Source: a virus. Taken from it: a stretch of 64,000 bases of DNA. The number at the start of each line of letters is the position of its first letter. Position 1 is the first letter of the stretch. Positions 1 to 64,000 of the stretch are shown one piece after another. Location: positions 33,433 through 97,432 of the IMG/VR virus record IMGVR_UViG_3300017605_000706; one strand, given 5' to 3'. Below the pieces are notes generated by a model that worked only from the letters and a program-made list of their open reading frames with translations, searched no databases and had not been told where the DNA came from. The position numbers and the translations under genes are program-made.

Positions 1-470
1 TTGAGACGCTGCAGTCTGTCGTCAAGCAGGTCATGACGCTCCTCGCGCAGAACGGCAAGCTTGCCGTTCCCGCGAACCCGTCAGCGATCATCGTCGACGG
101 CGATATCGGCAATACGACCGCGACGGCGACGCAGATCGTCGCCGCTTCGTTCGTCAACAACGCCGAAATTCGAAATGCGCTTACGCAGCGGGGTACGAGT
201 ATCCCGCCCGAGATCAACTCGATCTTGGACACTTCGCTGAGCGTCCAAGAACTCGTTCAGCGCGTAGCTGCAGGCGCGGCGGAGATCGCTGGCTTCTTCA
301 AGTACGTCTCGGAGAACTTTCCCGAGATCTCGAGGGAGCCTGTCGTCATTCAAGTTCCTGAGCCGCCTAGACGCCTCACGCCCATCGGGCTTATCGTCAT
401 AGGTGTCGTAGCTCTGATCGGCATTGGATTTCTCGGCGCAGCCGCAGCCCGTTCCAAGGAAGATATCTAA
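1..470 (+). CDS. Peptidoglycan-binding-like, C-terminally membrane-anchored protein (5' truncated)
   Basis: The reading frame is open from the window edge and an internal Met lies at 33, so the true start is probably upstream. The visible N-terminal part (LQSVVKQ..., then VDGDIGNTTATA) lines up with the LQSTLN...VDGKVGSGTVTAV segment of the protein at 47311-47970. This pattern resembles PG_binding_1 domains. A hydrophobic segment (about IGLIVIGVVALIGIGFLGAA) sits just before the C-terminus and is followed by a short charged tail, so the protein is probably tail-anchored. Its stop overlaps the next start (TAATG), suggesting translational coupling. The role in virion or cell-wall binding is inference. 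Confidence 0.75.
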   Translation, partial: ETLQSVVKQVMTLLAQNGKLAVPANPSAIIVDGDIGNTTATATQIVAASFVNNAEIRNALTQRGTSIPPEINSILDTSLSVQELVQRVAAGAAEIAGFFKYVSENFPEISREPVVIQVPEPPRRLTPIGLIVIGVVALIGIGFLGAAAARSKEDI

Positions 471-1147
471 TGCTTCGCATGACGCTTATGGGTCTCGGTG
501 CGCTATCTCCGCCAGATGAGGCTATTTGGTGGCTCGCGCCTGGCGGCCGTGACAGTTGGCCTGTTGTTGTAGCGGCGGGTCCGCTGCATCCTGATGTGAA
601 TGTACGTACTGACGACACGCGTCACTACTATTACTGGAGCAAATCTTTCTACGATAGCGTAGCTGCGTCTCTCGCTGCGATCGGACGGTCTCTTGCTACG
701 CAGCCTCCGCCGGACAAGTCGCAAATATCCGAGGACGCTTGGCCACCTCTTTTGAGTCTCGGCAAAGCTGCCGACGTCAGGACGGCGATCCAACTCGCGC
801 TCGCGAATCCGCTGAAGCCGAGCGCCCCAGCTCCTGCGCCCGCGCCGGTACCGACCTCGCCCGTACCACAGGCATCTGTGCCTGCTCCTGCGGTAACACC
901 GACGAATCCGGCAGTGCCTACAGCGCCCGCACCCACAACGCAGGTTACTCCTGCGTCGGCTGCGTCTGCCATCGTCCAATCAGGTAATCCGGCGCCTGTA
1001 CAAGCCGTTCAGGCTTCGGCCACGACCGCGATTACGCCCCCCAGCAGCGCTCTTCGTTGGGTCTTGCTAGGTGTGCTCGCCTTGGGCGGCGCGGGCGCAG
1101 GGACGTACTACTTCATCAAGAAAAGAAAGGCTGTCAAGAATGCTTGA
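470..1147 (+). CDS. Pro/Ala-rich protein with C-terminal membrane anchor
   Basis: This 225-aa protein has three parts: a globular N-terminus (about 1-110, rich in Trp and Tyr), a long Pro/Ala/Val low-complexity linker (about 115-185), and one hydrophobic segment (about 195-216) with a basic tail (KKRKAVKNA). That layout suits a membrane-anchored stalk that projects a domain. It overlaps the next gene by 8 bp. I do not recognise the N-terminal domain. A virion or envelope location is inferred from the neighbours, several of which are tail-anchored. Confidence 0.85.
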   Translation: MLRMTLMGLGALSPPDEAIWWLAPGGRDSWPVVVAAGPLHPDVNVRTDDTRHYYYWSKSFYDSVAASLAAIGRSLATQPPPDKSQISEDAWPPLLSLGKAADVRTAIQLALANPLKPSAPAPAPAPVPTSPVPQASVPAPAVTPTNPAVPTAPAPTTQVTPASAASAIVQSGNPAPVQAVQASATTAITPPSSALRWVLLGVLALGGAGAGTYYFIKKRKAVKNA

Positions 1148-1400
1148 AGGAATCAAGGCGCTGCTCAGCTCTGAGAAAGCCATCGCCGCTGGCGTACTCG
1201 TCTTCTTGTCGGGCGTCTTCGTCCTAACAGGTAAGATGACCGTCGACGCTTGGCAAAATTACACGCAGTGGGTGCTGGGCATCTACGTGACGGGTAAGAC
1301 CGTTCAGGGTTCGGTCTCTGCATGGGCTAGCACGAAAACGCCTACGTCGCTTGACGGTACCACCGGCGGATCGACGATGGGCACTGGGAAGGGCGGTTGA
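1140..1400 (+). CDS. Small two-segment membrane protein
   Basis: The 86-aa product starts at an ATG inside the end of the previous gene. It has two hydrophobic stretches (about 12-30 and 43-60) separated by KMTVDAWQNYTQW, and a Gly/Thr/Ser-rich tail (about 65-86). The size and topology would fit a holin or a small virion membrane protein. No motif decides between these. It is embedded in the membrane and basic protein cluster of the first 6 kb. Confidence 0.8.
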   Translation: MLEGIKALLSSEKAIAAGVLVFLSGVFVLTGKMTVDAWQNYTQWVLGIYVTGKTVQGSVSAWASTKTPTSLDGTTGGSTMGTGKGG

Positions 1401-1402
1401 TC

Positions 1403-1672
1403 GTGGCTAAGCGCAGAACCAAGCCTTCCAAGAATCGCTATTTTTGCTACGCCGTTGCGAACGGAAAGCTCAAGTGGGTCGCCAACACGACCACGGGCTT
1501 CTCCTTTCACAAGGCCCGCGCGAAGCTACTGCGTCCTAGCGAGGCCGCTGATCTGGCCTCCAACCGCGGAGTACGCTGCAAGATCGCAAAGTACAACGCG
1601 CACAAAGGCCAGCTGGGGTACGTCTACACCGGACGTACGCATCAGTGGAAGGCTAAGCGGCGGGGGCGCTGA
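1403..1672 (+). CDS. Basic protein with C-terminal YVY/WKA tag
   Basis: I chose the GTG at 1403, which gives an N-terminus (M-AKRRTK) like its neighbours and has a GGAAGGGCGG purine tract upstream. A TTG two codons earlier is the alternative. The 89-aa product is very basic. Its C-terminal twenty residues (LGYVYTG..., WKAKRRGR) match the ends of the proteins at 3938, 4178 and 5209, although the remainder of each protein differs. The tag may mark proteins for packaging, membrane or DNA association, or processing; that is inference. Confidence 0.85.
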   Translation: MAKRRTKPSKNRYFCYAVANGKLKWVANTTTGFSFHKARAKLLRPSEAADLASNRGVRCKIAKYNAHKGQLGYVYTGRTHQWKAKRRGR

Positions 1673-1675
1673 CCA

Positions 1676-1963
1676 ATGGCCAAGATTAACGTCTGCGGCG
1701 TGAAAGTTCCGGCAAGCGGGATGAACACGTATGGCGGTGGCCACATTGCGCCCACCGCGCGCAACCTGGGCCAATACGCCAAAGTTAGTAAAGCGACGGC
1801 GAAGAAGCTCGCTGCTAGCGCAGGCCGCGATCGGCCACCGCGACCTGGCTACGAGATGACGTTGTGTAACGGCGTCTATCTTAGCAACAGCGCCGGACGC
1901 TTCGAAGTCGTTAGCCGCGGACCCGGCGAAAACTTATTCGGCGTTCGTAGAAGGAGACGTTAG
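1676..1963 (+). CDS. Basic protein with poly-Arg C-terminus
   Basis: This 95-aa protein begins MAKINVCGVKV and ends in five arginines. It lies 3 bp after the previous gene and 2 bp before the next, so it is part of the same transcript. No known domain is visible. The Arg tail is shared with several neighbours (1966, 2933, 4418, 4861) and would suit binding to DNA or to a phosphate-rich membrane face in the virion. Confidence 0.85.
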   Translation: MAKINVCGVKVPASGMNTYGGGHIAPTARNLGQYAKVSKATAKKLAASAGRDRPPRPGYEMTLCNGVYLSNSAGRFEVVSRGPGENLFGVRRRRR

Positions 1964-1965
1964 TC

Positions 1966-2193
1966 ATGGCCAAGCGGCACAAATCCCCAGAATTCAGAAC
2001 CGGCGACTGCGTCAAGTCGCCGCCTGAGCATCACGACGCTGGTAAAATCGTCGGTCGGGAACGCGATCTGTACCATGTCATGTTCTTCGGCGCCATGCGC
2101 CCCAAACGCTTCAAAGCCTACGAGCTTGTGGCCGCGGCGTGTCCTACGTGGCTTGCCGGCACTAAGCCTCGTCGCAGACGCCGTAGGCGTTGA
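1966..2193 (+). CDS. Small basic protein, possible SH3/KOW-like fold, poly-Arg tail
   Basis: The 75-aa protein carries a stretch (FRTGDCVKSP... GKIVGRERDLYHVMFFG...) resembling the short beta-strand pattern of KOW or SH3-like barrels. It ends in seven arginines. It is closely spaced after the previous gene. A nucleic-acid-binding role is an inference from charge and pattern only. Confidence 0.8.
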   Translation: MAKRHKSPEFRTGDCVKSPPEHHDAGKIVGRERDLYHVMFFGAMRPKRFKAYELVAAACPTWLAGTKPRRRRRRR

Positions 2194-2222
2194 TCTCTTC
2201 CTGCTTAGCCTAGCTAATCCTT

Positions 2223-2615
2223 ATGAATCCCAGACTCAACTATCTTGCGTGTATCACGGTTTCTGTCGCGCTCCTGTTGAACGCGTCCTGTTCGAACCCC
2301 GAGCAGACTCGTCGCAAGACGGTCGCTGGCGCGTTCAAAGGCGTCAACGCAGCTCGAGACGGTTTCGTTGCATGGGATCTAGCGCGGCAGGACCAGATCA
2401 TCGCAGCCGCAACGTCGATCAGCGACGGCGAGGCCAAGCTCAAGAGCTATCGCGAGCACCGTCATATGGTCGAGCTTGCCTTCGAAGTTGCCTATCGTGG
2501 GCTCGCGCTCGCCGCGCTTGAACCGACGATCGCCAATCTCGACAAGGCGCTTACTGGCGTCAACCAGCTCTACAATCTGATCCAGGGCTTGACCGGAAAG
2601 AAGTTGGGACCGTGA
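2223..2615 (+). CDS. Putative lipoprotein
   Basis: The 130-aa product has a typical secretion signal (MNPRLNYLACITVSVALLL) ending in NASC, a plausible though imperfect lipobox with Cys at about 23. The mature part is helical and Ala/Leu-rich. A small lipoprotein inside a virion/lysis cluster could be an outer-membrane spanin subunit, but the low proline content argues against a classic Rz1. Its TGA overlaps the next GTG (GTGA). Confidence 0.8.
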   Translation: MNPRLNYLACITVSVALLLNASCSNPEQTRRKTVAGAFKGVNAARDGFVAWDLARQDQIIAAATSISDGEAKLKSYREHRHMVELAFEVAYRGLALAALEPTIANLDKALTGVNQLYNLIQGLTGKKLGP

Positions 2616-2872
2616 GTACAACCGACGAACTTCTCGATCTCGCCACGGAAGGCTTGTCCGTCATTGCGCAACTGACGTCCAACGTCGTTGACGACAATGC
2701 CGTGCTTGTCATCAAAGCCGTTCGCGCCGTGATCGAAGCATTCGAGAGCCACAAAGCAGGCGCCGTCTCGTATACCGACGTACTCGATGAGTATGCCAAG
2801 CTAGCGAAATCGCTAGAAGCGAACGACACTGCTGCTGACGCAAAGCTCAAAGACAAGTTCCCTTCTACGTAA
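2612..2872 (+). CDS. Small helical acidic protein, function unknown
   Basis: The GTG start overlaps the stop of the lipoprotein gene. The 86-aa product is predominantly helical and acidic (Glu/Asp with Ala/Val heptad-like spacing), in contrast to the very basic neighbours. No signal peptide or membrane segment is visible. Coupling to the lipoprotein suggests a joint role. Confidence 0.8.
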   Translation: MSTTDELLDLATEGLSVIAQLTSNVVDDNAVLVIKAVRAVIEAFESHKAGAVSYTDVLDEYAKLAKSLEANDTAADAKLKDKFPST

Positions 2873-2898
2873 GAGCTTGACTTTCCTATCAGCTTCAG

Positions 2899-2918
2899 TA
2901 GATCATATCTTTGATCTA
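2899..2918. promoter_or_regulatory. Inverted repeat in the leader of the 2933 gene
   Basis: TAGATCA, six bases, TGATCTA form perfect 7-bp arms immediately before the AGGAGATCC ribosome-binding region of the next gene. It could be an mRNA hairpin protecting or regulating that start, or an operator. A TTGACT lies at 2877-2882 but no well-spaced -10 follows it. Confidence 0.45.
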
Positions 2919-2932
2919 GGAGATCCTACCCA

Positions 2933-3343
2933 ATGGCTTCCAAGGCACAGCCTCTCTACAAGCGCTGCAAGAAGGGCGTCCACAAGTCGGGCGCTAAGAA
3001 GGGCCGTCTCATGCAGGGCTATATTTGGCCCGGTGGCGGCAAGTGCCCTGTGAAGGGTGTTGTTGGTGGCAAGAAGGCAAAGGCTTCGCCCAAGAAGCGT
3101 AGCCGTAAGCCGAGCCGTCACAGCGTCGCGTACCGCTCTCAGGCTGCTGCTGCCGGACGCTACGGCGCAGGCGCCGAAGCGTTCATTCGTCGCATGAAGA
3201 TGACGAAGTCCAGCGGTGCACGCCCGCCCGCTAGTTACTCGCAGCAGGCTTCTGCACTTCAACGTATCTACGGCCGTTCGGGTTCGATGTCCGGCGCTAG
3301 GCGGTCGCGGCCTGTGCGCGGTCGTCGTCGGCGTCGCCGCTAA
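2933..3343 (+). CDS. Very basic DNA-binding-like protein with poly-Arg tail
   Basis: The 136-aa protein is extremely rich in Lys, Arg, Gly and Ser throughout and ends in RGRRRRRR. It starts after a good AGGAGA site and an inverted repeat, and codon choice is biased (for example AAG for Lys throughout), which suggests high expression. The composition fits a genome-condensing core protein of a virion. That role is inference; no known domain is visible. Confidence 0.85.
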   Translation: MASKAQPLYKRCKKGVHKSGAKKGRLMQGYIWPGGGKCPVKGVVGGKKAKASPKKRSRKPSRHSVAYRSQAAAAGRYGAGAEAFIRRMKMTKSSGARPPASYSQQASALQRIYGRSGSMSGARRSRPVRGRRRRRR

Positions 3344-3395
3344 ACGTAGACGGCGCTAAACCAAAACCAACCCAGAAAGAGATAGGTAAACTACC

Positions 3396-3842
3396 ATGGC
3401 TATCACGTTCTCGCTCGTCTACGCCTCGCCTCGCCACCTTCGCTACCTGGCTACCAACTCGGGTTCGCCCCTGGGTGGTACTCAGAACATCCCGAACGAC
3501 GGCGGCGCGACCCCTGACCTTCTGACCGACATCAACACGCAGGCGTCGGGTTCGCTCCAGAAGATCATCACGGCCCGCACCAACGGTATCGGTACCGTCG
3601 TTGCTGGCGCGCTGACTCAGGCGCAGGCCCGCGCGATCATGAACGCCGACGGTACGGTTAGCGTCGGTAACGCGCTCGTTCCCCGTGCCGTTACGACGGT
3701 CTCGCCGCGCTCTGGTACCGCTACCTGGGTGATCGACATCAACGTCGACGGCCAGGGCGACCCCGTTGTTGCCGTGACCTCGTCGGCTGCTGCCGGCGAC
3801 GCGTACGTCGACATCCAGGCGCTGCACTCGATCCGCGACTGA
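3396..3842 (+). CDS. Candidate abundant virion protein (possible capsid or spike protein)
   Basis: The 148-aa protein is neutral to acidic and rich in Gly, Ala, Thr and Val with alternating polar and hydrophobic stretches typical of a beta protein (for example TATWVIDINVDGQGDPVVAV). It lacks a signal or membrane segment. It has its own ribosome site (AGAGATAGG), strongly biased codons and a strong terminator just downstream, all pointing to high expression. Among the genes seen here it is the best candidate for a major structural protein. I cannot assign a capsid fold from sequence alone. Confidence 0.8.
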   Translation: MAITFSLVYASPRHLRYLATNSGSPLGGTQNIPNDGGATPDLLTDINTQASGSLQKIITARTNGIGTVVAGALTQAQARAIMNADGTVSVGNALVPRAVTTVSPRSGTATWVIDINVDGQGDPVVAVTSSAAAGDAYVDIQALHSIRD

Positions 3843-3924
3843 TCGGTCTGGCGACCGATTGGCCGATACCATCGGCCCCGGCCCGTGCTGTACGAAGCCA
3901 GCCGGACGGGGCCTCTCTTTTTTT
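3842..3924 (+). terminator. Hairpin chain with rho-independent terminator
   Basis: Three hairpins follow the stop codon: ATCGGT/ACCGAT (3842-3859), GGCCGAT/ATCGGCC with a 3-nt loop (3861-3877), and GGCCCCG (3874-3880) with CGGGGCC (3907-3913), then seven T (3918-3924). The second and third share bases and are mutually exclusive. The last is a canonical intrinsic terminator and separates the 3396 gene from the genes after it. Confidence 0.8.
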
Positions 3925-3937
3925 CAGGGGGTGAGTC

Positions 3938-4174
3938 GTGGCAAAGCCGAGACGCAGCCGATCAGCTGCCCAAAAACGACGAATTAAAGAAACGGCTGTG
4001 TGCAAGGGTCTGTGGCGTAAGATGCACGGCGCCCAAGCCCCTAAATCCGGCAAGCGCATGATGAAGTTCATGGCTGAGTGCTTCCAGCATATGGGCACAC
4101 GCCGAGGCGGTCTCGGCTACGTCTACCAGGGAACGCATCACACCTGGAAAGCCAAGCGCCGCGGAGGACGTTGA
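3938..4174 (+). CDS. Basic protein with C-terminal YVY/WKA tag
   Basis: GTG start soon after the terminator. The 78-aa product is basic and mostly helical, and ends with the shared tag (LGYVYQGTHHTWKAKRRGG then R). The body (residues 1-55) has no clear similarity to the other tagged proteins, so the tag looks like a reusable module. It opens a second co-oriented run of basic and membrane proteins (3938-6262). Confidence 0.85.
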   Translation: MAKPRRSRSAAQKRRIKETAVCKGLWRKMHGAQAPKSGKRMMKFMAECFQHMGTRRGGLGYVYQGTHHTWKAKRRGGR

Positions 4175-4177
4175 ACA

Positions 4178-4417
4178 ATGTCTAAGGCAATTAGCATTAC
4201 AGCGCGCGCGGCTATCTCAAACGCGCGCGCAGGTCATTGCAAGGCGGCGAAGCTTCTAAGAGGCGATTTGAGGCGCCTCCCAAAGAAGACGGCCTCCGAC
4301 AAGAAGACCGCTAAAATGGCGCGCGTGATCGTCGATCACTTGTGCGGCGGACTCGGCTACGTCTATCAAGGCACAGCTCAGCGTAGTTGGAAGGCTTCTC
4401 GTAGGAAGGGTCGCTGA
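4178..4417 (+). CDS. Basic protein with C-terminal YVY/WKA tag
   Basis: The 79-aa protein begins MSKAISITARAAISNARAG, is basic and helical, and ends LGYVYQGT...SWKASRRKGR. The last twenty-one residues are nearly identical to those of the 5209-5475 protein, while the first 55 residues are only loosely similar. The next GTG start directly abuts its stop codon. Confidence 0.85.
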   Translation: MSKAISITARAAISNARAGHCKAAKLLRGDLRRLPKKTASDKKTAKMARVIVDHLCGGLGYVYQGTAQRSWKASRRKGR

Positions 4418-4864
4418 GTGGCCAAGGCGCCTGCAAATCGCCGCGTCAAGCATCAACACGACGCCATGACTGCCGCCAAGCGCGGCCAGTGTCGCGTTGC
4501 GGCCGTGCACATGCAGAGCGCCAAGCCTACTCGAGGCAGCTCGCCCGTCGAGCGCAGCCACTTCAAGCGCGCGGCGGCGATCGTCCATGAGAACTGTCAG
4601 TGGTCGGCGGCCAGGCTCGCCGGGCCATCGGCGGACTCGAGCAAGTATATCGTCACGTGGGGCGCGGGTTCGCAGCGTGAAGAGTTTATCACCGATGCGC
4701 TCAAGCTCGCCAAGCGCAAGAGCGGTAGTCCGTTCGGCGCGTCGATCTATCGCCGTGACAAGCCAGGGCGCGGAACACTGATCGCGACCTGCGCGAACGC
4801 TGTCTGTAAGCCGGTCAGCGGCCAGACACTGTCTGGCGCCAAGTCCAAAAAGAGGCGGAGATGA
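4418..4864 (+). CDS. Basic virion-cluster protein with KKRRR tail
   Basis: GTG start immediately after the previous stop. The 148-aa protein has a basic helical N-terminus (1-65, with HxxA and C residues), a middle stretch with beta character (KYIVTWGAGSQREEFITDAL) and a KSKKRRR end. It overlaps the next gene by 4 bp (ATGA). No family recognised. Confidence 0.82.
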   Translation: MAKAPANRRVKHQHDAMTAAKRGQCRVAAVHMQSAKPTRGSSPVERSHFKRAAAIVHENCQWSAARLAGPSADSSKYIVTWGAGSQREEFITDALKLAKRKSGSPFGASIYRRDKPGRGTLIATCANAVCKPVSGQTLSGAKSKKRRR

Positions 4865-5205
4865 GCACATCGACGTCAAAGATTGTCGGTTTTGGCAGCG
4901 CCGGTGTCGCTGCGGCGGCTCTTGTCGTGTCGTTTCTGCACAAGCCTAAGGCTACCAAGATCATCGCAAGCCTAAGCGGTGTCCTCGGCGCGACAACTCT
5001 TGGCCTAGCCGGCCGGCAGATGACCGTAACCCACACGCTCATGCCTGCGCCAGGAGGCCAAGCGGACCAGTCAAACTCTACAGCGCTTCGCGCAGTCGCC
5101 TTTGGCGGCGGCGCGCTCCTGACGAGCGCGGTTGCGCTGTTGATCGGATCAAGCTCGTGCAAGGCGCCCAAGGCGCTGGGGCGCGCTCGAGGAAGAAGGA
5201 GATAG
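4861..5205 (+). CDS. Multi-pass small membrane protein with basic tail
   Basis: The 114-aa protein has hydrophobic segments at about 6-26, 34-52 and 78-98, followed by a basic tail (KALGRARGRRR). It contains short Ser/Thr-rich ends. Membrane topology together with the Arg tail shared by soluble neighbours suggests that the tail faces DNA or another acidic partner. Function unknown. Confidence 0.82.
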   Translation: MSTSTSKIVGFGSAGVAAAALVVSFLHKPKATKIIASLSGVLGATTLGLAGRQMTVTHTLMPAPGGQADQSNSTALRAVAFGGGALLTSAVALLIGSSSCKAPKALGRARGRRR

Positions 5206-5208
5206 CCG

Positions 5209-5475
5209 ATGCCTCGTGGAAAATGCAGCCGTGCCGCGTTCGCGGCAAAGATCCGCGACGTCAAGCGCCTCCGTTCGAAGGTCCCGGCGGATCTACGCCC
5301 GCTGTTCAACCACCTGCTCAAGCTGTCTATAAACAGCGTCGAGCATGGTTACTGCCAACGCGCGGGACAAGAAATCGCCTACGCGCGCAAGCTCTACCAG
5401 AAGCATGGCCTCGGGTACGTCTACCAGGGAACGCCGCAGCGTAGCTGGAAGGCTTCCCGCAGGAAAGGTCGTTGA
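5209..5475 (+). CDS. Basic protein with C-terminal YVY/WKA tag
   Basis: The 88-aa protein starts MPRGKCSRAAFAAKIRDVK and ends LGYVYQGTPQRSWKASRRKG then R. It is the fourth carrier of the tag. A central helix contains KARKLYQKHGLGYVY-like junction sequence, so the tag follows a helical body as in the 4178 product. Separated from the previous gene by 3 bp. Confidence 0.85.
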   Translation: MPRGKCSRAAFAAKIRDVKRLRSKVPADLRPLFNHLLKLSINSVEHGYCQRAGQEIAYARKLYQKHGLGYVYQGTPQRSWKASRRKGR

Positions 5476-5477
5476 AA

Positions 5478-5774
5478 ATGTACCTAGCAGAAGCCACCGG
5501 GTTCGATGCCGCTACTTGGATCGCCGCACGCGGTGGCGCAGGCGTCGTCACGCCGTATCAAGTTGCGCTGCTCTTCACCGATAGCGCAGCCAACCAGTGG
5601 GACTCGATCGCCGCGAGCCTCATCGCCGCCAACGTCCCGTCGAGTGTCGTCAGCACGGGCCGCGGGTTCGCCAACCAAGTCGGCATCACGCCTGATTGGC
5701 GCGTGAAGGCAAAGTGGGCAGGCATTGGCGCTCTCGGTGGAGCCATCCTGTGCATTCTGGGAAACCGTCGATGA
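5478..5774 (+). CDS. Tail-anchored membrane protein
   Basis: I chose ATG 5478, seven bases after AGGAAAGG; a TTG at 5472 is the alternative. The 98-aa product has an Ala-rich soluble part (about 1-75) and a single C-terminal hydrophobic segment (WAGIGALGGAILCILG) followed by NRR. Same anchor layout as the proteins at 1, 470, 5771, 16640, 17296 and 47311. Overlaps the next gene (ATGATG). Confidence 0.82.
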   Translation: MYLAEATGFDAATWIAARGGAGVVTPYQVALLFTDSAANQWDSIAASLIAANVPSSVVSTGRGFANQVGITPDWRVKAKWAGIGALGGAILCILGNRR

Positions 5775-6262
5775 TGAGCCTCGGGCTTCTGCCCAAGAAG
5801 ACGCACGGTTCTGGGGGCCTCTTTGGTACGGAAGGCCAACCTACAGACCTAACTTCGTTCGTCGCTTGGCTCGCCACGAAGCCCGCGACTGATATTGTCT
5901 ACATCGTTGACGACAAGAATCCGCAGGGTACGGTCGTCACCGTCGAAGCTTGGCAGGCGATCGACGCCGACGCCAAGTCCAAGAAGATCAACTTTCAGCT
6001 GCGCGACGCCAACATCAAGAACGCGCCTGCGTTGGCCATCAAAGCCGTCGGGCCTGCCGGCATGTTGCACGACGCGCTGGCGAAAGTCCTCAGCCAACCG
6101 CTGCCCACGCAGCCGGTCACGATCAAGGCCGACCCCGTTCGAACCGGCGCTAAAGTCGTCATGGCCCTCAGCGCCGTGACGGCGGTTGGGCTGCTGCTCC
6201 TCTGGTACGGACCGGGCGCGAAGAAACGCTACCCGCATCGCTACGCCAGGGCCAGCCGATAG
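5771..6262 (+). CDS. Tail-anchored membrane protein
   Basis: Start is ATG 5771 or 5774, both overlapping the previous stop. The 163-aa protein has a soluble alpha/beta part (about 1-130, with IVYIVDD and GTVVTVEAW) and a C-terminal hydrophobic segment (about 135-150) followed by a basic tail ending YARASR. The 3' end overlaps the convergent metalloprotease gene by 95 bp. Confidence 0.82.
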   Translation: MMSLGLLPKKTHGSGGLFGTEGQPTDLTSFVAWLATKPATDIVYIVDDKNPQGTVVTVEAWQAIDADAKSKKINFQLRDANIKNAPALAIKAVGPAGMLHDALAKVLSQPLPTQPVTIKADPVRTGAKVVMALSAVTAVGLLLLWYGPGAKKRYPHRYARASR

Positions 6263-6728
6263 ACTGCAGCAAGTCGCGATCAGCGCGAGTGAGCGCCGCG
6301 CCTGCGATCGACGACATGGCGCCTTGGTTCGGCGCTAGATGACCCCCTGAGTTCAAGATCAGGTGGCCTAACTCATGGGTCGCGACGTTAGCGCGGTCTT
6401 TGCCCTGGGCGTCTTCGCGGATCCAGAACGCCCTGTCGACCAGATAGGCCCGTCCCCACGCTGGATCCTCGCCCTCCATGCGATCCGCCCACACTGTAAT
6501 ATCGAGACGGCACTCTCGGTTTTCGTACTTGAACCATTGCGGCCTGCAGACCGGCAAAGGCGGCGCCGAGGCTACTAGCACTTTGAATCCGCATTCTTCC
6601 CAGCGCTTCGCGCCCTCGACGACCTTGTCGTGCTCAGCGACGCCCCGCCCGAAGTGTAAGACGATCGTCGGTAGGCTCTTGGGGTAGCACGCGGTGGTAA
6701 AGGTAAGCAGAAGTACTAAAACCCTCAC
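6168..6728 (-). CDS. Metzincin-like zinc metalloprotease, lipoprotein
   Basis: GTG start. The 186-aa protein begins with a short signal (RVLVLLLTFTTAC) whose Cys14 could be lipidated. It carries HELGHLILNSGGH (His118, Glu119, His122, His130) and a downstream Met in GAMSS, as in metzincin peptidases. The third His is two residues further away than in the usual HExxHxxGxxH spacing. LTRADRDLLQSIG after it resembles the helix following the Met-turn in matrixins. Likely an envelope-located peptidase; substrate unknown. An extended -10 box lies 6 nt before the start. Confidence 0.8.
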   Translation of the reverse strand: MRVLVLLLTFTTACYPKSLPTIVLHFGRGVAEHDKVVEGAKRWEECGFKVLVASAPPLPVCRPQWFKYENRECRLDITVWADRMEGEDPAWGRAYLVDRAFWIREDAQGKDRANVATHELGHLILNSGGHLAPNQGAMSSIAGAALTRADRDLLQSIGWPWRSDAGSVSSRPVRTRGAAAQPPSRR

Positions 6729-6734
6729 CCGAGA

Positions 6735-6743
6735 ATAGTATCA
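6735..6743 (-). promoter_or_regulatory. Extended -10 box for the metalloprotease gene
   Basis: On the minus strand the sequence reads TG-A-TACTAT, then six bases, then the GTG start. There is no room for a normal leader, so the transcript would be leaderless or nearly so. The same arrangement recurs upstream of 7805, 16057, 16618 and 16640. Confidence 0.5.
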
Positions 6744-6746
6744 CGT

Positions 6747-7805
6747 TCATTGACGCAGAATCTCGGCAATTCGTGAACCGGCTCCACCGTCGCCGAACCG
6801 CCCACGCGACTTCCGGCGGCACCTGATCGCGACAGGGACCATTCGTAGTAGTTCATCGATCTGATCGCCTATCAGCCGGCAAGCGCTGTCCAGCGCTTCG
6901 GGGCGCTCAGTCTCACGCCGCAGGATCAGGCACGGCTTCTCGGCGTCCGCCGCTTCTTCGATGAGGCCCCCTGAGTCCGTAATGACCAAGCTCGACCAGT
7001 CTACAAGCTGCGCCATCGCCGTGTGCTCGAGAGGGCCAGGCAAAACAACATGGGGCGGCAAGACAGCCTCTTGCATCATGGCTTTGAGCTTGGGGTTGGC
7101 GTGCGCGGGCCAAACGGCCAAGTAGTCCTTCGGCAAGCTGGCGATCAAAGACACGAGCTTGGGCATGATGCTGTCCCACGCCTCGCGTCGGTGGCACGTA
7201 ATCAAGATGATCGGCTTGCCCGCAGCCCGCTCGACGATGTCCGAGACGATCGACGGCGTCGTGTGCTCAAGAGCCGATCGGAACGCGTCGATACCCGTGT
7301 TGCCGGTGACGTGAATCTCACCCTCAACCTGTTCCCGACGAAGGTTCCGCGCTGCCGCCTGCGTGGGCGCGAAGTGCAGTGTGGCGATCTTCGAGATCGC
7401 GCGGCGGTTCATCTCTTCAGGAAACGGGCTAAACACCGTCGGCGAGCGCAAGCCGGCTTCGATGTGCGCCACGCGTGTCCCGCTCAAGAACGCGGCCTGA
7501 GCGCCTGCGAATGCCGTGGCGGTATCGCCTTGCACCACGGCGTACGCATACTCCCCCCAGCCTACCCTACCCGATCCCAACTCCTTGATAGCATTACCGA
7601 CGAACTCCGTCAAGCTTCCTGTTGTACGATCGACTTCGATCCACTGATCAGGGATCAGGCCCTGCTCGCGGAGATGGCTAGTCAACAGCTCGCGGTGTTG
7701 CGTAACAGCGATCAGATGACATGACTTGCCGAGCGCACGAACGGTACTGGCGACCTTCATGCATTCCGGTCTAGTGCCTATGATGACAGCCCCCCGGCGC
7801 GTCAC
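6747..7805 (-). CDS. wecB: UDP-N-acetylglucosamine 2-epimerase (non-hydrolysing)
   Basis: The 352-aa protein has the features of the WecB/MnaA family: N-terminal GTRPE, HIEAGLRS, PEEMNRR, GNTGID, and TDSGG.IEEA in the second Rossmann half. Length is close to the usual 360-380 aa. The enzyme interconverts UDP-GlcNAc and UDP-ManNAc in the cytoplasm. With the UDP-sugar dehydrogenase at 11241 it could supply UDP-ManNAcA. CHRREAW replaces the commoner HRREN. GTG start with an extended -10 six bases upstream. Confidence 0.9.
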   Translation of the reverse strand: MTRRGAVIIGTRPECMKVASTVRALGKSCHLIAVTQHRELLTSHLREQGLIPDQWIEVDRTTGSLTEFVGNAIKELGSGRVGWGEYAYAVVQGDTATAFAGAQAAFLSGTRVAHIEAGLRSPTVFSPFPEEMNRRAISKIATLHFAPTQAAARNLRREQVEGEIHVTGNTGIDAFRSALEHTTPSIVSDIVERAAGKPIILITCHRREAWDSIMPKLVSLIASLPKDYLAVWPAHANPKLKAMMQEAVLPPHVVLPGPLEHTAMAQLVDWSSLVITDSGGLIEEAADAEKPCLILRRETERPEALDSACRLIGDQIDELLRMVPVAIRCRRKSRGRFGDGGAGSRIAEILRQ

Positions 7806-7811
7806 ACCTTG

Positions 7812-7820
7812 ATGCTAACA
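7812..7820 (-). promoter_or_regulatory. Extended -10 box for the epimerase gene
   Basis: Minus-strand reading TG-T-TAGCAT, six bases, GTG start. Compact spacing suggests a leaderless mRNA, as for the neighbouring metalloprotease gene. Confidence 0.45.
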
Positions 7821-7866
7821 CAGTTGACGGGCAGGTTCGACCTATAGCAGGCTAGGCGGAGTTCTG

Positions 7867-9447
7867 ATGACAAGACCTTTGGTTTGCGGGTTCCTGAAAG
7901 CGCGTAACGAAATTCTGAGGGGTAACCTCCACCGTTGCATAGAGAACCTGTCTAAGTACGTAGACACGATCGTTGCGTGCGACGACGGCAGCACCGACGG
8001 TACACGTGAGTACCTTCAAAGCGTCATTCCAAAAGATCAGCTGCTCTTGATCGATCCCGGTGATCAGGACTTTCGTAAAGAGCTGGCTGTCAAGAATCAG
8101 ATGCTTGATATGGTCAGACGGATCAACCCGGTGTTCGTCTTCTGGGCAGACACCGACGAGACCGTCGACGAAAGCCAAATCCACCTGATCCGGCCTTTCC
8201 TGCTTGCGCAGAAAGACAAGCACGAGGTTCACGCCTGGCGCTCTCACTACCTACAGCTGTGGCGCAACAAAGAGTACTGCCGCACCGACGACGGATTTGG
8301 GGACGGGCGCTTCGTCAAAGTATGGCGGTGGCAGCCGGGACTTAGCTTCAGAATCATTGATGGCACTCACCACCAGCAGTTTCCCCAGCAGATCGACCTC
8401 ACGAAAGTCGAAGACACGCCTTGGAAAGTCATCCACTGGGGCAACTACGGGGTGAGCCTTCGCTGGAAAGCTATTCAGTACTACGGCGGTCTCGGTGGCG
8501 TTGAGCGTCACATGAACTTCGAGGATGCGACTTACGAGTCGACGGACAAGCTTCTCGGCAAGCCGGTATCAGCGCCGCTGGCGCCCAAGCCGGTCCCGTA
8601 CACGCCTCGTGAGAAGCGCGTCATTCTTGACATGAAGAACCTGAAGAATCTGCCTTCATGGTTCACAGTGGTTATTCCTACGTTCAATCGTGCTGCGTTT
8701 CTGCCTGAGACGCTCAACTCGCTCCTACGTCAGACGTACCAGAATTGGGTAGCTGTCGTCCTCGATGACGGCTCGACGGACAACACGTACGATTTGATGC
8801 AGAAAGCGATGGAACGCGACCCGCGTATCTTCTACTGTCGCTACGACAAGCTCGGCGCAGTCGCCATGAATGAGCGCGGCGGTGACATGGCAAGTGAGTT
8901 CACTGAGTACTGGACGCGCCTTGGCAGTGATGACACGTTCGAGCCTCACAAACTGCGCATGGACGCGGCTGCGATGAGCCTCGGGCACGATCTTGTCTAT
9001 GGGTCGTACCGTGTACACAGAGACGGCGCGCTCGCGGAGATCTGCAACCTGCCCGAGGACAAGACAGCGCTTCGGGACCGCTTTGCCGCTGGCGGTTTCG
9101 CGGTCTCGTGGGCTAATATTGCGTGCACGTCAAAGCTGCTACGTAAAGTCAAGAAGCACTACGGTTCGTATTGCGACGCGCGCCTACGTAACATGGAAGA
9201 CTTCCTGGTCAACTACAGGCTCACGCGCTTTGCGAAGCCGGTCTGGCGTGGCATCTACAAAGACACCGTCATCATCGACCCTGGCGTGCCCATGATCGAA
9301 CAGATGAGCGCGGATCGTGACAACATCAAGCATGACGCCATGTGGCGCGTGAACCCGGTTGGCGCGTCATCGGACACTCAGACAACTGCAAACGAAGACG
9401 TTCTCACTCGAGAGCTGATCGCCGAGGACATCAAGAAATGGATCTGA
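7867..9447 (+). CDS. Two-domain family 2 glycosyltransferase
   Basis: The 526-aa protein contains two GT-A domains. The first (about 1-230) has CDDGSTDGT and a WADTDE acceptor-like motif. The second (from about 262) starts WFTVVIPTFNRAAFLPETL and has LDDGSTDNT and GSDD. Two GT2 modules in one chain are typical of enzymes building alternating or short oligosaccharides. Starts with a GGCGGAG site and overlaps the methyltransferase gene by 10 bp. It heads the plus-strand glycan block. Confidence 0.9.
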   Translation: MTRPLVCGFLKARNEILRGNLHRCIENLSKYVDTIVACDDGSTDGTREYLQSVIPKDQLLLIDPGDQDFRKELAVKNQMLDMVRRINPVFVFWADTDETVDESQIHLIRPFLLAQKDKHEVHAWRSHYLQLWRNKEYCRTDDGFGDGRFVKVWRWQPGLSFRIIDGTHHQQFPQQIDLTKVEDTPWKVIHWGNYGVSLRWKAIQYYGGLGGVERHMNFEDATYESTDKLLGKPVSAPLAPKPVPYTPREKRVILDMKNLKNLPSWFTVVIPTFNRAAFLPETLNSLLRQTYQNWVAVVLDDGSTDNTYDLMQKAMERDPRIFYCRYDKLGAVAMNERGGDMASEFTEYWTRLGSDDTFEPHKLRMDAAAMSLGHDLVYGSYRVHRDGALAEICNLPEDKTALRDRFAAGGFAVSWANIACTSKLLRKVKKHYGSYCDARLRNMEDFLVNYRLTRFAKPVWRGIYKDTVIIDPGVPMIEQMSADRDNIKHDAMWRVNPVGASSDTQTTANEDVLTRELIAEDIKKWI

Positions 9448-10094
9448 TCAAGGCCCGGGAATTCTGGACGTGCGCGGCCGGCTTCCCTGTAGATAAAGAA
9501 GCAATTTATCCCCAGCACAGGATCGCTCAGCAGTTCGACGATATCGTTGCTAAGAGCGTCCTCGAATACGGCTGTGGCGGAGGCTCTGATACGCTGAGCT
9601 TCCTGCGCCGCGGCAACCGCGTGTACTACGCGGACATCGTACCGGGCAACGTTCAGACAACGTCGTCGCGTGTGGCCGATGCAGGCTTCGCGTCGATGGC
9701 TCGGCCGATTACGCTTGCTGCGTCGGACGCGATCCCGCTCAAGGATGCGTCGATCGACGTTGTCTCGAGCCATGGCGTAATTCACCACATTGAAGAGCCG
9801 TTCGCAGTCCTGCTCGAGTTCCATCGGATCCTGAAGCCTGGCGGTTTGATCTACGTCATGTTGTACAGTGAAAAGCTGCGCGCGGATCTTGATCCTGAGG
9901 TCAAGAAGCGGACTGACAGAGGCGCGTCCGAAGGTCGCGCGTTCGGCGAAGCTACCGACGGTGACGGCTGTCCGTACGCAAGGCCGTACACTGAATCAGA
10001 GGGCCGCGATCTGCTCACGAACGCAGGCTTCACCGTCACGAGTACGTATGAATATCTCGACGGCAAGTTCAGGACTTTCAGGGGAGTCAAGTGA
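9438..10094 (+). CDS. Class I SAM-dependent methyltransferase
   Basis: The 218-aa protein shows the SAM-binding glycine motif (VLEYGCGGGSDTL), the acidic end of strand 2 (YYADIVPGN) and motif IV-VI of Methyltransf_11 (DAIPLKDASIDVVSSHGVIHH, ILKPGGLIYVMLY). ATG 9438 lies inside the end of the glycosyltransferase gene, so the two are coupled. It probably methylates a sugar or a small-molecule intermediate; the substrate is not evident. Confidence 0.88.
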   Translation: MDLIKAREFWTCAAGFPVDKEAIYPQHRIAQQFDDIVAKSVLEYGCGGGSDTLSFLRRGNRVYYADIVPGNVQTTSSRVADAGFASMARPITLAASDAIPLKDASIDVVSSHGVIHHIEEPFAVLLEFHRILKPGGLIYVMLYSEKLRADLDPEVKKRTDRGASEGRAFGEATDGDGCPYARPYTESEGRDLLTNAGFTVTSTYEYLDGKFRTFRGVK

Positions 10095-10276
10095 TCTTTG
10101 CGAAGTCGGATAAACTGGAAACGTGCACGTGCTTTTGCCACATTCCAGAAGGCAAGCAGTGGCGGCTACACTGCTTCGGCCCGTGCTGTGATCAGCCTGA
10201 TCAAAGCGCGCCCGATCCTATGATTGCAGGGCAAATCAAGGCTGAACATGACCGCGTTCTAATGGGAGTCAAGTAA
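10091..10276 (+). CDS. Small Cys-rich protein
   Basis: GTG start overlapping the methyltransferase stop. The 61-aa product has CTCFCHI and CFGPCC motifs that could bind zinc or another metal. It is squeezed between glycan genes and shares their operon. Function unknown. Confidence 0.75.
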   Translation: MIFAKSDKLETCTCFCHIPEGKQWRLHCFGPCCDQPDQSAPDPMIAGQIKAEHDRVLMGVK

Positions 10277-10504
10277 ATGGCGAGTCGTAAAAAAGTCACG
10301 ATCGACGTTTTGTCTAACGGTTTCGTCGTAGACTACATAGGTTCTTCTAGTATCGCGCATCCACGCGTCATCAAGACGTTCGAGGAACTCGCCACTGAGT
10401 TGTGGTCGCTTCTAGGCGAAGCACACAACGTCGGCGATAGGGCCGACTTGATCGTCACGCGAAGCGGCGTAACGACGTCTGCTGACAAGATCAGGAAGCA
10501 CTGA
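10277..10504 (+). CDS. Small unknown protein
   Basis: The 75-aa product starts directly after the previous stop and begins MASRKKVTIDVLSNGFVVDY. It has a beta-beta-alpha pattern (TIDVLSNGFVVDYIG followed by a Leu-rich helix). Such short proteins often act as virion or regulatory accessories in phages. No family recognised. Confidence 0.75.
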   Translation: MASRKKVTIDVLSNGFVVDYIGSSSIAHPRVIKTFEELATELWSLLGEAHNVGDRADLIVTRSGVTTSADKIRKH

Positions 10505-10509
10505 CAGCG

Positions 10510-10704
10510 ATGATCTTCGAGCGAAGAACAGACGATGTCGACTTGAGAAAGCAGCCATGCTGCTGCTGTGTCTGCAAAGAAGTGTCGTTGTGCACGCCGT
10601 CCAACGACTTCTATACGACGCCGATCACGGGCGATTTTCTCGTCTGTGAGCGGTGCTTTTGGGCCAATCGGCATCAAGACGTGGAGATGACCAAGTGCCG
10701 CTAA
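10510..10704 (+). CDS. Small zinc-ribbon-like protein
   Basis: The 64-aa protein has CCCCVCKE and, about forty residues later, VCERCFW, giving two CxxC-type pairs as in zinc ribbons. It overlaps the following methyltransferase gene by 10 bp. The role is unknown; its place suggests a partner of the glycan enzymes. Confidence 0.75.
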   Translation: MIFERRTDDVDLRKQPCCCCVCKEVSLCTPSNDFYTTPITGDFLVCERCFWANRHQDVEMTKCR

Positions 10705-11240
10705 CGTCACCGCACTTCAGCGACAAGATCGAAGATTGGTTGCGCATCGTCCAGGCTGGCGGCGAGGCGCTGTTCACGGACAAAGACGTGCTGGATCTCG
10801 GGCCGTCCTACGGTATCGACACGTACATGTTCGCGCCCAAGTGCCGTAGCTACACCGTCGTCGAGACGGCGCCTGACGTCCTCGAGCATCTCGCCAAGCT
10901 TCAATCCGTCGTCAACTTCAACGTCGTCGTGCACAACCTCCAACGCACGCTGCCGTTCTCCGACGCCAGCTTCGACCTCGTCATGGACCTGGGTACGCTC
11001 GACAACGTCTTGGGCGGTGTCCTGCCATACCAAGAGTGCATGCGCGTCCTGCGCCCTGGAGGCCTGTTCCTCTGCGCGTTCGCGAACCAGGAAGTCTTGG
11101 GAACGCGCTTTTCGGAGTGTGGCGACGAAGAGCGCCGTACGTACCACGAGCTTGTTGCGCTACTGACCGACGCGGGCGCCAAAGACGTCGTCGGTGCGCG
11201 AGTCATGCAGGCTCGTGCGGGCCTGATTGCGAGGAAGTAG
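10695..11240 (+). CDS. Class I SAM-dependent methyltransferase
   Basis: GTG 10695 is preferred because GGAG lies 8 nt upstream. The 181-aa protein has VLDLGPSYGIDT (SAM loop), VVETAP, LPFSDASFDLVMDLGTLD and VLRPGGLFLCAF, matching Methyltransf_11. It resembles but is shorter than the 9438 enzyme. Its stop directly precedes the dehydrogenase start. Likely modifies the same glycan or nucleotide sugar. Confidence 0.87.
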   Translation: MPLTSPHFSDKIEDWLRIVQAGGEALFTDKDVLDLGPSYGIDTYMFAPKCRSYTVVETAPDVLEHLAKLQSVVNFNVVVHNLQRTLPFSDASFDLVMDLGTLDNVLGGVLPYQECMRVLRPGGLFLCAFANQEVLGTRFSECGDEERRTYHELVALLTDAGAKDVVGARVMQARAGLIARK

Positions 11241-12542
11241 ATGACTAGCTACGATTTGGCCGTTCATTCCGGCGGATACGTCGGTCTCACGTGCGCGATC
11301 CATTTCGCAAAGGCAGGTAAGCGCGTCATCTGCTACGATCCCGATAGCCGTGTCGTTGACGGCATCAACTCAGGACAGCCGAAGGCCGGCGAATTCCTGG
11401 GTTACCTCGGCAATACGTACCCGCGCGAGAACCTGATTGCCACGAGCACCTTCGAAGAGACTCTAAGCTGCGACGTTCATATCCTGGCCGTCCCCAGTGA
11501 AAAAGATGACGAGCCTTGGATGTTGATTGTTGAGGGCTGCCTCAGCATGATCGCGCGTGAGCGCGCTGGTAAGAAGACGCTTGTCATCATCGAGAGCACG
11601 CTTCAGCCGGGCGCCGTTGACGGCTTTATCAGGGCCAACTCGAGCCTGATCTCGGACACGCTCGAGATCGCTGTCTGTCCAAGGCGCGACTGGTTCGCTG
11701 ATTCTAATAAGAATCTCAGTAGCTTACCTCGCGTCGTCGGCGGCTACACGCCAAGTGCGACTGATTGGGCATGCGAAGTCCTGTCGACCGTCACGCCGCC
11801 CGAGAAGCTCATGAAGACGAGCTATCGAACTGCCGAAGTCACTAAGGCGCTAGAGAACGCGCTCTTCCACGCGCCCATCGCGTTGTGCCACAGCCTTGCG
11901 CTAGCCTACCCCGAGCTGGATATCGCCGAAGCGGCGCGCCTCGCAGCGACGCACTGGCGCTTCGAGAGCTTCGGCGGTCTGCACCTGAACTTGGGCACCT
12001 CTGGAAGATGTGTGCCAATCGGCTCGAAATATTTGCGCGACGGCGCAGGTGATCAGATTGTCGATCTGCTCGATTCTGTCCTCGATACCGAAGACGAGAT
12101 GCCCGAGGCCGTCGCCCAGGCGATCACGCGGCGTATAGGGCCTGACGCGCGCGTATTGATCCTCGGTGTCGCGTATCGGCCTGGGTTCCGGGACGCCGGC
12201 ATGTCGGGCGGGCTACGCGTAGCCCGCGCGTTCATGAGCCCCGTCAAGATTGACTTCGCCGATCCCGTCTTCGCCAATTACGAGATCTGCGACTTAGCGC
12301 GCAAGTACGGCCTTCAGAACTTCGAAATCGTCGACGTGGGTGAACTGCACGAAGAGCGTTTGGCGACGTATGCCGCTGTCATCTTGGCCACACCGCACGC
12401 GCAGTTTGCGAACCTGCCTGAGCGCTTCACGCGACTAGGCCAAGTGCTGTTCGACGCGCGCGGCGCGTGGCTATCCCAGAGACAAACGTTCCAAGATCGT
12501 AGTATACTGTACTTGAACGTTGGCTCACCGGGATGGCGTTGA
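11241..12542 (+). CDS. UDP-glucose/UDP-ManNAc 6-dehydrogenase family enzyme
   Basis: The 433-aa protein has the three-domain layout of UDP-sugar dehydrogenases: an N-terminal NAD fold (GGYVGL at 11-16), a central helix with the catalytic region KALENAL (Lys202), the nucleophile loop GTSGRCVPI (Cys257), and the C-terminal domain (VLILGVAYRPGFRD). With the WecB-like epimerase nearby, UDP-ManNAc is the more likely substrate, giving UDP-ManNAcA, but UDP-Glc cannot be excluded. The first Gly of the usual GxGYVG is replaced by His-Ser-Gly-Gly. Confidence 0.88.
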   Translation: MTSYDLAVHSGGYVGLTCAIHFAKAGKRVICYDPDSRVVDGINSGQPKAGEFLGYLGNTYPRENLIATSTFEETLSCDVHILAVPSEKDDEPWMLIVEGCLSMIARERAGKKTLVIIESTLQPGAVDGFIRANSSLISDTLEIAVCPRRDWFADSNKNLSSLPRVVGGYTPSATDWACEVLSTVTPPEKLMKTSYRTAEVTKALENALFHAPIALCHSLALAYPELDIAEAARLAATHWRFESFGGLHLNLGTSGRCVPIGSKYLRDGAGDQIVDLLDSVLDTEDEMPEAVAQAITRRIGPDARVLILGVAYRPGFRDAGMSGGLRVARAFMSPVKIDFADPVFANYEICDLARKYGLQNFEIVDVGELHEERLATYAAVILATPHAQFANLPERFTRLGQVLFDARGAWLSQRQTFQDRSILYLNVGSPGWR

Positions 12543-12545
12543 GAT

Positions 12546-12926
12546 ATGGCTAACCGCCCAGGAATCACCGAAGCGAGCCAGCGCGCGCAGGAACGCGTAC
12601 GCGCGACAGTGACCACACCTCGGAGTAGCATGGCTAAAGATTACGTATTCGACGCAGCTCGTTTTGCAGGCGAGCGTTCTGACCCAGACACGCATACGTA
12701 CCTCGTCGAAATTCATCAAGCAGGCGAGACTGTGTTCACCAACCGTGTCGACGCCCTCAGCGTCGAAGGCGCGCTAAGCGCAACGCGCCAGCGCCTCGAC
12801 AGCTTGTCGCTCGAAGACCGCAAGAGACTCGTCGGCGACGCGCCGTACGAGATCCAAATCTCTCGCCGATTCAAAATCGTTCCCAAAGTCGTCCATATCG
12901 TCGTAGATACCGAGGAAGTGACCTGA
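12546..12926 (+). CDS. Unknown protein in glycan block
   Basis: The 126-aa product lies between two sugar-nucleotide enzymes. An internal ATG at 12630 (MAKDYVFDA) could be the true start. The C-terminal part alternates strand and helix (THTYLVEIHQAGETVF...; IVPKVVHIVVDTEEV). No family recognised. ATGA-type overlap with the next gene. Confidence 0.75.
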   Translation: MANRPGITEASQRAQERVRATVTTPRSSMAKDYVFDAARFAGERSDPDTHTYLVEIHQAGETVFTNRVDALSVEGALSATRQRLDSLSLEDRKRLVGDAPYEIQISRRFKIVPKVVHIVVDTEEVT

Positions 12927-13987
12927 TGTCGTCGAGCGGTTGTAGCACAAAGCGCCCCAGTTCTGCCGCGTTGGCCCCAACCAAGCTGCGCCTCGTAGTT
13001 ACAGGGGCAAAAGGCTTTGTGGGATCGATCCTGTCGCTACGCGCTGTCGAGCGCGGTCATAGCGTTCTCGCGCTCGATAACGAGTCGCGAGGCCTGAACC
13101 CGATCGGTGCCAAGATAGGCGACTCGTACCAGAAATTCGACTGCATGCAGGGTATCGCAGAGGCGGTCAAGACACGCGGCTGGGATCGCATCGACGCTGT
13201 CGTGCACCTGGCCGCTGCGACTGGCAGCCTTGAACGCCCTCTCGATGAGCTGCTCGAGTTCAACGTCGGCATGACCCAGCACGTCTACACTGACGCGCTC
13301 GCGCTCGGCGCCAAGACGTTCCTGTGGCCGACGACAAGCCTCGCGCTAGGCGTACCCGATAGCCCCTACGTAGAGTCCAAGGAGCAAGCACTCCGCTGGC
13401 TGCTCCAAGTAGACAAGCAGGCGCGCATCTCACAGCCCGTGCGCTTCTTCAACATGACTGGCGCATACAAAGGCCTGACCGAGCGCCGGCTCAATGAAGT
13501 GCACATCCTACCCGTGATGCTACAGAAGTATCAGGCACGCGAGCAGTTCGTCGTCAACGGTGGCGACTACGCGACTGTAGATGGTAGCCCCAGCCGAGAC
13601 TTCACGAACATCGTCGACGCCGTCGACACGCTGCTAGACATCGCTGAGAACCGCGCTCGAGGTAAAGTTGATCAGCCTCGCGCCAAGGACGAAGCCGTCT
13701 GGCTGGGTACCGGCCAGAGTACGACGGTCCTCGAGCTGATCAAGATGTTCGATCAGTGGGTAGGCGCGCTTGACTACAAGATCGGCCCACGGCGCGCGTT
13801 CGACTGCGGGTCTCTGATTGTCGAGCCTACGCAGGCCTCGCAGTTCAAGGCCATGCGAGGCGGCCTCGTACCCGTGCGCATCTCGGTGCGCGATGAGCTA
13901 ATGGCGCTCATGGAAGACCCCGCAGCGGTCGCAGCTGAAGAGCCTGTCACAGAGACGGTCTTAAATCGAGTTGTGGAGACAGACTGA
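12926..13987 (+). CDS. NAD-dependent epimerase/dehydratase (extended SDR)
   Basis: The 353-aa protein has the dinucleotide motif GAKGFVG (27-33), VVHLAAATG, and the catalytic YVESK (Tyr147, Lys151), as in GalE/RmlB-type SDRs. The first 20 residues are an extra Ser-rich leader. It is the last large enzyme of the glycan block and probably interconverts a nucleotide sugar. The specific reaction cannot be read from the sequence. Confidence 0.88.
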   Translation: MSSSGCSTKRPSSAALAPTKLRLVVTGAKGFVGSILSLRAVERGHSVLALDNESRGLNPIGAKIGDSYQKFDCMQGIAEAVKTRGWDRIDAVVHLAAATGSLERPLDELLEFNVGMTQHVYTDALALGAKTFLWPTTSLALGVPDSPYVESKEQALRWLLQVDKQARISQPVRFFNMTGAYKGLTERRLNEVHILPVMLQKYQAREQFVVNGGDYATVDGSPSRDFTNIVDAVDTLLDIAENRARGKVDQPRAKDEAVWLGTGQSTTVLELIKMFDQWVGALDYKIGPRRAFDCGSLIVEPTQASQFKAMRGGLVPVRISVRDELMALMEDPAAVAAEEPVTETVLNRVVETD

Positions 13988-13990
13988 AAA

Positions 13991-14173
13991 ATGAAGATAG
14001 AGCAGATCAACAAGCTAGTGCGTAACCAGATCATCTACCATATTCAAGAAGATCTAAATGGTGGAGAAGGCCTCATGAAAGAGGTGTGGGAGGCGCTTGA
14101 AACGGACGCTGATTTTGGCGCAGCCCATACGGAAATGAAGCGTATTATCGAGGCGATCAAGACACTGAAATGA
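13991..14173 (+). CDS. Small helical protein, first of a tandem pair
   Basis: The 60-aa product is similar to the following gene: both share LVR.QII, a central EVWEALE/DVWAALE and a C-terminal IIEAI/IIARI helix. The pair is a tandem duplication with an ATGA overlap. All-helical; perhaps a small assembly or regulatory factor. Confidence 0.8.
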   Translation: MKIEQINKLVRNQIIYHIQEDLNGGEGLMKEVWEALETDADFGAAHTEMKRIIEAIKTLK

Positions 14174-14355
14174 CTCAGCAAGACGTCCGCAAGCTTGTCC
14201 GCCAGCAGATCATTGCCGCGATCAAGTACGATCTTGACACACGCGGCGATCTGCTTATGAAAGACGTCTGGGCGGCTCTCGAGGACGACGCCCAATTCGC
14301 GACAGCTCATGACGAGCTGCGCGCTATTATCGCCCGGATAGGCCCTAGTAAGTAA
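14170..14355 (+). CDS. Small helical protein, second of a tandem pair
   Basis: The 61-aa product is a paralogue of the 13991 gene (KLVRQQII, LMKDVWAALEDDAQFATAH). It is the last plus-strand gene before the convergent LamG pair, and its stop lies 1 bp from the end of the LamG gene. Function unknown. Confidence 0.8.
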   Translation: MTQQDVRKLVRQQIIAAIKYDLDTRGDLLMKDVWAALEDDAQFATAHDELRAIIARIGPSK

Positions 14356-14356
14356 A

Positions 14357-15073
14357 CTAGTCCTGCGTCATCAGGTTGTAGTGCGCTAGCAGCTGCGCAG
14401 CCGTCAACTCGTAGTTGTACAGCGCGACTTTGCCAACGCCGCCCTCGAAGAAGCTAGCGAAGTTTCGCGTTCCGATGCGAAACGGAGCGTCGTTGGCGAC
14501 GGGTACGATCGCCAGATCACTTAGGGAGTCTTGGTCCCTGAAGACGCCGTTCTTGAAGATCTTCGTGTATCCCGTTGGATACGCGCCACTGACGCTGACT
14601 GTGTTGACGACGAACGCGGCATGAATCCACTGGCCTGCCGTGACGGGATCTTGAAAGAACGACCCAATGCCAAACCCGCCAGCGGGGTTGTAGCATTCAC
14701 CTAGAATACGGTTTTCGCGGCCTTCTGTGTTGTTCAGGCCGTACATGCGCATGACGTATTCGTGCTTGCCCGGCGTCCCCTTGCCGAGCCAGTTTACGTA
14801 CCCTGTACCGTCTTCGTCCAAAAAGGTCAGTACGTCTGGGCGCATCCACGCTTCAATCGTGAGCACGCCCGTTGTTGGGATAGACATCGTCGCGGTAGAT
14901 GGGTACTCGACGTAGCAAGTTTGGCCACCGGACGGAAACAGCCATGCGAGGTCCCCGTTAGGGACCGCTGTATACCCGACAGCCGGCGACGTCCAGCCAC
15001 CTGTCTCGGGGATCATGTAGTGCACGGGCCCGTCATTCAGGATGGCTAGGTCGTACAAGCTGCTAGGCGGCAT
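14357..15073 (-). CDS. LamG/concanavalin A-like lectin domain protein
   Basis: The 238-aa protein is almost one domain with the LamG-type pattern: TGVLTIEAWMRPD, a middle part with KHEYVMRMYG, APFRIGTRNFASFFEGGVG and the C-terminal KVALYNYELTAAQLLAHYN motif typical of laminin G-like 3 domains. It starts MPPSSLYDLAIL, as does its neighbour. Such domains bind carbohydrates in phage fibres. It lacks a signal peptide, so it is more likely a virion adsorption part than a secreted protein. Confidence 0.85.
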   Translation of the reverse strand: MPPSSLYDLAILNDGPVHYMIPETGGWTSPAVGYTAVPNGDLAWLFPSGGQTCYVEYPSTATMSIPTTGVLTIEAWMRPDVLTFLDEDGTGYVNWLGKGTPGKHEYVMRMYGLNNTEGRENRILGECYNPAGGFGIGSFFQDPVTAGQWIHAAFVVNTVSVSGAYPTGYTKIFKNGVFRDQDSLSDLAIVPVANDAPFRIGTRNFASFFEGGVGKVALYNYELTAAQLLAHYNLMTQD

Positions 15074-15074
15074 A

Positions 15075-15794
15075 TTAGCAGCCGCCTTGCGTCATCGTTG
15101 TGTAATGCGACGCCAGCTGCGACGTGGTCAATTCGTAGTTGTAGAGAGCGACTTTGCCGATCGCACCCTCGAAGAAGGACGCGAAGTCACGCGTGCCGAT
15201 TCTGAATGGCGCGTTGTTGGCTGTAGGCACGATGTTGAGCGCACTCAGCGAATCCGTGTCGCGCAGGACGCCGTTCTTGAAGATCCGCGTGTACCCCGTC
15301 GGGTACGCGACGCTCGTGTCGACCGTGTTGATCGTCAATGCGTAGTGAATCCATTCGAAAGGTGTCACGGCGTCTTGGAAATACGACCCGACGCCCAAGC
15401 CGCCGGCTGCATTGAAACAGTAGCCGGAGATCCGATTGTCTCGGCCCTCACTGTTGCCCTGTCCGTACATGCGACAGGTATACTCTTGCTTGCCGGAGAC
15501 ACCTTTGCCCATCCAGTGGACGTACCCGGTGCCCTCTTCGTGTGTGAAGACGTTGACGTCGGGGCGCATCCACGCCTCGATCGTCAAGATGCCCGTCGAT
15601 GGTACCGACATCGTCGGCATGGACGCGTACTCGACGTAGTACTTGTGGCCAACTGGGAACCACCACGCCGTGTCGCAGTTGGGCATCTCAGCGAAGCCGA
15701 CGGCAGGAGACATGCCGCCGCTGATTTCAGGCGTCATGTAGTGGACAGGATTGTCGCCTAGAATTGCGATGTCGTAGAGACTGCTTGGCGGCAT
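15075..15794 (-). CDS. LamG/concanavalin A-like lectin domain protein (paralogue)
   Basis: I chose the Met that gives MPPSSLYDIAIL, matching its paralogue downstream; an in-frame start 45 bp upstream is less likely. At 239 aa it aligns over its full length with the 14357 protein (TGILTIEAWMRPDV, APFRIGTRDFASFFEG, KVALYNYELTTSQL). Differences are concentrated in the loop region. It is the upstream member of a two-gene duplication. Confidence 0.85.
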   Translation of the reverse strand: MPPSSLYDIAILGDNPVHYMTPEISGGMSPAVGFAEMPNCDTAWWFPVGHKYYVEYASMPTMSVPSTGILTIEAWMRPDVNVFTHEEGTGYVHWMGKGVSGKQEYTCRMYGQGNSEGRDNRISGYCFNAAGGLGVGSYFQDAVTPFEWIHYALTINTVDTSVAYPTGYTRIFKNGVLRDTDSLSALNIVPTANNAPFRIGTRDFASFFEGAIGKVALYNYELTTSQLASHYTTMTQGGC

Positions 15795-15799
15795 GGCTT

Positions 15800-16027
15800 T
15801 TAGCACTTCTTTCTGAGCTGAACGCCCGGCTCGTACCAATCGCTGCAGAACGAGTCTGGCTCACACGGAATGAGTGGCGTACCCGCCCACTGCTGATAGT
15901 AGGCGTTTGTGCACGATCCGTAGCGACCGCCGACAGGCGCATAGAATCTACAGTTGGCGCAGCAAGAGCCGCCCTTGGGGACTTGTAGTCCAGGCTGGTG
16001 ATTGCGAGGGAGCGCGAACTTACCCAT
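15800..16027 (-). CDS. Small Cys-rich, HiPIP-like protein
   Basis: The 75-aa product has Cys at GGSCCANCRFY, GSCTN, IPCEPDSFCSDW and the C-terminus. This spacing resembles the small CxxC-Cys proteins often seen near phage tail genes and loosely the HiPIP family. It may bind a metal. It is the first gene of the minus-strand LamG operon. Confidence 0.75.
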   Translation of the reverse strand: MGKFALPRNHQPGLQVPKGGSCCANCRFYAPVGGRYGSCTNAYYQQWAGTPLIPCEPDSFCSDWYEPGVQLRKKC

Positions 16028-16056
16028 TAGCCTGTAGCCATGCTATCATACTAGCT
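16028..16056. promoter_or_regulatory. Divergent promoter with extended -10 boxes
   Basis: Plus strand: TG-C-TATCAT (16041-16049) seven bases before ATG 16057. Minus strand: TG-A-TAGCAT twelve bases before the start at 16027. The 29-bp gap thus seems to hold two overlapping, back-to-back promoters without separate -35 boxes. Confidence 0.5.
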
Positions 16057-16320
16057 ATGAGACGGCTATCCTTTCGAGGCTGTAAGCCGAACCGCCTTCC
16101 AGGCGGGAAGGCCGCTAGCCGGCGCCCTAGCGACTTCGATCCCGTTCAGCTTCACGCAGGCGCGCTCGTCGAGTTCGAGCACACGAAGGATCCGTGTGTC
16201 GCGCGTGAGATCGCGATGGATCATCTAACCGAGCGCTGGGACTACTACATCCGGCTGCGCAAGATGGAGCGCCTGCCTATCTTGAAGCGCCGCCACAAGG
16301 CGATCAAGCGCAAGCGCTAA
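16057..16320 (+). CDS. DUF5661-family protein
   Basis: The 87-aa product contains VEFEHTKDPCVAREIAMDHL and YYIRLRKME, the characteristic pattern of DUF5661 (EHT, IA.DHL, YY..L..ME). This family occurs in phages and large viruses; its function is unknown. ATG 16057 is only seven bases from an extended -10 box, so the mRNA may be leaderless. The C-terminus is basic (KRRHKAIKRKR). Confidence 0.82.
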   Translation: MRRLSFRGCKPNRLPGGKAASRRPSDFDPVQLHAGALVEFEHTKDPCVAREIAMDHLTERWDYYIRLRKMERLPILKRRHKAIKRKR

Positions 16321-16321
16321 G

Positions 16322-16618
16322 TCAGACTGCCCAACGGCACTTGTACTTGCGGCCCATCGCCATCGCTTTCATAGCGACGCGTCCGTGATGGAATTGTCGC
16401 GCCCTTGCCAAAGCCGTACGAATTCCTTCACAGTCGGGCCTACAGCCGTCGTTCTTGGCGACAACCGGAAACGCTAGCGTGCTGTTTAGGCGGCCAGGCT
16501 CGAGAAACGCCTTGGAGCCGCAGCGTGACAAGACGCGCCTGCGCTCCTGGCGGGTCTTAGGGGCCAGCCTTGCCCAGCCGCTGGTCGTCTTGGATCGTTG
16601 ATGCTTGGCCCTAGCCAT
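16322..16618 (-). CDS. Cys-containing basic protein, CG-x-K-C-FL-like viral family
   Basis: The 98-aa protein starts MARAKHQRSKTTSGWARLAP. It has CGSKAFLEP, FPVV...C...C and GIRTALARARQFHH. This arrangement recalls a small virion or chromatin-like protein known from several eukaryotic large DNA viruses (CG.KCFL.P, FPIC, RA.Q). The link is from memory and needs a search. Its promoter appears to overlap that of the divergent SGNH gene. Confidence 0.75.
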   Translation of the reverse strand: MARAKHQRSKTTSGWARLAPKTRQERRRVLSRCGSKAFLEPGRLNSTLAFPVVAKNDGCRPDCEGIRTALARARQFHHGRVAMKAMAMGRKYKCRWAV

Positions 16619-16639
16619 ACGTGATACAATAACATAGCC
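16619..16639. promoter_or_regulatory. Compact divergent promoter
   Basis: In 21 bp the plus strand reads TG-A-TACAAT and then nine bases to GTG 16640. The minus strand reads TG-T-TATTGT and then seven bases to ATG 16618. The two extended -10 boxes use largely the same bases on opposite strands. No ribosome-binding site fits, so both transcripts would be leaderless. Confidence 0.5.
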
Positions 16640-17299
16640 GTGCGCATCAAAGGTAGACGGATCCTGATCATAGGCGACTCGCTGTCCTACCCGGGTCAAA
16701 TCGTAACTGACCTTACGTCGCCGAGCACAAAGAACGCGAGCGCACCCGGCGCTGTCTTGGCTAGCATGCTGCTTGATCTCGGCGCCAGCGCCGTTCGCAT
16801 CAACGCTAAGGTCGGCCGCTCCGCCTACAACTTCTTCAAGAGTGAGCAGGGTGATGCGCTCCTGGCGCAGGACGCCGCAGGCCATCCCGATGTCGTACTC
16901 GTCTTCCTCGGGACCAACGACAAGAGTCTCAATACGACCGAGGACAAGAAGGCTTTCACGCGTATCGTCGACGCGTTCCCCAAAGCCGACGTCTGGGGTA
17001 TCGGGCCACCGCAGGCAGCCGGCTACGATCCCGTCTTCGCCACGATGCAGTCCGTCTTCGGACGCAAGCTCATCGACAGCCGGCCGTTTCTAGACGGCGC
17101 GTCGAAGGCCTCCGACGGCATTCACTTCCAACAGGCGGGCGCGCAGCTCCTGGCTGAGCGGTTGGCGATCGCGCTTGCAGCTACGCCATCACCGTGGCTA
17201 TCGTACGCTGTCCTGGGAGCCCTGGGGGCGACCGGGATAGGCTTGGCCTATGTTACACTAACACGGCTAAAGGCCAGGAAGCAACTGAAATCACAATGA
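16640..17299 (+). CDS. SGNH/GDSL hydrolase with C-terminal membrane anchor
   Basis: The 219-aa protein has all SGNH blocks: GDSLS (Ser14), GTND (91-94) and DGIHF (Asp159, His162). A single hydrophobic segment at about 187-207 is followed by a basic tail (LKARKQLKSQ). SGNH enzymes cleave esters, for example acetyl groups on glycans or peptidoglycan. The anchor and the coupled M23 gene suggest a role in crossing the cell envelope. GTG start, ATGA overlap with the next gene. Confidence 0.88.
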   Translation: MRIKGRRILIIGDSLSYPGQIVTDLTSPSTKNASAPGAVLASMLLDLGASAVRINAKVGRSAYNFFKSEQGDALLAQDAAGHPDVVLVFLGTNDKSLNTTEDKKAFTRIVDAFPKADVWGIGPPQAAGYDPVFATMQSVFGRKLIDSRPFLDGASKASDGIHFQQAGAQLLAERLAIALAATPSPWLSYAVLGALGATGIGLAYVTLTRLKARKQLKSQ

Positions 17300-17847
17300 G
17301 ACCGCCAGTTCTTCCCTTGAAGGCGACCACTCACGGCGGGTTTGCCGTAATTCGTAACGGTCCGTCAGACGGCGCGTGCGGTACGCATCCGTACCCGTGT
17401 GTTCACCCGGGCTACGACGCTGCGGCGCCAGAAGGCACGTCGGTCTACGCGCCGATTAGCAGTATCATTGTCGGTATCGGCGACGGAAACTCAGCGCCGT
17501 ACACTGGGTATGGGCCCTACGTCGCTGAGCTACTAGGCCGAGACGGCTACTACCAATTGATTGCCCACATGAATCCAGGCGATTTGAGTCTGGGTCAAGT
17601 AGTCGATGAGGGCGAACAAATCGGAACCGTTAGCTCAGCGAACCACGTTCACTGGGAAGTACGCCGCAAATTGACGCCTGGGATCGGCAAGACGAACATG
17701 GATAACAACCTGGATCCGATCGCCTGGCTGACAGGCGCATACGGCTCGGGTTGGCAGTGGTGGAAATGGGGCATTGTAGCTGCGCTTGCCGGGCTCGGCT
17801 GGTACAGCTACAAGAAGTACGGCGCGGACTATTTCTTGACTAGTTGA
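17296..17847 (+). CDS. M23 peptidase (LysM/LytM type) with C-terminal membrane anchor
   Basis: The 183-aa protein contains the M23 zinc and catalytic residues: HPGYD (His37, Asp41), His91 and HVHWEV (His117, His119). It ends in a Trp-rich hydrophobic segment (about 156-171) and the short tail KKYGADYFLTS. M23 enzymes cut peptidoglycan cross-links. A C-terminal rather than N-terminal anchor matches the other tail-anchored proteins here and suggests a virion membrane component used for entry. Confidence 0.9.
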   Translation: MRPPVLPLKATTHGGFAVIRNGPSDGACGTHPYPCVHPGYDAAAPEGTSVYAPISSIIVGIGDGNSAPYTGYGPYVAELLGRDGYYQLIAHMNPGDLSLGQVVDEGEQIGTVSSANHVHWEVRRKLTPGIGKTNMDNNLDPIAWLTGAYGSGWQWWKWGIVAALAGLGWYSYKKYGADYFLTS

Positions 17848-17941
17848 GCAGGTGCTCGGGCACGTACGGTATCTTTCGACGGTACTCGTACGCGCCAACT
17901 AGGAATCCGACCGCAGCTGCGAGAATGAGCCTCTTGATCAT
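17840..17941 (-). CDS. 33-aa single-span membrane protein
   Basis: A short ORF encodes MIKRLILAAAVGFLVGAY then a basic/aromatic tail. Its ATG overlaps the stop of the upstream glycosyltransferase gene (ATGA) and a GGGAGA site precedes it, so it is probably translated. It has one hydrophobic helix and ends 8 bp into the convergent M23 gene. Function unknown. Confidence 0.6.
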   Translation of the reverse strand: MIKRLILAAAVGFLVGAYEYRRKIPYVPEHLLN

Positions 17942-18666
17942 CGTGGAATCTCCCTTACGCGTGACGCCCAACTGTCTGTGACCGCGTCAATCGCAGCGCG
18001 GCCTTCTGGAAGCTCCGTATAGTACGGATCACTAAGATAGTGCGGGATCTCGGGCGTGGCGTGGTTGCCGCCGTGGATCAAGTACACGTATCCGGTGTTG
18101 ACAATTTTGTAGGGCGCGCCTCCGGCGAGGGCGGGTACGATCATGGCTGTATCTGCGCCTGTCTGCGACGGGACCCCAGTATGGGTAGGGTATGGATTCT
18201 TCAGCGCGAAATCTCGTCGCATGACAAGCGACGCACCGATCATCCACGGCGTTTCTCCCCCGTAGACGTACTTCCACGCCTTGTCGGTTCGGATCTCGTA
18301 GATGTGCATCTCGGTGGATCCGATCATCTGAAGATACGGGTTGTCGCGGATTGCTCGATCAACCACGCTGAGCCGATCGGGCGCTAGCCAGTCGTCATCG
18401 TCCCAGACCGCGATCCATTCCCCTAGACATGCTTCTGTTGCTGCGTTACGTCGGGCGCCGTCGGTTTCGATCGGCGGGATACCTACGACGCGAATGTTAA
18501 ACGCTTGAGGTACGACTTTGAGAACGGCGTCTATATGGCTGATTGGACATACGATCACAAGCTCGCGTCCACAGGCGGCGTACGTTTGCTCCTGAAACCT
18601 CTTAACGGCTTCGGGCAGGATCCAAGTTCTAGACTTCGTGGTAAGAGTCACGCATGAGAAGCGCAT
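17938..18666 (-). CDS. Family 2-like glycosyltransferase
   Basis: I chose the start at 18666 (MRFSCVTLTTKSRTW), which begins the GT-A fold; upstream in-frame residues look non-coding. The 242-aa protein has GARRNAATEACLGEWIAVWD followed by DDDW, the acceptor-adjacent metal-binding acid cluster of GT2 enzymes. It probably adds a sugar to the same envelope or virion glycan as the 7867 enzyme. Divergent from the next gene. Confidence 0.83.
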   Translation of the reverse strand: MRFSCVTLTTKSRTWILPEAVKRFQEQTYAACGRELVIVCPISHIDAVLKVVPQAFNIRVVGIPPIETDGARRNAATEACLGEWIAVWDDDDWLAPDRLSVVDRAIRDNPYLQMIGSTEMHIYEIRTDKAWKYVYGGETPWMIGASLVMRRDFALKNPYPTHTGVPSQTGADTAMIVPALAGGAPYKIVNTGYVYLIHGGNHATPEIPHYLSDPYYTELPEGRAAIDAVTDSWASRVREIPR

Positions 18667-18701
18667 GTTCTGTTCAGACCTGTGTGATAGACCGTACTTC
18701 A

Positions 18702-19286
18702 ATGAACGTCTGGTTTGCAACTGCCTCTCGAGATAGAGAGGCGACTTCTGAATGCCTGGCAACGTGGCGTGAGCATGGGTACAAAACGGCAGCGCTGTTC
18801 GAGTACGGCATGGAGACTGTGACGGAGGCTGACCTGATCTTCTTCACAGGATCGTGGGACAGTAACTATGCGGTACTGAATCTCATGGCGCGTCTTTTGG
18901 CCGAGAATCACGAGGCGGACGTCGTCATCGCAGGCCAGCCGACATCGCGCCCGGATCCGACAGTGGACCCTGTCGTAGTAGCTGCTAACGCCTTCAACCG
19001 CTTTTCTGACGGGTGCTTTGTAGTCCGGGCCGCCTCGCCCGGGCCATTGTGGCTCGGCCGCGGCTGGATAGAACAAGCGTACAAGGGTACAGGGCCGTTC
19101 TGGATCGGCTACAAGAACGCTTGGGCTGAGACTGAGACTACAATGATCGCCGCGAGGCTCGATCGTATGATCGACCGGCCTGATATCCAACAAACGCACC
19201 TGTTCGCGACAAGCGAAGAAGACAGCGCGTTGTTTCACGAACGCTTAGCGCAATCTTTCCCGGAGTCGAGCCTATGGGAACCGTGA
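18702..19286 (+). CDS. Possible GT-A-fold glycosyltransferase-like protein
   Basis: The 194-aa protein opens with a strand-helix unit (MNVWFATASRDREATSECL) and has LIFFTGSWDSNYAVL and VIAGQPTSRPDPTVDP. This suggests a nucleotide-binding alpha/beta fold related to glycosyltransferases. No DxD motif is clear, so the call rests on pattern and on the divergent glycosyltransferase next to it. Confidence 0.7.
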   Translation: MNVWFATASRDREATSECLATWREHGYKTAALFEYGMETVTEADLIFFTGSWDSNYAVLNLMARLLAENHEADVVIAGQPTSRPDPTVDPVVVAANAFNRFSDGCFVVRAASPGPLWLGRGWIEQAYKGTGPFWIGYKNAWAETETTMIAARLDRMIDRPDIQQTHLFATSEEDSALFHERLAQSFPESSLWEP

Positions 19287-19450
19287 AACAGCCAACAGAG
19301 CGTGACGTCGAAGATCTGAACCAGGCGCGCAACGCTCTGGACAGAGCGCTTTCCATGTTCGAGGCAAACTCCAAGAGCCTCACTCTTGTCGATGTTGAGC
19401 TTGCGCTCAAGCTCCTCGAGAACCTCAGAAAAAGGCTAAGCTTCAAGTGA
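19274..19450 (+). CDS. Small helical protein (58 aa)
   Basis: ATG 19274 lies inside the end of the previous gene. The product (MGTVKQPTERDVEDLNQARN...) is helical with a Leu-rich amphipathic C-terminal half ending RKRLSFK. The stop overlaps the next GTG start (GTGA), so the three genes form a coupled unit. Confidence 0.7.
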   Translation: MGTVKQPTERDVEDLNQARNALDRALSMFEANSKSLTLVDVELALKLLENLRKRLSFK

Positions 19451-19899
19451 CTGATCTTGAACTGTACACGCGCGCTATGACGACGCGTCCCTGGATTTTC
19501 GTTAGTGGTCCCATGGCCAAGGAGCCGTATATTGGCCCTCGTCGGGCTATGGAGTTCGCTGCGAAACTGTGGCGAGCCGGCTGGCACCCGTTCGTTCCGC
19601 ATCTGAACGCCTTGTGGGAGCTGTCGCAGGGTGAGCTAGAGCCAGGAAGCATCGATGGCGTCGGAGGTTGGCTGGACTACGACTTCTCGGCCATGTCGCG
19701 CTGCGAAGCCCAAACTCGCTTACCGGGCGCGTCGTCGGGTAGCGATCGAGAGACAGCTCTAGCAAAGACGACCTACAAGCGGATCCTTACGCCTGAGGAA
19801 GCCTTGCGCGGCCCTCAAGAGTTCTTACACTGGCACGTACCTACATCTCGCTGGGGCCGCGTGGTCTCGGCTGCTGATGCCGACGAGCAGGGACCATGA
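19447..19899 (+). CDS. DUF4406-like nucleotide-handling protein
   Basis: The 150-aa protein has the DUF4406/nucleoside 2-deoxyribosyltransferase-like pattern: IFVSGPMAKEPYIGPRRAMEF, GWHPFVPHLNALW, WLDYDFSAMSRC and LPGASSGSDRETALAK. Members often degrade or transfer nucleosides or ADP-ribose-type molecules. The active Asp/Glu positions appear present (Asp in LDYD, Glu in SDRE). GTG start. A precise substrate cannot be given. Confidence 0.78.
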   Translation: MTDLELYTRAMTTRPWIFVSGPMAKEPYIGPRRAMEFAAKLWRAGWHPFVPHLNALWELSQGELEPGSIDGVGGWLDYDFSAMSRCEAQTRLPGASSGSDRETALAKTTYKRILTPEEALRGPQEFLHWHVPTSRWGRVVSAADADEQGP

Positions 19900-20087
19900 G
19901 CCTATTCAAGCCCGATTGGGAACGCACACTCAAGATTCTGTACGCTGTGGGTGAGACGCTCGCTACGGGGAGCGTTCCCACGAAGGGCCTTTCTGATGCC
20001 GACCAACGTACAGTCAAGCTGACCGCAGCTGCGTTCGAGCACGCGATTCGTGGTGTGGTTAGCGTCGTGAAGCGTTACCGCGAGTAG
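19896..20087 (+). CDS. Small unknown protein
   Basis: The 63-aa product is helical (ERTLKILYAVGETLA..., AAAFEHAIRGVVSVVKRY). ATGA overlap with the DUF4406-like gene. It converges with, and overlaps by 13 bp, the first PWEIH-family gene on the other strand. Confidence 0.75.
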   Translation: MSLFKPDWERTLKILYAVGETLATGSVPTKGLSDADQRTVKLTAAAFEHAIRGVVSVVKRYRE

Positions 20088-20572
20088 CTAGGCTCGAGGA
20101 TCGTTCCTGTGGGGAACGTCAGCGTCGCAGTAGCCCCCGCTGTGACGTATTGGTCAAACGGCGCCCAGTCCAGCGCGTTGTAACCCATGATTACGTGGGA
20201 TGCGATTTTGACCTCGTGTTCGAACGTGAACGCGCGCGTTGCTGCGTCTCGAGCGACGTGGTGATGAATTCTGTGAATCTCCCACGGCAGTCCATCGATA
20301 GCTACGCAGCTCTCGAGGAGCCGTTCGCCCCGGAAGGTTCTGTGTTCGAATTCGAACCAGTAGGCGTTGATGCGCTGCCGTACGTGTTCGGCGATCTTCT
20401 CGGGATCAGGCTTGCCCTTGGTCGATAGAATCTGGCGTCGGTGCAGGCTGAGGGGATCGCTCTTTCCGTGAAGTTCCCGCGTGAATAGCTCGACGACGCC
20501 GCGCGCTTCGAGCCTCACCTCGAAGCCTCGATACCATACGATCTGGCGCCCGACGGTGATTATGTCAGCCAT
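20075..20572 (-). CDS. PWEIH-family protein, long-C-terminus subgroup
   Basis: The 165-aa protein has the N-terminal VWYRGFEVRL (11-21), the signature GLPWEIHRI (PWEIH at 96-100) followed by an AARDAATRAF-like helix, and then an extra C-terminal part with WAPF and FPTG. The extension is shared by the next two genes only. It is the last of three overlapping genes on this strand. No known family; function unknown. Confidence 0.85.
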   Translation of the reverse strand: MADIITVGRQIVWYRGFEVRLEARGVVELFTRELHGKSDPLSLHRRQILSTKGKPDPEKIAEHVRQRINAYWFEFEHRTFRGERLLESCVAIDGLPWEIHRIHHHVARDAATRAFTFEHEVKIASHVIMGYNALDWAPFDQYVTAGATATLTFPTGTILEPSYSR

Positions 20573-21066
20573 GCTTTGATCTCATACTTCAAGTGCTCGC
20601 CTGTCGGAAATCGTAAGATAGCCTGCTTGGGGAACTGGACATAGCCTAGCGTCGTCCTTGGCAGCTTCTTCTTCGCTGAACCAGAACACTCGGTGACTGA
20701 TCTGAATGGCGGCCAATCGAGTACGCCGCTGTCTAGATCTACGGTGATCTCGACGCTCTTTAGATAGCTGCAAAGAGCAGACGCGTAAGCTATCTCGTCT
20801 TCGATCGCGTGGATCTCCCAAGGCACGTAGTCGATCGCGTGATAGTACTCAAGGTCTCTGAACCTGACTACTCGGTTTGACTCGAAAAAATACCTTCCGG
20901 GCGGCTTCTTCCGTGGCCGAACCAAGACGCGTGCGTCCCGCGTTTCTACACCGCGTATCCAGCTGAGGCCTACAGGATCTTGCGAAGCGCTTCGCTGCCA
21001 GCGGTACATGCCAGGGCCGCCAACGCTAAGATATCTGCCCCCAGTCCGTGAAAGATGCACCGTCAT
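20560..21066 (-). CDS. PWEIH-family protein, long-C-terminus subgroup
   Basis: The 168-aa protein has LSWIRGVETR in the N-terminal third, PWEIHAIEDEIAYASAL (PWEIH at 82-86), then an extension with LDWPPF and LRFPTGE. The two overlaps (13 bp with the gene after, 4 bp with the gene before) show the three were duplicated in place. Unusually, it has a Lys-rich insert (SAKKKLPRT) between the two extension motifs. Confidence 0.85.
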   Translation of the reverse strand: MTVHLSRTGGRYLSVGGPGMYRWQRSASQDPVGLSWIRGVETRDARVLVRPRKKPPGRYFFESNRVVRFRDLEYYHAIDYVPWEIHAIEDEIAYASALCSYLKSVEITVDLDSGVLDWPPFRSVTECSGSAKKKLPRTTLGYVQFPKQAILRFPTGEHLKYEIKAWLT

Positions 21067-21512
21067 AGCTTGGCTTTGGGACGCGTGATCTCACCTGTAG
21101 GGAATACTAGCTTCACTGAAGCGCCGTTGAACGGAGGCCAATGTAGCGTCTCGTGGAGAGTCACCTCGGCGCTCTGTAGATAGGCCTTTGTCGCAGCAAG
21201 GCGCGCCGTGGTGTTCGTGATCCGATGGATCTCCCACGGAATGTAGTCTACGGCTGTCATCGCGCTCATCGCGCCGTCTCGTAGAAGATGCGTTGTCTTG
21301 CCTCGGATCTGAAGCTCGATATCGCCTTTGAGGCGGGCCTTGTGCAAGGCGATGAAACACAAGTTGCCGTGCGATCGGACGTGGAACCGCAGCTCGCGTT
21401 GGTCTGCCAGGCTGTAATGGAGAACGCGAATCTCAAATCCGCGATGCCATGCTAGGTCTCGCTTCTCGTTCCAGTAGATGTCAGACGACGTCGACGGGGT
21501 CGTTGTCGGCAT
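21063..21512 (-). CDS. PWEIH-family protein, long-C-terminus subgroup
   Basis: Several in-frame starts exist; 21512 gives an N-terminus of the length seen in the siblings, while 21530 and 21551 would add 6 or 13 residues. The protein (149 aa) has LAWHRGFEIRV, IPWEIHRITNTTARLAATKA, then LHWPPF and LVFPTGE. It overlaps the end of the upstream helical gene by about 30 bp. Confidence 0.83.
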   Translation of the reverse strand: MPTTTPSTSSDIYWNEKRDLAWHRGFEIRVLHYSLADQRELRFHVRSHGNLCFIALHKARLKGDIELQIRGKTTHLLRDGAMSAMTAVDYIPWEIHRITNTTARLAATKAYLQSAEVTLHETLHWPPFNGASVKLVFPTGEITRPKAKL

Positions 21513-22248
21513 GGAGTACAACGTCTTCATTGAACCACGAAACCGCGACATCGATCGGCGTCAGCTCAAGGGACGCCCGAATCGTCGATGGGTCGTGCGC
21601 GTCCTTGATGCCTTTCTTGATGTCCTTGACAGCCGCTTTCACGCAGTCGACGGCGTTGCGTAGGATGGTTCCCGGGACGCCGAGCGCTAGCTTGTCGAGG
21701 TTGCGTGACCGGATCTGGATCGTCTTGACCAGATTCAGATCGAGGGCGAGAAGCGCATCCTTGTAGTCAGCCAGGTGACTCGTGATCGTGTCAGCGATAG
21801 CCTTCGCAGCTGCAGGACCGTCCTGGCCGTCTCCGCTCGAGAGGAGCGCAGTCATCATGGCAATACGAATCCTGTGACGAGAGCCGACTGTACGCGCCTC
21901 TTCGTTCAGAGCATCGGCCTCTTCCTTGAGAGGGCCGATCTCGGCACGGAGCTTAGCCAGCTGCTCATCAGTCGCGACGAAGCCGAAGCTGACGAGAGTG
22001 GCGTGGCTGCGGAACATGTAGTCGATCTTGTTGCGCAGCTTAGCCATCTTCGCAACCACAGGCTCGTGGTCAACCTTCTTGACGACGATCGACTCAGTCC
22101 GCGTTCCAGCCGTGCCTTCAGCGGTTGTGCTAATTGGCTGCCGCTCGTACTGAACGCCGCCACCGGACTGCGTCGCGTTCAAAAGGATCCACTTTACAGC
22201 GAGGGTGACGGTCTTGTTATCTGCGCTCGTGATACTAATCGTGCTCAT
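21481..22248 (-). CDS. Helical protein linked to the MoxR/VWA genes
   Basis: The 255-aa protein has a beta-rich N-terminal part (1-60) and a long helical, partly coiled-coil region (EIGPLKEEADALNEEARTV, then LALDLNLVKTIQIRSRNLDKL). It follows the VWA and MoxR genes on the same strand. In other phages a helical protein (for example DUF3150) accompanies such pairs; similarity to that family is only by position and helix content. It may be an adaptor. Confidence 0.75.
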   Translation of the reverse strand: MSTISITSADNKTVTLAVKWILLNATQSGGGVQYERQPISTTAEGTAGTRTESIVVKKVDHEPVVAKMAKLRNKIDYMFRSHATLVSFGFVATDEQLAKLRAEIGPLKEEADALNEEARTVGSRHRIRIAMMTALLSSGDGQDGPAAAKAIADTITSHLADYKDALLALDLNLVKTIQIRSRNLDKLALGVPGTILRNAVDCVKAAVKDIKKGIKDAHDPSTIRASLELTPIDVAVSWFNEDVVLHADNDPVDVV

Positions 22249-22299
22249 GGTTCGCTTCTTTGACAGGTTTCAGGGTAATAAATTCACAAGTTCATGGGA

Positions 22300-23595
22300 T
22301 CAGATCTCAGGATCCACGAGAACCTTCTTGAAATTCTCTGGCGCGCTGTCCAGGCTGCCGTAGCCAACGAGCGCAGCAACCGCCATCGCGACGTTTTTGG
22401 GCCGCGCGGGCCACTGCCCAAAGCAACCGCCATCGGTTAGGTGCACCAGCGCATCAAACTTGTCGCGTAGCTCGCTCACGGCTTGGTAGGCCGGATCGAA
22501 GATCGTTCCTCCGCGACCCTTCATGCACTTCCAAACGGCGGGCAGCGACGACGATGGCTGCAGCCAGCCCTTCCACTGCACCTCCGCGTCGTGGACTACC
22601 AAGTACAGTCGAATAGCGGGATTGGACGACGCGGCGACGACTTCGCTGACACAGCGGGCAACGGCTTTGTCGGACATGGAGCCAGACGTATCGACGATGA
22701 TGCAGATATTCTTGCGCGCTGAGATGTAGCCTGGCATCAGAAAGCTAGAGCCGTAGTACCGCCGGTTACGGCGCTGCCACGACTGGTCATCGCGCCCTGG
22801 CCACGCGAGTACCTGGCTAATCGTGTGCCGGACGAGGCGCGCCCAAGAGATTCTCGCCTTGGGCGGTTCGATGATGCGCGCCAGCGCCTGACCTGCCTGT
22901 GTCCCTGCGCCGAGGGACCTCGCCATCTCGCCCATGGCTCGCCAGATAAGCTCGGGGTTCCGCTTGGCGGTATCCGGATCGAGATCCTCGCCTTCACCTT
23001 CGTTGTTGGGCAGATCCGTGTCCACGCCGCAGCCCTGGCCCGCCTGCGGGCGCTTGTTGCCAACGGATTTGCCCTTACCAGAGCCGGACCCTCCTGCGCT
23101 TACCACTGCAACGGGCGTCTCCGGCTCGACGTCGTATAGGCGCTCTGCCTCCCACAACTTCTGCTCGTCCGTGAGAGGAAATAGCGGCTTGACTTTCTCG
23201 GGAATCGCCAGAACGTCAGCGTGCCGATCCTGCGAGATCTCCAGTAGAACTTGATTGATGGCGCGGTCTGCGGCTCTGTTCCAACGCGTAGATTCACGGT
23301 GCTGCTGGCGCTCCAGCGTTGACGTGATCAGGTGCAGCGACTCATGCGCCATCACGAACGCCAGCTCAGGCATCGTGAGCATCTGGACAAACTTCGGGTT
23401 GACGAAACAGACGCCGTACCGATTGATCGCGGCGGTTTCGACTTTCTCCGTGATTCGAATGCGGAGCGCGCTTGCGATGATGGCGAACATGGGAAGCTGG
23501 TAGCCTAGAACCACCAGCGCTTGACGGACCTGCGCGATCTCAAGAGACTTCGCGTTGGGCCACAGCTTACGCAGCTTTTCTTCGTTCAGCGCCAT
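22300..23595 (-). CDS. VWA-domain protein with metallopeptidase-like N-terminus (DUF2201 type)
   Basis: The 431-aa protein has AHESLH (84-88 plus flanks), a zinc-peptidase-like motif, in its N-terminal domain. It then has a charged Gly/Asp-rich linker (about 165-215) and a C-terminal VWA-like domain with the MIDAS motif DTSGSMS (Asp302, Ser304, Ser306). This is the architecture of DUF2201 proteins, which pair with MoxR AAA+ ATPases. Together they probably remodel or activate a target complex; the target is unknown. Confidence 0.85.
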   Translation of the reverse strand: MALNEEKLRKLWPNAKSLEIAQVRQALVVLGYQLPMFAIIASALRIRITEKVETAAINRYGVCFVNPKFVQMLTMPELAFVMAHESLHLITSTLERQQHRESTRWNRAADRAINQVLLEISQDRHADVLAIPEKVKPLFPLTDEQKLWEAERLYDVEPETPVAVVSAGGSGSGKGKSVGNKRPQAGQGCGVDTDLPNNEGEGEDLDPDTAKRNPELIWRAMGEMARSLGAGTQAGQALARIIEPPKARISWARLVRHTISQVLAWPGRDDQSWQRRNRRYYGSSFLMPGYISARKNICIIVDTSGSMSDKAVARCVSEVVAASSNPAIRLYLVVHDAEVQWKGWLQPSSSLPAVWKCMKGRGGTIFDPAYQAVSELRDKFDALVHLTDGGCFGQWPARPKNVAMAVAALVGYGSLDSAPENFKKVLVDPEI

Positions 23596-23627
23596 GTTCG
23601 TTTAGACTTTCTGTGAGGGCAGTCAGA

Positions 23628-24746
23628 TCAGAAGATAGCGCGATTGTACGCGACGAGTCGACCCAGAGCAGCTGCGCCGGCAGGAGCCCACTTCGGGTTC
23701 TTGGTCACCTGCTTGGGAACAGACTGAACGATCATAGCAGCAGTAGCGCGCTTGATCTCCGCGGACGGCAAGCGATCGATCCAGACGAAGGCTGCCCAGT
23801 AATCCTTCTCAGCGGCGCGGCGCGCGACCGTGATCGCCGCCAGCTCGTACTTGCGCTCCGAGGGCACCGGCGTCTTCTCGGGATCGTTGGCGATCTGGTC
23901 GGGCGTGGGCAGGTGCTTGCGCAGCTCGCGTTGGGCCAAGAACTTGAGCGCGGGGCCGGTACCGACAACGCCTGCCAGGATCGCAGCGCCTACCATGTCG
24001 CCCTGGCCCGTGGCGTAGTCGCGCGCGAGCGCCGAGTACGCGCGAAGCCCAAGCTCCCACGCGCGGGGGCTTCCCCACGGCTGCCCGTCGGCGATCGACG
24101 ACTCGGGCGGCGCGAACTCGATCAGATCTCCCAGGTGCTTGGCGGCAAGCGAGAAGTCCTCGGCTTCGTTCTTGTACGCAGTCGTAGCGTCGTCGTCTGC
24201 GAGAAGATTGGATAGGTTGGGCACGACAGGCGTGCCTGCGAAGAAGTTGGCGATCTCATCGAGCTGAGGCTGGACCTTGACCTGGACCATGCGGTTGACC
24301 ATCGCTGCAGAGAGCGTGATGCCGCCCGGGGCCTGATCCGGGTGGTTGCCTGCCATGAGGATGCGCGACTTCGGGTGCAGCTGGCGACCGCCTGCGTTAC
24401 GCTCGAGAGCGAGGCGCAGCATGGGCGCTTCGACAGAGCGCGGGATCGCCGTGATCTCGTCGAGGAACAGGACTACAGGCTCGTCACACGCCTGCTCGAT
24501 CTCGGGAAAGAGCGCGCGCTGGACGTGGCCCTCGTCGACGAATGGCAGGCCCGCGAAATCGGTCGCCTCCATGTTGGACGCGATCAGCGTGACGCATGGC
24601 ATGTTGAGTTGCTTGCTGACAGCGCGGGCGATCGCCGTCTTTCCGACGCCTGGCGAGCCGAGCATGAGGCAGGCGACATTCGCGCGAGCGCACGCGGCGG
24701 CGATCTCAGCGGTCTGAGCGAGATTCGAATCGGGGAGCTTGGCCAT
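23628..24746 (-). CDS. MoxR-family AAA+ ATPase
   Basis: The 372-aa protein has Walker A GSPGVGKTA (30-38), Walker B VVLFLDE (Asp96, Glu97), and a sensor-1 region with MAGNHPD. MoxR ATPases act as chaperones for metal insertion or complex assembly with a VWA partner, which lies immediately downstream. The upstream leader has CCCTGAAAGGA, similar to the CCCTGAAACC leader of the 21481 gene. Confidence 0.9.
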   Translation of the reverse strand: MAKLPDSNLAQTAEIAAACARANVACLMLGSPGVGKTAIARAVSKQLNMPCVTLIASNMEATDFAGLPFVDEGHVQRALFPEIEQACDEPVVLFLDEITAIPRSVEAPMLRLALERNAGGRQLHPKSRILMAGNHPDQAPGGITLSAAMVNRMVQVKVQPQLDEIANFFAGTPVVPNLSNLLADDDATTAYKNEAEDFSLAAKHLGDLIEFAPPESSIADGQPWGSPRAWELGLRAYSALARDYATGQGDMVGAAILAGVVGTGPALKFLAQRELRKHLPTPDQIANDPEKTPVPSERKYELAAITVARRAAEKDYWAAFVWIDRLPSAEIKRATAAMIVQSVPKQVTKNPKWAPAGAAALGRLVAYNRAIF

Positions 24747-24799
24747 GGGATTTACTCAAATTCCTTTCAGGGTTACAGAAGCACAGACGTGTGAGTCGA

Positions 24800-25021
24800 T
24801 CAGGTATTCAAGACAGCTTCGATTTTGCGCTGGTTGATAACGCTCCACTTGTAGTGGGTTGTCGAGACAGCCAGCCGTTCGCACGCAGCCCGACACGCGT
24901 TAAAGAGTCCAGCGGCGGAATCCTCGCCCCCGACGTCACCGACCTCAAAGGCGTCGTTCTCGTATACGGCTGTGAAGATCCAGCCCTTATCCCAGTCCAG
25001 TGTGATCTTGGTTGGCGTCAC
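24800..25021 (-). CDS. Small unknown protein
   Basis: GTG 25021 lies 2 bp after the stop of the upstream gene. The 73-aa product reads MTPTKITLDWDKGWIFTAVY and ends in a helical segment (LFNACRAACERLAVST). Its tandem neighbour is also 73 aa, but similarity is weak. Function unknown. Confidence 0.7.
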   Translation of the reverse strand: MTPTKITLDWDKGWIFTAVYENDAFEVGDVGGEDSAAGLFNACRAACERLAVSTTHYKWSVINQRKIEAVLNT

Positions 25022-25023
25022 GG

Positions 25024-25245
25024 CTACGCAGCCTCGATCGTCAGCACGAGCTTGCCAACCCACGCGGGCGTGTCGTCGTTGCCCCACACCTCGATGATGC
25101 CCTTCTCGTAGTCGACGTTGACACCGGGCAGCTCAGCGCCGACAGCGTACGGCCCGAACGCCTTCGTGACAGTGCAGCGAGAAAAGCTGAACACCATCGT
25201 GTCGTGCTGATCCCAGCCCTTCCAAGTAAAGAATGCGCTTTCCAT
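25024..25245 (-). CDS. Small beta-rich unknown protein
   Basis: The 73-aa product (MESAFFTWKGWDQHDTMVF...) is rich in beta-strand-like alternation and aromatic residues. AGAGGAG precedes the start. Head of a short run leading to the MoxR genes. No family recognised. Confidence 0.72.
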   Translation of the reverse strand: MESAFFTWKGWDQHDTMVFSFSRCTVTKAFGPYAVGAELPGVNVDYEKGIIEVWGNDDTPAWVGKLVLTIEAA

Positions 25246-25264
25246 TGTCTTTTTCTCCTCTGTT

Positions 25265-25660
25265 TCAGTCGTCGTTATCGTAAGAATTGCGCTGTCGTTC
25301 CAAAAGCTCTTGCCTGGTGATTCCGTGCTTGTCCATAAGCGCCTGCACGTGCTGGATAGACTTGGCGAGCTTCCCGCCGGGAACCGATTCTCTATGGCGC
25401 TTGACGGCTCTGATATAACCGTCGGGATCCCCTCGGAGAAGCGTCAGCAGCTCCTCATCAGAATAACTAGCTGGGGCTGGCGCTGGCCGCGCTTCGATCG
25501 CTAGCAGCGTGTTATACAGCCTCAAGAGGGGACAGCTCTCGTTCACACCACCGCTTTTTTCAAGCGCTTTCTGCAAAGCGCTGCGCAGATCGTATGCGTC
25601 ATCGGGCGACAGCGTGATCTGCACACACTCGACAGTCGTCTCTGCTTTCTTAGCCTTCAT
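25265..25660 (-). CDS. Helical unknown protein with C-terminal basic/acidic tail
   Basis: Start at 25660 (MKAKKAETTVEC) is preferred. The 131-aa protein has two helical regions (DAYDLRSALQKALEKSG and LAKSIQHVQALMDKHGITRQELLERQR); the second resembles the N-terminal DUF2786-like helix pair. It ends YDNDD. Function unknown. Confidence 0.72.
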   Translation of the reverse strand: MKAKKAETTVECVQITLSPDDAYDLRSALQKALEKSGGVNESCPLLRLYNTLLAIEARPAPAPASYSDEELLTLLRGDPDGYIRAVKRHRESVPGGKLAKSIQHVQALMDKHGITRQELLERQRNSYDNDD

Positions 25661-25691
25661 GTCACCTGAGACGCCTCTCTCGGTTAAAGAT

Positions 25692-26036
25692 TCACAGCAA
25701 TCGGATCGACGGAAGATGCGCGAGACGCGCAGGAATTTCCGGGCCGGTCCTGAGAATGATCTGCGCGCCCGGAGCCCCATCGAGGATCAGGCGCAACATA
25801 AAATCAGGCGTCGCGTCGGCGCCGTTAACCAGGATCATCGGAGGCTTTGCCCTCAAGATTGCAGCCCAGTCAACATGATCGTGATGTATAGCGAAGACTG
25901 CCGGCTGATAAGCCTGCAAGATTGCCGTGGTGACGCCCGATCCATACGGTCCTGCCACGACAAGAAGCGCGTCGTTGCTCCAGTTGAGTTTCTTGAGGAC
26001 GCCCTCAACCGAGACGACACGATGCTCTTTGGCCAT
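25692..26036 (-). CDS. P-loop-like protein lacking the Walker lysine
   Basis: The 114-aa protein has LLVVAGPYGSGVTTAILQAY, a P-loop with Val in place of the usual Lys, and a later hydrophobic strand ending MILVNGADA. It looks like a minimal or degenerate NTPase core (about 115 aa versus 200 or more for a full P-loop fold). It may bind nucleotide without hydrolysis. The first gene after it is a regulatory-size ORF. Confidence 0.7.
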   Translation of the reverse strand: MAKEHRVVSVEGVLKKLNWSNDALLVVAGPYGSGVTTAILQAYQPAVFAIHHDHVDWAAILRAKPPMILVNGADATPDFMLRLILDGAPGAQIILRTGPEIPARLAHLPSIRLL

Positions 26037-26058
26037 GTCCCTGAGACGACCTCCGCGC

Positions 26059-26271
26059 TCAGATATTCACGACGATCGTTTCAGGATGCAGACGGCGATC
26101 GCCTAGCCGACCTTGACGCAAAGCGCCAAGGACCGTCGCTACCTGTGGGCACAAGGGCACCACCTGTCGGTCCTCTACTTGTACCAGACAGGGCTGATCG
26201 CAGGCGATGCTCAAGCGGTCAGACAGGCTCCTGGGAGTCTCAGCCCACGCAAGTACGCGGATCTTGGTCAT
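26059..26271 (-). CDS. Small unknown protein
   Basis: The start at 26271 follows GTAGGAGG at ideal spacing; the 70-aa product begins MTKIRVLAWAETPRSL and ends HPETIVVNI. An 18-bp palindrome sits immediately before the ribosome-binding site. It is the first gene of the leftward MoxR operon or of its own small unit. Confidence 0.72.
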   Translation of the reverse strand: MTKIRVLAWAETPRSLSDRLSIACDQPCLVQVEDRQVVPLCPQVATVLGALRQGRLGDRRLHPETIVVNI

Positions 26272-26282
26272 GTAGCCTCCTA

Positions 26283-26300
26283 CGACGGGTCGACCCGTCG
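26283..26300. promoter_or_regulatory. Perfect 18-bp palindrome
   Basis: CGACGGGTCGACCCGTCG is a perfect inverted repeat in the 180-bp gap between divergent operons, a few bases before the minus-strand ribosome site. Candidate operator for a dimeric regulator, or an RNA hairpin on both strands. No T-run follows, so it is not an intrinsic terminator. Confidence 0.5.
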
Positions 26301-26364
26301 GGGCATTCATGTACTACAAGATCTCCCTAGGCGCTATCACCCCTGGTTGAATGGTCGGTCCGGT

Positions 26365-26448
26365 ATGACCGACATCGATTCGAGTAAAATCAATGACTTA
26401 GCGGATTCTCTCAGGGCTTTGAATCCTGAGCTGGGGCTGGCGTCTTAG
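26365..26448 (+). CDS. Possible 27-aa leader peptide
   Basis: A short ORF (MTDIDSSKINDLADSLRALN...) stops 5 bp before the next gene. No good ribosome site precedes it. It has helical amphipathic character. It could be a leader peptide or chance. Confidence 0.3.
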   Translation: MTDIDSSKINDLADSLRALNPELGLAS

Positions 26449-26453
26449 CGGGC

Positions 26454-26864
26454 ATGAACGGCAACATCACGGTCGGCGAGACGAACTACTCCACGGGCCA
26501 GCGCGCGGTGACTCTGGTCAATCCAATCGCGCGGGCGTTCGTTGACAACAAGCGTTACGTCCTGTGGTTCGGCGCCTACGGGGAGACGCGCCTCATGGTG
26601 TGGGCGCGTTCGCTCGAGTCGGCGCTCGATGAGTGCGTCGACTGGATCGCCGACAACGCGCCGGGTCTACTGGCCGATGACGGTGTGCATGAGCAGTACA
26701 AGCGCCTCGTGGCTGAGGGCGTGGACGAGGAGAAAGCTCAGGAGGAGGCGACTGTCGACACCACGTGCGCGGGCAACAACGGCCACTACCTCAACTCGTG
26801 GGAGTGGGGCATCGTTGCGGAGAACCCGACGCGGGCCCAGGTTCTCGAAATCTTGGGCCGTTGA
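26454..26864 (+). CDS. Unknown protein, related to the following gene
   Basis: The 136-aa product has YVLWFGAYGETRLMVWARSL then ESALDECVDW. The next gene has YWVTEYYWGERVVLYRGRSL then EQALQAAKQEY at the same place, so the two appear homologous in that segment. It opens the long plus-strand accessory block. The GC-rich codon choice here (many GTG, GAG, CTC) differs from the genes before it. Confidence 0.78.
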   Translation: MNGNITVGETNYSTGQRAVTLVNPIARAFVDNKRYVLWFGAYGETRLMVWARSLESALDECVDWIADNAPGLLADDGVHEQYKRLVAEGVDEEKAQEEATVDTTCAGNNGHYLNSWEWGIVAENPTRAQVLEILGR

Positions 26865-26900
26865 ATTTTAACTGAACCACCGGAGTCTCAAAGCCATGAC
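26859..26900 (+). repeat. Repeated leader, copy 1
   Basis: CGTTGAATTT, twelve variable bases, then CGGAGTCTCAAAGCCATGAC. The same two blocks with the same spacing recur at 27388-27429. Both copies span the end of one gene and the start of the next. Confidence 0.7.
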
Positions 26901-27393
26901 GAACGCGAACCAAATGTTCTGGCTGTCCACGCGCCCCTACACCTTGGTGGATGCGATCAACCGAGCGGCTGCGGCGACTGGCTCGGTCCGCTATGCGCAA
27001 GCGGCGGCCGGTGCCAACTACAACGGGCATTCGGTGAGCGTGGCCTGGAACGAGTATCGCAAGTACTGGGTGACCGAGTACTACTGGGGCGAGCGCGTGG
27101 TGCTGTACCGGGGGCGCTCACTCGAGCAGGCCCTGCAGGCTGCCAAGCAAGAATACGATCGTGGCGCGCTCGGTGCCCGCTGCACCTTTACTGCGCGAGA
27201 CGAGAATGAGGCTGCGGCCGCGCTCGCGGCAGGCTGGTCGCCAACCTCACGAGAGGCGATTAACGCGCACTACCGCACGTTCTCTGACGATCGGTTCGGT
27301 GAGGTCGGCCATGCGCTCCGAGACAGGACCGACCACCTACTACTGCAAGCAGCTACCGTCGATGAGTATCGGGCACTTTGTCGCTCACGTTGA
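26896..27393 (+). CDS. Unknown protein, related to the previous gene
   Basis: The 165-aa product shares the middle motif YYWGERVVLYRGRSLEQAL with the previous gene. The N-terminal third is Tyr/Ala-rich and the C-terminal third helical. It starts after the repeated leader. No known family. Confidence 0.78.
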   Translation: MTNANQMFWLSTRPYTLVDAINRAAAATGSVRYAQAAAGANYNGHSVSVAWNEYRKYWVTEYYWGERVVLYRGRSLEQALQAAKQEYDRGALGARCTFTARDENEAAAALAAGWSPTSREAINAHYRTFSDDRFGEVGHALRDRTDHLLLQAATVDEYRALCRSR

Positions 27394-27429
27394 ATTTCAT
27401 CTAGGCAAACGGAGTCTCAAAGCCATGAC
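27388..27429 (+). repeat. Repeated leader, copy 2
   Basis: Second copy of the 42-bp stop-leader-start unit, again with CGTTGAATTT and CGGAGTCTCAAAGCCATGAC at identical spacing. Suggests gene duplication including the intergenic region, or a selected leader. Confidence 0.7.
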
Positions 27430-27649
27430 CAAGAAGCAGTTTGCGGCCTTCTGTCGCAGCGACGCAAACTGCGTCACCGCCGTGATCCAGGGTGACGGAT
27501 ATCCCGCTGCGGTACGGCTAGACAGCGACCGCCCCAGCATGCAGCCGGTAAGCGCGTTCGTGGCCATGCGCTACATCGATCGGTGCTGGTCTGAGCGCGT
27601 CGGCGGCTTGCTCGGTTATCGCGAGAATCGGTGGCGGGCCGTTAAATAA
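27425..27649 (+). CDS. Small unknown protein
   Basis: The 74-aa product (MTKKQFAAFCRSDANCVTAV...) follows the second copy of the leader. It has a helical N-terminus and a WSERVGGLLGYRENRW end. No family recognised. Confidence 0.74.
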   Translation: MTKKQFAAFCRSDANCVTAVIQGDGYPAAVRLDSDRPSMQPVSAFVAMRYIDRCWSERVGGLLGYRENRWRAVK

Positions 27650-27669
27650 CTCATTCATCTGATCCGTCG
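27645..27669 (+). repeat. Second repeated leader, copy 1
   Basis: AATAACTCA, six variable bases, TGATCCGTCG. An identical arrangement lies at 27969-27993, again between adjacent genes. The site precedes the start at 27681. Confidence 0.6.
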
Positions 27670-27680
27670 TAAAGGATATC

Positions 27681-27986
27681 ATGACCAAGCGAAACAGCCT
27701 CGATCTGGAGTCGCGTCTTGACCGTGCGCTGGCCGCGCCAAAGCCTGCTCTAAAGGCGCCGTTTCAGCTCGGCCAGTACGTCGAGTTTGTACCTCTCTCA
27801 AGCTGCGAAGAGCCGTTTCGCTCCGACGACGTCATGGAGGTGGCGGGCCTCTCCAAGAGCGGTCGCGGCAAGAAGATCTCGTGGCGCGTTCGCGTATTTA
27901 CGCTCAACCGCGCTACCGGAGGCGCCTGGGTAAGCGCGGACGTGCTGCAGCCGTACGGCGAGCCGTCGAATAACTCAGCTACTTGA
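27681..27986 (+). CDS. Unknown protein, possible SH3-like segment
   Basis: The 101-aa product begins MTKRNSLDLESRLDRALA and has FQLGQYVEFVPLSSC then ISWRVRVFTLNRATGGAWV, a beta-rich pattern like small SH3/OB-type modules. Located between the two copies of the second leader repeat. Confidence 0.74.
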   Translation: MTKRNSLDLESRLDRALAAPKPALKAPFQLGQYVEFVPLSSCEEPFRSDDVMEVAGLSKSGRGKKISWRVRVFTLNRATGGAWVSADVLQPYGEPSNNSAT

Positions 27987-27993
27987 TCCGTCG
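27969..27993 (+). repeat. Second repeated leader, copy 2
   Basis: Same AATAACTCA ... TGATCCGTCG unit as at 27645-27669, directly before the GGAG of the next gene. Confidence 0.6.
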
Positions 27994-28002
27994 GAGATGA
28001 AC

Positions 28003-28200
28003 ATGCGCAAGACTACGAAGGCAACTCTCGAAGACCGCTTGGCGCAGGTTGTGGACCTGAGGGCGCTTCTGGTCCCGATCACTTCGGCTGTTGTCTGCGC
28101 AGAAACGGTCGAAACCCCTGAAGACTTCGACGCCAATCTTGACGCCGTCGAGGACGGGATCAAGGAGCTTCTCGCTGCTCTCAAGGAGATTCGGTCATGA
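28003..28200 (+). CDS. Small helical protein
   Basis: ATG 28003 is six bases after GGAG; ATG 27997 directly adjoins GGAG and is less likely. The 65-aa product is helical and acidic (ANLDAVEDGIKELLAALKEI). Its TGA overlaps an ATG (28197), the apparent start of a frameshifted gene. Confidence 0.72.
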   Translation: MRKTTKATLEDRLAQVVDLRALLVPITSAVVCAETVETPEDFDANLDAVEDGIKELLAALKEIRS

Positions 28201-28278
28201 AAACGCTGCAATATCGACGGTTGCAATGACCCGGCTTACCTCGGAACCTGCCTCGCCCACCGACTCGGAGTTGTTCCC
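28197..28278 (+). pseudogene. Frameshifted 5' part of the 28279 gene (zinc-finger-like)
   Basis: ATG 28197 overlaps the previous stop (ATGA), the usual coupling here. Translation from it stops after ten codons. If the run of four A at 28200-28203 were three, the frame would read MKRCNIDGCNDPAYLGTC then LAHRLGVVP and continue into the 28279 ORF. That reading has a C...C...P...C...H zinc-binding pattern, so I think it is real. Either a sequencing or natural indel, or a programmed shift. Confidence 0.6.
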
Positions 28279-28545
28279 ATGCCTTCAACCGACAGCAAGA
28301 ATCGCATGTCACGAGCCGTGGCCAAGCGCATCGCCAAGGAATTCAAGCGTACTACGCGGCGTGACGCGTGGGCTTGGACGACAGCGCACGCGGAGATCGT
28401 TGACGCGCTTGTGATGGATGAGATCCGCGTCGCATGGACGGCCGACAGCGCCGCCGTCTTTACTCCGGCTGAGATCATGGAGTTCCGCTCGATGCTCGTC
28501 GAGGAACTTGCCGCTGCCGGGTACCCGATGGAGGAAGCCAAGTGA
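28279..28545 (+). CDS. Helical protein; C-terminal part of a frameshifted gene
   Basis: The intact ORF starts MPSTDSKNRMSRAVAKRI and encodes 88 helical residues (AEIMEFRSMLVEELAA...). The frame is open upstream to 28201 without a start codon, and the upstream residues have a zinc-finger-like pattern. The product may therefore be longer by about 27 residues. ATG at 28279 is the first start in frame. Confidence 0.68.
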   Translation: MPSTDSKNRMSRAVAKRIAKEFKRTTRRDAWAWTTAHAEIVDALVMDEIRVAWTADSAAVFTPAEIMEFRSMLVEELAAAGYPMEEAK

Positions 28546-29060
28546 CCGCCCGCATCGAAGTGGATCACTCCGAGGACTGCCCCACGCGCATCCGGGGCGG
28601 TCGATGCACCTGCGAAGTCCAGGTGAGCGCACGCAACGTGACCGAACCGGTGAAGGCCCGCATCACCACCCGAGCCGGCCGCAAGATCCGCCACGTCGCG
28701 CCGGGTCACGTGGTGGACGTGGCGACGGGCCAAGGATTGTGGCGCTACAACGCGCCCGGGTTCATGCCGCGAGCCGTATGGATGGGGATGGAGCCCGGCA
28801 GCGGCGCGTGGCTGGACTGGTGGGTCGCGAGGCGCCCCGAGCGAGAGGACCGCGCACCTAAGCAATTCACGCTCGGCCGGATGGTTCCACTTCTCGTCCG
28901 CGTGATGCTGGCGATCGGGGGCTGGGGTATCGAGGAGCGCAACCGTCTCGCGGATTCGATCATCGAGGAACTTGCCTTGGAAGAACAACTCGTGCGCGGG
29001 GCCTGCGGCGTAGTCTCCGGGCTTATCGAGGCGTGGCAGGCGATCGGGGGATGGTCGTGA
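28542..29060 (+). CDS. Unknown protein with N-terminal Cys/His cluster
   Basis: GTG overlaps the previous stop. The 172-aa product has DHSEDCPTRIRGGRCTCEV near the N-terminus (possible zinc site), a Trp-rich centre and a helical C-terminus. Base composition is noticeably richer in G and C at third positions than in the PWEIH genes, which suggests separate acquisition. Confidence 0.75.
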   Translation: MTARIEVDHSEDCPTRIRGGRCTCEVQVSARNVTEPVKARITTRAGRKIRHVAPGHVVDVATGQGLWRYNAPGFMPRAVWMGMEPGSGAWLDWWVARRPEREDRAPKQFTLGRMVPLLVRVMLAIGGWGIEERNRLADSIIEELALEEQLVRGACGVVSGLIEAWQAIGGWS

Positions 29061-29260
29061 GCCGTTACAATCGCAAGACAACGCCGGTGGCTACTCTTCG
29101 CGACGACGAGATCTCGCAGGAGATCGCGCTCCGAAAGTCCGACGCCAACCTGAACGAGAAGCACGTCACCGTGACCAGCTATACGTGGCCTAGCACGCCT
29201 GCGATCACTGGTCGCCGCACGGCTCCGCTTCCGCCCAACTGGGTCGTACCGAAGGTTTGA
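29057..29260 (+). CDS. Small basic unknown protein
   Basis: GTG 29057 overlaps the previous stop (GTGA); product about 67 aa, MSRYNRKTTPVATLRDDEI..., ending WVVPKV. No domain recognised. Confidence 0.68.
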   Translation: MSRYNRKTTPVATLRDDEISQEIALRKSDANLNEKHVTVTSYTWPSTPAITGRRTAPLPPNWVVPKV

Positions 29261-29291
29261 ATAGCCTAGCACAGCTAAAGGTCAAATTGCC

Positions 29292-29546
29292 ATGTCAAAG
29301 ATCAAGCTTGTCCCGCCTACGAACACTCACAGCATGTTCACGATCATCACGTACGACGCCGTTGGCGTGACTCACACAGTTCTTCATGTCGCGCCCTGGA
29401 AGTTGACGGCTGTAGGCGCGCAAGGCGAAGTGGTCACGCTGCGCGACGTGGGAGGCCCCCTTGCGACGATCCCATGTACTGACAGCGAAGAGGCCCAGAA
29501 CCTCTCACGGGACATCGCAGACCTCATGGAAGAGACTGAGCGCTAG
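29292..29546 (+). CDS. Small beta-rich unknown protein
   Basis: The 84-aa product alternates strand-like runs (FTIITYDAVGVTHTVLHVAP) and ends in a helix (AQNLSRDIADLMEETER). No family. Two bases before the next start. Confidence 0.75.
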   Translation: MSKIKLVPPTNTHSMFTIITYDAVGVTHTVLHVAPWKLTAVGAQGEVVTLRDVGGPLATIPCTDSEEAQNLSRDIADLMEETER

Positions 29547-29548
29547 CC

Positions 29549-29779
29549 ATGCCCAAGACCACCCCTACGTATCGAGTCACTGTTTCAGTGTGCGTGCCGG
29601 TCTCCCTCACGCTGACGATTCAGCGTGATGAGCACGATCCCGATATTGCCCAGATTATCGCCGTTGACGGTCCTATGTACGCTCCGTCTCTGACAACTGT
29701 GCGTGAGTGCCTCGACGAAGAGACGCTCACGTATATCGACAAGCAGCTCGCTGCGCTGGCGCTTGAGGACGCGCGCTAG
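29549..29779 (+). CDS. Small unknown protein
   Basis: The 76-aa product begins MPKTTPTYRVTVSVCVPVSL, a strand-rich half, then an acidic helical half ending KQLAALALEDAR. Part of the tight co-directional run. Confidence 0.75.
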   Translation: MPKTTPTYRVTVSVCVPVSLTLTIQRDEHDPDIAQIIAVDGPMYAPSLTTVRECLDEETLTYIDKQLAALALEDAR

Positions 29780-29783
29780 CGTC

Positions 29784-29993
29784 ATGCCCCGCGCAGAGCT
29801 TACCCCAGCGCAGCAGGCACTGTATGATTCTATCCAGAGTAGCGGTGAATCAATCATCCCCAATCGCGGGCAGACTCGAGAGTCGTCACGCGCGCGGTCC
29901 GCGTGGATTCGGACGGCGAAGAGCCTTCGCAAGAAGAATCTGATCGCGCTGCAGCAAGTTGGTGTTGATACCTGGAAAGCCTCTAGGCTATGA
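29784..29993 (+). CDS. Small winged-helix-like DNA-binding protein
   Basis: The 69-aa product reads TPAQQALYDSIQSSGES, then ARSAWIRTAKSLRKKNLIAL and a short beta end. The helix-turn-helix followed by a Leu-Ile-Ala-Leu strand fits a small winged-helix regulator. Its end, TWKASRL, resembles the WKA tag but lacks the YVY part. Confidence 0.6.
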   Translation: MPRAELTPAQQALYDSIQSSGESIIPNRGQTRESSRARSAWIRTAKSLRKKNLIALQQVGVDTWKASRL

Positions 29994-30003
29994 AGCAAAC
30001 TGG

Positions 30004-30429
30004 ATGATCTACGCGCTAAGATCGGGGTCGGCGCGCCCTCCAGCGCGTGTAACACGTTGGCCAGGGATCGCGTTTCCTATCCCATTCCAAGAATGGCGAG
30101 GCCGCATATACCGCGGCCTCTTTTTCGGTGTGCACGGAGTGAAGGAAGGCTCACCTATTTGGTCCGGCGTGGTGCGCGCGCGGACCTGCGACTACGTTGA
30201 CTACAAGTCGACTATGATCGCCTCTAACGCAAACTCGCTGCGTCACTTCATCGCGACCGGAGAGCTTCCTCCGCGCGTCGAGGACGCGTTTGGGTGCTGG
30301 CTGCACGAGCGGTTAGCTCAAGGTACACGCAGCCTTGATATGATTCCTCTCGAGATTCACGCTATCGCTGACCCTGCTGCGTATCAAGCTGCGATCAGAG
30401 CTTACCAGAGCGCGTCAGCGCCCTTCTGA
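30004..30429 (+). CDS. PWEIH-family protein
   Basis: The 141-aa product shows WRGRIYRGLFFGV in the N-terminal half and IPLEIHAIADPAAYQAAIRA at the end, with PLEIH in place of PWEIH. Start at ATG 30004 is likely. It opens the plus-strand arrays. Function unknown; the conserved end is a short helix after the IH motif. Confidence 0.82.
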   Translation: MIYALRSGSARPPARVTRWPGIAFPIPFQEWRGRIYRGLFFGVHGVKEGSPIWSGVVRARTCDYVDYKSTMIASNANSLRHFIATGELPPRVEDAFGCWLHERLAQGTRSLDMIPLEIHAIADPAAYQAAIRAYQSASAPF

Positions 30430-30459
30430 ATAAGCCAGGCGCTGGTTCGTCTCAGAGAC

Positions 30460-30624
30460 ATGACGATCCTAGCCCATCTTACCAAGCCGGACCTGTTGAT
30501 CTTGATTGACGCGCTCACGCAGTACACCAAGGCACCTGTCAAGCCCGAGCCTGAAAATGATCTTGTGAAGCACGCCGAGTCACTTCTTGCGCTCGTCCAA
30601 GCTTCCGTTGCAGGGGCTACTTAA
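30460..30624 (+). CDS. Small helical protein (54 aa)
   Basis: ATG 30460 to TAA 30624. The product (MTILAHLTKPDLLILIDALT...) is a helix-rich acidic peptide with Leu heptads. It stands alone between two PWEIH genes with a 30-bp gap in front. Probably coding because of the composition and spacing; function unknown. Confidence 0.6.
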   Translation: MTILAHLTKPDLLILIDALTQYTKAPVKPEPENDLVKHAESLLALVQASVAGAT

Positions 30625-30627
30625 CTC

Positions 30628-31041
30628 ATGAAACTGCACTCGTTGCTCATAGATCGAAGCGTTCACGACAACTACCTCTGCGTGACTACGCCGTTGGCGC
30701 TCAACGCTACACGCATCCAAGACGATGGACTTGCGTGGGTGTTTAGGGGGCTCTGGTGCGGCATGATGATACGCAAGAACGCTCTTTGGATCTGCACTCC
30801 GAATCTTGAACGGTGGTTTAGCGGAGAGAGCGCGTGGGTGCTTCACGCTTCATCTTCAATCCGCGACGCGCTGCCCGGCGACGTGCCTAAAATGTTCCCT
30901 CGTGTCGTGGTCACAGAAGCGTTGCAGCACGTCGACGCCACAACTGACGGCGTTGACGGTATCCCATTCGCCATCCACAAAATTCAGGACCGCAACGCGC
31001 GCAGGGTAGCAATGCGCGCGTTCCAAGAGTCACGCCCGTGA
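30628..31041 (+). CDS. PWEIH-family protein
   Basis: The 137-aa product has GLAWVFRGLWCGMM (N-terminal motif) and GIPFAIHKIQDRNARRVAMRA (C-terminal signature with PFAIH). ATGA-type overlap with the next copy. The centre has no recognisable similarity to neighbouring copies except in the spacing of aromatic residues. Confidence 0.83.
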   Translation: MKLHSLLIDRSVHDNYLCVTTPLALNATRIQDDGLAWVFRGLWCGMMIRKNALWICTPNLERWFSGESAWVLHASSSIRDALPGDVPKMFPRVVVTEALQHVDATTDGVDGIPFAIHKIQDRNARRVAMRAFQESRP

Positions 31042-31514
31042 CGATGCTCCCAAGGCTGTACTACGTACGAGGCGGAGGATCCAAGGCGCCTTTACTGGAT
31101 CTGCAGAAGACGCCTAACCCAAAGATGTGGGATCGCCCTCTCGAGCATATCAAGAGATCCGGCGTTGCGTGGGCGTACCGAGGCGTTCACGTAGGCGTAG
31201 TTCGAACAGGTGCCGAGACTATCAAACACCTACGAGGGACGTGGCAAATGCAGTCTCGATGGGTTTGGGCGTTCTGGATCAGCCACACGTTTGAAGTCGT
31301 CCGGGACATACACGATACGCAATCGTTACTGAGCGACATCTATCCGTCGACGTCGGCCGTGATCGACCGCGACCTTCAGCGCTACTTGGATAGATTCATG
31401 GCTGACCGTCCTGAGCTGAAGTCTGTTGACGTCACACCGTTGTACATTCATGCCATCGAAGACCCGACCGCCCGACAAGCTGCCACCCAAGCCTACCTGG
31501 AGTCCATCATATGA
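31038..31514 (+). CDS. PWEIH-family protein
   Basis: The 158-aa product contains GVAWAYRGVHVGVV and TPLYIHAIEDPTARQAATQA (the IH-x-I-x-D part is intact; PLY replaces PWE). GTG start overlaps the stop of the preceding copy. Confidence 0.83.
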   Translation: MTMLPRLYYVRGGGSKAPLLDLQKTPNPKMWDRPLEHIKRSGVAWAYRGVHVGVVRTGAETIKHLRGTWQMQSRWVWAFWISHTFEVVRDIHDTQSLLSDIYPSTSAVIDRDLQRYLDRFMADRPELKSVDVTPLYIHAIEDPTARQAATQAYLESII

Positions 31515-31849
31515 ACGAAAAGACGGAAAAGTTTGTTGCGTACTTGCAGACAGCCCTGACGAACGCGCAAGGTAGAATCAGCGAGTTCAAGGCGCTTCTC
31601 GAGAAGGATCATCACGGCGCTGCACAGAGATCCGGCGCACTGATTGACGCAGCTGCGACAGTCGATATCTACGAAGACGTGCTCAAGGCGCTGACTTCGC
31701 CAGACTCCAAAGCTACGTTTGAGTCGATACGAGAGTACGCGACAGAGCGCGTGGTCCTGAGCGCTCGTAACTGGCCTTCGTCGCCCTATGAGAGAAAGAT
31801 CGCTGAGACTTGGGCATTCCTAGTCGACACCATGAAACTGCGTTTCTAG
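31511..31849 (+). CDS. Helical unknown protein between PWEIH copies
   Basis: The 112-aa product is fully helical (MNEKTEKFVAYLQTAL..., AKALTSPDSKATFESIREYA) and has neither family motif. ATGA overlap with the PWEIH gene before it. No family recognised. Confidence 0.78.
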   Translation: MNEKTEKFVAYLQTALTNAQGRISEFKALLEKDHHGAAQRSGALIDAAATVDIYEDVLKALTSPDSKATFESIREYATERVVLSARNWPSSPYERKIAETWAFLVDTMKLRF

Positions 31850-32358
31850 CCAGCATCGGCACCGGTGGAAGTCGCGTATCTATTATCGAACCTGTTTCAG
31901 TAGACCGTACCCGAAATGCACTCCAAACCATCGACAAGTTGACTGTCGTGGGCGGGATTGCGTCAGGGCTGGCTTGGACCTACCGAGGATTTTGGGTCGT
32001 GATTATGCCGATACGCGATCGGGGCGCTGTGTACACAATCGGCTCTCACGATCTAGCGCCCGATGCGATCCTGGTAACAGCGTCCAATTACCTATGGCCC
32101 GAAGTCGGGCATCAATGGCCTGTGGTCGATTTGGAGGAGTCGCTGGCGTCTATGGACCGCTGGGTAAAGGTATTCAACCATACACTCTCTGAGATCTTTC
32201 CAAAGCCCCCGAGTTTACTCAGGAACGCAATTTTCGACTACGTGAAGCGCACTCCCCATAAGCTAGGAGTTGACAAAATCCCTAACGTACTCCACTCTAT
32301 AGAGGACGATATCGCGTGGAAGGCTGCTTCGGATGAGTACCGCAGGTCCCAGCTGTGA
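31810..32358 (+). CDS. PWEIH-family protein, start uncertain
   Basis: The frame has a TTG at 31810 and no ATG or GTG before the conserved part, so the start is unclear; TTG would overlap the previous gene by 40 bp and give 182 aa. GLAWTYRGFWVVIM and IPNVLHSIEDDIAWKAASDEY place it in the family (PNVLH replaces PWEIH). It overlaps the next copy by 26 bp. Confidence 0.78.
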   Translation: MGIPSRHHETAFLASIGTGGSRVSIIEPVSVDRTRNALQTIDKLTVVGGIASGLAWTYRGFWVVIMPIRDRGAVYTIGSHDLAPDAILVTASNYLWPEVGHQWPVVDLEESLASMDRWVKVFNHTLSEIFPKPPSLLRNAIFDYVKRTPHKLGVDKIPNVLHSIEDDIAWKAASDEYRRSQL

Positions 32359-32821
32359 CGCGGTCCTACCTGAAACGTATCAGATTGACCTCAGAAGGCA
32401 CGGCAGGAAAATTATAAGTGTCAAGCAGGGTGCGGCCGTCAGCCGTTCAAGGCCAATTGATCAGTTTAAGCACGGCGTTACTTGGCGTTGGCGCGGTGTA
32501 TGGGTTTTTGTGATGAACGTTTCGTGGTACGAAGAAACCCCTTATCGATGGGTTTGGGATTGGGGCCGATGCGACGAGTTTTCATATGAAACTCTTCAGC
32601 TTGTCTACCTCCACGGCTTTCGCGACGCGAAGCTACTGACCGACTTACAGGCGATCGAACCTGCCGTCAGAGTTGAGACGTACCTCCAATCTTGGAGTGA
32701 CGGGGACCATCTCGGAGTCGATGGCGTGCCATTTAAGCTGCACGCCATTCAAGATCCTACCGCACGCGATCACGCAGTACAGGCATATCGCAATGAACAA
32801 GCAAGACTTCACGTATACTAG
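32333..32821 (+). CDS. PWEIH-family protein
   Basis: The 162-aa product has GVTWRWRGVWVFVM and GVPFKLHAIQDPTARDHAVQA (PFKLH). The N-terminus before the first motif is about 45 residues, longer than in most copies. ATG 32333 lies within the previous gene. Overlaps the following small gene. Confidence 0.83.
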   Translation: MSTAGPSCDAVLPETYQIDLRRHGRKIISVKQGAAVSRSRPIDQFKHGVTWRWRGVWVFVMNVSWYEETPYRWVWDWGRCDEFSYETLQLVYLHGFRDAKLLTDLQAIEPAVRVETYLQSWSDGDHLGVDGVPFKLHAIQDPTARDHAVQAYRNEQARLHVY

Positions 32822-33068
32822 TAATCGCCGTTCTCGTCGTGACATCACTGGAGTTGATGGCGCCGTCGCGAACGTCAAATTGTTCCCTGAAGGGGTTCGT
32901 CTCACGGTCGTACAACAGGATGGCCATCACGCGCACGTCGATCTCGATCTTGACGGTCTCGAACGCTTGCTGCAAAAGCTCGACTACATGGCTGACGTCC
33001 TTGATGGGACGGAGGACCCGCCTGAGCCTGTGAATGTCGAGGAGCGGCGTGCGTCCTATGGCTCGTGA
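32793..33068 (+). CDS. Small acidic unknown protein
   Basis: The 91-aa product (MNKQDFTYTSNRRSRRDITG...) has a strand-rich centre (VRLTVVQQDGHHAHVDLDL) and an acidic helix. ATG at 32793 overlaps the end of the PWEIH gene. Not part of that family. Confidence 0.75.
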   Translation: MNKQDFTYTSNRRSRRDITGVDGAVANVKLFPEGVRLTVVQQDGHHAHVDLDLDGLERLLQKLDYMADVLDGTEDPPEPVNVEERRASYGS

Positions 33069-33493
33069 CTGATTTCTACGTCCTGCGACGGGCCTACCAG
33101 GACAGCTACGTGATAGTAGGCCCGTTGGAGAGGCTTTGGTGGCGGTGTCATCAAGGTCTCACGTGGATTGATCGCGGAATCTGGGTCGGGGTTCGTCAAG
33201 CGCCCCTGGCAACAGGGTGGCGTTGGCTATGGTTCACGACGTCTGCGATTAGCGCGCTCACTGTCGAGCGCGGCCAGAGCAGGGCGCCTTACTGTCGTGA
33301 TGACGTATTGGCGGCTCCTGCGAAGGATCTGCCCGACTTAGCGCCGAAGATTGTCCGCGAGTGGGTGGAGATCTGGGTAACAGGAACCCACGCGCGTGAA
33401 GGCGCCGACGGCGTACCTATGGCGCTTCACAGGATCGAAGACCCGATCGCGCGCCAGCACGCTGTAAAAGCGTACCTGGATAACCGTATATGA
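33065..33493 (+). CDS. PWEIH-family protein
   Basis: The 142-aa product has GLTWIDRGIWVGV and GVPMALHRIEDPIARQHAVKA (PMALH). GTG overlaps the previous stop (GTGA) and its own stop overlaps the next ATG. Followed by a two-span membrane protein. Confidence 0.83.
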   Translation: MTDFYVLRRAYQDSYVIVGPLERLWWRCHQGLTWIDRGIWVGVRQAPLATGWRWLWFTTSAISALTVERGQSRAPYCRDDVLAAPAKDLPDLAPKIVREWVEIWVTGTHAREGADGVPMALHRIEDPIARQHAVKAYLDNRI

Positions 33494-33705
33494 AAAAGCT
33501 GATCGCGATCGAACTGCTGTTTGCATCTCTGGTCGGGCTCGCCGTCTACTGGGGTTGGATCAACACGTCGGACACGGCAGACATCCCGCTCATGCGCCTC
33601 TGCGCAGGGCTCACCCTACTCTTCGCAGTCGCCTACGGCGTGCTATCGTTCACGACATGGCACGAGAACCGTTCAAGTGGCACGAGATCCTCATCGGATT
33701 CGTAG
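33490..33705 (+). CDS. Small two-span membrane protein
   Basis: The 71-aa product has hydrophobic segments at about 4-22 and 37-55 with a short polar tail. A similar two-span protein (67 aa) precedes the PWEIH gene at 38373. Overlaps the next short gene by about 50 bp. Confidence 0.75.
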   Translation: MKKLIAIELLFASLVGLAVYWGWINTSDTADIPLMRLCAGLTLLFAVAYGVLSFTTWHENRSSGTRSSSDS

Positions 33706-33791
33706 CTGTCCCATGGTCGTTGGTATACATAGGCCTGCGCCCTCTTTTCAAGGCGCGACGGCTGAATAACCCGCGCTCGCGCCCGTCCTAG
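33657..33791 (+). CDS. 44-aa membrane protein
   Basis: ATG 33657 encodes MAREPFKWHEILIGFVAVPW followed by SLVYIGL and a basic tail ending PRSRPS. It overlaps the previous gene's end by 49 bp in another frame; a hydrophobic segment of this type is typical of real small phage membrane proteins. Confidence 0.55.
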   Translation: MAREPFKWHEILIGFVAVPWSLVYIGLRPLFKARRLNNPRSRPS

Positions 33792-33796
33792 CCTGC

Positions 33797-34120
33797 ATGC
33801 CAATCATCTTTGTTCAAAACTGGGAAGAGAGCGAGCGCGGCTGGGGAATCCGTCCCGATGGGTTTACGGCGCACCCAAATCGGGGTCACCGCGACGCGTA
33901 CGTGAAGTGGTACTACGCCAAGTTCAACAACGCGACGAGTGCTCCTGACGAGTACACGCGCGTCGCTGGCGAGCCGATCCCCGTGCAGGTCGACATCAAG
34001 ATCTACACGCAGCTGGTCGCCAAGTGCAGCGATTCTGAGAGTGCCGTCTGGGGCCAGAGCCGTTGGTTCGACCCCACGAAAGAGCTGACGTTTGAGATGC
34101 TGTTCAAGGCCGACGCGTGA
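33797..34120 (+). CDS. Unknown protein
   Basis: The 107-aa product (MPIIFVQNWEESERGWGIRP...) is aromatic-rich in its first half and has a helical acidic end. GTGA overlap with the next gene. No family. Confidence 0.76.
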   Translation: MPIIFVQNWEESERGWGIRPDGFTAHPNRGHRDAYVKWYYAKFNNATSAPDEYTRVAGEPIPVQVDIKIYTQLVAKCSDSESAVWGQSRWFDPTKELTFEMLFKADA

Positions 34121-34515
34121 AGACGCGAAGTCAATTCGTAACCGCGCGGTGTTGCCAAGTCGGTGAGAGCTTCATCCGGCTCAGCTACGGGCATCGGCTT
34201 TACGAATTCGATGGGCAGCTTGACGCGTACATGACAATGGTCGAGACCGAACCGCCTGTATGGCGCATGTCCGCTAGATCTGTAAACTGCAATTCCTTTG
34301 GAGCTTCTAGAGTTCCCGAAGAATTCGCTGTTACAACGTGCCCCTCTTGCGGCAAGCCGCTTCCGGCGGTTAGACGGCGCGCGGCAGCGCGCACGCCAAA
34401 GAAGATCACGGTGATCGTCGACGGTGGTTACTACTGCTACGCGTGCGGCGAGCGCTTGATGGGCTGCAAGTGTGCTTCGCCGGAACGCCTCTGGGAGATC
34501 GCACCGAAGCTATGA
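34117..34515 (+). CDS. Zinc-ribbon-containing protein
   Basis: GTG start. The 132-aa product has TTCPSCGKPLP and, after a basic loop, YCYACGERLMGCKC, two CxxC pairs of a zinc ribbon, within the last 60 residues. The N-terminal part has additional Cys (ARCCQV). Likely a metal-binding adaptor; target unknown. Confidence 0.76.
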   Translation: MKTRSQFVTARCCQVGESFIRLSYGHRLYEFDGQLDAYMTMVETEPPVWRMSARSVNCNSFGASRVPEEFAVTTCPSCGKPLPAVRRRAAARTPKKITVIVDGGYYCYACGERLMGCKCASPERLWEIAPKL

Positions 34516-35057
34516 GCACGAAGATCTACACAGCCTATCGAACGAAGCCCGGTATTGACCTGTGGGCGCTCGTGCGTGAACTCAGGCTGGAAGCTGAGAA
34601 GCGCGCCAAAGCGGCGCTGTGGACGCTGTACCCGACACTGGATGAACGTCCTGGCGCAGCATTTCACAAGATGCGTTGCGAATACGAAAAGCAGCTCACA
34701 CAGGCGACTCGCAACGAGTGGGATCTCAGCGTATCGATCGCGATCTGGAGGTCGGGTAGTCGCTATCTCCTGATCCCGTTCGCAGGTTCTGGGCATCTGG
34801 CGCACGCGCTCGATTTCATGAAAAAGCGTACGGATCTCGAGGACTACAGCTACTGGAACAGCTCAGACCGCCCTGCGGACGTCACCGCACAAGCGTGGGA
34901 AGCGCGTAAGCGCGCCTGGAATCGCATTCTTGACGCGGACAGCGGCTGGGATGATCACCTGTCGCTTAGCATCGTGAGCTATGACGGATTTCATCGCGTC
35001 AATCCCATGTACGCGCCAGAATATCAAGCTCGTCTTAGGAGGTTTACAAATGAGTAA
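34512..35057 (+). CDS. Unknown protein
   Basis: Start at ATG 34512 overlaps the previous stop. The 181-aa product has a helical N-terminus (ALVRELRLEAEKRAKAA), a strand-rich middle (WDLSVSIAIWRSGSRYLLIP) and a Trp-rich end. A strong AGGAGG lies in its 3' end and serves the next gene. No family recognised. Confidence 0.78.
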   Translation: MSTKIYTAYRTKPGIDLWALVRELRLEAEKRAKAALWTLYPTLDERPGAAFHKMRCEYEKQLTQATRNEWDLSVSIAIWRSGSRYLLIPFAGSGHLAHALDFMKKRTDLEDYSYWNSSDRPADVTAQAWEARKRAWNRILDADSGWDDHLSLSIVSYDGFHRVNPMYAPEYQARLRRFTNE

Positions 35058-35415
35058 GTTCATGGACGCGATTCGCGCAGGGCAGGCCGTGCTAGAAGAG
35101 GCTGAGGCCAGGGCACGTGAAGAGTCCGCGCGCCGCGCGGCGGATCTCGATAAGCGCAAGCACGCGCACCTCGTCAAAGCACGCGAATGGGTTGCTAGCG
35201 AGCTACCTGCGTTGATCACTGACGCAACGATTGCCAAGCAGCCCAACGTGAGTTTGCAGGGCAGGGGCCTCTGGCCTGAAATCCTCGCACAAGCTTGCCG
35301 CGAAGAGCCTGAGCTGGCTGTCCACGAAGAGTATGTTCAGGCGTTCCGCGATCCTGACGGCGGGTACTCGCACGATGGCTACTACGCCTACTACGTCACG
35401 GTGCGATTGTCGTGA
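35050..35415 (+). CDS. Unknown protein with N-terminal coiled coil
   Basis: ATG 35050 is seven bases after TTAGGAGG, one of the best ribosome sites in this block, so expression may be high. The 121-aa product has a long charged helix (AVLEEAEARAREESARRAADL) and a Tyr-rich end (SHDGYYAYYVTVRL). Function unknown. Confidence 0.78.
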   Translation: MSKFMDAIRAGQAVLEEAEARAREESARRAADLDKRKHAHLVKAREWVASELPALITDATIAKQPNVSLQGRGLWPEILAQACREEPELAVHEEYVQAFRDPDGGYSHDGYYAYYVTVRLS

Positions 35416-35720
35416 GGCGCCGTAAGTCCGTTTGGGCGCGGCGATCGCCACGCGAAACGCTACGTGACGAGCTGATTCTAGCCGACCTGATCGCGCTAGG
35501 CCCCTGGTCGGCGGGGCTTCTCGTCGATACGCCAGAGCTGCTCTTTGAGGGCATGGTCCACGCCTGTCGTCGGTTCAACGGCAAGTGCAACCTACTCCGC
35601 ACGGTCATTGACGCGTTCGAGATCTGGCAGGGGTACGCCGATCAAACGACAGACAGCCTTCTGATGACAACACGATCCCGGTCCAACTACGCTATCGGGC
35701 AAGCGTTTCGCAATGCATGA
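35412..35720 (+). CDS. Unknown basic helical protein
   Basis: GTG overlaps the previous stop. The 102-aa product starts MRRRKSVWARRSPRETLRDE and is helical. ATGA-type overlap with the next PWEIH gene. No family. Confidence 0.76.
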   Translation: MRRRKSVWARRSPRETLRDELILADLIALGPWSAGLLVDTPELLFEGMVHACRRFNGKCNLLRTVIDAFEIWQGYADQTTDSLLMTTRSRSNYAIGQAFRNA

Positions 35721-36043
35721 CCGAGATCGAGCACATGATCTCGCGCGTCGTTGTCTGTGAACAGACCGGCGCTAGATCACTTTCGTGGCGCGGATGCTAT
35801 TTTGACGGCGCCAAACAGGTTGCGTACATGCACATTGGCGCACTCCACTCGGGCTCTTTAGCAGCTATCACTGCGTCCAGTCCCGACGGGATGACCCTCG
35901 AGCAATGGGCGAGCGCGTGTCTGTCCCTGATGAGCATGTTCCCCGTCCTGGTCGCAACCGCCGAGCCCTTTGAGCTGCACACGATCGGAGATCCCGACGC
36001 GTACGTGATAGCCCTTGACGCCTACGAAGCCAACAAGCTGTGA
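35717..36043 (+). CDS. PWEIH-family protein (divergent)
   Basis: The 108-aa product has LSWRGCYFDGAKQ and PFELHTIGDPDAYVIALDA (PFELH). The IH-x-I-x-D part is conserved. Shorter than most because the N-terminus begins close to the RG motif. ATGA overlap with the previous gene, GTGA with the next. Confidence 0.82.
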   Translation: MTEIEHMISRVVVCEQTGARSLSWRGCYFDGAKQVAYMHIGALHSGSLAAITASSPDGMTLEQWASACLSLMSMFPVLVATAEPFELHTIGDPDAYVIALDAYEANKL

Positions 36044-36351
36044 TCAACGTCGTCTGGCGCGGCATGATTTGGCGGTTCGATACCGTGGCCATGATCGACG
36101 TCCCGTCTGGCGTCCTTTCGTGGTTTCACCGCGATTGGGCTGTCACGCCAAGCAGTATGCGACGTTGCCCGCCGCGATGCTGGCGCACGCCCTCAATTCG
36201 TGAATTTCACGAGTATTTTACAGACTGCAGCCTGGCTAGCCCGCGGACGCACTGGGGCTCCGTGGATGGAATTCCCTGGGAAATCCACAGTATAGACGAT
36301 GACGCGGCGCGTCTTATAGCGGCGCGGTCCTTTTTGAATAGCCGGCCGTGA
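36040..36351 (+). CDS. PWEIH-family protein (shortest intact copy)
   Basis: The 103-aa product begins MINVVWRGMIWRFDTVAM, with the RG motif at residues 7-8, and ends GIPWEIHSIDDDAARLIAARS. It shows that the N-terminal region ahead of the W-x-RG motif is dispensable. GTG start overlapping the previous stop. Confidence 0.83.
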   Translation: MINVVWRGMIWRFDTVAMIDVPSGVLSWFHRDWAVTPSSMRRCPPRCWRTPSIREFHEYFTDCSLASPRTHWGSVDGIPWEIHSIDDDAARLIAARSFLNSRP

Positions 36352-36369
36352 GTGGCGTCTTAAGGACTC

Positions 36370-36864
36370 ATGATTCCCGGCGCCCCAGAAGCCCTCGATC
36401 TTCGTCCCCTTAGCTACAGGTCCGATCGCGTCACCACGACGATCAACTTGGTCATCGATGGAACCCGTCACGCGTGGATCACCCTCGGTGAGGTCAGTCT
36501 AACCAAGTCGGAGTCGCAGCCGTACTGGATGCTCGAAAGCGCGCTCCTGAACGCGACGGATTCGAGCCACGACGCAGCCCGCATTCTTAGGATGCCGCTC
36601 GTCGGCGTGACGCTTCACATGATCACATGGGGCAGCACGTGGATCCACGGCTGGATCAACGGCGCGCGCCCTCGCGATTTTCGCGTACCGGAGGTGCACT
36701 ACAACCCGATTGTCCTCAGGGATACCGTCACGTGCCGCCGCTGTAAGGACGACCCGCACGTGATGGTCCCCGAAGGATACTACGTTCCGCCTGTGAATGA
36801 AGCGCTGTTTGACCGCGTCAGAGGCCACGAAGTTCAGATCATCATCTCGCCTACGAAGGACTGA
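36370..36864 (+). CDS. Unknown protein with single CxxC
   Basis: The 164-aa product begins MIPGAPEALDLRPLSYRSD, has two strand-rich segments (TTINLVIDGTRHAWITLGEV; GVTLHMITWGSTWIHGW) and CRRCK near the C-terminus. A TGA six bases upstream of the next gene ends it. No family recognised. Confidence 0.77.
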   Translation: MIPGAPEALDLRPLSYRSDRVTTTINLVIDGTRHAWITLGEVSLTKSESQPYWMLESALLNATDSSHDAARILRMPLVGVTLHMITWGSTWIHGWINGARPRDFRVPEVHYNPIVLRDTVTCRRCKDDPHVMVPEGYYVPPVNEALFDRVRGHEVQIIISPTKD

Positions 36865-36870
36865 GTTATC

Positions 36871-37884
36871 ATGACCGACAAGATCATCCGCTACGAGCGC
36901 TACGGCCGCGGTTTCGCAAACATGACGCCGCTCGTCAAAAGCCTCTACGCGACGTTTACGCCATTTGGGCTCAATCCAAACTGTGAGTCGCTCGAGGAGG
37001 CCCTCAAGCAGCTCGTGGAGGCGTCTGTTACCGAAGCGCTGGTCAAGGCAGGCATGCGGCCTGCTACCCCTGCCGTCGCGCCTGTTACGGAGCCTGTGCG
37101 CGTCCCTGCGTCGGAGTTGTGGGTACTGTGCCCGGCGCAAGGGCATGAACGAACCGTCAACGGAGACGTTGTCGTTGATCGCCCGATCGAAGGCTTTCCC
37201 GAAGGCTTGTCCCACAAGCAGGCGGCTGACGACATTACCAAGTGGAGGGTCGTCGTTCCGCTCGAACTGCTGGAGTCCGGCGTGTTCACGCAGGGTGACA
37301 GCGGTGGCGTTCAATTTGTCAAGGGCCGAATCCTTCATGAAGGCACTCTTGACGAGATGGCCAAGGAGCTAGAAGCTCGTCACGGCGGCCCTTTTATCGG
37401 TCCGAAAGATCTTACCGCTGCGTCTGTCTTCAAGGATCACAGGCGCACGAGAGCCGCATCTGTTCTTGCACTCACCGATGCGACGCTTGACGGTAAGTCG
37501 GCTGCGATCGTGGTCGGCAAGTGCGCGCTCGACTGGAACAGTTACGCCGCTGTGATCGCAGGAGGAAGTGTCACGAGTCGGGGCTCCGGCGCTGGCTGTG
37601 TCGTCGTACAACACCCCGCGGTGTACGGCAAAGACGCAACAACAGATCTGGGTCCGTTCAGCGTTGCGGTGAACCGCCTCAACGTGTCTGCGCAGGACAA
37701 GTGCGTCGTCGTTCTGCGCGATCAGGGCGAAGTCACAGCCACGGGAAACGACGTACTTGTCATCGCGTTCATCGGCGACAAGCGGATAGACCCTGTAACA
37801 CTGAACAAGGGCGACCGCGCAAAGATTGTCAACGGCAATCTCGAAGTCACGCGCCACGAAAAGAGCAAGAAGAGCAAGTCATGA
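36871..37884 (+). CDS. Unknown 337-aa protein, C-terminal beta repeats
   Basis: One of the largest proteins of this block. An Ala/Pro-rich linker lies near residues 62-80. The C-terminal half has repeated strand-turn runs (SAAIVVGKCALDWNSYAAVI, AGGSVTSRGSGAGCVVVQ, DLGPFSVAVNRLNVSA) as in short beta-solenoids, then a Lys-rich tail (HEKSKKSKS). It might be a surface or binding protein. Function unknown. Confidence 0.78.
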   Translation: MTDKIIRYERYGRGFANMTPLVKSLYATFTPFGLNPNCESLEEALKQLVEASVTEALVKAGMRPATPAVAPVTEPVRVPASELWVLCPAQGHERTVNGDVVVDRPIEGFPEGLSHKQAADDITKWRVVVPLELLESGVFTQGDSGGVQFVKGRILHEGTLDEMAKELEARHGGPFIGPKDLTAASVFKDHRRTRAASVLALTDATLDGKSAAIVVGKCALDWNSYAAVIAGGSVTSRGSGAGCVVVQHPAVYGKDATTDLGPFSVAVNRLNVSAQDKCVVVLRDQGEVTATGNDVLVIAFIGDKRIDPVTLNKGDRAKIVNGNLEVTRHEKSKKSKS

Positions 37885-38171
37885 CCGATACCAAGACAGA
37901 CCCGCGGATCCTGTTTCAGACGCCGCACTTTCGCGTCGTGGCGCCCGACGCCAAACTCGACGGCGGTACTCTCCGGATCAACGGTAAGATGATCATCGAA
38001 CGCGCGACAACCGACGTACTCGGCGCCGTCGTGTGGAGAACGTGCCTGGAACTCACAGATCCCAAACATTCTCGCGGAGATGGAACTGTATACAACGTCT
38101 TGGCGTCGATTGCAGGTGGAGTCAATCGCGACTGGGGGCTCGAGTCGCTAGGGTTCAATACGAGAGGCTAG
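37881..38171 (+). CDS. Small unknown protein
   Basis: ATG 37881 overlaps the stop of the previous gene. The 96-aa product has a beta-rich stretch (RVVAPDAKLDGGTLRINGKM, IIERATT) resembling the C-terminal repeats of its neighbour. No family. Confidence 0.75.
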   Translation: MTDTKTDPRILFQTPHFRVVAPDAKLDGGTLRINGKMIIERATTDVLGAVVWRTCLELTDPKHSRGDGTVYNVLASIAGGVNRDWGLESLGFNTRG

Positions 38172-38172
38172 T

Positions 38173-38376
38173 ATGCCGACGTCGGTAAAGGCGTGCCTTG
38201 CGATCGCGCTTCTGATTGGGACGATTCTAGGTGGCGTCGTCTACGCAACGAGCCACGCGCCGTCTCCCCTGGTAGGTAAGCTGCTCGGTATCGTGACCGT
38301 CATCGCGATGTTCGCTAGCATCGGATTGGGCGCCTCAGCGCTGTCTGACTACCTATACGGGCCGCGAACCAAGTGA
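38173..38376 (+). CDS. Small two-span membrane protein
   Basis: The 67-aa product has hydrophobic segments at about 7-26 and 36-56 (GIVTVIAMFASIGLGASAL). Similar in size and topology to the 33490 product. It overlaps the next PWEIH gene (GTG at 38373). Confidence 0.77.
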   Translation: MPTSVKACLAIALLIGTILGGVVYATSHAPSPLVGKLLGIVTVIAMFASIGLGASALSDYLYGPRTK

Positions 38377-38759
38377 CGGAAGCCGACTACGTTCAGAAGC
38401 TGATCAGAGTCACGGGGCAGTCTGGTTCCATCATGGGGTCTGACTTCGGGTGGGTGCTGCGACCGTGGCGCGGGCTGGCCATCTATGGCGGCACAGAACG
38501 CCTCGAATCCTTTGCGCATGGAAAGCGTTCGAAGACTCTTTTCCTGATCGATAGTGTCGTGTGGACCGAGACTACGTGCGCTGCTAAAGTTATCGCAGCG
38601 CACGCTGCAGGTTGGGCGCGTCAACGCAGTCAACGGTCTAACAAACTAGTTCCATTCGTTCCTGTCGACGGAATCCCGTGGGAGATCCACGCGATCGAGG
38701 ATTTGGCGGCGTACCTGTCTGCGCTCGAGGCGTATAGTGACGTCGCTAACGCGGGATGA
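38373..38759 (+). CDS. PWEIH-family protein
   Basis: The 128-aa product has FGWVLRPWRGLAIYGG and GIPWEIHAIEDLAAYLSALEA with an intact PWEIH. The last nine residues (YSDVANAG) replace the usual tail; another reading frame in the same DNA encodes a family-type tail (38737-38805). It starts with GTG overlapping the membrane gene. Confidence 0.84.
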   Translation: MTEADYVQKLIRVTGQSGSIMGSDFGWVLRPWRGLAIYGGTERLESFAHGKRSKTLFLIDSVVWTETTCAAKVIAAHAAGWARQRSQRSNKLVPFVPVDGIPWEIHAIEDLAAYLSALEAYSDVANAG

Positions 38760-38805
38760 CATCAAGAGAGCTGCAGTAGCCGCTTATCTCAAGGCGCAAG
38801 TATGA
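38737..38805 (+). pseudogene. 3' remnant of a PWEIH-family gene
   Basis: In the +1 frame after the previous gene's signature, the DNA reads TRDDIKRAAVAAYLKAQV then stop. This matches the post-motif helix and tail of family members (for example DDVAYEAALTTYKATRV). It lacks the first two thirds. The likely cause is a recombination or deletion between adjacent copies. A GTG at 38737 could allow translation of 22 aa. Confidence 0.6.
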
Positions 38806-39170
38806 CGGAGTTCGAGTACGTCAAGACGCGGCTTCACAAGAACGATCGCGGGGAGCGATGGCTGTGCTGGCGGGGTTGGCAATTCGTCGAGGAGTGGCCT
38901 CTGCCTGATCACTTTCGAGATTGCGGCGAGCTAACGACGTACGCTTGGAGCGGAGATGGGCGAGGTTGCGTACGCAAGAATCCCTTCATGGGTAGCGGCG
39001 ACTATACCGACGACCAGTGGCTTGATAAGTGTCTCTTAGCCATCAGGCTACTCGACGACATTGACCCGCCAGACTACCCCCTGGACGGCGTAGCGAGAGA
39101 GATCCACATGATCGAAGATCTGACCGCGTACCTGGCCGCTCTTGAATCTTTCAAGGCGAGCGCCGTCTGA
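38802..39170 (+). CDS. PWEIH-family protein
   Basis: The 122-aa product has RWLCWRGWQFVEEW and GVAREIHMIEDLTAYLAALES (REIH replaces WEIH). ATG overlaps the stop of the remnant (ATGA). Followed by a 99-aa acidic gene. Confidence 0.83.
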   Translation: MTEFEYVKTRLHKNDRGERWLCWRGWQFVEEWPLPDHFRDCGELTTYAWSGDGRGCVRKNPFMGSGDYTDDQWLDKCLLAIRLLDDIDPPDYPLDGVAREIHMIEDLTAYLAALESFKASAV

Positions 39171-39181
39171 AGGGCTCAACC

Positions 39182-39481
39182 ATGGCCGACAAGTACGACT
39201 TCGACGAAGATCCTCGGCTCGAGGACATCGTACAGCGCGCCATGGCTGCTTTCTTCGAGGCTGAGTCGCGCGCCCGCGCGATACTGAACGAGCTGACCGA
39301 CGAGGAGCTTGACGCCCTAGATCAAGTCATGCGCGGCAAGGGGACCCTAGGCAACTTCATCGCAGAACAGGCCCTAGGTGCCAAGCTGGTGCGCGCCGCG
39401 ACGGTGATGATCGAGTTGACTGGTCAAGGCGTGTCGTTTCCTGAGATCCACGCGTGGTTAGCTAAGAAGGGTCAGTCGTGA
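39182..39481 (+). CDS. Acidic helical unknown protein
   Basis: The 99-aa product (MADKYDFDEDPRLEDIVQRA...) is acidic and helical with a C-terminal WLAKKGQS. No family motif. GTGA overlap with the next gene. Confidence 0.77.
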   Translation: MADKYDFDEDPRLEDIVQRAMAAFFEAESRARAILNELTDEELDALDQVMRGKGTLGNFIAEQALGAKLVRAATVMIELTGQGVSFPEIHAWLAKKGQS

Positions 39482-40023
39482 GTAATCAGATCTGGCTAGG
39501 CGACCGTGTAGATATCGAAGCTGAGCGCGTAACGAACGCGCTTCGCGCCACCGCACAGGAAGACTGGCCCGTCGACTACTGCAAACTATACCGGCACCGC
39601 AGCCGTTGGGCAGTGACTTTTGCGAATGACAATGACTACTGCTTCGACTTGTGGCAGATCGACCCCAAAAGACTTGGCACAAGCATCTCAGATTTTCCGT
39701 GGGTATACTGGGCGCAGCTTCGCGTATGTTACGCGCTTGCGTACAGAAGCGGTCTTAGGGTCTCGTTCGAAGATGGAATAGACGTCGAAACAGCTACGGC
39801 GATCACCGAGGACGATTTGGCGCGCGTCGCGTCATTTCGCTACTTCGCGAAACGGCGTATGCGCAAATATAAAGGCCGGCCTGAATATGCCGACGATTTT
39901 TGGGAAGAGGCATTCGTTGGAGCCCCACCGGAATGGGACGGCGCGCCTCGCGAGATCCACACAATTCAAGACGACGTCGCTTACGAAGCGGCCCTGACAA
40001 CATACAAGGCGACCCGCGTATGA
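39478..40023 (+). CDS. PWEIH-family protein (longest of the block)
   Basis: The 181-aa product has a mid-length N-terminal part with SRWAVTFANDNDYCFDLWQ in place of the usual W-x-RG motif, an insertion with basic residues (RYFAKRRMRKYKGRP) and PREIHTIQDDVAYEAALTTY at the end. The longer centre suggests an added element. GTG overlaps the previous stop. Confidence 0.8.
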   Translation: MSNQIWLGDRVDIEAERVTNALRATAQEDWPVDYCKLYRHRSRWAVTFANDNDYCFDLWQIDPKRLGTSISDFPWVYWAQLRVCYALAYRSGLRVSFEDGIDVETATAITEDDLARVASFRYFAKRRMRKYKGRPEYADDFWEEAFVGAPPEWDGAPREIHTIQDDVAYEAALTTYKATRV

Positions 40024-40193
40024 CCAGTAAAGAAGCGAACCTGATCGAGATGGTTGTGGCGACGATCCTCGCCATGTCGAACGAAGCTCGTGATGAACTT
40101 TGGAGCCGCCTTCGCAAGTACTACTGCATGGGGTGCGGCGAGAAAACCGACGGTGGCACGTGTTGGACTTGCTATGATTCGAGGGCAGATTGA
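40020..40193 (+). CDS. Small zinc-ribbon protein (57 aa)
   Basis: ATG 40020 overlaps the previous stop. The product ends with YYCMGCGEKTDGGTCWTCY, two CxxC pairs ten residues apart, as in a zinc ribbon, after a helical N-terminus. Its TGATG junction couples it to the next gene. Confidence 0.75.
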   Translation: MTSKEANLIEMVVATILAMSNEARDELWSRLRKYYCMGCGEKTDGGTCWTCYDSRAD

Positions 40194-40375
40194 TGAAAGA
40201 GCATAGAGGCACTGCAACGCGTTCGCCCAAAGACTGGGCGGAGATCATTGCTGGAAACTTGACAGGCGAACAGATCGAATCGTTCGTGGACTGTCTCGAT
40301 AGCAACTTCGACGCGTTCTTCACTGCGCTACAAGCGATCGACGCCAAGCGCAACCGCGGTATCTACAGAAAATGA
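40193..40375 (+). CDS. Small unknown protein
   Basis: The 60-aa product (MKEHRGTATRSPKDWAEI...) is helical. ATG at 40193 uses the A of the previous TGA. Overlaps the next ATG by 4 bp. Confidence 0.72.
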   Translation: MKEHRGTATRSPKDWAEIIAGNLTGEQIESFVDCLDSNFDAFFTALQAIDAKRNRGIYRK

Positions 40376-40605
40376 AAGCGCCCACTCAGCCGTGGGAATG
40401 GGACCTCGTCGCCGCCAAGTACTCGCCGCTCAGAGGCGTCGCCAAGATCCTTCCCAAGAAGTACTGGAACGCGTTCCTGTGCGGCTACATAAACGCCGAC
40501 TTCGGCAGCCTCAAGAGCTTTGAGTTCCCTGAGGCCACCAACGCGGGCATCTTGGCACGCCACATATGCGAGGTTTTGCGTGATGACCATTCAAGAACAG
40601 CTTGA
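40372..40605 (+). CDS. Small unknown protein
   Basis: The 77-aa product (MKAPTQPWEWDLVAAKYSPL...) contains many aromatic residues and a Cys-His pair near the end (ARHICEV). No domain recognised. It overlaps the next gene by 23 bp. Confidence 0.74.
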   Translation: MKAPTQPWEWDLVAAKYSPLRGVAKILPKKYWNAFLCGYINADFGSLKSFEFPEATNAGILARHICEVLRDDHSRTA

Positions 40606-40960
40606 CGATCTCGACACGCAGATCAGCAACGAGATCCGGCACATCGAGGTGCTACTGCAGCGGCTGTACTCCGTTCGAATCGAGACGGAGGTCGCCGGCT
40701 ATCTGATCGCTTGGGGCAAGCTGCGTGGGCGTTGGTGCTTGTCGATTCGCGATCCCGCAGACCCCAACAGTGATTTCGAGTCGCTTCTGAGCACGACCAG
40801 GCATCTGCGCACGCAGGCGTTCACCGACGGCTGGATTCAGCAGCTCGTTGACGAGGCGGGGAGCGTACTCACCAAGGAGTGCGAAGGGCGACGTAAGGCG
40901 CTCAGTCTCGCTCGAGATGTCATCATACCTGAACTCGACGCGCGGATCAAGTCGTTGTGA
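40583..40960 (+). CDS. Helical protein with coiled-coil N-terminus
   Basis: ATG 40583 or the adjacent GTG 40580. The 125-aa product begins MTIQEQLDDLDTQISNEIRH, a coiled-coil-like helix, then a mid-region with WCLSIRDPADPNSD. It precedes the tandem array of seven PWEIH genes. Confidence 0.77.
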   Translation: MTIQEQLDDLDTQISNEIRHIEVLLQRLYSVRIETEVAGYLIAWGKLRGRWCLSIRDPADPNSDFESLLSTTRHLRTQAFTDGWIQQLVDEAGSVLTKECEGRRKALSLARDVIIPELDARIKSL

Positions 40961-41367
40961 CGATTCCCAAGTGCCGCCCCTACGTCGGAACAGGGACGGT
41001 AATCAGCAAGGCCAGTACGCGCGAAGTGGTCCGCGAGGCTATCGCTGAAAAGCGCGTATACCGCGGGTGCGCATGGACGCTTCAAACTTCGCTAACAGGC
41101 GACGTCGATCTCTCGGCATTCGCGGCCATGTATGGCCCTACTGGCAAGAACATAAGCGCCTATCTGGCGCACACACGGCCAGTGCCACGCGGCACTGTAA
41201 CCGCGGCAGCTACGCAACTGATCTTGTCTGCGACGATTTTGCTGCCAGATTATCGCGCGCTGGATGACGTTCCCTGGGAGATCCATCTGATCGAAGATGA
41301 GATCGCGTATGCAGCCGCGCTGGCTAGCTTCCTGCGCGAGTCTCGGAGGCTGAGGTGTCGACCGTAA
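40957..41367 (+). CDS. PWEIH-family protein, first of tandem array
   Basis: The 136-aa product has the N-terminal KRVYRGCAWTLQTS and VPWEIHLIEDEIAYAAALAS with full PWEIH. GTG overlaps the previous stop. The end carries an Arg-rich tail (ESRRLRCRP). Overlaps the next copy by 13 bp. Confidence 0.86.
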   Translation: MTIPKCRPYVGTGTVISKASTREVVREAIAEKRVYRGCAWTLQTSLTGDVDLSAFAAMYGPTGKNISAYLAHTRPVPRGTVTAAATQLILSATILLPDYRALDDVPWEIHLIEDEIAYAAALASFLRESRRLRCRP

Positions 41368-41717
41368 CAAGTGCCGAGATCGATTACGTAGTGGCGCTGG
41401 TGCGCAGCGCCGACACCCAGCGTGAGTTTACTTGGCGAGGGTACAGATTTCTTGAGCAGCAGACCGACAATCTAAACTACGAGACATTTGCGCGGGGTAA
41501 ATACTACAGCGGAACAGACACGATCGCGTGGGGCGCTAGACGCCTGTCTGATGTTGCGTGGGTTGCCTCGTGTCTGCGCGCTGCCAAATATCACTATCGT
41601 GTGTGGCACGATCCTATCGATGACGTTCCCTGGGAAATTCACCAGATCCAAGACTTTCGCGCGTACGTGAACGCGCTGACTGCGTACCTGACTGAACGAT
41701 CGGCCCTAACCGGCTGA
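41355..41717 (+). CDS. PWEIH-family protein
   Basis: The 120-aa product has REFTWRGYRFLEQQ and VPWEIHQIQDFRAYVNALTA. GTG lies inside the previous gene. The length between the two motifs is about 65 residues. Confidence 0.86.
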   Translation: MSTVTSAEIDYVVALVRSADTQREFTWRGYRFLEQQTDNLNYETFARGKYYSGTDTIAWGARRLSDVAWVASCLRAAKYHYRVWHDPIDDVPWEIHQIQDFRAYVNALTAYLTERSALTG

Positions 41718-41759
41718 TCTTGCTAAGAAAACATCAAGTATGAACCGGTCGGGTACCTA

Positions 41760-42248
41760 GTGAGTCCAGAAAATACGCATTTTATGAACTCGTGGGGTAC
41801 ATATGGAATACGCCTATCCAGTATTCTGGACCGGCTGTCGTTCACGGTAACCCAAGACGTAAAGCATCTGTTATCATTAGGATATTTGGTCGACGACGGC
41901 TGGCGCGGCGAGTGGTTTGCTGAGCGCGACACAGTCCTGCGGCGTAGATTCGCGAATTTACCGTCATTTTTTGTGATCTTCGGCGGGACATTGGTAACTG
42001 TAGGTCCAGAGCGCTCCCCGATAGGTACGGTGCTTCAGCGCGGCTACGTGTATGGCACTGGTTGGGCCTGGCGCGTCGACCGTGTCCTTGAGCCTCTTCA
42101 TGAAGATGACACGATCGACTCCTGGCTGAGCCGCGCTGACCTGCCGTCGATGGAAACGCCGATCGGACTTCCATGGGAGATCGCGCGAATCGCTGACCCT
42201 GTCGCACGTCTAAGCGCGATTCAGGCTTATGAGGCAAGCTGTGGTTGA
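41760..42248 (+). CDS. PWEIH-family protein
   Basis: The 162-aa product has a longer N-terminus (NSWGTYGIRLSSIL...) before DGWRGEWFAERDT and LPWEIARIADPVARLSAIQA (PWEIA). It opens a sub-run in which IH becomes IA or LA. A 42-bp gap precedes it. GTG start. Confidence 0.85.
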   Translation: MSPENTHFMNSWGTYGIRLSSILDRLSFTVTQDVKHLLSLGYLVDDGWRGEWFAERDTVLRRRFANLPSFFVIFGGTLVTVGPERSPIGTVLQRGYVYGTGWAWRVDRVLEPLHEDDTIDSWLSRADLPSMETPIGLPWEIARIADPVARLSAIQAYEASCG

Positions 42249-42588
42249 CGTTCACGAGCCGCACTGGTGGCGGGGGTTCATTTGGAAGTGGGATTCTGAT
42301 CACCAGGCTATGGCTGCCGGTGCACTGGTAACGCTACGCCCGCTCACCGACGACGAGCGCTACGGAACTACCGAACAGCGCGCCGTCGTCTGCTCTGTGT
42401 GCCTGTTTTCGAAATCGTTCAGAGCAGGCGCGCCCGTAGCCGCCAGTCGATGGCGCGACGCGATCAACGAAGTACTCGCTGAGGGCTCATACAAAAGCAT
42501 CGACGGGATCCCTTGGGAGATTCACGCAATCGAAGACGAAGACGCTTGGCTCGCGGCGATAGAAGCCTACGAGGCGAACCGTGTTTGA
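42241..42588 (+). CDS. PWEIH-family protein
   Basis: GTG 42241 gives MVDVHEPHWWRGFIWKWD; an ATG at 42229 would add four residues. The about 115-aa product ends GIPWEIHAIEDEDAWLAAIEA. GTG overlaps the previous stop by a few bases. Confidence 0.84.
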   Translation: MVDVHEPHWWRGFIWKWDSDHQAMAAGALVTLRPLTDDERYGTTEQRAVVCSVCLFSKSFRAGAPVAASRWRDAINEVLAEGSYKSIDGIPWEIHAIEDEDAWLAAIEAYEANRV

Positions 42589-43030
42589 GTGGCTCGTAAA
42601 GGGCTGCCCAAGCCATTTCAAAGCGGACCCTAAGCTCTACGGCCAGGCACAATCTCCCCGTAAGCACCTGATCGACGGGTGTCTCGTCAGACTTCACAAA
42701 GGCGGCCCTGAAGTGCTGCACCGCGACGCCTGGAAGCACTGCGATCTCAACGGTTGGCACCTGATCGCGCTAGGCGGGCGGGTTCGTCTAGAGAAGCCCT
42801 ACTACGTGCTTCACTGGGGGCCTTTCACAGGCGAAAGGCTGGTCTACACGGTGCGCAAAGACGACTATAAGACCGTCGACGAGTGGCTCGCGCATATGAC
42901 GCGTCATCGTCGGCCCGGCTACCTGAACGAAAAGCTACACCCCGAGCAGCTGCCGTGGGAGATCGCGCTGATCTCGGATCTCACTGCACAACGCGCCGCT
43001 GCAGAAGCGTACTGGGCCAGTCATGTTTGA
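42581..43030 (+). CDS. PWEIH-family protein, MFEW subgroup
   Basis: The 149-aa product starts M-FEWLVKGCPSHFKADP and ends LPWEIALISDLTAQRAAAEA. The start region (GTGTTTGAGTGG) overlaps the previous stop by 8 bp. The next two genes start with ATGTTTGAGTGG at the same overlap, so these three are a recent tandem duplication. Confidence 0.86.
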   Translation: MFEWLVKGCPSHFKADPKLYGQAQSPRKHLIDGCLVRLHKGGPEVLHRDAWKHCDLNGWHLIALGGRVRLEKPYYVLHWGPFTGERLVYTVRKDDYKTVDEWLAHMTRHRRPGYLNEKLHPEQLPWEIALISDLTAQRAAAEAYWASHV

Positions 43031-43436
43031 GTGGATGCCGCACCTGCCGACGTGGGATGCAGCTGCGCGCGTCTCACCGCTGCTGCTAGCGGGCAACATA
43101 GTCGGGCCACCTGCGATATCCGTTCCTCGAGATCAATGGCGTAAAGCAGGACCGCGTCGGTTCTTTTTAGCCGTAGGAGGCTGCATCTGCACGTGGGATG
43201 AAACGGAAATCCACTTGACCGCGCGATGGAGCATTCGATCCAGTATGCCCGTGGTTCGCGACTGGATAAAAGACGTCACCATAGACGATATCGTCGTCAG
43301 AAGCGTACGCCGCCACATGGAGACGCGCTCATGGTACCCCGATACACCGTCGGGGCTTCCATGGGAGATCGCGCTGATCACAGACCTCGACGCGCAGAAG
43401 ATTGCTGCGCTCGCTTGGAGGCGCGCCTATGTTTGA
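43023..43436 (+). CDS. PWEIH-family protein, MFEW subgroup
   Basis: The 137-aa product begins MFEWMPHLPTWDAAARVSPL and has LPWEIALITDLDAQKIAALA. It has a strand-rich segment (FFLAVGGCICTWDETE). Overlaps both neighbours by 8 bp. Confidence 0.86.
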   Translation: MFEWMPHLPTWDAAARVSPLLLAGNIVGPPAISVPRDQWRKAGPRRFFLAVGGCICTWDETEIHLTARWSIRSSMPVVRDWIKDVTIDDIVVRSVRRHMETRSWYPDTPSGLPWEIALITDLDAQKIAALAWRRAYV

Positions 43437-43878
43437 GTGGTTCGATCGCGTTAATATTTATCGCCGTGTGGATGCCTTCCTGCCGATGGAGGCGTGTTGG
43501 AGAGGCGACTTAGTGGCAGGAAATGAGGCGCCTCTGCCACGACGTGACTGGCGCAGTATGGCTAGCCGCGGACAATACATAACGATTGGCGTGGGTACAG
43601 CCGTTCTCATCCAGCCCGGAATTCAAGCGATGTCGTTCATGGTGCGAGATAGCGCGTGGGACGCCGTCCCGTTCAAATTCAAACCTGACAGCCGCTCAGC
43701 CCAGACCCTCGACGAAAAGATCGTCTACGCGATTCGTAAGTCCGGCTGGCAAGCGCCAGCGCACGCGCTTACTACGGGCGGTATCCCCTGGGAGCTAGCG
43801 CTGATCGCTGATCTCGAAGCGCAAGCCGCGGCCGTGCGCGCTTGGCGAGAAGAGACGTCCTACCTCTCTGCTATGTAA
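43429..43878 (+). CDS. PWEIH-family protein, MFEW subgroup
   Basis: The 149-aa product begins MFEWFDRVNIYRRVDAFLPM and ends IPWELALIADLEAQAAAVRA then WREETSYLSAM. Last copy of the seven-gene array; the downstream gene is unrelated. Confidence 0.86.
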   Translation: MFEWFDRVNIYRRVDAFLPMEACWRGDLVAGNEAPLPRRDWRSMASRGQYITIGVGTAVLIQPGIQAMSFMVRDSAWDAVPFKFKPDSRSAQTLDEKIVYAIRKSGWQAPAHALTTGGIPWELALIADLEAQAAAVRAWREETSYLSAM

Positions 43879-43886
43879 GATTTGTC

Positions 43887-44240
43887 ATGTCGTTTACGAT
43901 CCGGCAAGCAGGAGACATCCGAAGAACGCGCGTAGATCTGTCGCCGGGGCTTTACCCCCACGTAGACGGCAGCGTGATCGACGTCACCGAACCGATCGCC
44001 GCGCTCATGGTGGAACGCCTTGTATATCGCAGTGTTACAGCCAAGGGGTCGCTGGTCTCCCTCGATCGAAGCCAGCCGCTATGGCATCTCGCAGGCTACG
44101 AAGTGATCGGCGCTCTCATGATTGTAGACCCGGCGCCGCGCCTATCCTGGCCGCGTAGAATTTTCCGCTGGATCCGCCGTCCAAAGGGCGAACCACTGGG
44201 ACTTCCCTCAGCAAGAGCTATCGGCAAGGACAGATTGTGA
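43887..44240 (+). CDS. Unknown protein
   Basis: The 117-aa product (MSFTIRQAGDIRRTRVDLSP...) has a beta-rich centre and a basic end (RRIFRWIRRPKGEP). It lacks the PWEIH signature. GTGA overlap with the next gene. Confidence 0.75.
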   Translation: MSFTIRQAGDIRRTRVDLSPGLYPHVDGSVIDVTEPIAALMVERLVYRSVTAKGSLVSLDRSQPLWHLAGYEVIGALMIVDPAPRLSWPRRIFRWIRRPKGEPLGLPSARAIGKDRL

Positions 44241-44506
44241 CTGCGCTAAAGACTACGAGCCAACAACGCGAGGCCTATCTTCGATACAAGAAAAACCTGC
44301 GGGATATCCACTTGCCGGACTCAGAAGGCGGCGCCTGCCGAGTTATTTTGAACCTGACCGATCTGGTTCATGACGCAGACCTTGCGCTGACGTTCGAAGA
44401 CGGTATCAGTAGACTTTCAGATACTGTGCGTGAATTGCAGGACGAGAACGCCGTCTTACGCGAAGCACTTCACAAGTTGAACTATGACCCTGTCAAGACA
44501 GGATAG
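44237..44506 (+). CDS. Unknown protein with C-terminal coiled coil
   Basis: GTG overlaps the previous stop. The 89-aa product ends in a heptad-like helix (RLSDTVRELQDENAVLREAL). Overlaps the next ATG by 23 bp. No family. Confidence 0.75.
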   Translation: MTALKTTSQQREAYLRYKKNLRDIHLPDSEGGACRVILNLTDLVHDADLALTFEDGISRLSDTVRELQDENAVLREALHKLNYDPVKTG

Positions 44507-44819
44507 AGAAGCTGCCGCCAGCTTACTCAGGTGCGCAGCCGACGAGATCAGCCGATTCGGCTTGCACAGGGGCGCGTTGTGGCCAGGCGTGCAAGATCAT
44601 GATTTCCTAAGAGATGGCCCTAAGCCAGGACCGTGCTGCACCGGGGGCGCGCTCTACAAAGCCAAGCTGTCCATCTCGGCGAAGCTTGATCCGGTTCCAC
44701 TCCTTCATGAATTTTTGGGACGCACGGACGTCGGTGCGTGGAGTGACGCAGCTGACACCGACGACGTCGTCCAAGCGTTGCTCGAGACGGCCCAACGAAT
44801 CGAAGAAGGGGATCTGTGA
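44484..44819 (+). CDS. DUF6197-like protein
   Basis: The 111-aa product has LLRCAADEISRFGLHRG and GPCCTGGALYKA, the LL-x2-AA-x2-I...G and C-x-GAL pattern of DUF6197 proteins found in phages. Assignment is moderate. Function of the family unknown. GTGA overlap with the next gene. Confidence 0.6.
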   Translation: MTLSRQDREAAASLLRCAADEISRFGLHRGALWPGVQDHDFLRDGPKPGPCCTGGALYKAKLSISAKLDPVPLLHEFLGRTDVGAWSDAADTDDVVQALLETAQRIEEGDL

Positions 44820-45025
44820 GATATCGTCAGAATATAGAAATTACTTGCGATTTCTGCGCGGCGTCAGCCCCTGCCGTTGTGATCATTCTCCGTAACTATG
44901 ACGGCAACGCATACGTTGACGAGATCGTAGCTCCGCCAAACTGGCACGAAAACCACGGACGCGGAGACCGTTGGCAGGGATGGAACTGCGGCTCATGCGT
45001 CATAGAGCCCTTGGAGTCGAAATGA
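44816..45025 (+). CDS. Small zinc-ribbon-like protein
   Basis: The 69-aa product has EITCDFCAASAP and, 40 residues later, NCGSCVIEP, two CxxC pairs. AAGAAGGGG precedes the GTG start. ATGA overlap with the next gene. Confidence 0.75.
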   Translation: MRYRQNIEITCDFCAASAPAVVIILRNYDGNAYVDEIVAPPNWHENHGRGDRWQGWNCGSCVIEPLESK

Positions 45026-45402
45026 TCAATCTGAACAAGCTTCTCAAAGAAGCAGACGAAGATCACAAGCACGCGACGCTGCCCCCGTGGCGCTACGAGT
45101 TCGCCTACAACAACGGCGGGTGCCCCACGGCGGACTTCTATGTACCTGGGCACAACAACCCGGAAGCGGACAACGCCAGCATCGAGATGCTCGAGGACGA
45201 CGCGCGCTTCTGCGTCCGGGCCAGAGAGCGAGAACCGATGCTAGTCCAGGCTATCCGAGATCTCACGACGGAACCCGTCGCCGTGTTCAGCGTTAGCGCG
45301 TACTTGGCCAACCCAGGCCTGATCATGAACCACGTCACTGAATATGGCGCGGCGCGAATCGTCAACGCCGACGGGTCTACTCGAATGACCCTCAGGAGAT
45401 AG
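45022..45402 (+). CDS. Unknown protein
   Basis: ATG 45022 overlaps the previous stop. The 126-aa product (MINLNKLLKEADEDHKHATL...) has a Pro/Trp/Tyr-rich segment (PPWRYEFAYNNGGCPTADFY) and acidic helical part. This resembles phage proteins with a helical N-terminus and a PPPW motif, but no named family can be given. Confidence 0.76.
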   Translation: MINLNKLLKEADEDHKHATLPPWRYEFAYNNGGCPTADFYVPGHNNPEADNASIEMLEDDARFCVRAREREPMLVQAIRDLTTEPVAVFSVSAYLANPGLIMNHVTEYGAARIVNADGSTRMTLRR

Positions 45403-45404
45403 TT

Positions 45405-45914
45405 ATGACTAAGCACGAATGGAAGGTCGGCGATACGGCGGTCTGGCGCGGTGGCGGCAGGGAAATCCTCGTCACGGTGTTGGCAAAAGACGCGTGCGGG
45501 AACGGTTGGATAACGCGAATCGACAAGTCTACGCACGATCACTACCCAGTAGGAACCCTGCGCACGTTCCCGCTAATGTCATTCATCCATCAGACGCCTC
45601 AGCCGCCAACCCCGTCGGTTGAGCAACCAGCGTCAAAGCCAGAGCCATTTCCCTACCAAGTAGGCGACCTCGTTATGCTCAAGCTGTCTGCCGTCGAAGA
45701 GCAGCCTTGCATCGTGGCGCGAATCGACGACGATCACCGATTCGCGTACGTGTCCCTGAATGGATCCAACAGGATCGCTCAGTTTGACCAGCTCCGAAAG
45801 GCGGACGCAGTCATCCCCGCGCCCCATCAGGCCCCGCCATTCAAGTTCAAGTCCGCGTTGCGTAACCCTACGATTTACTGTCAGAGCGACAGCGATAACG
45901 ATAACGATATCTGA
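45405..45914 (+). CDS. Unknown protein with two SH3/Tudor-like segments
   Basis: The 169-aa product has two similar beta units: WKVGDTAVWRGGGREILVTV and, after a Pro-rich linker, YQVGDLVMLKLSAVEEQPCI. VGD-x-V starts are typical of SH3-like or KOW barrels. The end is Asp/Asn-rich (QSDSDNDNDI). Probably binds a nucleic acid or partner protein. Confidence 0.72.
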   Translation: MTKHEWKVGDTAVWRGGGREILVTVLAKDACGNGWITRIDKSTHDHYPVGTLRTFPLMSFIHQTPQPPTPSVEQPASKPEPFPYQVGDLVMLKLSAVEEQPCIVARIDDDHRFAYVSLNGSNRIAQFDQLRKADAVIPAPHQAPPFKFKSALRNPTIYCQSDSDNDNDI

Positions 45915-45947
45915 TCTGTAACCGTTTTTCAAAGAAAAGAAAGCAGA

Positions 45948-46352
45948 ATGATGACTACTTTTGGCGATCGCCTCCGTCAATTCCGTATCGACAACCACCT
46001 GAGCCAGGCGCAGGTTGCCGAACAGGTCCCCACCAACAAGTCTTGCGTTTGTCGGTGGGAGAAGGGTGGCTCCATTCGTGAAGATGTCCGCCAACGGGTC
46101 GAAGATTACATGGCGGATTATGGAAAGAAGGGCTCAAATGGCGTGACGTCTCGAAAGACGAATGCTAATGCTTCTCCAAGCAATTTGGAAGCGCAGGCAA
46201 CCCGACTTGGAATGGCCGTGATCGCCGTTCGCAAGGCGGAACTCGAGATGGAGCGACTGAAGGCTCCGTACGAAGCCGCTCAGGCAGGCCTTGAGCAGGC
46301 CAAGGCTGATCTCGATGCGGCGGAGTCGGCGCTTCTCTCGAAGATCGGCTAG
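45948..46352 (+). CDS. XRE-type HTH regulator with coiled-coil C-terminus
   Basis: The 134-aa product has the XRE HTH pattern in residues 5-60: FGDRLRQFRIDNHLSQAQVA and CRWEKGG. A Ser/Asn-rich linker then a long helix (KAELEMERLKAPYEAAQAGL) follow. The first gene of a unit after a 33-bp gap; AAAGAAAG precedes it. It may control this block or the phage switch. Operators not identified. Confidence 0.85.
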   Translation: MMTTFGDRLRQFRIDNHLSQAQVAEQVPTNKSCVCRWEKGGSIREDVRQRVEDYMADYGKKGSNGVTSRKTNANASPSNLEAQATRLGMAVIAVRKAELEMERLKAPYEAAQAGLEQAKADLDAAESALLSKIG

Positions 46353-46362
46353 GAGAAATACG

Positions 46363-47013
46363 ATGGTGAAGAAGGTAGCGTGTCGAAGCTGCGGCTTCAA
46401 GGCCAAGGCAGACGATCAGCCTGAGACCTGCCCCAAGTGCGGCGGCGACGACTGGAAGAAGGTCTACAAGGCGCGTCAGCCTAAGAACGGGGCTGAAGCG
46501 GTGGCCAAGCCCGCCAAGAAGAAGGCCGCAGCGGACAAGAAGCCGGCTGCAAAGCCGGCCAAGCGACAGAAGCGCGCTCGGCAGGTTGACGCTATTCTTG
46601 AAAAGCGTTTCGCGGTCATGGCGAGAGCTGTCTCCGACACGCTGCCACATATCCCCGACGACGTCTTTGTCTCCATGGGAGAAGACGGGTCGCTGGGATT
46701 CAGCTCACAGCCGCCGACTGTCAACGACACGGCGTATCTGATCCCGCTCCCATTCGTCAACGAGGTGATCTACACCTGGCTAACTGAGCAGCCGGGCACG
46801 TGGACCTTCGAAGTCATTGAGCCGCAGCTAACCCGTAGCATCAAGGCGCTGTCTTTCACGCAGGCCATCACGACGGACGATCCCATCCTTCACGGGGAGG
46901 ATATCCGTAGTGTTGAGAAGCTGAAGGAGCCTGAGGACTCGGCCGAGCCCGTCATCGATGATAGCGAATACGGCGACGATGATTCGGGCTTCGATTCGGT
47001 GGCTTCGGCGTAG
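46363..47013 (+). CDS. Zinc-finger protein with Lys/Ala linker
   Basis: ATG 46363 follows AGGAG. The 216-aa protein has a zinc ribbon CRSCGFKA...CPKCGGDDW (7-31) and a histone-H1-like Lys/Ala/Pro linker (about 40-75). It ends in a globular part with an acidic tail (DDSEYGDDDSGFD). DNA-binding is likely. Co-transcribed with the XRE gene. Confidence 0.82.
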   Translation: MVKKVACRSCGFKAKADDQPETCPKCGGDDWKKVYKARQPKNGAEAVAKPAKKKAAADKKPAAKPAKRQKRARQVDAILEKRFAVMARAVSDTLPHIPDDVFVSMGEDGSLGFSSQPPTVNDTAYLIPLPFVNEVIYTWLTEQPGTWTFEVIEPQLTRSIKALSFTQAITTDDPILHGEDIRSVEKLKEPEDSAEPVIDDSEYGDDDSGFDSVASA

Positions 47014-47278
47014 ACAGGCCTTTGTCGTAGACGCCCCGTCTAAAGACGACGGGGACGTCCTGTACGACTTTCTGTTCAAGGTCCGAAACGGGTCCGGTCT
47101 GACGCTGGCTGAGGAGCTGGAAGCCCGCGGGTACGGGCTCCCTACACTGAAGCTGAGCTGCGATCGCGTGTCTGGCCTGTCCGGCGCACCGGTTTCGGTA
47201 CAGAAAACGTGCGGTTGGTGTGGCGGGATCGGTGCAAGCCCTGGTTGCTGCTCGAGGTGCGGCCGACGAAAGGTGTAG
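46979..47278 (+). CDS. Small protein with C-terminal zinc ribbon
   Basis: ATG 46979 lies in the end of the previous gene. The 99-aa product has a helical/strand centre (DDGDVLYDFLFKVRNGSG) and ends KTCGWCGGIGASPGCCSRCG then RRKV, two Cys pairs of a zinc ribbon. Last gene before a 32-bp gap. Confidence 0.7.
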   Translation: MIRASIRWLRRRQAFVVDAPSKDDGDVLYDFLFKVRNGSGLTLAEELEARGYGLPTLKLSCDRVSGLSGAPVSVQKTCGWCGGIGASPGCCSRCGRRKV

Positions 47279-47310
47279 TAGTCATTCAGGTAATCTGATA
47301 CGCTACACCC

Positions 47311-47970
47311 ATGTCCCTGGTCCGCGATACTCAGTACCGCTGCACGTCTACTTACTGCTACGGGATCGCTTCCGGCGACATTGCGGCGCTCAAGCAGCTG
47401 CAGTCGACGCTGAACAGCGCGATCAAGGCGTTCGGCGCGGGCTCGACGCTTACCGTGGACGGCAAGGTCGGATCGGGAACGGTCACCGCTGTCAAGAATC
47501 TGGCGGCGCTGCTCAGGACGAAAGTCTTGTCGGGCATCGCGACAACGCCGATGGACCCGAAGGAGTACGTCACGAAGCTCGCGCCCGAAATCGGCGCTGA
47601 GCTGACGGCGGCGCTCTACAGCAAGGCAGCGGGCGCCAACCCGGTCGCAGCAGCCTCGAGCGCGCCACGGGTAACAGGCACGTCGGACATCACAACGCCG
47701 AGCCTTTCGACGGCGTTCGACTCTGTCGCGGCAGCGATCAGAAACGCGGCCTCGACATCACACAACGTCATTCCGTCGCCGACAAACACGACACCTGCGA
47801 TCCCCGGTGTGACGTATGGCCAGAGCCAGACGCCTGATGCGTCTGTAGTCGTGTCGGCTACGGGACCTGTAGCGCCGCTACCGACGTGGGCTAAGATCAC
47901 GCTAGGCGTTTTGGGCCTTGGGATCGTCGGCCTGGGCGCGTACATGCTCAGCACCAGTAAGAAGGCGTAA
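47311..47970 (+). CDS. Peptidoglycan-binding-like protein with C-terminal anchor
   Basis: The 219-aa protein has an LQSTLNSAIKAFG...LTVDGKVGSGTVTAV segment (about 30-65), like PG_binding_1. It then has a Pro/Thr/Ser linker and a single hydrophobic segment near the end (about 194-213) followed by STSKKA. It is related to the truncated protein at the left edge. A weak TGATACGCT lies six bases upstream of ATG. Likely a virion- or envelope-anchored wall-binding protein. Confidence 0.8.
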   Translation: MSLVRDTQYRCTSTYCYGIASGDIAALKQLQSTLNSAIKAFGAGSTLTVDGKVGSGTVTAVKNLAALLRTKVLSGIATTPMDPKEYVTKLAPEIGAELTAALYSKAAGANPVAAASSAPRVTGTSDITTPSLSTAFDSVAAAIRNAASTSHNVIPSPTNTTPAIPGVTYGQSQTPDASVVVSATGPVAPLPTWAKITLGVLGLGIVGLGAYMLSTSKKA

Positions 47971-47975
47971 GACGC

Positions 47976-48782
47976 ATGCTGGGTGTCGCCGCTGGCACTG
48001 GGAAGCGGATCGTCCAGTCGGTCTGGGATTCGATCCAGCCTGATTGGCGCCCGACGATCCTGACACCGTACGGTTGCGGTCACTACGGGTGCGTCTACCC
48101 GACGCAGAACCCCGAGATCGTCCTCAAGGTAACGACGGACCCAACCGAGGCGGCCTTCGTTCAGATCGCGCAGACGCTTGGCTTCCCCGATGGGATCGTC
48201 AAGTACTACCGCATCGAGGCGACGGCGGCGACGTACAGAGGCCGAACTGCGTACCTGATCTGGCGTGAGTCTGCGTATGAGGTTGGCGACGTTTTTGGCG
48301 GCATCGTCGCGATTACCCGCGATGCTGATCCGTATCTTCGCCGCACGGCGCTTGAGGCGTCCAAGTACCTGTCGATGTTCCAAGGGTACGCAGGCTTGAT
48401 CCGCAACAGCATCATCAAGTCAAGTGACCCCGTCGCGCTTCAGGTCGCGGCCGCTCAATTCGCTGATTGGGCCTGGAACGAGATAAACTGGGAAGACAGC
48501 GTCAGCCGCATTAAGCAGTATCGCGGACCCCAACGACTGGCTGCCGCTGAGCGCGCTGCGCTAGGAACCGCGCAGATGCTCGGCAGCACGTACCTGTTCG
48601 ACGAAGTAGGCCAGGCCCTCGAGTACTACCTGAATCGCGGCCTCTTACTAGCCGACGTTCATGGCGGCAACATCGGCCGCGTGCGCCGAGAAGACTACGG
48701 CGAAGAGGGCTTGATAGTCGTCACTGATCCGGGCCACTTGGTAGATTTGAGGCCGTATTATCAGGCCGCAGGGAAGTTCTAA
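47976..48782 (+). CDS. Protein-kinase-like phosphotransferase
   Basis: The 268-aa protein has a Gly-rich loop YGCGHYGCVY (32-41), the lysine in VLKVTTD (Lys51), LADVHGGNIGR (Asp227, His229, Asn232) and VTDPG (Asp251). The D-x-H-x-x-N order and D-x-G match catalytic and metal residues of the kinase-like superfamily. The core between is shorter than in Ser/Thr kinases. Substrate unknown. A second family member lies at 51395-52381. Confidence 0.83.
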   Translation: MLGVAAGTGKRIVQSVWDSIQPDWRPTILTPYGCGHYGCVYPTQNPEIVLKVTTDPTEAAFVQIAQTLGFPDGIVKYYRIEATAATYRGRTAYLIWRESAYEVGDVFGGIVAITRDADPYLRRTALEASKYLSMFQGYAGLIRNSIIKSSDPVALQVAAAQFADWAWNEINWEDSVSRIKQYRGPQRLAAAERAALGTAQMLGSTYLFDEVGQALEYYLNRGLLLADVHGGNIGRVRREDYGEEGLIVVTDPGHLVDLRPYYQAAGKF

Positions 48783-49193
48783 GTGTCACGCTTCAGCCGC
48801 ATCATCAAATCAGCTCAATTGCATGGATTTGGCGGCGCATGCGGGTCTGTGGCTGTAGCCATCAACCGGGTCGTTTTTGGAGGTAAAGGGCAGCTAGTGG
48901 CCGCTTCAAACGAACACGTTAGCGCGCTAATACGTCAACCGTTTCTAGGCCACGTCGCGGTTCTGTACAAGGGCAAGTTCTACGACTCTTCAGGCGAGAT
49001 AGCTGAGGAAGATTTCATTGAATGGGGAATGGTAGACCCGTCAGATCCTGTGTTTGAGAGTCTATCAGACGAACAGGTACACGACGCTGCACTATTCGAG
49101 ATCGATGAGCGCGAAGCTCTTACGTACACCGCCAAGGGCCGCGATTGTGCCAGTTTGCGGTACGCAGAAGCGCGCCTTCGCAAGGCACTCTAA
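48783..49193 (+). CDS. Possible papain-like cysteine protease
   Basis: GTG starts 1 bp after the kinase-like gene. The 136-aa product has FGGACGSVAVAINRVV near the N-terminus and GHVAVLYKGKFYDSSG in the middle. A helix-starting Cys followed by His and Asp/Asn in a small strand-rich domain is the layout of NlpC/P60 and papain-like folds. Residues: Cys at about 20, His at about 58, Asp at about 69. The call is tentative. Confidence 0.55.
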   Translation: MSRFSRIIKSAQLHGFGGACGSVAVAINRVVFGGKGQLVAASNEHVSALIRQPFLGHVAVLYKGKFYDSSGEIAEEDFIEWGMVDPSDPVFESLSDEQVHDAALFEIDEREALTYTAKGRDCASLRYAEARLRKAL

Positions 49194-49330
49194 TCTTTCC
49201 GCACAGACCACACAGCCTCAAGCCGTCGTTGTTCAGCCGCGTACCTGCGCCACAAGTACTCCTTGAGCAGGAAGCACCCGAAGTCGATCCCTGCCCCGCC
49301 TAGCACGGCGATAACCCACAGCCAGATCAC
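49190..49330 (-). CDS. 46-aa membrane-associated protein
   Basis: GTG overlaps the stop of the upstream gene (GTGA). The product (MIWLWVIAVLGGAGIDFGCF...) has a hydrophobic N-terminal helix and a basic amphipathic tail (AAEQRRLEAVWSVRKD). Overlap and coupling support translation. The last gene of a seven-gene leftward unit. Confidence 0.6.
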   Translation of the reverse strand: MIWLWVIAVLGGAGIDFGCFLLKEYLWRRYAAEQRRLEAVWSVRKD

Positions 49331-49521
49331 AGGTCGTCGCCCATTCTCTCTTCCCACTCGCTTTGGCTGACTTCTGTCGCAATCTCGCGTATGGCATCGC
49401 GCACTTCACGAAGTGCGACCCTCGCGGCGTCAGCGACACTAGCTGGGTAGCGCTCCGAGATGGTATCAAGGTGCTTCTCGATCACGTCGGCGAGTCTATC
49501 AAGCACGATCGAAGGGCTCAT
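49327..49521 (-). CDS. Small helical protein
   Basis: The 64-aa product (MSPSIVLDRLADVIEKHLDT...) is entirely helical. ATGA/GTGA overlaps on both sides. No family. Confidence 0.74.
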   Translation of the reverse strand: MSPSIVLDRLADVIEKHLDTISERYPASVADAARVALREVRDAIREIATEVSQSEWEERMGDDL

Positions 49522-49766
49522 CGGCGCTTCATCCTGATTCTCCAGGCTCCGGCCTCACGCTCCTGACGACCCTTCTCGAGAGCTGCACGGACTTTCTCAC
49601 GGAGAGAAACCGCAGCGGCAACCCGTTCCGGGAACGACAGGTCCTGCGCGGTGCTCTCGTCGATCATCTCTTGCAAAAAATCGTCTGTGGGCGGCTTCAG
49701 CTTCATGCTCCTGACTTTCTCAACGGGAACGCCTAGAAAGCGCGCGATGCCCTCCCAGTTGATCAT
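49518..49766 (-). CDS. Helical protein
   Basis: ATG 49766 follows GAGGAG and overlaps the DUF4326 stop. The 82-aa product (MINWEGIARFLGVPVEKVRS...) is helical and ends in a basic run (REAGAWRIRMKRR). Function unknown. Confidence 0.75.
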   Translation of the reverse strand: MINWEGIARFLGVPVEKVRSMKLKPPTDDFLQEMIDESTAQDLSFPERVAAAVSLREKVRAALEKGRQEREAGAWRIRMKRR

Positions 49767-50026
49767 ATCAAGCCTTGCTCCTCGCACAGCTTGATCAGTA
49801 TATCACCATGGCAGCCCTTGTACTCGTGGCACCAGCAACCTAGCGTTTTGCCCGCGATTTCAGGCAGCTTGGCCATCAGGTGAGGCTGGTTACGTACCCA
49901 GGCTTCGTACTTGGCCAGGACGTCGTCGAGATCGCCGTCGGGGCCGACCCGGAATGGATTTCCGAAGGGCGAAGGCCTGCCTATGTACGTATCGTACGGC
50001 TCTCGCTTGCAGTGTACTCGTCTCAT
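49763..50026 (-). CDS. DUF4326 protein
   Basis: The 87-aa product has IGRPSPFGNPFRVG and GKTLGCWCHEYKGCHGDIL, matching the DUF4326 consensus (GR.SP.GNPF, L.CWC....CHGD.L). This family occurs in phages and bacteria and has no established function; the Cys/His ending is predicted to bind metal. Both ends overlap by 4 bp. Confidence 0.88.
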   Translation of the reverse strand: MRRVHCKREPYDTYIGRPSPFGNPFRVGPDGDLDDVLAKYEAWVRNQPHLMAKLPEIAGKTLGCWCHEYKGCHGDILIKLCEEQGLI

Positions 50027-50289
50027 TGATCAATCTCGTCGACTAGCTCGCGCGTGATCGCGTCGTTGGAGATCTTAGTGTTGCCGTATGCGAAGCTGCG
50101 GCGCTGTTTCGCCCAAGTAGACCCTTTGCAGGCCTCATCCCAACAGTACCCCTCACGACTGTAGGCCATGTCGGGACCCCTCAGGACGGCTTTGCAGCCG
50201 GGACAGCGTGCAGGCGGCCCCAACGGCTGCCTAAGCCACGCGATCACTCGACGCCAGATAGGCGCCGGTACTCTTGCAGTAGCCGTCAT
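50023..50289 (-). CDS. Zinc-ribbon protein
   Basis: ATG 50289 (MTATARVPAPIWRRVIAW) is the likely start because it overlaps the previous stop. The 88-aa product has ARCPGCKAVL and GYCWDEACKG, four Cys in a zinc-ribbon-like layout. Function unknown. Confidence 0.75.
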   Translation of the reverse strand: MTATARVPAPIWRRVIAWLRQPLGPPARCPGCKAVLRGPDMAYSREGYCWDEACKGSTWAKQRRSFAYGNTKISNDAITRELVDEIDQ

Positions 50290-50648
50290 CGCCAAGTCTT
50301 CACGAGCTTGCGGTTCAGTGCGCGATGGCGCTCGCGCTGTTCTTTTACCTGGCTCGGCGCGTAGCCTGCACGCCGTTCCCCTTCCGTCGGACCCCCAGCC
50401 TCGCGCCACGCTTTCCACTGCTTGATCGTCAGCGTGACTTCTTGCGGGTTGTGAAACGAGAACGCGCCCTTTTGCAGGCTCCTGTGCCGCGTGCTGACCG
50501 AGAACCATCCGTCGTTGATCAGCCCTTGAACGTACTCGCGGTCCTCATCGGTGGGGATGAGCGCCTCAGGCTTGAGCATCTGACAATCACCGGCAGGGCA
50601 TCGTTGGTGATCGCACTGCCCGCCTTTTCGATCGTCTTCGTCGGTCAC
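50286..50648 (-). CDS. Unknown Cys-containing protein
   Basis: The 120-aa product has GGQCDHQRCPAGDC near the N-terminus (C-x2-H...C...C), a middle with GWFSVSTRHRSLQKGAFSF and a basic end (ALNRKLVKTWR). No family. Coupled on both sides. Confidence 0.76.
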   Translation of the reverse strand: MTDEDDRKGGQCDHQRCPAGDCQMLKPEALIPTDEDREYVQGLINDGWFSVSTRHRSLQKGAFSFHNPQEVTLTIKQWKAWREAGGPTEGERRAGYAPSQVKEQRERHRALNRKLVKTWR

Positions 50649-50971
50649 TTACGCCTCATCTGATGTTGGAGTTCGCGCTCAGCGGGGTAGTGACCCTCGG
50701 GCTCCTCGGCGAGCCATTTAGCCACCGTTGCCCAGTCGTTCGTCTCATCCGACATGGTGACGCGTTGGCCGTCTACGATACTTCCGTAGGTACGTGCGGC
50801 TTCGACGCCGTCTGCGCCCCAGTAGACGTGCACCGACCAATGCGAGGTTCCGGGTCCGCCCCCATAACACCACTCGAGTGTGAGGCAGCCTTCGTCAACG
50901 GTATGAAACACGAACGTCGGCGAGGGCAATCGAACGCACGCGAAGTAATCGTCAAGGTCGGGCTTGATCAT
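50645..50971 (-). CDS. Unknown protein
   Basis: The 108-aa product has strand-rich HWSVHVYWGADGVEAART and a helix ending RELQHQMRRK. No motif recognised. It overlaps the PWEIH gene upstream by 20 bp. Confidence 0.75.
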   Translation of the reverse strand: MIKPDLDDYFACVRLPSPTFVFHTVDEGCLTLEWCYGGGPGTSHWSVHVYWGADGVEAARTYGSIVDGQRVTMSDETNDWATVAKWLAEEPEGHYPAERELQHQMRRK

Positions 50972-51398
50972 AAGCCTCCAAAGCGGCGAGGTGCGCAGTC
51001 AAGTTTTTGATTCGGTGGATCTCCCAAGGAATCTCGTCAACAGCCTGCAATGACGGAAAGCCGCGAAAGCACCGCTCCCAAAAAAGCAACGATTCTACAA
51101 CGTTCGCGCAGCGCCTGTCCCAGTCGTGATTGGAATATGATGACAGCAGCTCTACGTGGTGTGCGTAGACGCCTTGAGTTTGCCTAAACGCGACACCTGT
51201 GAACGTATCAGTATCACCACTGATCACCCAATGGCAACCCCTGTGCGGCTTGACGCCGTGAGTGACCATGTAGAGAAGAATTGGCGGCATGGCGCACTGT
51301 GCGCTGAGCGGAAGGTCAACAACCTCGAACGCTGACCCGATCCTGATCAAGGTCTGGATCACCGCAGCGCAGACGAAGCAGGGCGCGGTGGTATTCAC
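50952..51398 (-). CDS. PWEIH-family protein (isolated copy)
   Basis: The 148-aa product ends IPWEIHRIKNLTAHLAALEA with full PWEIH, while the N-terminal motif is replaced by HRGCHWVISGDTDTFTG. GTG overlaps the stop of the kinase-like gene. It is the only copy in this part and lies far from the arrays, next to a kinase-like gene. Confidence 0.85.
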   Translation of the reverse strand: MNTTAPCFVCAAVIQTLIRIGSAFEVVDLPLSAQCAMPPILLYMVTHGVKPHRGCHWVISGDTDTFTGVAFRQTQGVYAHHVELLSSYSNHDWDRRCANVVESLLFWERCFRGFPSLQAVDEIPWEIHRIKNLTAHLAALEAYDQARP

Positions 51399-52381
51399 CT
51401 GCCTCGTCTGCGCTTGGCGTTCTTCGGCTCACGAACGTGAGCGCGTACCCAGTTACCGGGGTTCATGAAGTCCAAACACTGGCCGGTGTCCGTGATGATC
51501 CACTGCGGATGACCCACGCGATCTGCCAGACCAAGATTTTCCAGGTGCACATCGCAGATGTACATTTCTTCGTTCATCAGATAGTACAACGCGTACTTGG
51601 CGAGGCCTAGTTTGGGCTCAGACGTCGCGATCTCGACGCTGCGTCGGCCAAACTCGACTCTCATCGCCAGATTCATATCAACGTCATATGCACGGTGGTC
51701 GTTCAAGCGGTGCAAGAACGGCTCAAGCGAACCGCGATCGGAGAACGGTTTGGTCATGTCAAGGCGATCAACGGCCTGACGCGCGAAAGGCCGCGCAGCG
51801 CTAACCGCATTCCAGAACGCCACTCTATGCCCAGGCTTGATCGCCGTCAGATAATTCCACACGTACGTCCACGCGCTTTTGATGTCGATGAGACGAAGCG
51901 CGGCTGTAGCCGTTTCGTTGTCCAGCGTTTTCCAGTCATCGTAAAGCCCGCCTGGACGCTGCACTTCCTCGCGCCAGACCGCGTAGACGGGCTGCCTCTG
52001 GTACGTGATGTGTGACGGGAACGGTAAGTAGAACAGAAACTTGACGACGCCCTCAGGAGGGCCTGCCTTGAAGCGATCTTTGTCGGTGTAGACTTCTTCG
52101 ATGTAGACGATCTCGCTCGGGTCTGCCGTGATCTTGAATACGACTCCGGGAACGCTCGTCGGAAGCACGCAGCCAAAGAGGCCGCACCCGTAATTCTCAA
52201 AATGCCGAGTGCGCCCGCGCGGATTCGGCTTCTCTACCGGAAGATACTTCTCCTCAACCAGATCGTACAGCTCCGGGAAGCCCTGGTTGATGATCCGCTC
52301 AACGGCACTGAACGCGATGCCCAGATCGCCGAGGTCACCAAGCTGACCCATGCCGAGAGGCAGAAAATCGGCGATGTCCAT
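51395..52381 (-). CDS. Protein-kinase-like phosphotransferase with Arg-rich tail
   Basis: The 328-aa protein shares the motifs of the 47976 product: YGCGLFGCV (64-72), VFKIT (Lys83), ICDVHLENLGL (Asp277, His279, Asn282) and ITDTG (Asp298). It has a longer helical middle and a basic tail (KNAKRRRGR) like the virion-cluster proteins. It may be packaged. Substrate unknown. First gene of the leftward unit; TATCCT eight bases before ATG may be its -10. Confidence 0.82.
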   Translation of the reverse strand: MDIADFLPLGMGQLGDLGDLGIAFSAVERIINQGFPELYDLVEEKYLPVEKPNPRGRTRHFENYGCGLFGCVLPTSVPGVVFKITADPSEIVYIEEVYTDKDRFKAGPPEGVVKFLFYLPFPSHITYQRQPVYAVWREEVQRPGGLYDDWKTLDNETATAALRLIDIKSAWTYVWNYLTAIKPGHRVAFWNAVSAARPFARQAVDRLDMTKPFSDRGSLEPFLHRLNDHRAYDVDMNLAMRVEFGRRSVEIATSEPKLGLAKYALYYLMNEEMYICDVHLENLGLADRVGHPQWIITDTGQCLDFMNPGNWVRAHVREPKNAKRRRGR

Positions 52382-52421
52382 GGGTCGCTAGGATACACCA
52401 ACGACAGACCTTTGCGCTAGT

Positions 52422-52748
52422 ATGTCCGAGAATACGATGACCGAGCCCCTGAACCTAAAAGACGCCACTGAAAAGGCGTTGGACTACGCCGCTACCCACT
52501 GCCGGACCTGCGCTTCAGGTACGTTACGTTGTCAACGCCACGCCGACGAAGACGGCTTCCTGGCTGACGCGCTCGAGAAGTTCGGCGACGTCTGTCAACA
52601 GCAAGTCTACGAGACGACCACGGACTCCAACCAGGACGCCATCACGGACTACCGTGAGGAGCTTCGATGCGAGCTTGAGGATAAGTTCGGTAAGCTCCCC
52701 GAAGAACTACGCAGGCAAGTATTGAAAATCCTAAAGGAAACGCTTTGA
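52422..52748 (+). CDS. Small Cys-containing acidic protein
   Basis: The 108-aa product has THCRTCASGTLRCQRHADED near residue 25 (C-x2-C...C...H), which might bind zinc, and a helical acidic end. Coupled by a TTG overlap to the recombinase gene, so it may be its accessory (for example a directionality factor). Confidence 0.75.
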   Translation: MSENTMTEPLNLKDATEKALDYAATHCRTCASGTLRCQRHADEDGFLADALEKFGDVCQQQVYETTTDSNQDAITDYREELRCELEDKFGKLPEELRRQVLKILKETL

Positions 52749-53665
52749 AAGGACTTCAAAGAACGCAGTACACGACGTGCCCGCTCATGCTTGTGATCGA
52801 GCAGAGCGAGAAGCTGTCGGACTCGAGCAAGCGCGTCTACCGCAACGCGGTCGGCGAGTGGCTCGACTTTGCTGGGGAGCACCCTTCGGGTTGGAGCTTA
52901 TCACAAGCGCAAACTTGGTACAAGACGCTATGTACCAGAATCGTAGTCAAATCAGCAAACAGTCGGGTCGCGGCCTTGAAGTACGCCTCTCGACGCTGGG
53001 CCGCGCTTTCTCAAAGACCTGATCTTGATTTCGCTGCCGCGCTCGAGATCCGGCGCGACAACTCCATCAAGGCGATCAGGTCACTGAGCTACGATGAGGC
53101 CGCGCGTCTATTAGACGCGTGTAGCGGGCGTCGCCCCGTCGACCTACGTGATTACGCCGCTGTAACCCTGGGCCTACGCACGGGGATGCGCCGCATGTCG
53201 CTAGCAGGTTCACGTTTGGACAAGATGGAGTCCGCGCCCGAAGGCGTCATGATCGAGGTTCCGATCAAGGGCGGTACTCTGCATAAAGTTCCGCTCGACG
53301 AGACGACGCTTCACGGAATCGCTCCCTGGCTTCAGTATCTGAAAATCAACAAAATCGTGGCAGGCCCCGTATTCCGGGCGTGTGACCAGGCGACGATCCC
53401 CACCGAAGGCCTCGGGCTCGAGGGTCTTTGGAAAACGCTCAAGCGGCGTGCGAAGAAGGCCGAGATCCCCAACTTCACGCCGCACGTCATGCGCCACACG
53501 TTCGTGACGTGGTGCCGCGAAGCCGGAGTGCCGGACTACCAGATCGCTGCCGTGACCGGCCACAAGGGCGGTGCAGGGCTCGAACGGATCCTTGGTGTTT
53601 ACACCGACAAGAACGTCGGTTGGCACGCCGTCGCAGCGATTCCTACAAGCCTATGGCACCGATGA
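52745..53665 (+). CDS. Tyrosine recombinase/integrase
   Basis: The 306-aa protein has a SAM-like N-terminal domain (about 12-95) and a catalytic domain with Arg149 (TGMRR), Lys175 (IKGGTLHK), HVMRHT (His247, Arg250), TGHK (His273) and GVYTDK (Tyr286). All catalytic positions are present, so it should be active. Start TTG (52745) overlaps the previous stop. It could integrate the genome or resolve dimers. I could not identify an att site. Confidence 0.9.
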   Translation: MKGLQRTQYTTCPLMLVIEQSEKLSDSSKRVYRNAVGEWLDFAGEHPSGWSLSQAQTWYKTLCTRIVVKSANSRVAALKYASRRWAALSQRPDLDFAAALEIRRDNSIKAIRSLSYDEAARLLDACSGRRPVDLRDYAAVTLGLRTGMRRMSLAGSRLDKMESAPEGVMIEVPIKGGTLHKVPLDETTLHGIAPWLQYLKINKIVAGPVFRACDQATIPTEGLGLEGLWKTLKRRAKKAEIPNFTPHVMRHTFVTWCREAGVPDYQIAAVTGHKGGAGLERILGVYTDKNVGWHAVAAIPTSLWHR

Positions 53666-54280
53666 TACCGCTTGAGAGATTTGCTGCGCTGTGATACGGT
53701 TATAGCGCCGTCGGATCGCCCTCGCTACGCGAGTGCACCTCTGAGGGTACGTTGATCGGTTCGCCTTGATCATCGGGAAGCCCCCTGCGTTGCCCAATAA
53801 CGCGCAGCGCAAGTTGCCATGGCAGATAGGCTGGTCAAGCCACGCCTGTAGATGTCTTGCAGCTACGAGGTAGTTTTCCTGTAGGTCGGAGATTAGCTCG
53901 CGGCAACGCTGCCAAGAGACGTGGCCACCTACCTGTAACGCGCCGCAGAAATACGGGCCTCTAAACCGAGAGGACCTCGACTCTGATCGCCAGAAGCCGC
54001 CAGCTCGGTGGCATTCTTCGGCAACGCATTCCATGCGCGAGACTACCTCCGAGAAGTACCTACTTTCGACGTAGGCAATTCCTAGTAGAATCTCGGGGCT
54101 TACGCCTGTTTGCTGCGACGCGTAAAGCGCAGCGTCCGCGTGTTTCGCGGCCTTACCGGGATTTGCCTTGAGGTAGACTGGTGCAGATTCAATGAGCGCT
54201 TCCGTCCAAACAGGGTCGGCAAATGTAGCCGTTGACCTTACTAGGATGAAAGACGCGATCAATGTACGCAGTGGGCGCAT
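53651..54280 (-). CDS. Secreted lytic transglycosylase-like protein
   Basis: I chose the Met giving MRPLRTLIASFILVRSTATF, a cleavable signal peptide. The 209-aa protein has VSPEILLGIAYVESRY (catalytic Glu at about 72) and GALQVGGHVSW, motifs of SLT-type goose-lysozyme-like transglycosylases. NAGGFPM may correspond to the later AYN loop. It would cut peptidoglycan in the periplasm during lysis or entry. Convergent with the recombinase (15 bp overlap). Confidence 0.83.
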   Translation of the reverse strand: MRPLRTLIASFILVRSTATFADPVWTEALIESAPVYLKANPGKAAKHADAALYASQQTGVSPEILLGIAYVESRYFSEVVSRMECVAEECHRAGGFWRSESRSSRFRGPYFCGALQVGGHVSWQRCRELISDLQENYLVAARHLQAWLDQPICHGNLRCALLGNAGGFPMIKANRSTYPQRCTRVARAIRRRYNRITAQQISQAVSSVP

Positions 54281-54294
54281 CGAAGCACCGTAGC

Positions 54295-54756
54295 ATGGCA
54301 CTGCGCTACGTCACCGGAGACGTTTTTCACCCAAGCAGCCCGCGCGCCTTTGCATTCGGCTGTAACGCAGCTGGATCGCGTGGCCGCGGGATGTCAGCGG
54401 AAGTTTGCGACCGGTGGCCTGATCTGTACAGCGTGTACCGTGATCACTGCGCCACGATTGGACATCTAGGCAGCTGCTTCTCATGGAAAACAGGCGCGTA
54501 CACTGTTTTCGGATTGGTCATTCAGCGAACGTGGAAAGCGCGCCCCGATCTTGTCGCTATCCGCGTGGCCGTGGCCGCGATGTTAGCGCAGGCCGAAGAT
54601 CTCGGGATTGCCGAAGTCGCTATTCCTAGAATCGGGACGGGGTTACAAGGCTTGGATTGGCCGGATGTGCGCGATGTAATCAAAAGCGTTGCAGAGAGCG
54701 CTAACGTAGCTGTTACCGTCTTCGATCGCTTCATCGCAGGGCAAGCCCCACGTTGA
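54295..54756 (+). CDS. Macro-domain protein
   Basis: ATG 54295 gives a 153-aa protein that begins at the domain: RYVTGDVFHPS, FAFGCNAAG, and IPRIGTGLQGLDWPDVRDVI near the end. These are the ADP-ribose-binding loops of Appr-1-p processing (macro) domains. It probably binds or removes ADP-ribose or related NAD-derived signals. In phages this can counter NAD-based defence; that role is inference. The N-terminal Asp pattern (GDV) is intact. Confidence 0.87.
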   Translation: MALRYVTGDVFHPSSPRAFAFGCNAAGSRGRGMSAEVCDRWPDLYSVYRDHCATIGHLGSCFSWKTGAYTVFGLVIQRTWKARPDLVAIRVAVAAMLAQAEDLGIAEVAIPRIGTGLQGLDWPDVRDVIKSVAESANVAVTVFDRFIAGQAPR

Positions 54757-54781
54757 AAGTTCACCCTTAAAGGGTTATAGT
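54753..54781 (+). promoter_or_regulatory. Sigma70-like promoter with internal operator
   Basis: TTGAAA (54753-54758), 17 bp, TATAGT (54776-54781), close to consensus. The spacer contains ACCCTT-A-AAGGGT (54763-54775), a near-perfect inverted repeat that would be a natural repressor site. Drives the gene starting at 54798. Confidence 0.65.
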
Positions 54782-54797
54782 AGATGCACTGAGAACA

Positions 54798-55052
54798 ATG
54801 ACGAACGCCCGATCTGACCTTCTCGAGTTCCTTCATAAGGAGTGGGCGCGCCTCGACGCGCTAGAGAACCACACCGGTAAGTCCAAGGACGATGAGTGCC
54901 GCTGGCGCCTCCTCCGCAGAGCTGACGAGGGAAGCCTCGAAGAGCAAGGCTTGGTTAGCATCCTAGAAGAATGCCTAGCTCGTTTCAGTGCGATAAACTT
55001 GCAGTCCTATGGCGTGGCTGATGTTTCGGCTAAAGGCTCACGCGTTCGATGA
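54798..55052 (+). CDS. Small helical protein
   Basis: The 84-aa product (MTNARSDLLEFLHKEWARLD...) is helical with charged ends. It follows a strong promoter with a short leader. Overlaps the next small zinc-finger gene. Function unknown; possibly an early or lysogeny-related product because of its own promoter. Confidence 0.75.
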   Translation: MTNARSDLLEFLHKEWARLDALENHTGKSKDDECRWRLLRRADEGSLEEQGLVSILEECLARFSAINLQSYGVADVSAKGSRVR

Positions 55053-55185
55053 CGGCAGTCCGAGATCTCTCTGCGGGCACGTAAAGAGGGAAGGGACTAC
55101 AGGCGATCCGCCTACAGGGGCCGTTCAGTGCCATCCGTGCTGGTGCATCGTCGCCAAGCGCAAGCAGCGCGCCTCAAAGACTTGA
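55021..55185 (+). CDS. Small zinc-finger-like protein (54 aa)
   Basis: ATG 55021 to TGA 55185. The product contains SLCGHVKREG and VQCHPCWCIVAKRKQ, with C-x-H and C-x2-C-x-C spacing fitting zinc binding, and a basic end. The reading frame overlaps the previous gene by 32 bp. Its 3' end overlaps the -35 box of the promoter after it. Confidence 0.6.
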   Translation: MFRLKAHAFDDGSPRSLCGHVKREGTTGDPPTGAVQCHPCWCIVAKRKQRASKT

Positions 55186-55220
55186 CATCGTAATACGATC
55201 GTGTTCTACTCGTGAACACG
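55182..55220 (+). promoter_or_regulatory. Promoter and operator of the RHH gene
   Basis: TTGACA (55182-55187), 17 bp, TCTACT (55205-55210). The inverted repeat CGTGTTC-7-GAACACG (55200-55220) covers the -10 and reaches the start codon at 55222, and CGTAATACG (55190-55198) is another small palindrome in the spacer. The transcript would be nearly leaderless. The geometry suggests autoregulation by the RHH protein. Confidence 0.65.
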
Positions 55221-55221
55221 T

Positions 55222-55542
55222 ATGAGTAGACCACGTCGTGAAAAAGACGATCTCGAGAATGATAGGCTCTTGCGCGTTCGGCTCGATGACCAACTCGCGA
55301 TCATGCTCAAGTACGCGTGCGAGCAACGCGGCATGTCGAAATCGTCATTCGTGCGCGAGTCGCTGAGGGAGACGCTATCAGCGGGTGGGACGATCGTCGA
55401 CCGCGTTGGTCTAGAGGCCATGAATCAGGCCAAGATGATCGCTTTCAAGGTCATGAATCAAGCGACGCGCGACGCGTGCAATCTCGCACAAGAGCGTCTC
55501 GCCGACGAGCTGCGCGCGTTTTTTGGCGACGACATTGGGTAG
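55222..55542 (+). CDS. Ribbon-helix-helix (CopG/Arc-type) regulator
   Basis: The 106-aa protein has the RHH pattern: a short basic strand (RLLRVRLDDQLAIML) then helix-turn-helix with RGMSKSSFVRESLRE (about 15-55). The C-terminal half is helical and probably mediates multimerisation. An inverted repeat overlaps its own promoter, so autorepression is likely. Such proteins often control lysogeny or partition genes in phages. Confidence 0.85.
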   Translation: MSRPRREKDDLENDRLLRVRLDDQLAIMLKYACEQRGMSKSSFVRESLRETLSAGGTIVDRVGLEAMNQAKMIAFKVMNQATRDACNLAQERLADELRAFFGDDIG

Positions 55543-55580
55543 CTTTCGTTCAGAGTGGTGAGGTAGGTTAGCGGCCACCA

Positions 55581-56249
55581 ATGGCCAAGAAAAACAAGAA
55601 TCAAGCAGCGGCAGTAAGGGACTCTGAAGACGGCGTCGTGCGCGTCGTAACGGACGACACGCCCACGATCCAGGCTAGCCTTCCCGCAGGGGACGCCGAC
55701 CCGTTCGACGCTTTTATGGAGCCTCTCTCTCCTCTGATAGAGGAGTCATCTGCGCTTGCGCCGCCGATGACTCTTGACTCCGGTGTTGAGCTGACGCCCA
55801 CGGCGTTGGGTGCATTTCCGCCGCCTCCTGCGTTCCCGCCGCTGTCATCGGTAGATGACCCAATCGACGCAGACCACACTGGCGTAATCGCGCACGAGAT
55901 CATGGCGCTAAAGCCTACAGAGCCGCTTCCTGCCTCCTTAGCTGCTGAGGATCTCTTTAATCCTCGCGTGTGGGAGCTTGAGCAAAAAGTTCAGGATCTG
56001 ACGAGCCGTATCGACGTTGAGAGCGCGCTCCACATCGCCAAGATGTCTGAGATGATGTCTCAGACGGAACGCTTGATCCAAGATCTACGCGTTTGCCGTC
56101 TCTGGAGCCTTCGGACAAAGTCCGAAGCGAACATCCTCGTTCTCGCTCACGACGCAATCGAAGCGACGCACAAGGCTGTAGCCGTGCGTGGTTTTGCGGC
56201 CGGAGATATCGTCGAGGCGAGAGCGATCTCCGACCGGGTGATTATCTAG
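55581..56249 (+). CDS. Protein with Pro/Asp-rich centre and coiled coil
   Basis: The 222-aa protein starts MAKKNKNQAAAVRDSEDGVV, has an acidic/Pro-rich disordered middle (about 40-115) and a C-terminal coiled coil (VWELEQKVQDLTSRIDVESA). It overlaps the convergent 56246 gene by 4 bp. Function unknown. Confidence 0.78.
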   Translation: MAKKNKNQAAAVRDSEDGVVRVVTDDTPTIQASLPAGDADPFDAFMEPLSPLIEESSALAPPMTLDSGVELTPTALGAFPPPPAFPPLSSVDDPIDADHTGVIAHEIMALKPTEPLPASLAAEDLFNPRVWELEQKVQDLTSRIDVESALHIAKMSEMMSQTERLIQDLRVCRLWSLRTKSEANILVLAHDAIEATHKAVAVRGFAAGDIVEARAISDRVII

Positions 56250-56719
56250 GCCTTGCCCAGCGCGAGAAGAGCCCGCTTGACGTGCTGCGCGGCGGGCTTC
56301 AGGAAGTCGTGCTTGTCGTAATCAGACAGCCAGGCTTCGAGGTCAGCGCGCGCCAGTTCAGTCACGGCCTTGCCCGACAGCGGCAGCTTCACGGACTTCG
56401 GCGGCGTCTTTACGACAGGGGGCGGCAGCGTCACCGCAACCTTGGGCGTCTCTCGGGTACGCGGCGAAACCACGTACAGGTAGCTGAGCAGCTTCTTGGC
56501 CTGGCCCACGCGGAACTGCTCGCCGGCCTTCTTGTCGTCCCACTCGAAGTACCTGCGGAGTGGCGAGTCGGGATGGCGCGCGTCCTCGATGAGGAGTTCA
56601 GGGTGGGAACGGGCTTGATCGAGACTTCCCGCGATCTTTGCGATCCGAGAGCCGATGACTTGTGCGTCCTTTGGGTTGAAGTCGCTCGTATAGCTGTGAA
56701 ACTTGTACTTGATCGCCAT
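56246..56719 (-). CDS. Phage protein of the EDAR-x-P-x-SPL family
   Basis: The 157-aa product has LLIEDARHPDSPLRRYFEW and DDKKAGEQFRVGQAKKLLSY, the core of a family widespread in actinophages and other prophages (VEDARDPNSPLH..FEWDD..AAEQ.R..QAR.L). The middle is Pro/Val-rich and the end helical. The family's role is not established. It is co-directional with the 56734 gene. Confidence 0.8.
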   Translation of the reverse strand: MAIKYKFHSYTSDFNPKDAQVIGSRIAKIAGSLDQARSHPELLIEDARHPDSPLRRYFEWDDKKAGEQFRVGQAKKLLSYLYVVSPRTRETPKVAVTLPPPVVKTPPKSVKLPLSGKAVTELARADLEAWLSDYDKHDFLKPAAQHVKRALLALGKA

Positions 56720-56733
56720 GGTTTGTTCCTTCT

Positions 56734-57333
56734 TTAGATCGCTGCTCTGACGGCCGTTACCGCAAATCGGCCAAAAGACCCGCCTGTAGCAGGCGTCAAC
56801 TCCCCGATCCCAAAACTAAATCCTATGTCATGCAGTAAATTCACTGCACGATCTGCGGTAACGCGCTCGGTCCTGTATTCTAGCTGGAGGGTCGCCGCCC
56901 ATCCCTCATAGCGGGGAAGCCGCTTGGTGTAGTGGCCCCCGCCTGCGCGGGTAGTAATGGCATGCGATCTCATCGCCGAATAGGTCAGCGCGATCAGATC
57001 TCCTTGATCGATCGCCTTTACGAAGAGGTCGGCCTTGACGACGAGACGAGAGATGGCCTTTCCTCGCATCGCCCCGGCCACGAGAGCCCGCTTGATCTGG
57101 TCAGTGGTGACGCAGTCCTGGCCCGCATCATTCAACAGACGCGCCGCATCAAAATCGTCCGGGTCGTCACATAGATCATGCCTTTGAATCAAAGGCGAGA
57201 TCCCCTCGATATCGACTTCAATCGCTTCGAGGTTGATAGGAGATATAGCAATTACGCGAGGTTGGCTGTCTTCTTGTGCGCTTGCTACGTTTACCGTAGC
57301 GCGCGCGCTTCGCCCTGTGCGCAGGTATGACAC
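56734..57333 (-). CDS. Phage protein with GIGE...GGSFGRF motif
   Basis: GTG start. The 199-aa product has IEVDIEGISPLIQR near the N-terminus, AGAMRGKAISR, and GFSFGIGELTPATGGSFGRF at the end. This resembles a common phage family with a glycine-rich GIGEWRP...GGSFG.F C-terminus and a KKAMV segment, often near recombination genes and sometimes compared to RAMP-fold proteins. Role unknown. Confidence 0.78.
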   Translation of the reverse strand: MSYLRTGRSARATVNVASAQEDSQPRVIAISPINLEAIEVDIEGISPLIQRHDLCDDPDDFDAARLLNDAGQDCVTTDQIKRALVAGAMRGKAISRLVVKADLFVKAIDQGDLIALTYSAMRSHAITTRAGGGHYTKRLPRYEGWAATLQLEYRTERVTADRAVNLLHDIGFSFGIGELTPATGGSFGRFAVTAVRAAI

Positions 57334-57371
57334 GCCGCCTAAGACGAAACTGCTTTTGACCTATTCAACTT

Positions 57372-59606
57372 TCATCCAACAAGTTCCACCGTGACGACGA
57401 TATTCGTTTGGGGCGTAGTGGGGGCCACAGTTTTCGTGACGCGGAGCGCAATGCGGTCGCCGGCAGCAACCGTGATCTGGCTGGTGTCGGGGCCTGCGCT
57501 GGTGGCCGTGTTGCCCATGGCCTGGTCGAGCTGGGTCACGGCGCCATTCAGGAGGAGCGTGTACTGATTCGTCGAGCCGCCGGTGCCCGCCGTGGCGTGG
57601 ATGCGCATGTTGCGGAGCGTGCCCGCGCGAGGCATCAACATCTCGATCTGGACGGTGGTCTCGGTCGCCAGACCGCCACCCGGCGCGAAGAATCGAGCGG
57701 CAGTCGCCGTCGTACTCGCTAGCGTGCCGAACGTGATCTCCGACGGTCCGACGATGGCCCAGCCAGTGTTGCCGGTGCCTGAGTCTTTCGTCCAGATTAC
57801 GGCACCAGCCACGCCCTGGCTGTTCGTGGCCAACGAGCCCGGCGGCGCCGTGATGCGCGACTCGGGGCTGCCGACGACGTTGATCGTGGCCATCTGCGCG
57901 CCGGCAGGGTTGCTGTTGTTGGTGACGCCAACGTTCGCTGGCGTCGGCGGCACTACAAGGCCTGTGGTCGCGTCGACCGTGTTGTTGCCGGTGCAGGCGC
58001 GATAGCCCGCGAACGTACCCGCGCCGACGTTCGTATAGCGGATGCCTTGTAGGCTGTTCCGCGTGTAGTTGTCATTCACGGTGACGTTGTTGACGTTGAA
58101 ACCGTTCTCGGTGTCGAGGTTGATACCGTCGGTGATGCGCGTGACCGTAGCGATCACTAGATTTCCTGTGATCGTCCAGTCATCTCCGGTGACACCAATG
58201 GCACGCGCCTGAACTGCCTGCCACGTGCCCACGGCAGCCGGGTTGACGTTCAGGAATACGAGGTTGCCGCTTACCGCGAGCTGCTTGCAGTCCTCCATGC
58301 GCAAAATGATGACGCCGTTGACGTTGGCGACGCCGCGCAGGATGTTGTTCGAGACGATGATGTCGAAAATCGACCCGGGACTGTCGATGAAGTACCAGAT
58401 CGCTGCGCGCTCGTTTCCGCCGCCGATAACGTTCTCTGCATTGATGATGTTGGCGTCAGCAATGACATTTTGTGGGTTACGGAGCGAGATGCCGGCTTCG
58501 CCAAGGATCGTCTCCTGAATGTCCATCACGTTGCCGATGATGTCGGTGTTCGAGACAAGGAGCCCCTGGATCGTGCCGGCGGCAAGGAAGACGTTGAAGC
58601 TGCAAGTGTGGCGCTTCGAGTACTTGTCGATGCCGCCGTCGCGGACGCCTGTCAACGTGATCGCGATGTTCGAGAAGGCCGGGTTGAGGTCGAAGATGTT
58701 GCCGAGGATGTTGAACGCCGTTGGCCCCTCGCCGAGGTGAGGCTCGAAATCGATGCACTGCGCGGCCGTACTGTTCATCCAGTTGTCGATGATGTCGATC
58801 TGCGCGACGTCGCGCTGCGTGCTCACGCTCGATCGCGAGAAGGTTCCCTGGTTGAACGTGTTGAACAGCATGCGGGCGTTAACGACGGTGAAGCCCGCAC
58901 CGAAGGCGCCGTTGCCGCCGAGCAGACGAACACTATCGCCGCGGATGGGATCGAATATGACGTCTTGGATTTCGAGGTCCGTCGGGTTGACGTTCACGAC
59001 CGGCGGGTTGCTCTGCGAGAATTGCACCCAGTGCGTCTGATCGACGAAGTTGGTAAGCGTGTCCGCGTTCATGCGCATGTTGTAGAAACGCACGCGCTGC
59101 GTGGAGCTGGTGATACGAAACACCTCGACGATGCGCCCGAGCGCGTCACCAGTAAGCTTGATCCAACTGTTGTAGCCGTCGCCGAAAAACGTGATGTTGC
59201 TCTTAGCGCTGAGGATGATGATGCCTTCAACAACGGTGTTGTAGACGGCATAGCCGAGCACCGCCGGTGGGATGTAGATCATCCCGCCACCGGCCGCAGC
59301 GGCCGCATTGACAGCATTTTGGATGGCGGCGTTGCAGCTCGTGACCCCGTCCCCTACGGCGCCGAAGTCGCGAACGATATTGAATACGCGGAGATTGACG
59401 AGGTTCTGCTCAGCCCAGCCGTGAGCATCGGCGTTGAGCTTGAAGTAGGTCTGGATCGGATCGCTCGGACCGATCGATCCGTCGCCGCGGACCCACACTG
59501 AGCCAAGCCCGCGCGCCGTTCCCGGGCCTGCGTCGGGGTCCGTGATCCGGTTCTGCCACGACGCAATCTGATCGCGAAATTCTTCGGTGGAGAACACCTT
59601 GGACAT
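57372..59606 (-). CDS. Tailspike-like protein, right-handed beta-helix
   Basis: I chose MSKVFSTEEFRD (59606) rather than a Met 4 residues upstream, because the paralogue starts identically. The 744-aa protein has a short N-terminal part (1-90) like that of the 59611 protein. Then come FGAVGDGVTSCNAAIQNAVN and many turns of Asn/Ile-rich beta-helix repeats (SNITFFGDG..., ADANIINAENVIGGGNERAA), as in pectate-lyase-like tailspikes. The C-terminal about 120 aa (PRAGTLRNMRIHA to TVELVG) match its neighbour. It probably binds or degrades a host polysaccharide. Confidence 0.85.
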   Translation of the reverse strand: MSKVFSTEEFRDQIASWQNRITDPDAGPGTARGLGSVWVRGDGSIGPSDPIQTYFKLNADAHGWAEQNLVNLRVFNIVRDFGAVGDGVTSCNAAIQNAVNAAAAAGGGMIYIPPAVLGYAVYNTVVEGIIILSAKSNITFFGDGYNSWIKLTGDALGRIVEVFRITSSTQRVRFYNMRMNADTLTNFVDQTHWVQFSQSNPPVVNVNPTDLEIQDVIFDPIRGDSVRLLGGNGAFGAGFTVVNARMLFNTFNQGTFSRSSVSTQRDVAQIDIIDNWMNSTAAQCIDFEPHLGEGPTAFNILGNIFDLNPAFSNIAITLTGVRDGGIDKYSKRHTCSFNVFLAAGTIQGLLVSNTDIIGNVMDIQETILGEAGISLRNPQNVIADANIINAENVIGGGNERAAIWYFIDSPGSIFDIIVSNNILRGVANVNGVIILRMEDCKQLAVSGNLVFLNVNPAAVGTWQAVQARAIGVTGDDWTITGNLVIATVTRITDGINLDTENGFNVNNVTVNDNYTRNSLQGIRYTNVGAGTFAGYRACTGNNTVDATTGLVVPPTPANVGVTNNSNPAGAQMATINVVGSPESRITAPPGSLATNSQGVAGAVIWTKDSGTGNTGWAIVGPSEITFGTLASTTATAARFFAPGGGLATETTVQIEMLMPRAGTLRNMRIHATAGTGGSTNQYTLLLNGAVTQLDQAMGNTATSAGPDTSQITVAAGDRIALRVTKTVAPTTPQTNIVVTVELVG

Positions 59607-59610
59607 AGCG

Positions 59611-61740
59611 TTATACAAGCTCCAGGCTGGCGATAACGTTCGTCTGGCCAGCTGCGACGCCCGCGCTCTTGACGATGCTCACCGATACCAGCGAGCCCGC
59701 GGCGACGGTCGCCGTATGCGTGAGGTCCGACACCGCACCCGTCGCCGTGTTGCTCTGGGTGGTAGTGATGGCAGTATCAACGCCGCCGATTCGCACTGTG
59801 TACGTCACGGTCGCAGCGCCGGTGCCAGCGCCAGCGGTCTGGATCCGGAGGTTGCGGATCGTGCCAGCGCGCGTAATCGGCATCTGAATCTCGGCGGCCG
59901 GCGACGTTGCCTCGTACCCGGGCGCCATGAAGACAGCAGTGGCCGCCGTCGTCGTGTCACCGGTGCCAAAGACGAGCGCCGAGCCGCCCATGGCGACCCA
60001 CCCGAGGTTGCCGACACCAGCCTCCTTGTAGTAAACAGCCGTCGAGGGACCGCCGTCGCGTCGCAGGAACATCGAGCCGATGCGCGCAGTGACGACGCCT
60101 TCCGGCGTGCCATCACCCGTGAATAGCTGGGTGCCCGCGCCACCGCCCGACCCGGAATTGAAGCCGACGCGGGGGATGACGGTGACGCCGACGTTCGTGA
60201 AGTCCGTGGTCGCGCCGGCAAAGTTGTTGCCGCCGTACATGATCACGTTGTTGGTGAAGTTACCGCCACCGCCACCGATCTCGAACTGGACACCGTTGGT
60301 GACGTTGTTGCCCAGGTTGGAGACGATGCTGACGCCCAGGACGTTGGCGCCGTTGGCGAGTAGGCGCACCGCCGCCAAGCCGGTGCCGGCGGCTGCCGAC
60401 CACTGGTTGCCGGGGCCGATGAGGACGTCGTCCATTGCGACCGTGACGGCCTGGACGTCGCAGCCGATGATCGTGCCCGCACCCGCGTTCGTCCAGCGGC
60501 ACACGTTGCCGCCCAGCGACCACCGGACGGCGTCGACTACGGTCATGATCGGCGCTGACGCGACTTCCTGCAAAAGGATGTTGTTGCCGATGCGGAAGCG
60601 GCTCGGAGCGGCGCCGCCGGAGGACTCGACCTTGATGCACTCGCCGACGCTGCCACCCTCGCGGTCGACGATGTTTGCGACGAAGGTGCAGTCAGTGACG
60701 TTACCAAAGATACGAACCACGGCGTTCGCCGTTGCAAACGTTCCCGAGAAGATCGGGTTGCCGTACACCGACAGGAACCGGCACCCCGACATGGTCAGGT
60801 ACCCGCCGAGGAGAATGTTGTTGGTCAAGACCGAGTGCGACAAGAGACCCGTCGCGTCGCCTTCGAGCCGGATGGCGCGAGGTTCGGTTCCTGTGTGATT
60901 GATCTCGTTGTTCGAGATGTTGATGGCCTGGCTGTTCACGTTCGCCGTCGCGACGATGGCGATATCGGTCTCGCAGTTGGTGAAGTAGTTATCGATCACC
61001 CACAGCGACTTCATGCCCTGCTCGCCGCCGAAGCCGAAGCGCGAGCACCCGTCGAAGACGTTATCGCGGATCCATCCGCGGTTAGCCAGGTTGCCGACCG
61101 CGCCGACAACGTGCACGCCATCGCCGCTAGCAGCGGGCATCCCACCGAACCAGTTGGAGTCGATCCGGAAGTCGGTGATAGCGCCGGCCGTAGCATCGAC
61201 GAGCAGCAAGTGATTGCTGCGCGCCGCCGCCGGGTTGGTGAGGCCGCTACCGTCGAGCCTGATGTTCGTGATGCGGGTCGAGAGCGAACCCGCCACGAGG
61301 TTGATCATGGAGCCGGCTGCGCCGCCCGCGTTGCGTGTCCACTTCAACACCGATCCCGCGCCAGCGCCCCAGAGCTGGACCGCAGACGGGACGGTGATGC
61401 TCGTGGCGATCGCGAACGTGCCGCGCGGGATCCACACGACGCCACCGCCGAGCCCCGAGACTTCAGTAATAGCCGCCTGGATGGAGGCCGTCGCGTCCGT
61501 GACGCCGTCGGCGATGGCGCCGAAGTCGAGGATCGACCGCCAACCTAGGGACTGGGAAAGTTTCTCCCAATTCGTCGCCGCCGCGCCCGTCTTCTGGTAG
61601 AGACCTGGGCTACCCGCGGTCCTCGTGTAGAGGCTGCCAATGTTGCGGACGAGCCCAGGGCCTGTGGAAGGGTCGGCCGCGCCATCAAGAATGTTTACGA
61701 GATTCAGCCTGATCTCGTCTGCAGCAAATACTTTAGACAT
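59611..61740 (-). CDS. Tailspike-like protein, right-handed beta-helix (paralogue)
   Basis: The 709-aa protein starts MSKVFAADEIRLNLVNILDG. It has FGAIADGVTDATASIQAAIT (pectate-lyase-like opening), beta-helix repeats and a C-terminal domain like that of the 57372 protein (FGTGDTTTAATAVFMAPG; RAGTIRNLRIQTAG; ASLELV). The shared ends with a different middle suggest swapping of the receptor-binding part. AAAGGAGAAGG precedes the start. Confidence 0.86.
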   Translation of the reverse strand: MSKVFAADEIRLNLVNILDGAADPSTGPGLVRNIGSLYTRTAGSPGLYQKTGAAATNWEKLSQSLGWRSILDFGAIADGVTDATASIQAAITEVSGLGGGVVWIPRGTFAIATSITVPSAVQLWGAGAGSVLKWTRNAGGAAGSMINLVAGSLSTRITNIRLDGSGLTNPAAARSNHLLLVDATAGAITDFRIDSNWFGGMPAASGDGVHVVGAVGNLANRGWIRDNVFDGCSRFGFGGEQGMKSLWVIDNYFTNCETDIAIVATANVNSQAINISNNEINHTGTEPRAIRLEGDATGLLSHSVLTNNILLGGYLTMSGCRFLSVYGNPIFSGTFATANAVVRIFGNVTDCTFVANIVDREGGSVGECIKVESSGGAAPSRFRIGNNILLQEVASAPIMTVVDAVRWSLGGNVCRWTNAGAGTIIGCDVQAVTVAMDDVLIGPGNQWSAAAGTGLAAVRLLANGANVLGVSIVSNLGNNVTNGVQFEIGGGGGNFTNNVIMYGGNNFAGATTDFTNVGVTVIPRVGFNSGSGGGAGTQLFTGDGTPEGVVTARIGSMFLRRDGGPSTAVYYKEAGVGNLGWVAMGGSALVFGTGDTTTAATAVFMAPGYEATSPAAEIQMPITRAGTIRNLRIQTAGAGTGAATVTYTVRIGGVDTAITTTQSNTATGAVSDLTHTATVAAGSLVSVSIVKSAGVAAGQTNVIASLELV

Positions 61741-61759
61741 TCTTTAAAACCCTTCTCCT

Positions 61760-62344
61760 TTAGAAATTGAAGACGAAGAAGGCGATTCGATCACCGGCTG
61801 TAAGCGCGCCCGTTGTGATCACCCTGAACGCGAGCGTTGTCCGATCTCCAGGTAGAAGATTGGGGCAGTCGAACGCGGTAACGAGCGCCACGCCGTCATT
61901 GGACGGGAAAACTGCGTAGTTATCGTTAGCGCGAGCAACGGGTAGCGTTACGAAGAAGTCCGTGCCTTCTAGACCCGTAGCGATGTACACGAACGCATCC
62001 GGGTTACCCGAGGAGCTTCCTGAACCGCCGCCGCCTACAACAAACGGTCGAGGGCTCAACCCAGCGAATCCGTTACTAATCCCAACACCGAACCCGCGTA
62101 GCATGGAATGCCACGCCTCAAGCAGCACGTTACCGTCGATTTGAGAACCTGTCGGGTTCGTGGCGGTGAACGCTGTCGTTGTGACGAGGTTCGGGTCTAT
62201 CGTCAGGCCAGCTGAAAGCTGATCGAACTCGACACGGTCGGGCTTGACCGGGATCCCATTGATATTGATGTTGTGGGCGAATACAACCGTGCCGCCCGCA
62301 GGGACCGAAACTGGAACAATTTGGAATAGTTGTGGGCTCGGCAC
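61760..62344 (-). CDS. Structural protein, possible tail/fibre adaptor
   Basis: The 194-aa product has a beta-rich N-terminus (PVSVPAGGTVVFAHNININ), a Gly/Ser-rich linker (VVGGGGSGSSSGNPDAF) and a C-terminal beta part (LAFRVITTGALTAGDRIAFF). Upstream of two tailspike genes on the same strand, a virion connector or short fibre is likely. GTG start; the stop precedes the first spike start by 19 bp. Confidence 0.75.
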   Translation of the reverse strand: MPSPQLFQIVPVSVPAGGTVVFAHNININGIPVKPDRVEFDQLSAGLTIDPNLVTTTAFTATNPTGSQIDGNVLLEAWHSMLRGFGVGISNGFAGLSPRPFVVGGGGSGSSSGNPDAFVYIATGLEGTDFFVTLPVARANDNYAVFPSNDGVALVTAFDCPNLLPGDRTTLAFRVITTGALTAGDRIAFFVFNF

Positions 62345-62473
62345 GGACCTACTCTTGTGTTGTAGCCATGGATCAGATCCCTGATCTTGACGCTAACACG
62401 AGAGTAGTTTCAACTGCAAGAGTCTACCATACTTGCAGTACTACAGACGTCCGTGCTACAAGAGGGTAGGCCT
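62345..62473. promoter_or_regulatory. 129-bp gap with inverted repeat
   Basis: Contains ACTGCAAG (62413-62420) and CTTGCAGT (62432-62439), perfect 8-bp arms 11 bp apart, in the region expected to carry the promoter of the leftward structural genes. I see no long ORF. No consensus -35/-10 pair was convincing. Confidence 0.45.
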
Positions 62474-62845
62474 CTAGTAGACCTCATAGAGGTCGCCGTG
62501 AAACCACTGGTTTAGCCGTTGAACTAGCCTATCCGTAGGCAACGCGCCCATCTGGCTCGTCCAGCCACGATAAGCGGCTTCACGCGGTATCTTATCGGAA
62601 ATACAATGTATTTCCCATGGGACGTCATCCCATGACGCTACGTCTGAGGTTCGCCCAATAAGCGCTACGACGCCGTCTACGAAATTGTAGACGGCGTCGT
62701 AACTGTGCACGTGTGATACGGTTACGGTCGGCGTGTTTTGCCGACCGTAGACGCGCAGATCGTTACCGTCCTGAACGGCTGCAAGTCCGCGATATACTAA
62801 AATAACACGGCCAGAGTAGTCTCCGCACCGAAAGCGCCAGATCAC
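62474..62845 (-). CDS. PWEIH-family protein (C-terminally extended)
   Basis: GTG 62845 overlaps the stop of the small gene at 62842. The 123-aa product begins M-IWRFRCGDYSGRVILVYRG and has VPWEIHCISDKIPREAAYRG, followed by about 25 extra residues (TDRLVQRLNQWFHGDLYEVY). The 63371 copy has the same start (M-IWIFASDL) and a similar extension, so the two form a subgroup. Confidence 0.84.
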   Translation of the reverse strand: MIWRFRCGDYSGRVILVYRGLAAVQDGNDLRVYGRQNTPTVTVSHVHSYDAVYNFVDGVVALIGRTSDVASWDDVPWEIHCISDKIPREAAYRGWTSQMGALPTDRLVQRLNQWFHGDLYEVY

Positions 62846-62994
62846 GGCTTGGCCTTCTTGGGCCGCTTGAACTTGAGCAAGCGATCGCCTCTCTGTTTGT
62901 TCCAGAGGGCGATCGAGTGGAATCGAGTCGTAGCTTTGATCTCGCCTGAGGGGCTGAACACTACCCAAATGATTTCTGGGATGGGCTGATTCAC
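62842..62994 (-). CDS. 50-aa basic protein
   Basis: GTG 62994 to TGA 62842. The product (MNQPIPEIIWVVFSPSGEIK...) has a strand-rich front and a basic end (LLKFKRPKKAKP). The stop overlaps the next GTG (GTGA). Composition and coupling support that it is real. Function unknown. Confidence 0.6.
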   Translation of the reverse strand: MNQPIPEIIWVVFSPSGEIKATTRFHSIALWNKQRGDRLLKFKRPKKAKP

Positions 62995-63013
62995 AGCCGA
63001 GCACTCTAGGCGA

Positions 63014-63352
63014 TCAGTGTGACGGGACCACGATGAAGTGAAACTCGGAACCGATACTGCGGACTTCGCTGTCGCGAACTTTTCGTGGGTCCATAGCGCC
63101 TACGAGGTCGGCTCTAGTAAGCTGCACGTAGCCGAGGTTGTTCCAGTGAACAGCTAGCTTCGCCAAGCTCTTCATAGGAATGTCGAGCGCTTCGGCCAGG
63201 TCTGACAGGAAGACTTTGTACGGCCCGTAACTGATCTTGCGCGCCGCGAGTTGGCGCGCTGTCGCTAGCGCCTTGTTGGCCGCAGCTTTATGCGACGGGT
63301 TCTCCTGCATCTGTTCGAGAAGATCGAAATCGATCGGCTGATTGATCGCCAT
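63014..63352 (-). CDS. Small winged-helix-like protein
   Basis: The 112-aa product has helices and a LAEALDIPMKSLAKLAVHWN segment followed by YVQLTRADL, which resembles a helix-turn-helix plus wing. TATACT lies 12 bases upstream of the start and may be its -10. Possible regulator of this leftward unit. Confidence 0.65.
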   Translation of the reverse strand: MAINQPIDFDLLEQMQENPSHKAAANKALATARQLAARKISYGPYKVFLSDLAEALDIPMKSLAKLAVHWNNLGYVQLTRADLVGAMDPRKVRDSEVRSIGSEFHFIVVPSH

Positions 63353-63370
63353 TTTTTATGACGCAGTATA

Positions 63371-63826
63371 CTACACGATCTCCTGAACAAGTACAGGACT
63401 GATCATAGCCAGCCTGAGCGCAAAGATCAGCCGCCTTTTCAGGCTGTCACTCGATACGGCGCCGTTCTCACCTGTGTAAGCGTGATAGGCCGCTTCTCTA
63501 GCGACGTCGTCGTCTATCGTATGAATTTCCCACGGGACGTCATCGAAAGGTTGATAGCGCCGGATCGATGGGTACTCCGTGAGGTCAAAGCGAGGCCATA
63601 TCGTATCCAGATGAGGTGGCTTGCCTGGACGGCCTACGTAATGGGCTCCCCAACTCAGTTGAAAACAGTCCGACTGGAAAGCCTGGAAAGCGCCGTAGGC
63701 GCGCTGCAGCGCGTACAGGCGCCATGAAGGGAGCCCGTGATCTTCGCGCTCGTGGTATGTTCTCAGGCAGAGTCCGCGACAGACGACGAAATAGCTGCTC
63801 AAGTCTGACGCGAAGATCCAGATCAC
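63371..63826 (-). CDS. PWEIH-family protein (C-terminally extended)
   Basis: GTG 63826 overlaps the stop of the truncated gene at the right edge. The 151-aa product begins M-IWIFASDLSSYFVVCRGL and has VPWEIHTIDDDVAREAAYHA then about 30 extra residues (SSDSLKRRLIFALRLAMISP). Same subgroup as 62474. Confidence 0.85.
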   Translation of the reverse strand: MIWIFASDLSSYFVVCRGLCLRTYHEREDHGLPSWRLYALQRAYGAFQAFQSDCFQLSWGAHYVGRPGKPPHLDTIWPRFDLTEYPSIRRYQPFDDVPWEIHTIDDDVAREAAYHAYTGENGAVSSDSLKRRLIFALRLAMISPVLVQEIV

Positions 63827-64000
63827 TCGTCGTACTCGAGTAGCGCCCAAACAGGGTCGTCGGTTACCCGGCTGTAGTACTTGAGGTAGCCGCTGCCCGT
63901 CATACGCCAATCGTGGATCCGATCTTCAAGAAACGCGTTGACGAGATGTTCAGGCGTAATCGGTAGCGCAGGAGGCGCGTTCTCGTCGCGTTCGCGAAAC
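63823..64000 (-). CDS. Unknown protein, 5' end beyond the window
   Basis: A frame open to the right edge encodes at least 58 residues: ENAPPALPITPEHLVNAFLE, then WRMTGSGYLKYYSRVTDDPV, then the acidic end EYDE. It shares a GTGA junction with the next PWEIH gene. Nothing identifies it. The start lies outside. Confidence 0.7.
   Translation of the reverse strand, partial: FRERDENAPPALPITPEHLVNAFLEDRIHDWRMTGSGYLKYYSRVTDDPVWALLEYDE

Follow-up and report, generated by a model that had tools for sequence, protein, structure and literature searches.

A conserved C-terminal peptide on four small basic proteins of an uncultured phage: a possible docking tag

The adenovirus core proteins VII, V and X/mu, like further DNA-condensing proteins of viruses, are small, very basic virion proteins, and we know of no such set whose members have an identical C-terminal peptide in common. 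Processing of the adenain and NCLDV type takes place at [MIL]xGx-G or [MIL]xGG-x, or at GG-x, and prohead proteases cleave at xxE motifs such as LxE. Sorting signals of the LPXTG and PEP-CTERM types require a membrane segment ahead of their basic end. In bacteriophage T4, the diverse small proteins IPI, IPII and IPIII carry a conserved capsid-targeting sequence (CTS), which places these internal proteins in the head, embedded in DNA (PMC3012670, PMC7697877). The CTS is N-terminal, ~10 amino acids long and is cut off by the head protease (PMC7697877). Encapsulin cargo-loading peptides are likewise short and conserved, are located at the C-terminus and are found on unlike cargo proteins encoded beside the shell gene (PMC7355545). 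A preliminary description of the phage locus considered here knew of no described equivalent for a conserved C-terminal peptide on otherwise unlike proteins; this was too strong a statement, given the occurrence of the T4 CTS on diverse bodies (PMC3012670, PMC7697877).

The window analysed comprises 64,000 nucleotides, bases 33,433-97,432 of the 97,432-bp IMG/VR record IMGVR_UViG_3300017605_000706; the other 33 kb of this record, which may itself be a fragment, were also read. The virus is a phage that has not been cultured, and the collections searched contain no close relative of it. Its host is likely a bacterium, because the starts of late-region genes follow a Shine-Dalgarno-like sequence, whose mean duplex energy with the anti-Shine-Dalgarno sequence is -6.4 kcal/mol, compared with -3.0 kcal/mol for random 22-mers. 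Within a tightly packed, late-type run of genes for membrane and basic proteins, four genes on the plus strand, here termed A to D, encode products that end in a common peptide. Protein A (1403-1672, GTG start) has 89 amino acids, a pI of 11.3 and a net charge of +21; protein B (3938-4174, GTG start) has 78 amino acids, a pI of 11.9 and a charge of +20; protein C (4178-4417, ATG start) has 79 amino acids, a pI of 11.5 and a charge of +17; and protein D (5209-5475, ATG start) has 88 amino acids, a pI of 11.0 and a charge of +17. Lysine and arginine together account for 24-28% of these proteins, whose pI thus lies at 11.0-11.9 with a charge of +17 to +21 in 78-89 amino acids.

The tails of A (LGYVYTGRTHQWKAKRRGR, 1613-1669), B (LGYVYQGTHHTWKAKRRGGR, 4112-4171), C (LGYVYQGTAQRSWKASRRKGR, 4352-4414) and D (LGYVYQGTPQRSWKASRRKGR, 5410-5472) conform to LGYVY-x-G-(x)5-6-WKA-x-RR-(x)-GR. 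They are 19-21 residues long with 13 invariant positions, and form the exact C-terminus in all four proteins. Each tail is net positive and none contains Asp or Glu, and the aliphatic and aromatic positions (L, Y, V, Y and W) are as invariant as the Arg and Lys residues. The earlier statement that the proteins end in almost the same 20 residues holds for B, C and D, but is looser for A, whose tail is the most divergent of the four. The shared tail is real: profiles built from three copies recover the fourth in every case (E = 1e-5 for A, 9e-12 for B, 4e-15 for C and 6e-15 for D), with the best outsider at E 0.09-0.43, which rules out chance as the source of the likeness. A search of the whole 97,432-bp record with the tag alone, proposed in the preliminary description, returned A to D and nothing else of significance among 1,109 open reading frames of at least 30 amino acids (next best E = 0.34).

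The nature of the differences between the copies bears on the origin of this likeness. Synonymous sites are near saturation between tail copies (pS 0.54-0.90), whereas replacement sites are much less altered (pN 0.06-0.36); comparison of the C and D tails shows 10 silent changes and a single replacement in 21 codons. The copies are 57-83% identical in DNA over the opening 30 nt of the tail, compared with 20-37% in the preceding 30 nt. Because silent sites are saturated, replacements are few and DNA likeness stops at the tail borders, the tail is an old, selected peptide, conserved at the protein level among four paralogues. The same pS and pN values, together with the abrupt DNA borders, exclude recent copying, a repeat element and a DNA or RNA signal as the source of the likeness.

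The bodies that precede the tails are 58-70 residues long and show no comparable relationship. Pairwise local body scores were no better than those of 1,000 shuffles (p 0.11-0.82), phmmer searches with each body failed to recover the other members of the four, and no pair of bodies was significant when every basic protein in the run was compared. The lowest p in global comparisons was 0.03 (B-C), uncorrected for six tests. Homology of the bodies along their whole length, which would make the tail merely the best-conserved end of one family, is therefore not seen by sequence, although B, C and D may be remotely related through helical bodies. AlphaFold, given the alignment of all four sequences, models D with low confidence (mean pLDDT 63.6; indicative only) as a body of three helices (block pLDDT ~67-77) and an unstructured tail (42-49). 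When viral and PDB structures were searched by fold with this model, no match had an E below 1. The proposal that unlike small basic proteins carry one conserved module at the C-terminus is supported.

The genes that surround A to D share something of their character. Upstream in the run are membrane-type, peptidoglycan-binding-like and thioredoxin-like proteins, and the run as a whole includes membrane proteins (genes starting at 470, 1140, 4861 and 5771) and very basic proteins (1676, 1966, 2933 and 4418), all features detailed below being on the plus strand. Two small basic proteins (1676-1963 and 1966-2193) end in poly-Arg and lack the tag. The very basic product of 2933-3343 (136 aa, net charge +38, ending in RGRRRRRR) is a probable DNA-binding protein, whilst the slightly acidic 148-aa product of 3396-3842, which lies amid the basic run, is a candidate major virion protein; its structure model (pLDDT 31) is not usable. 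Between the tag genes, 4418-4864 encodes a 148-aa untagged protein of charge +22 that ends in KSKKRRR, and the product of 4861-5205 is predicted to have two membrane segments and ends in the basic sequence GRARGRRR. At least five Lys or Arg residues occur in the last 12 residues of 11 of the 17 run genes, compared with 9 of 154 elsewhere (Fisher p = 2e-8), the gene set for this count being a simple choice by length. No significant Pfam or PHROGs match to a shell protein was found among the scanned neighbours, and the four families scanned for in the record (Terminase_6N, Phage_portal, FtsK_SpoIIIE and Zot) had no match.

The tail is unmatched in the collections searched. A to D gave no significant profile match in Pfam, PHROGs, NCBIfam or PDB sequences. 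Scanning IMG/VR for the tag alignment, both by pattern and at the protein level, confirmed no relative, and a pair of tail-derived DNA patterns yielded only chance frames there. Neither GTDB genomes scanned with the tag alignment nor phage and plasmid records searched by tblastn contained a relative. IMG/VR scans with the 148-aa protein, a transglycosylase-like protein, a 302-aa membrane protein and a MoxR-type ATPase confirmed none either, the phage records contained no relative of the 148-aa protein or of other late proteins, and a PWEIH pattern for kin of the virus found nothing in IMG/VR. More distant kin may nevertheless exist, because pattern-based scans reach close relatives only. A Sphingobium plasmid match to D (32% over 97%, E = 0.1) runs antisense to a 652-aa open reading frame and is due to chance, as is a single Leptolyngbya match to PWEIH, which is surrounded by stop codons.

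The reading favoured here, tentatively and at a little below an even chance, is one of protein-protein docking, in which the tail recruits several distinct DNA-binding core proteins to a single partner in the virion. A to D would be four different small DNA-binding, core-type virion proteins, presumably present in the particle, that bear one C-terminal peptide. The LGYVYxG...WKA part of this peptide would bind a single shared partner in the assembling particle, perhaps a shell or membrane protein encoded in this run, and RR(x)GR at its end would contribute to contact with DNA. The unlike basic bodies would thereby be collected at one site, around the genome, during assembly. A common binding partner is suggested because the tail constrains aromatic and hydrophobic as well as basic residues on unlike basic proteins, and docking is preferred to a purely electrostatic role since charge alone would not require the invariant L, Y, V, Y and W. 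Further support comes from the occurrence of exactly four copies, all C-terminal, in one gene run and on bodies without detectable similarity, and from the presence in that run of other very basic proteins and of membrane proteins with basic C-termini. An unstructured tail beside a helical body, as in the low-confidence model of D, would also fit a peptide that folds upon its partner.

Against docking, the invariant RR and GR and the overall basicity of the tail suit direct nucleic-acid binding equally well. The nearest rival, less probable though a serious contender, is that the tail itself binds or condenses DNA, its aromatics stacking or lining a hairpin and RR(x)GR gripping the backbone or minor groove, with A to D acting as protamine- or histone-like proteins that need no protein partner. 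The net positive charge of every tail and its lack of acidic residues favour this scenario, as do the frequent poly-Arg ends of untagged neighbours, which make Arg-rich ends a general trait of the run. However, those neighbours manage with plain Arg runs, so that constraint over 20 residues, including L, G, Y, V, Y and W, demands some added reason, and no match to a known DNA-binding family was found. Of the functions suggested in the preliminary description, packaging and DNA binding are those favoured by the extreme basicity and gene context, and both are still candidates. Rather unlikely is a different account of the bodies, in which A to D represent one old, tandemly duplicated family that has diverged past recognition except at its best-conserved C-terminus; in this case the tail could still serve docking, DNA binding or another of the proposed functions. 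The genes are close together and alike in size and charge, each product has two Cys residues, and the B-C body score mentioned above is in keeping with kinship, as is the similar, though not significant, pattern seen when the C body and the 4418 product are aligned without gaps over 45 residues (p = 0.15). Yet no body pair is significant after correction, the body of A lacks, by eye, the helical pattern visible in the sequences of B, C and D, and similarity drops abruptly at the LGYVY border, in DNA as well as in protein.

Proteolysis offers another explanation, by which the tail would be a cleavage site for a maturation protease or would be removed in the particle. Cleavable targeting peptides are known in T4 (PMC7697877) and GG directly precedes two of the four tails. 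This explanation, also raised in the preliminary description, is nevertheless very improbable: with no acidic residues the tails lack [LIAS]xE, the adenain motif is absent, no adenain- or NCLDV-type site is conserved across the copies (GG-x being confined to two of four), the genes scanned, which covered part of the record, gave no protease candidate other than an M23 cell-wall peptidase, and conservation extends to the final residue, beyond the needs of a cleavage site. More improbable still is that the Arg/Gly/Lys-rich end is a by-product of the next gene's Shine-Dalgarno sequence being read through the end of the coding region. The genes at 1676, 4418 and 4861, like B and C, do end in purine runs whose spacing from the following start suits a Shine-Dalgarno sequence, and the duplex energies given above (-6.4 against -3.0 kcal/mol) are consistent with such a signal. 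This leaves LGYVYxG and WKA unexplained, however; equivalent Arg residues differ in their codons (CGC CGC versus CGT AGG), and the poly-Arg ends of 1966 and 2933 are composed mostly of CGN codons away from any start. As a whole explanation it is refuted; it can account only for purine-rich codons at the very end of some genes, where it may influence which codons are used over the final five residues. A sorting signal of the LPXTG or PEP-CTERM type is rejected on anatomy, as the tagged proteins have no membrane segment. Similarly, the membrane signal proposed earlier is not favoured, a hydrophobic stretch being predicted in none of the four.

A broader and more speculative proposal, which we regard as doubtful, is that the phage represents a lineage in which terminase, portal, FtsK and Zot packaging genes are unrecognisable and a membrane-bearing particle is loaded by means of a C-terminal tag. 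The 20-residue peptide of its diverse protamine-like proteins would tie genome condensation to the shell or membrane, and the bodies would be swappable behind a fixed tail. Should the tail prove to be a docking tag, it would provide a handle on its virion partner and a portable peptide for the loading of a new particle with proteins. A tail that only binds DNA would still mark the probable core proteins of a virus in which capsid and packaging genes are otherwise unrecognisable.

In common with the adenovirus core, this phage encodes several small, very basic proteins that presumably bind DNA and belong to the virion, but no sequence similarity to the adenovirus proteins was found and the tail lacks the adenain motif. 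The likeness to the T4 CTS resides in a short terminal peptide common to otherwise unlike small proteins. The CTS, however, is N-terminal, ~10 amino acids long and cleaved, whereas the present tail is C-terminal, extends over 19-21 residues, has no prohead-protease motif and no Asp or Glu, and has no demonstrated sequence relation to it; nor were T4-type head genes recognised. Encapsulin cargo peptides are closer in position, being conserved at the C-terminus of different proteins, but the neighbourhood of the tag genes showed no recognisable shell gene of the encapsulin or HK97-fold kind, and the tail is Arg-rich with Trp and Tyr, on carriers that are small and very basic rather than enzymes. 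The tail is placed outside both the T4 CTS and encapsulin classes, from which it departs, or to which no match was found, in its position, length, motif and gene neighbourhood; by analogy, it would work like these peptides if docking holds, yet be a member of neither. Terminal recruitment tags are a known kind of device, and it is this function that we infer for the tail. As a docking tag, it would constitute a C-terminal counterpart of the T4 capsid-targeting sequence in a virus without recognised relatives.

The four small basic proteins that share a C-terminal tail are not the only such group in this virus, as around 30 paralogues of roughly 100-180 aa, which are scattered over the whole 97-kb record, constitute a second and far larger family with a common C-terminus. 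Examples lie at 29959-33493, 35717-36348, 38373-43878 and 62474-63910, with others in L004 and L005 (the remaining 33 kb of the record, outside the window). These proteins carry the motif P-W-E-I-H-x-I-x-D...A..A..AY and most end ~25 residues past its start, whilst their bodies are weakly alike, often with W/Y-x-x-RG upstream of the motif. Pfam gave no match to these paralogues and a scan of IMG/VR with a PWEIH DNA pattern found no kin.

Other paralogues occur in pairs. The adjacent minus-strand genes at 14357-15073 and 15075-15839 are strongly similar (365 bits) and, by eye, their products look like LamG-type sugar-binding proteins. The paralogues at 47976-48782 (plus strand) and 51395-52381 (minus strand) look kinase-like by eye, with a glycine-rich loop and DVHLENL, and the latter protein terminates in KRRRGR. 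Two tail-spike-like paralogues are encoded on the minus strand (57372-59618 and 59611-61740), the C-terminal regions of which resemble each other by eye. Also by eye, sugar-nucleotide and glycosyltransferase-like genes cluster at 6747-13987, including UDP-GlcNAc epimerase-like, UDP-glucose dehydrogenase-like and NAD-dependent epimerase-like genes.

Within the run of basic, late-type genes around the tailed proteins, the Arg-rich C-terminal codons of several genes (1676-5475) also serve as the Shine-Dalgarno sequence of the next, e.g. AGAAGGAGA upstream of 1966 and AAGGAG upstream of 5209. In the middle of this run, a slightly acidic 148-aa protein (3396-3842), for which no relatives were found in any collection searched, is a candidate major virion protein.

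The record encodes a DNA polymerase A, a Sak4-like annealing protein and primase-like and tail-spike-like proteins. No capsid gene was recognised in it, and Terminase_6N, Phage_portal, FtsK_SpoIIIE and Zot gave no matches anywhere along its length; part of the genome may be missing from the record, or the particle may be of an unknown type. Several proteins (33-470, 470-1147, 16640-17299, 17293-17847 and 47311-47970, together with L005:14892-15779 and L005:15787-16338) end in an apparent membrane segment, some of these segments lying below the hydropathy cut-off used. A GDSL hydrolase and an M23 peptidase belong to this set, as do peptidoglycan-binding-like paralogues. Such termini hint at a membrane-bearing particle or at membrane-anchored lysis or entry enzymes.
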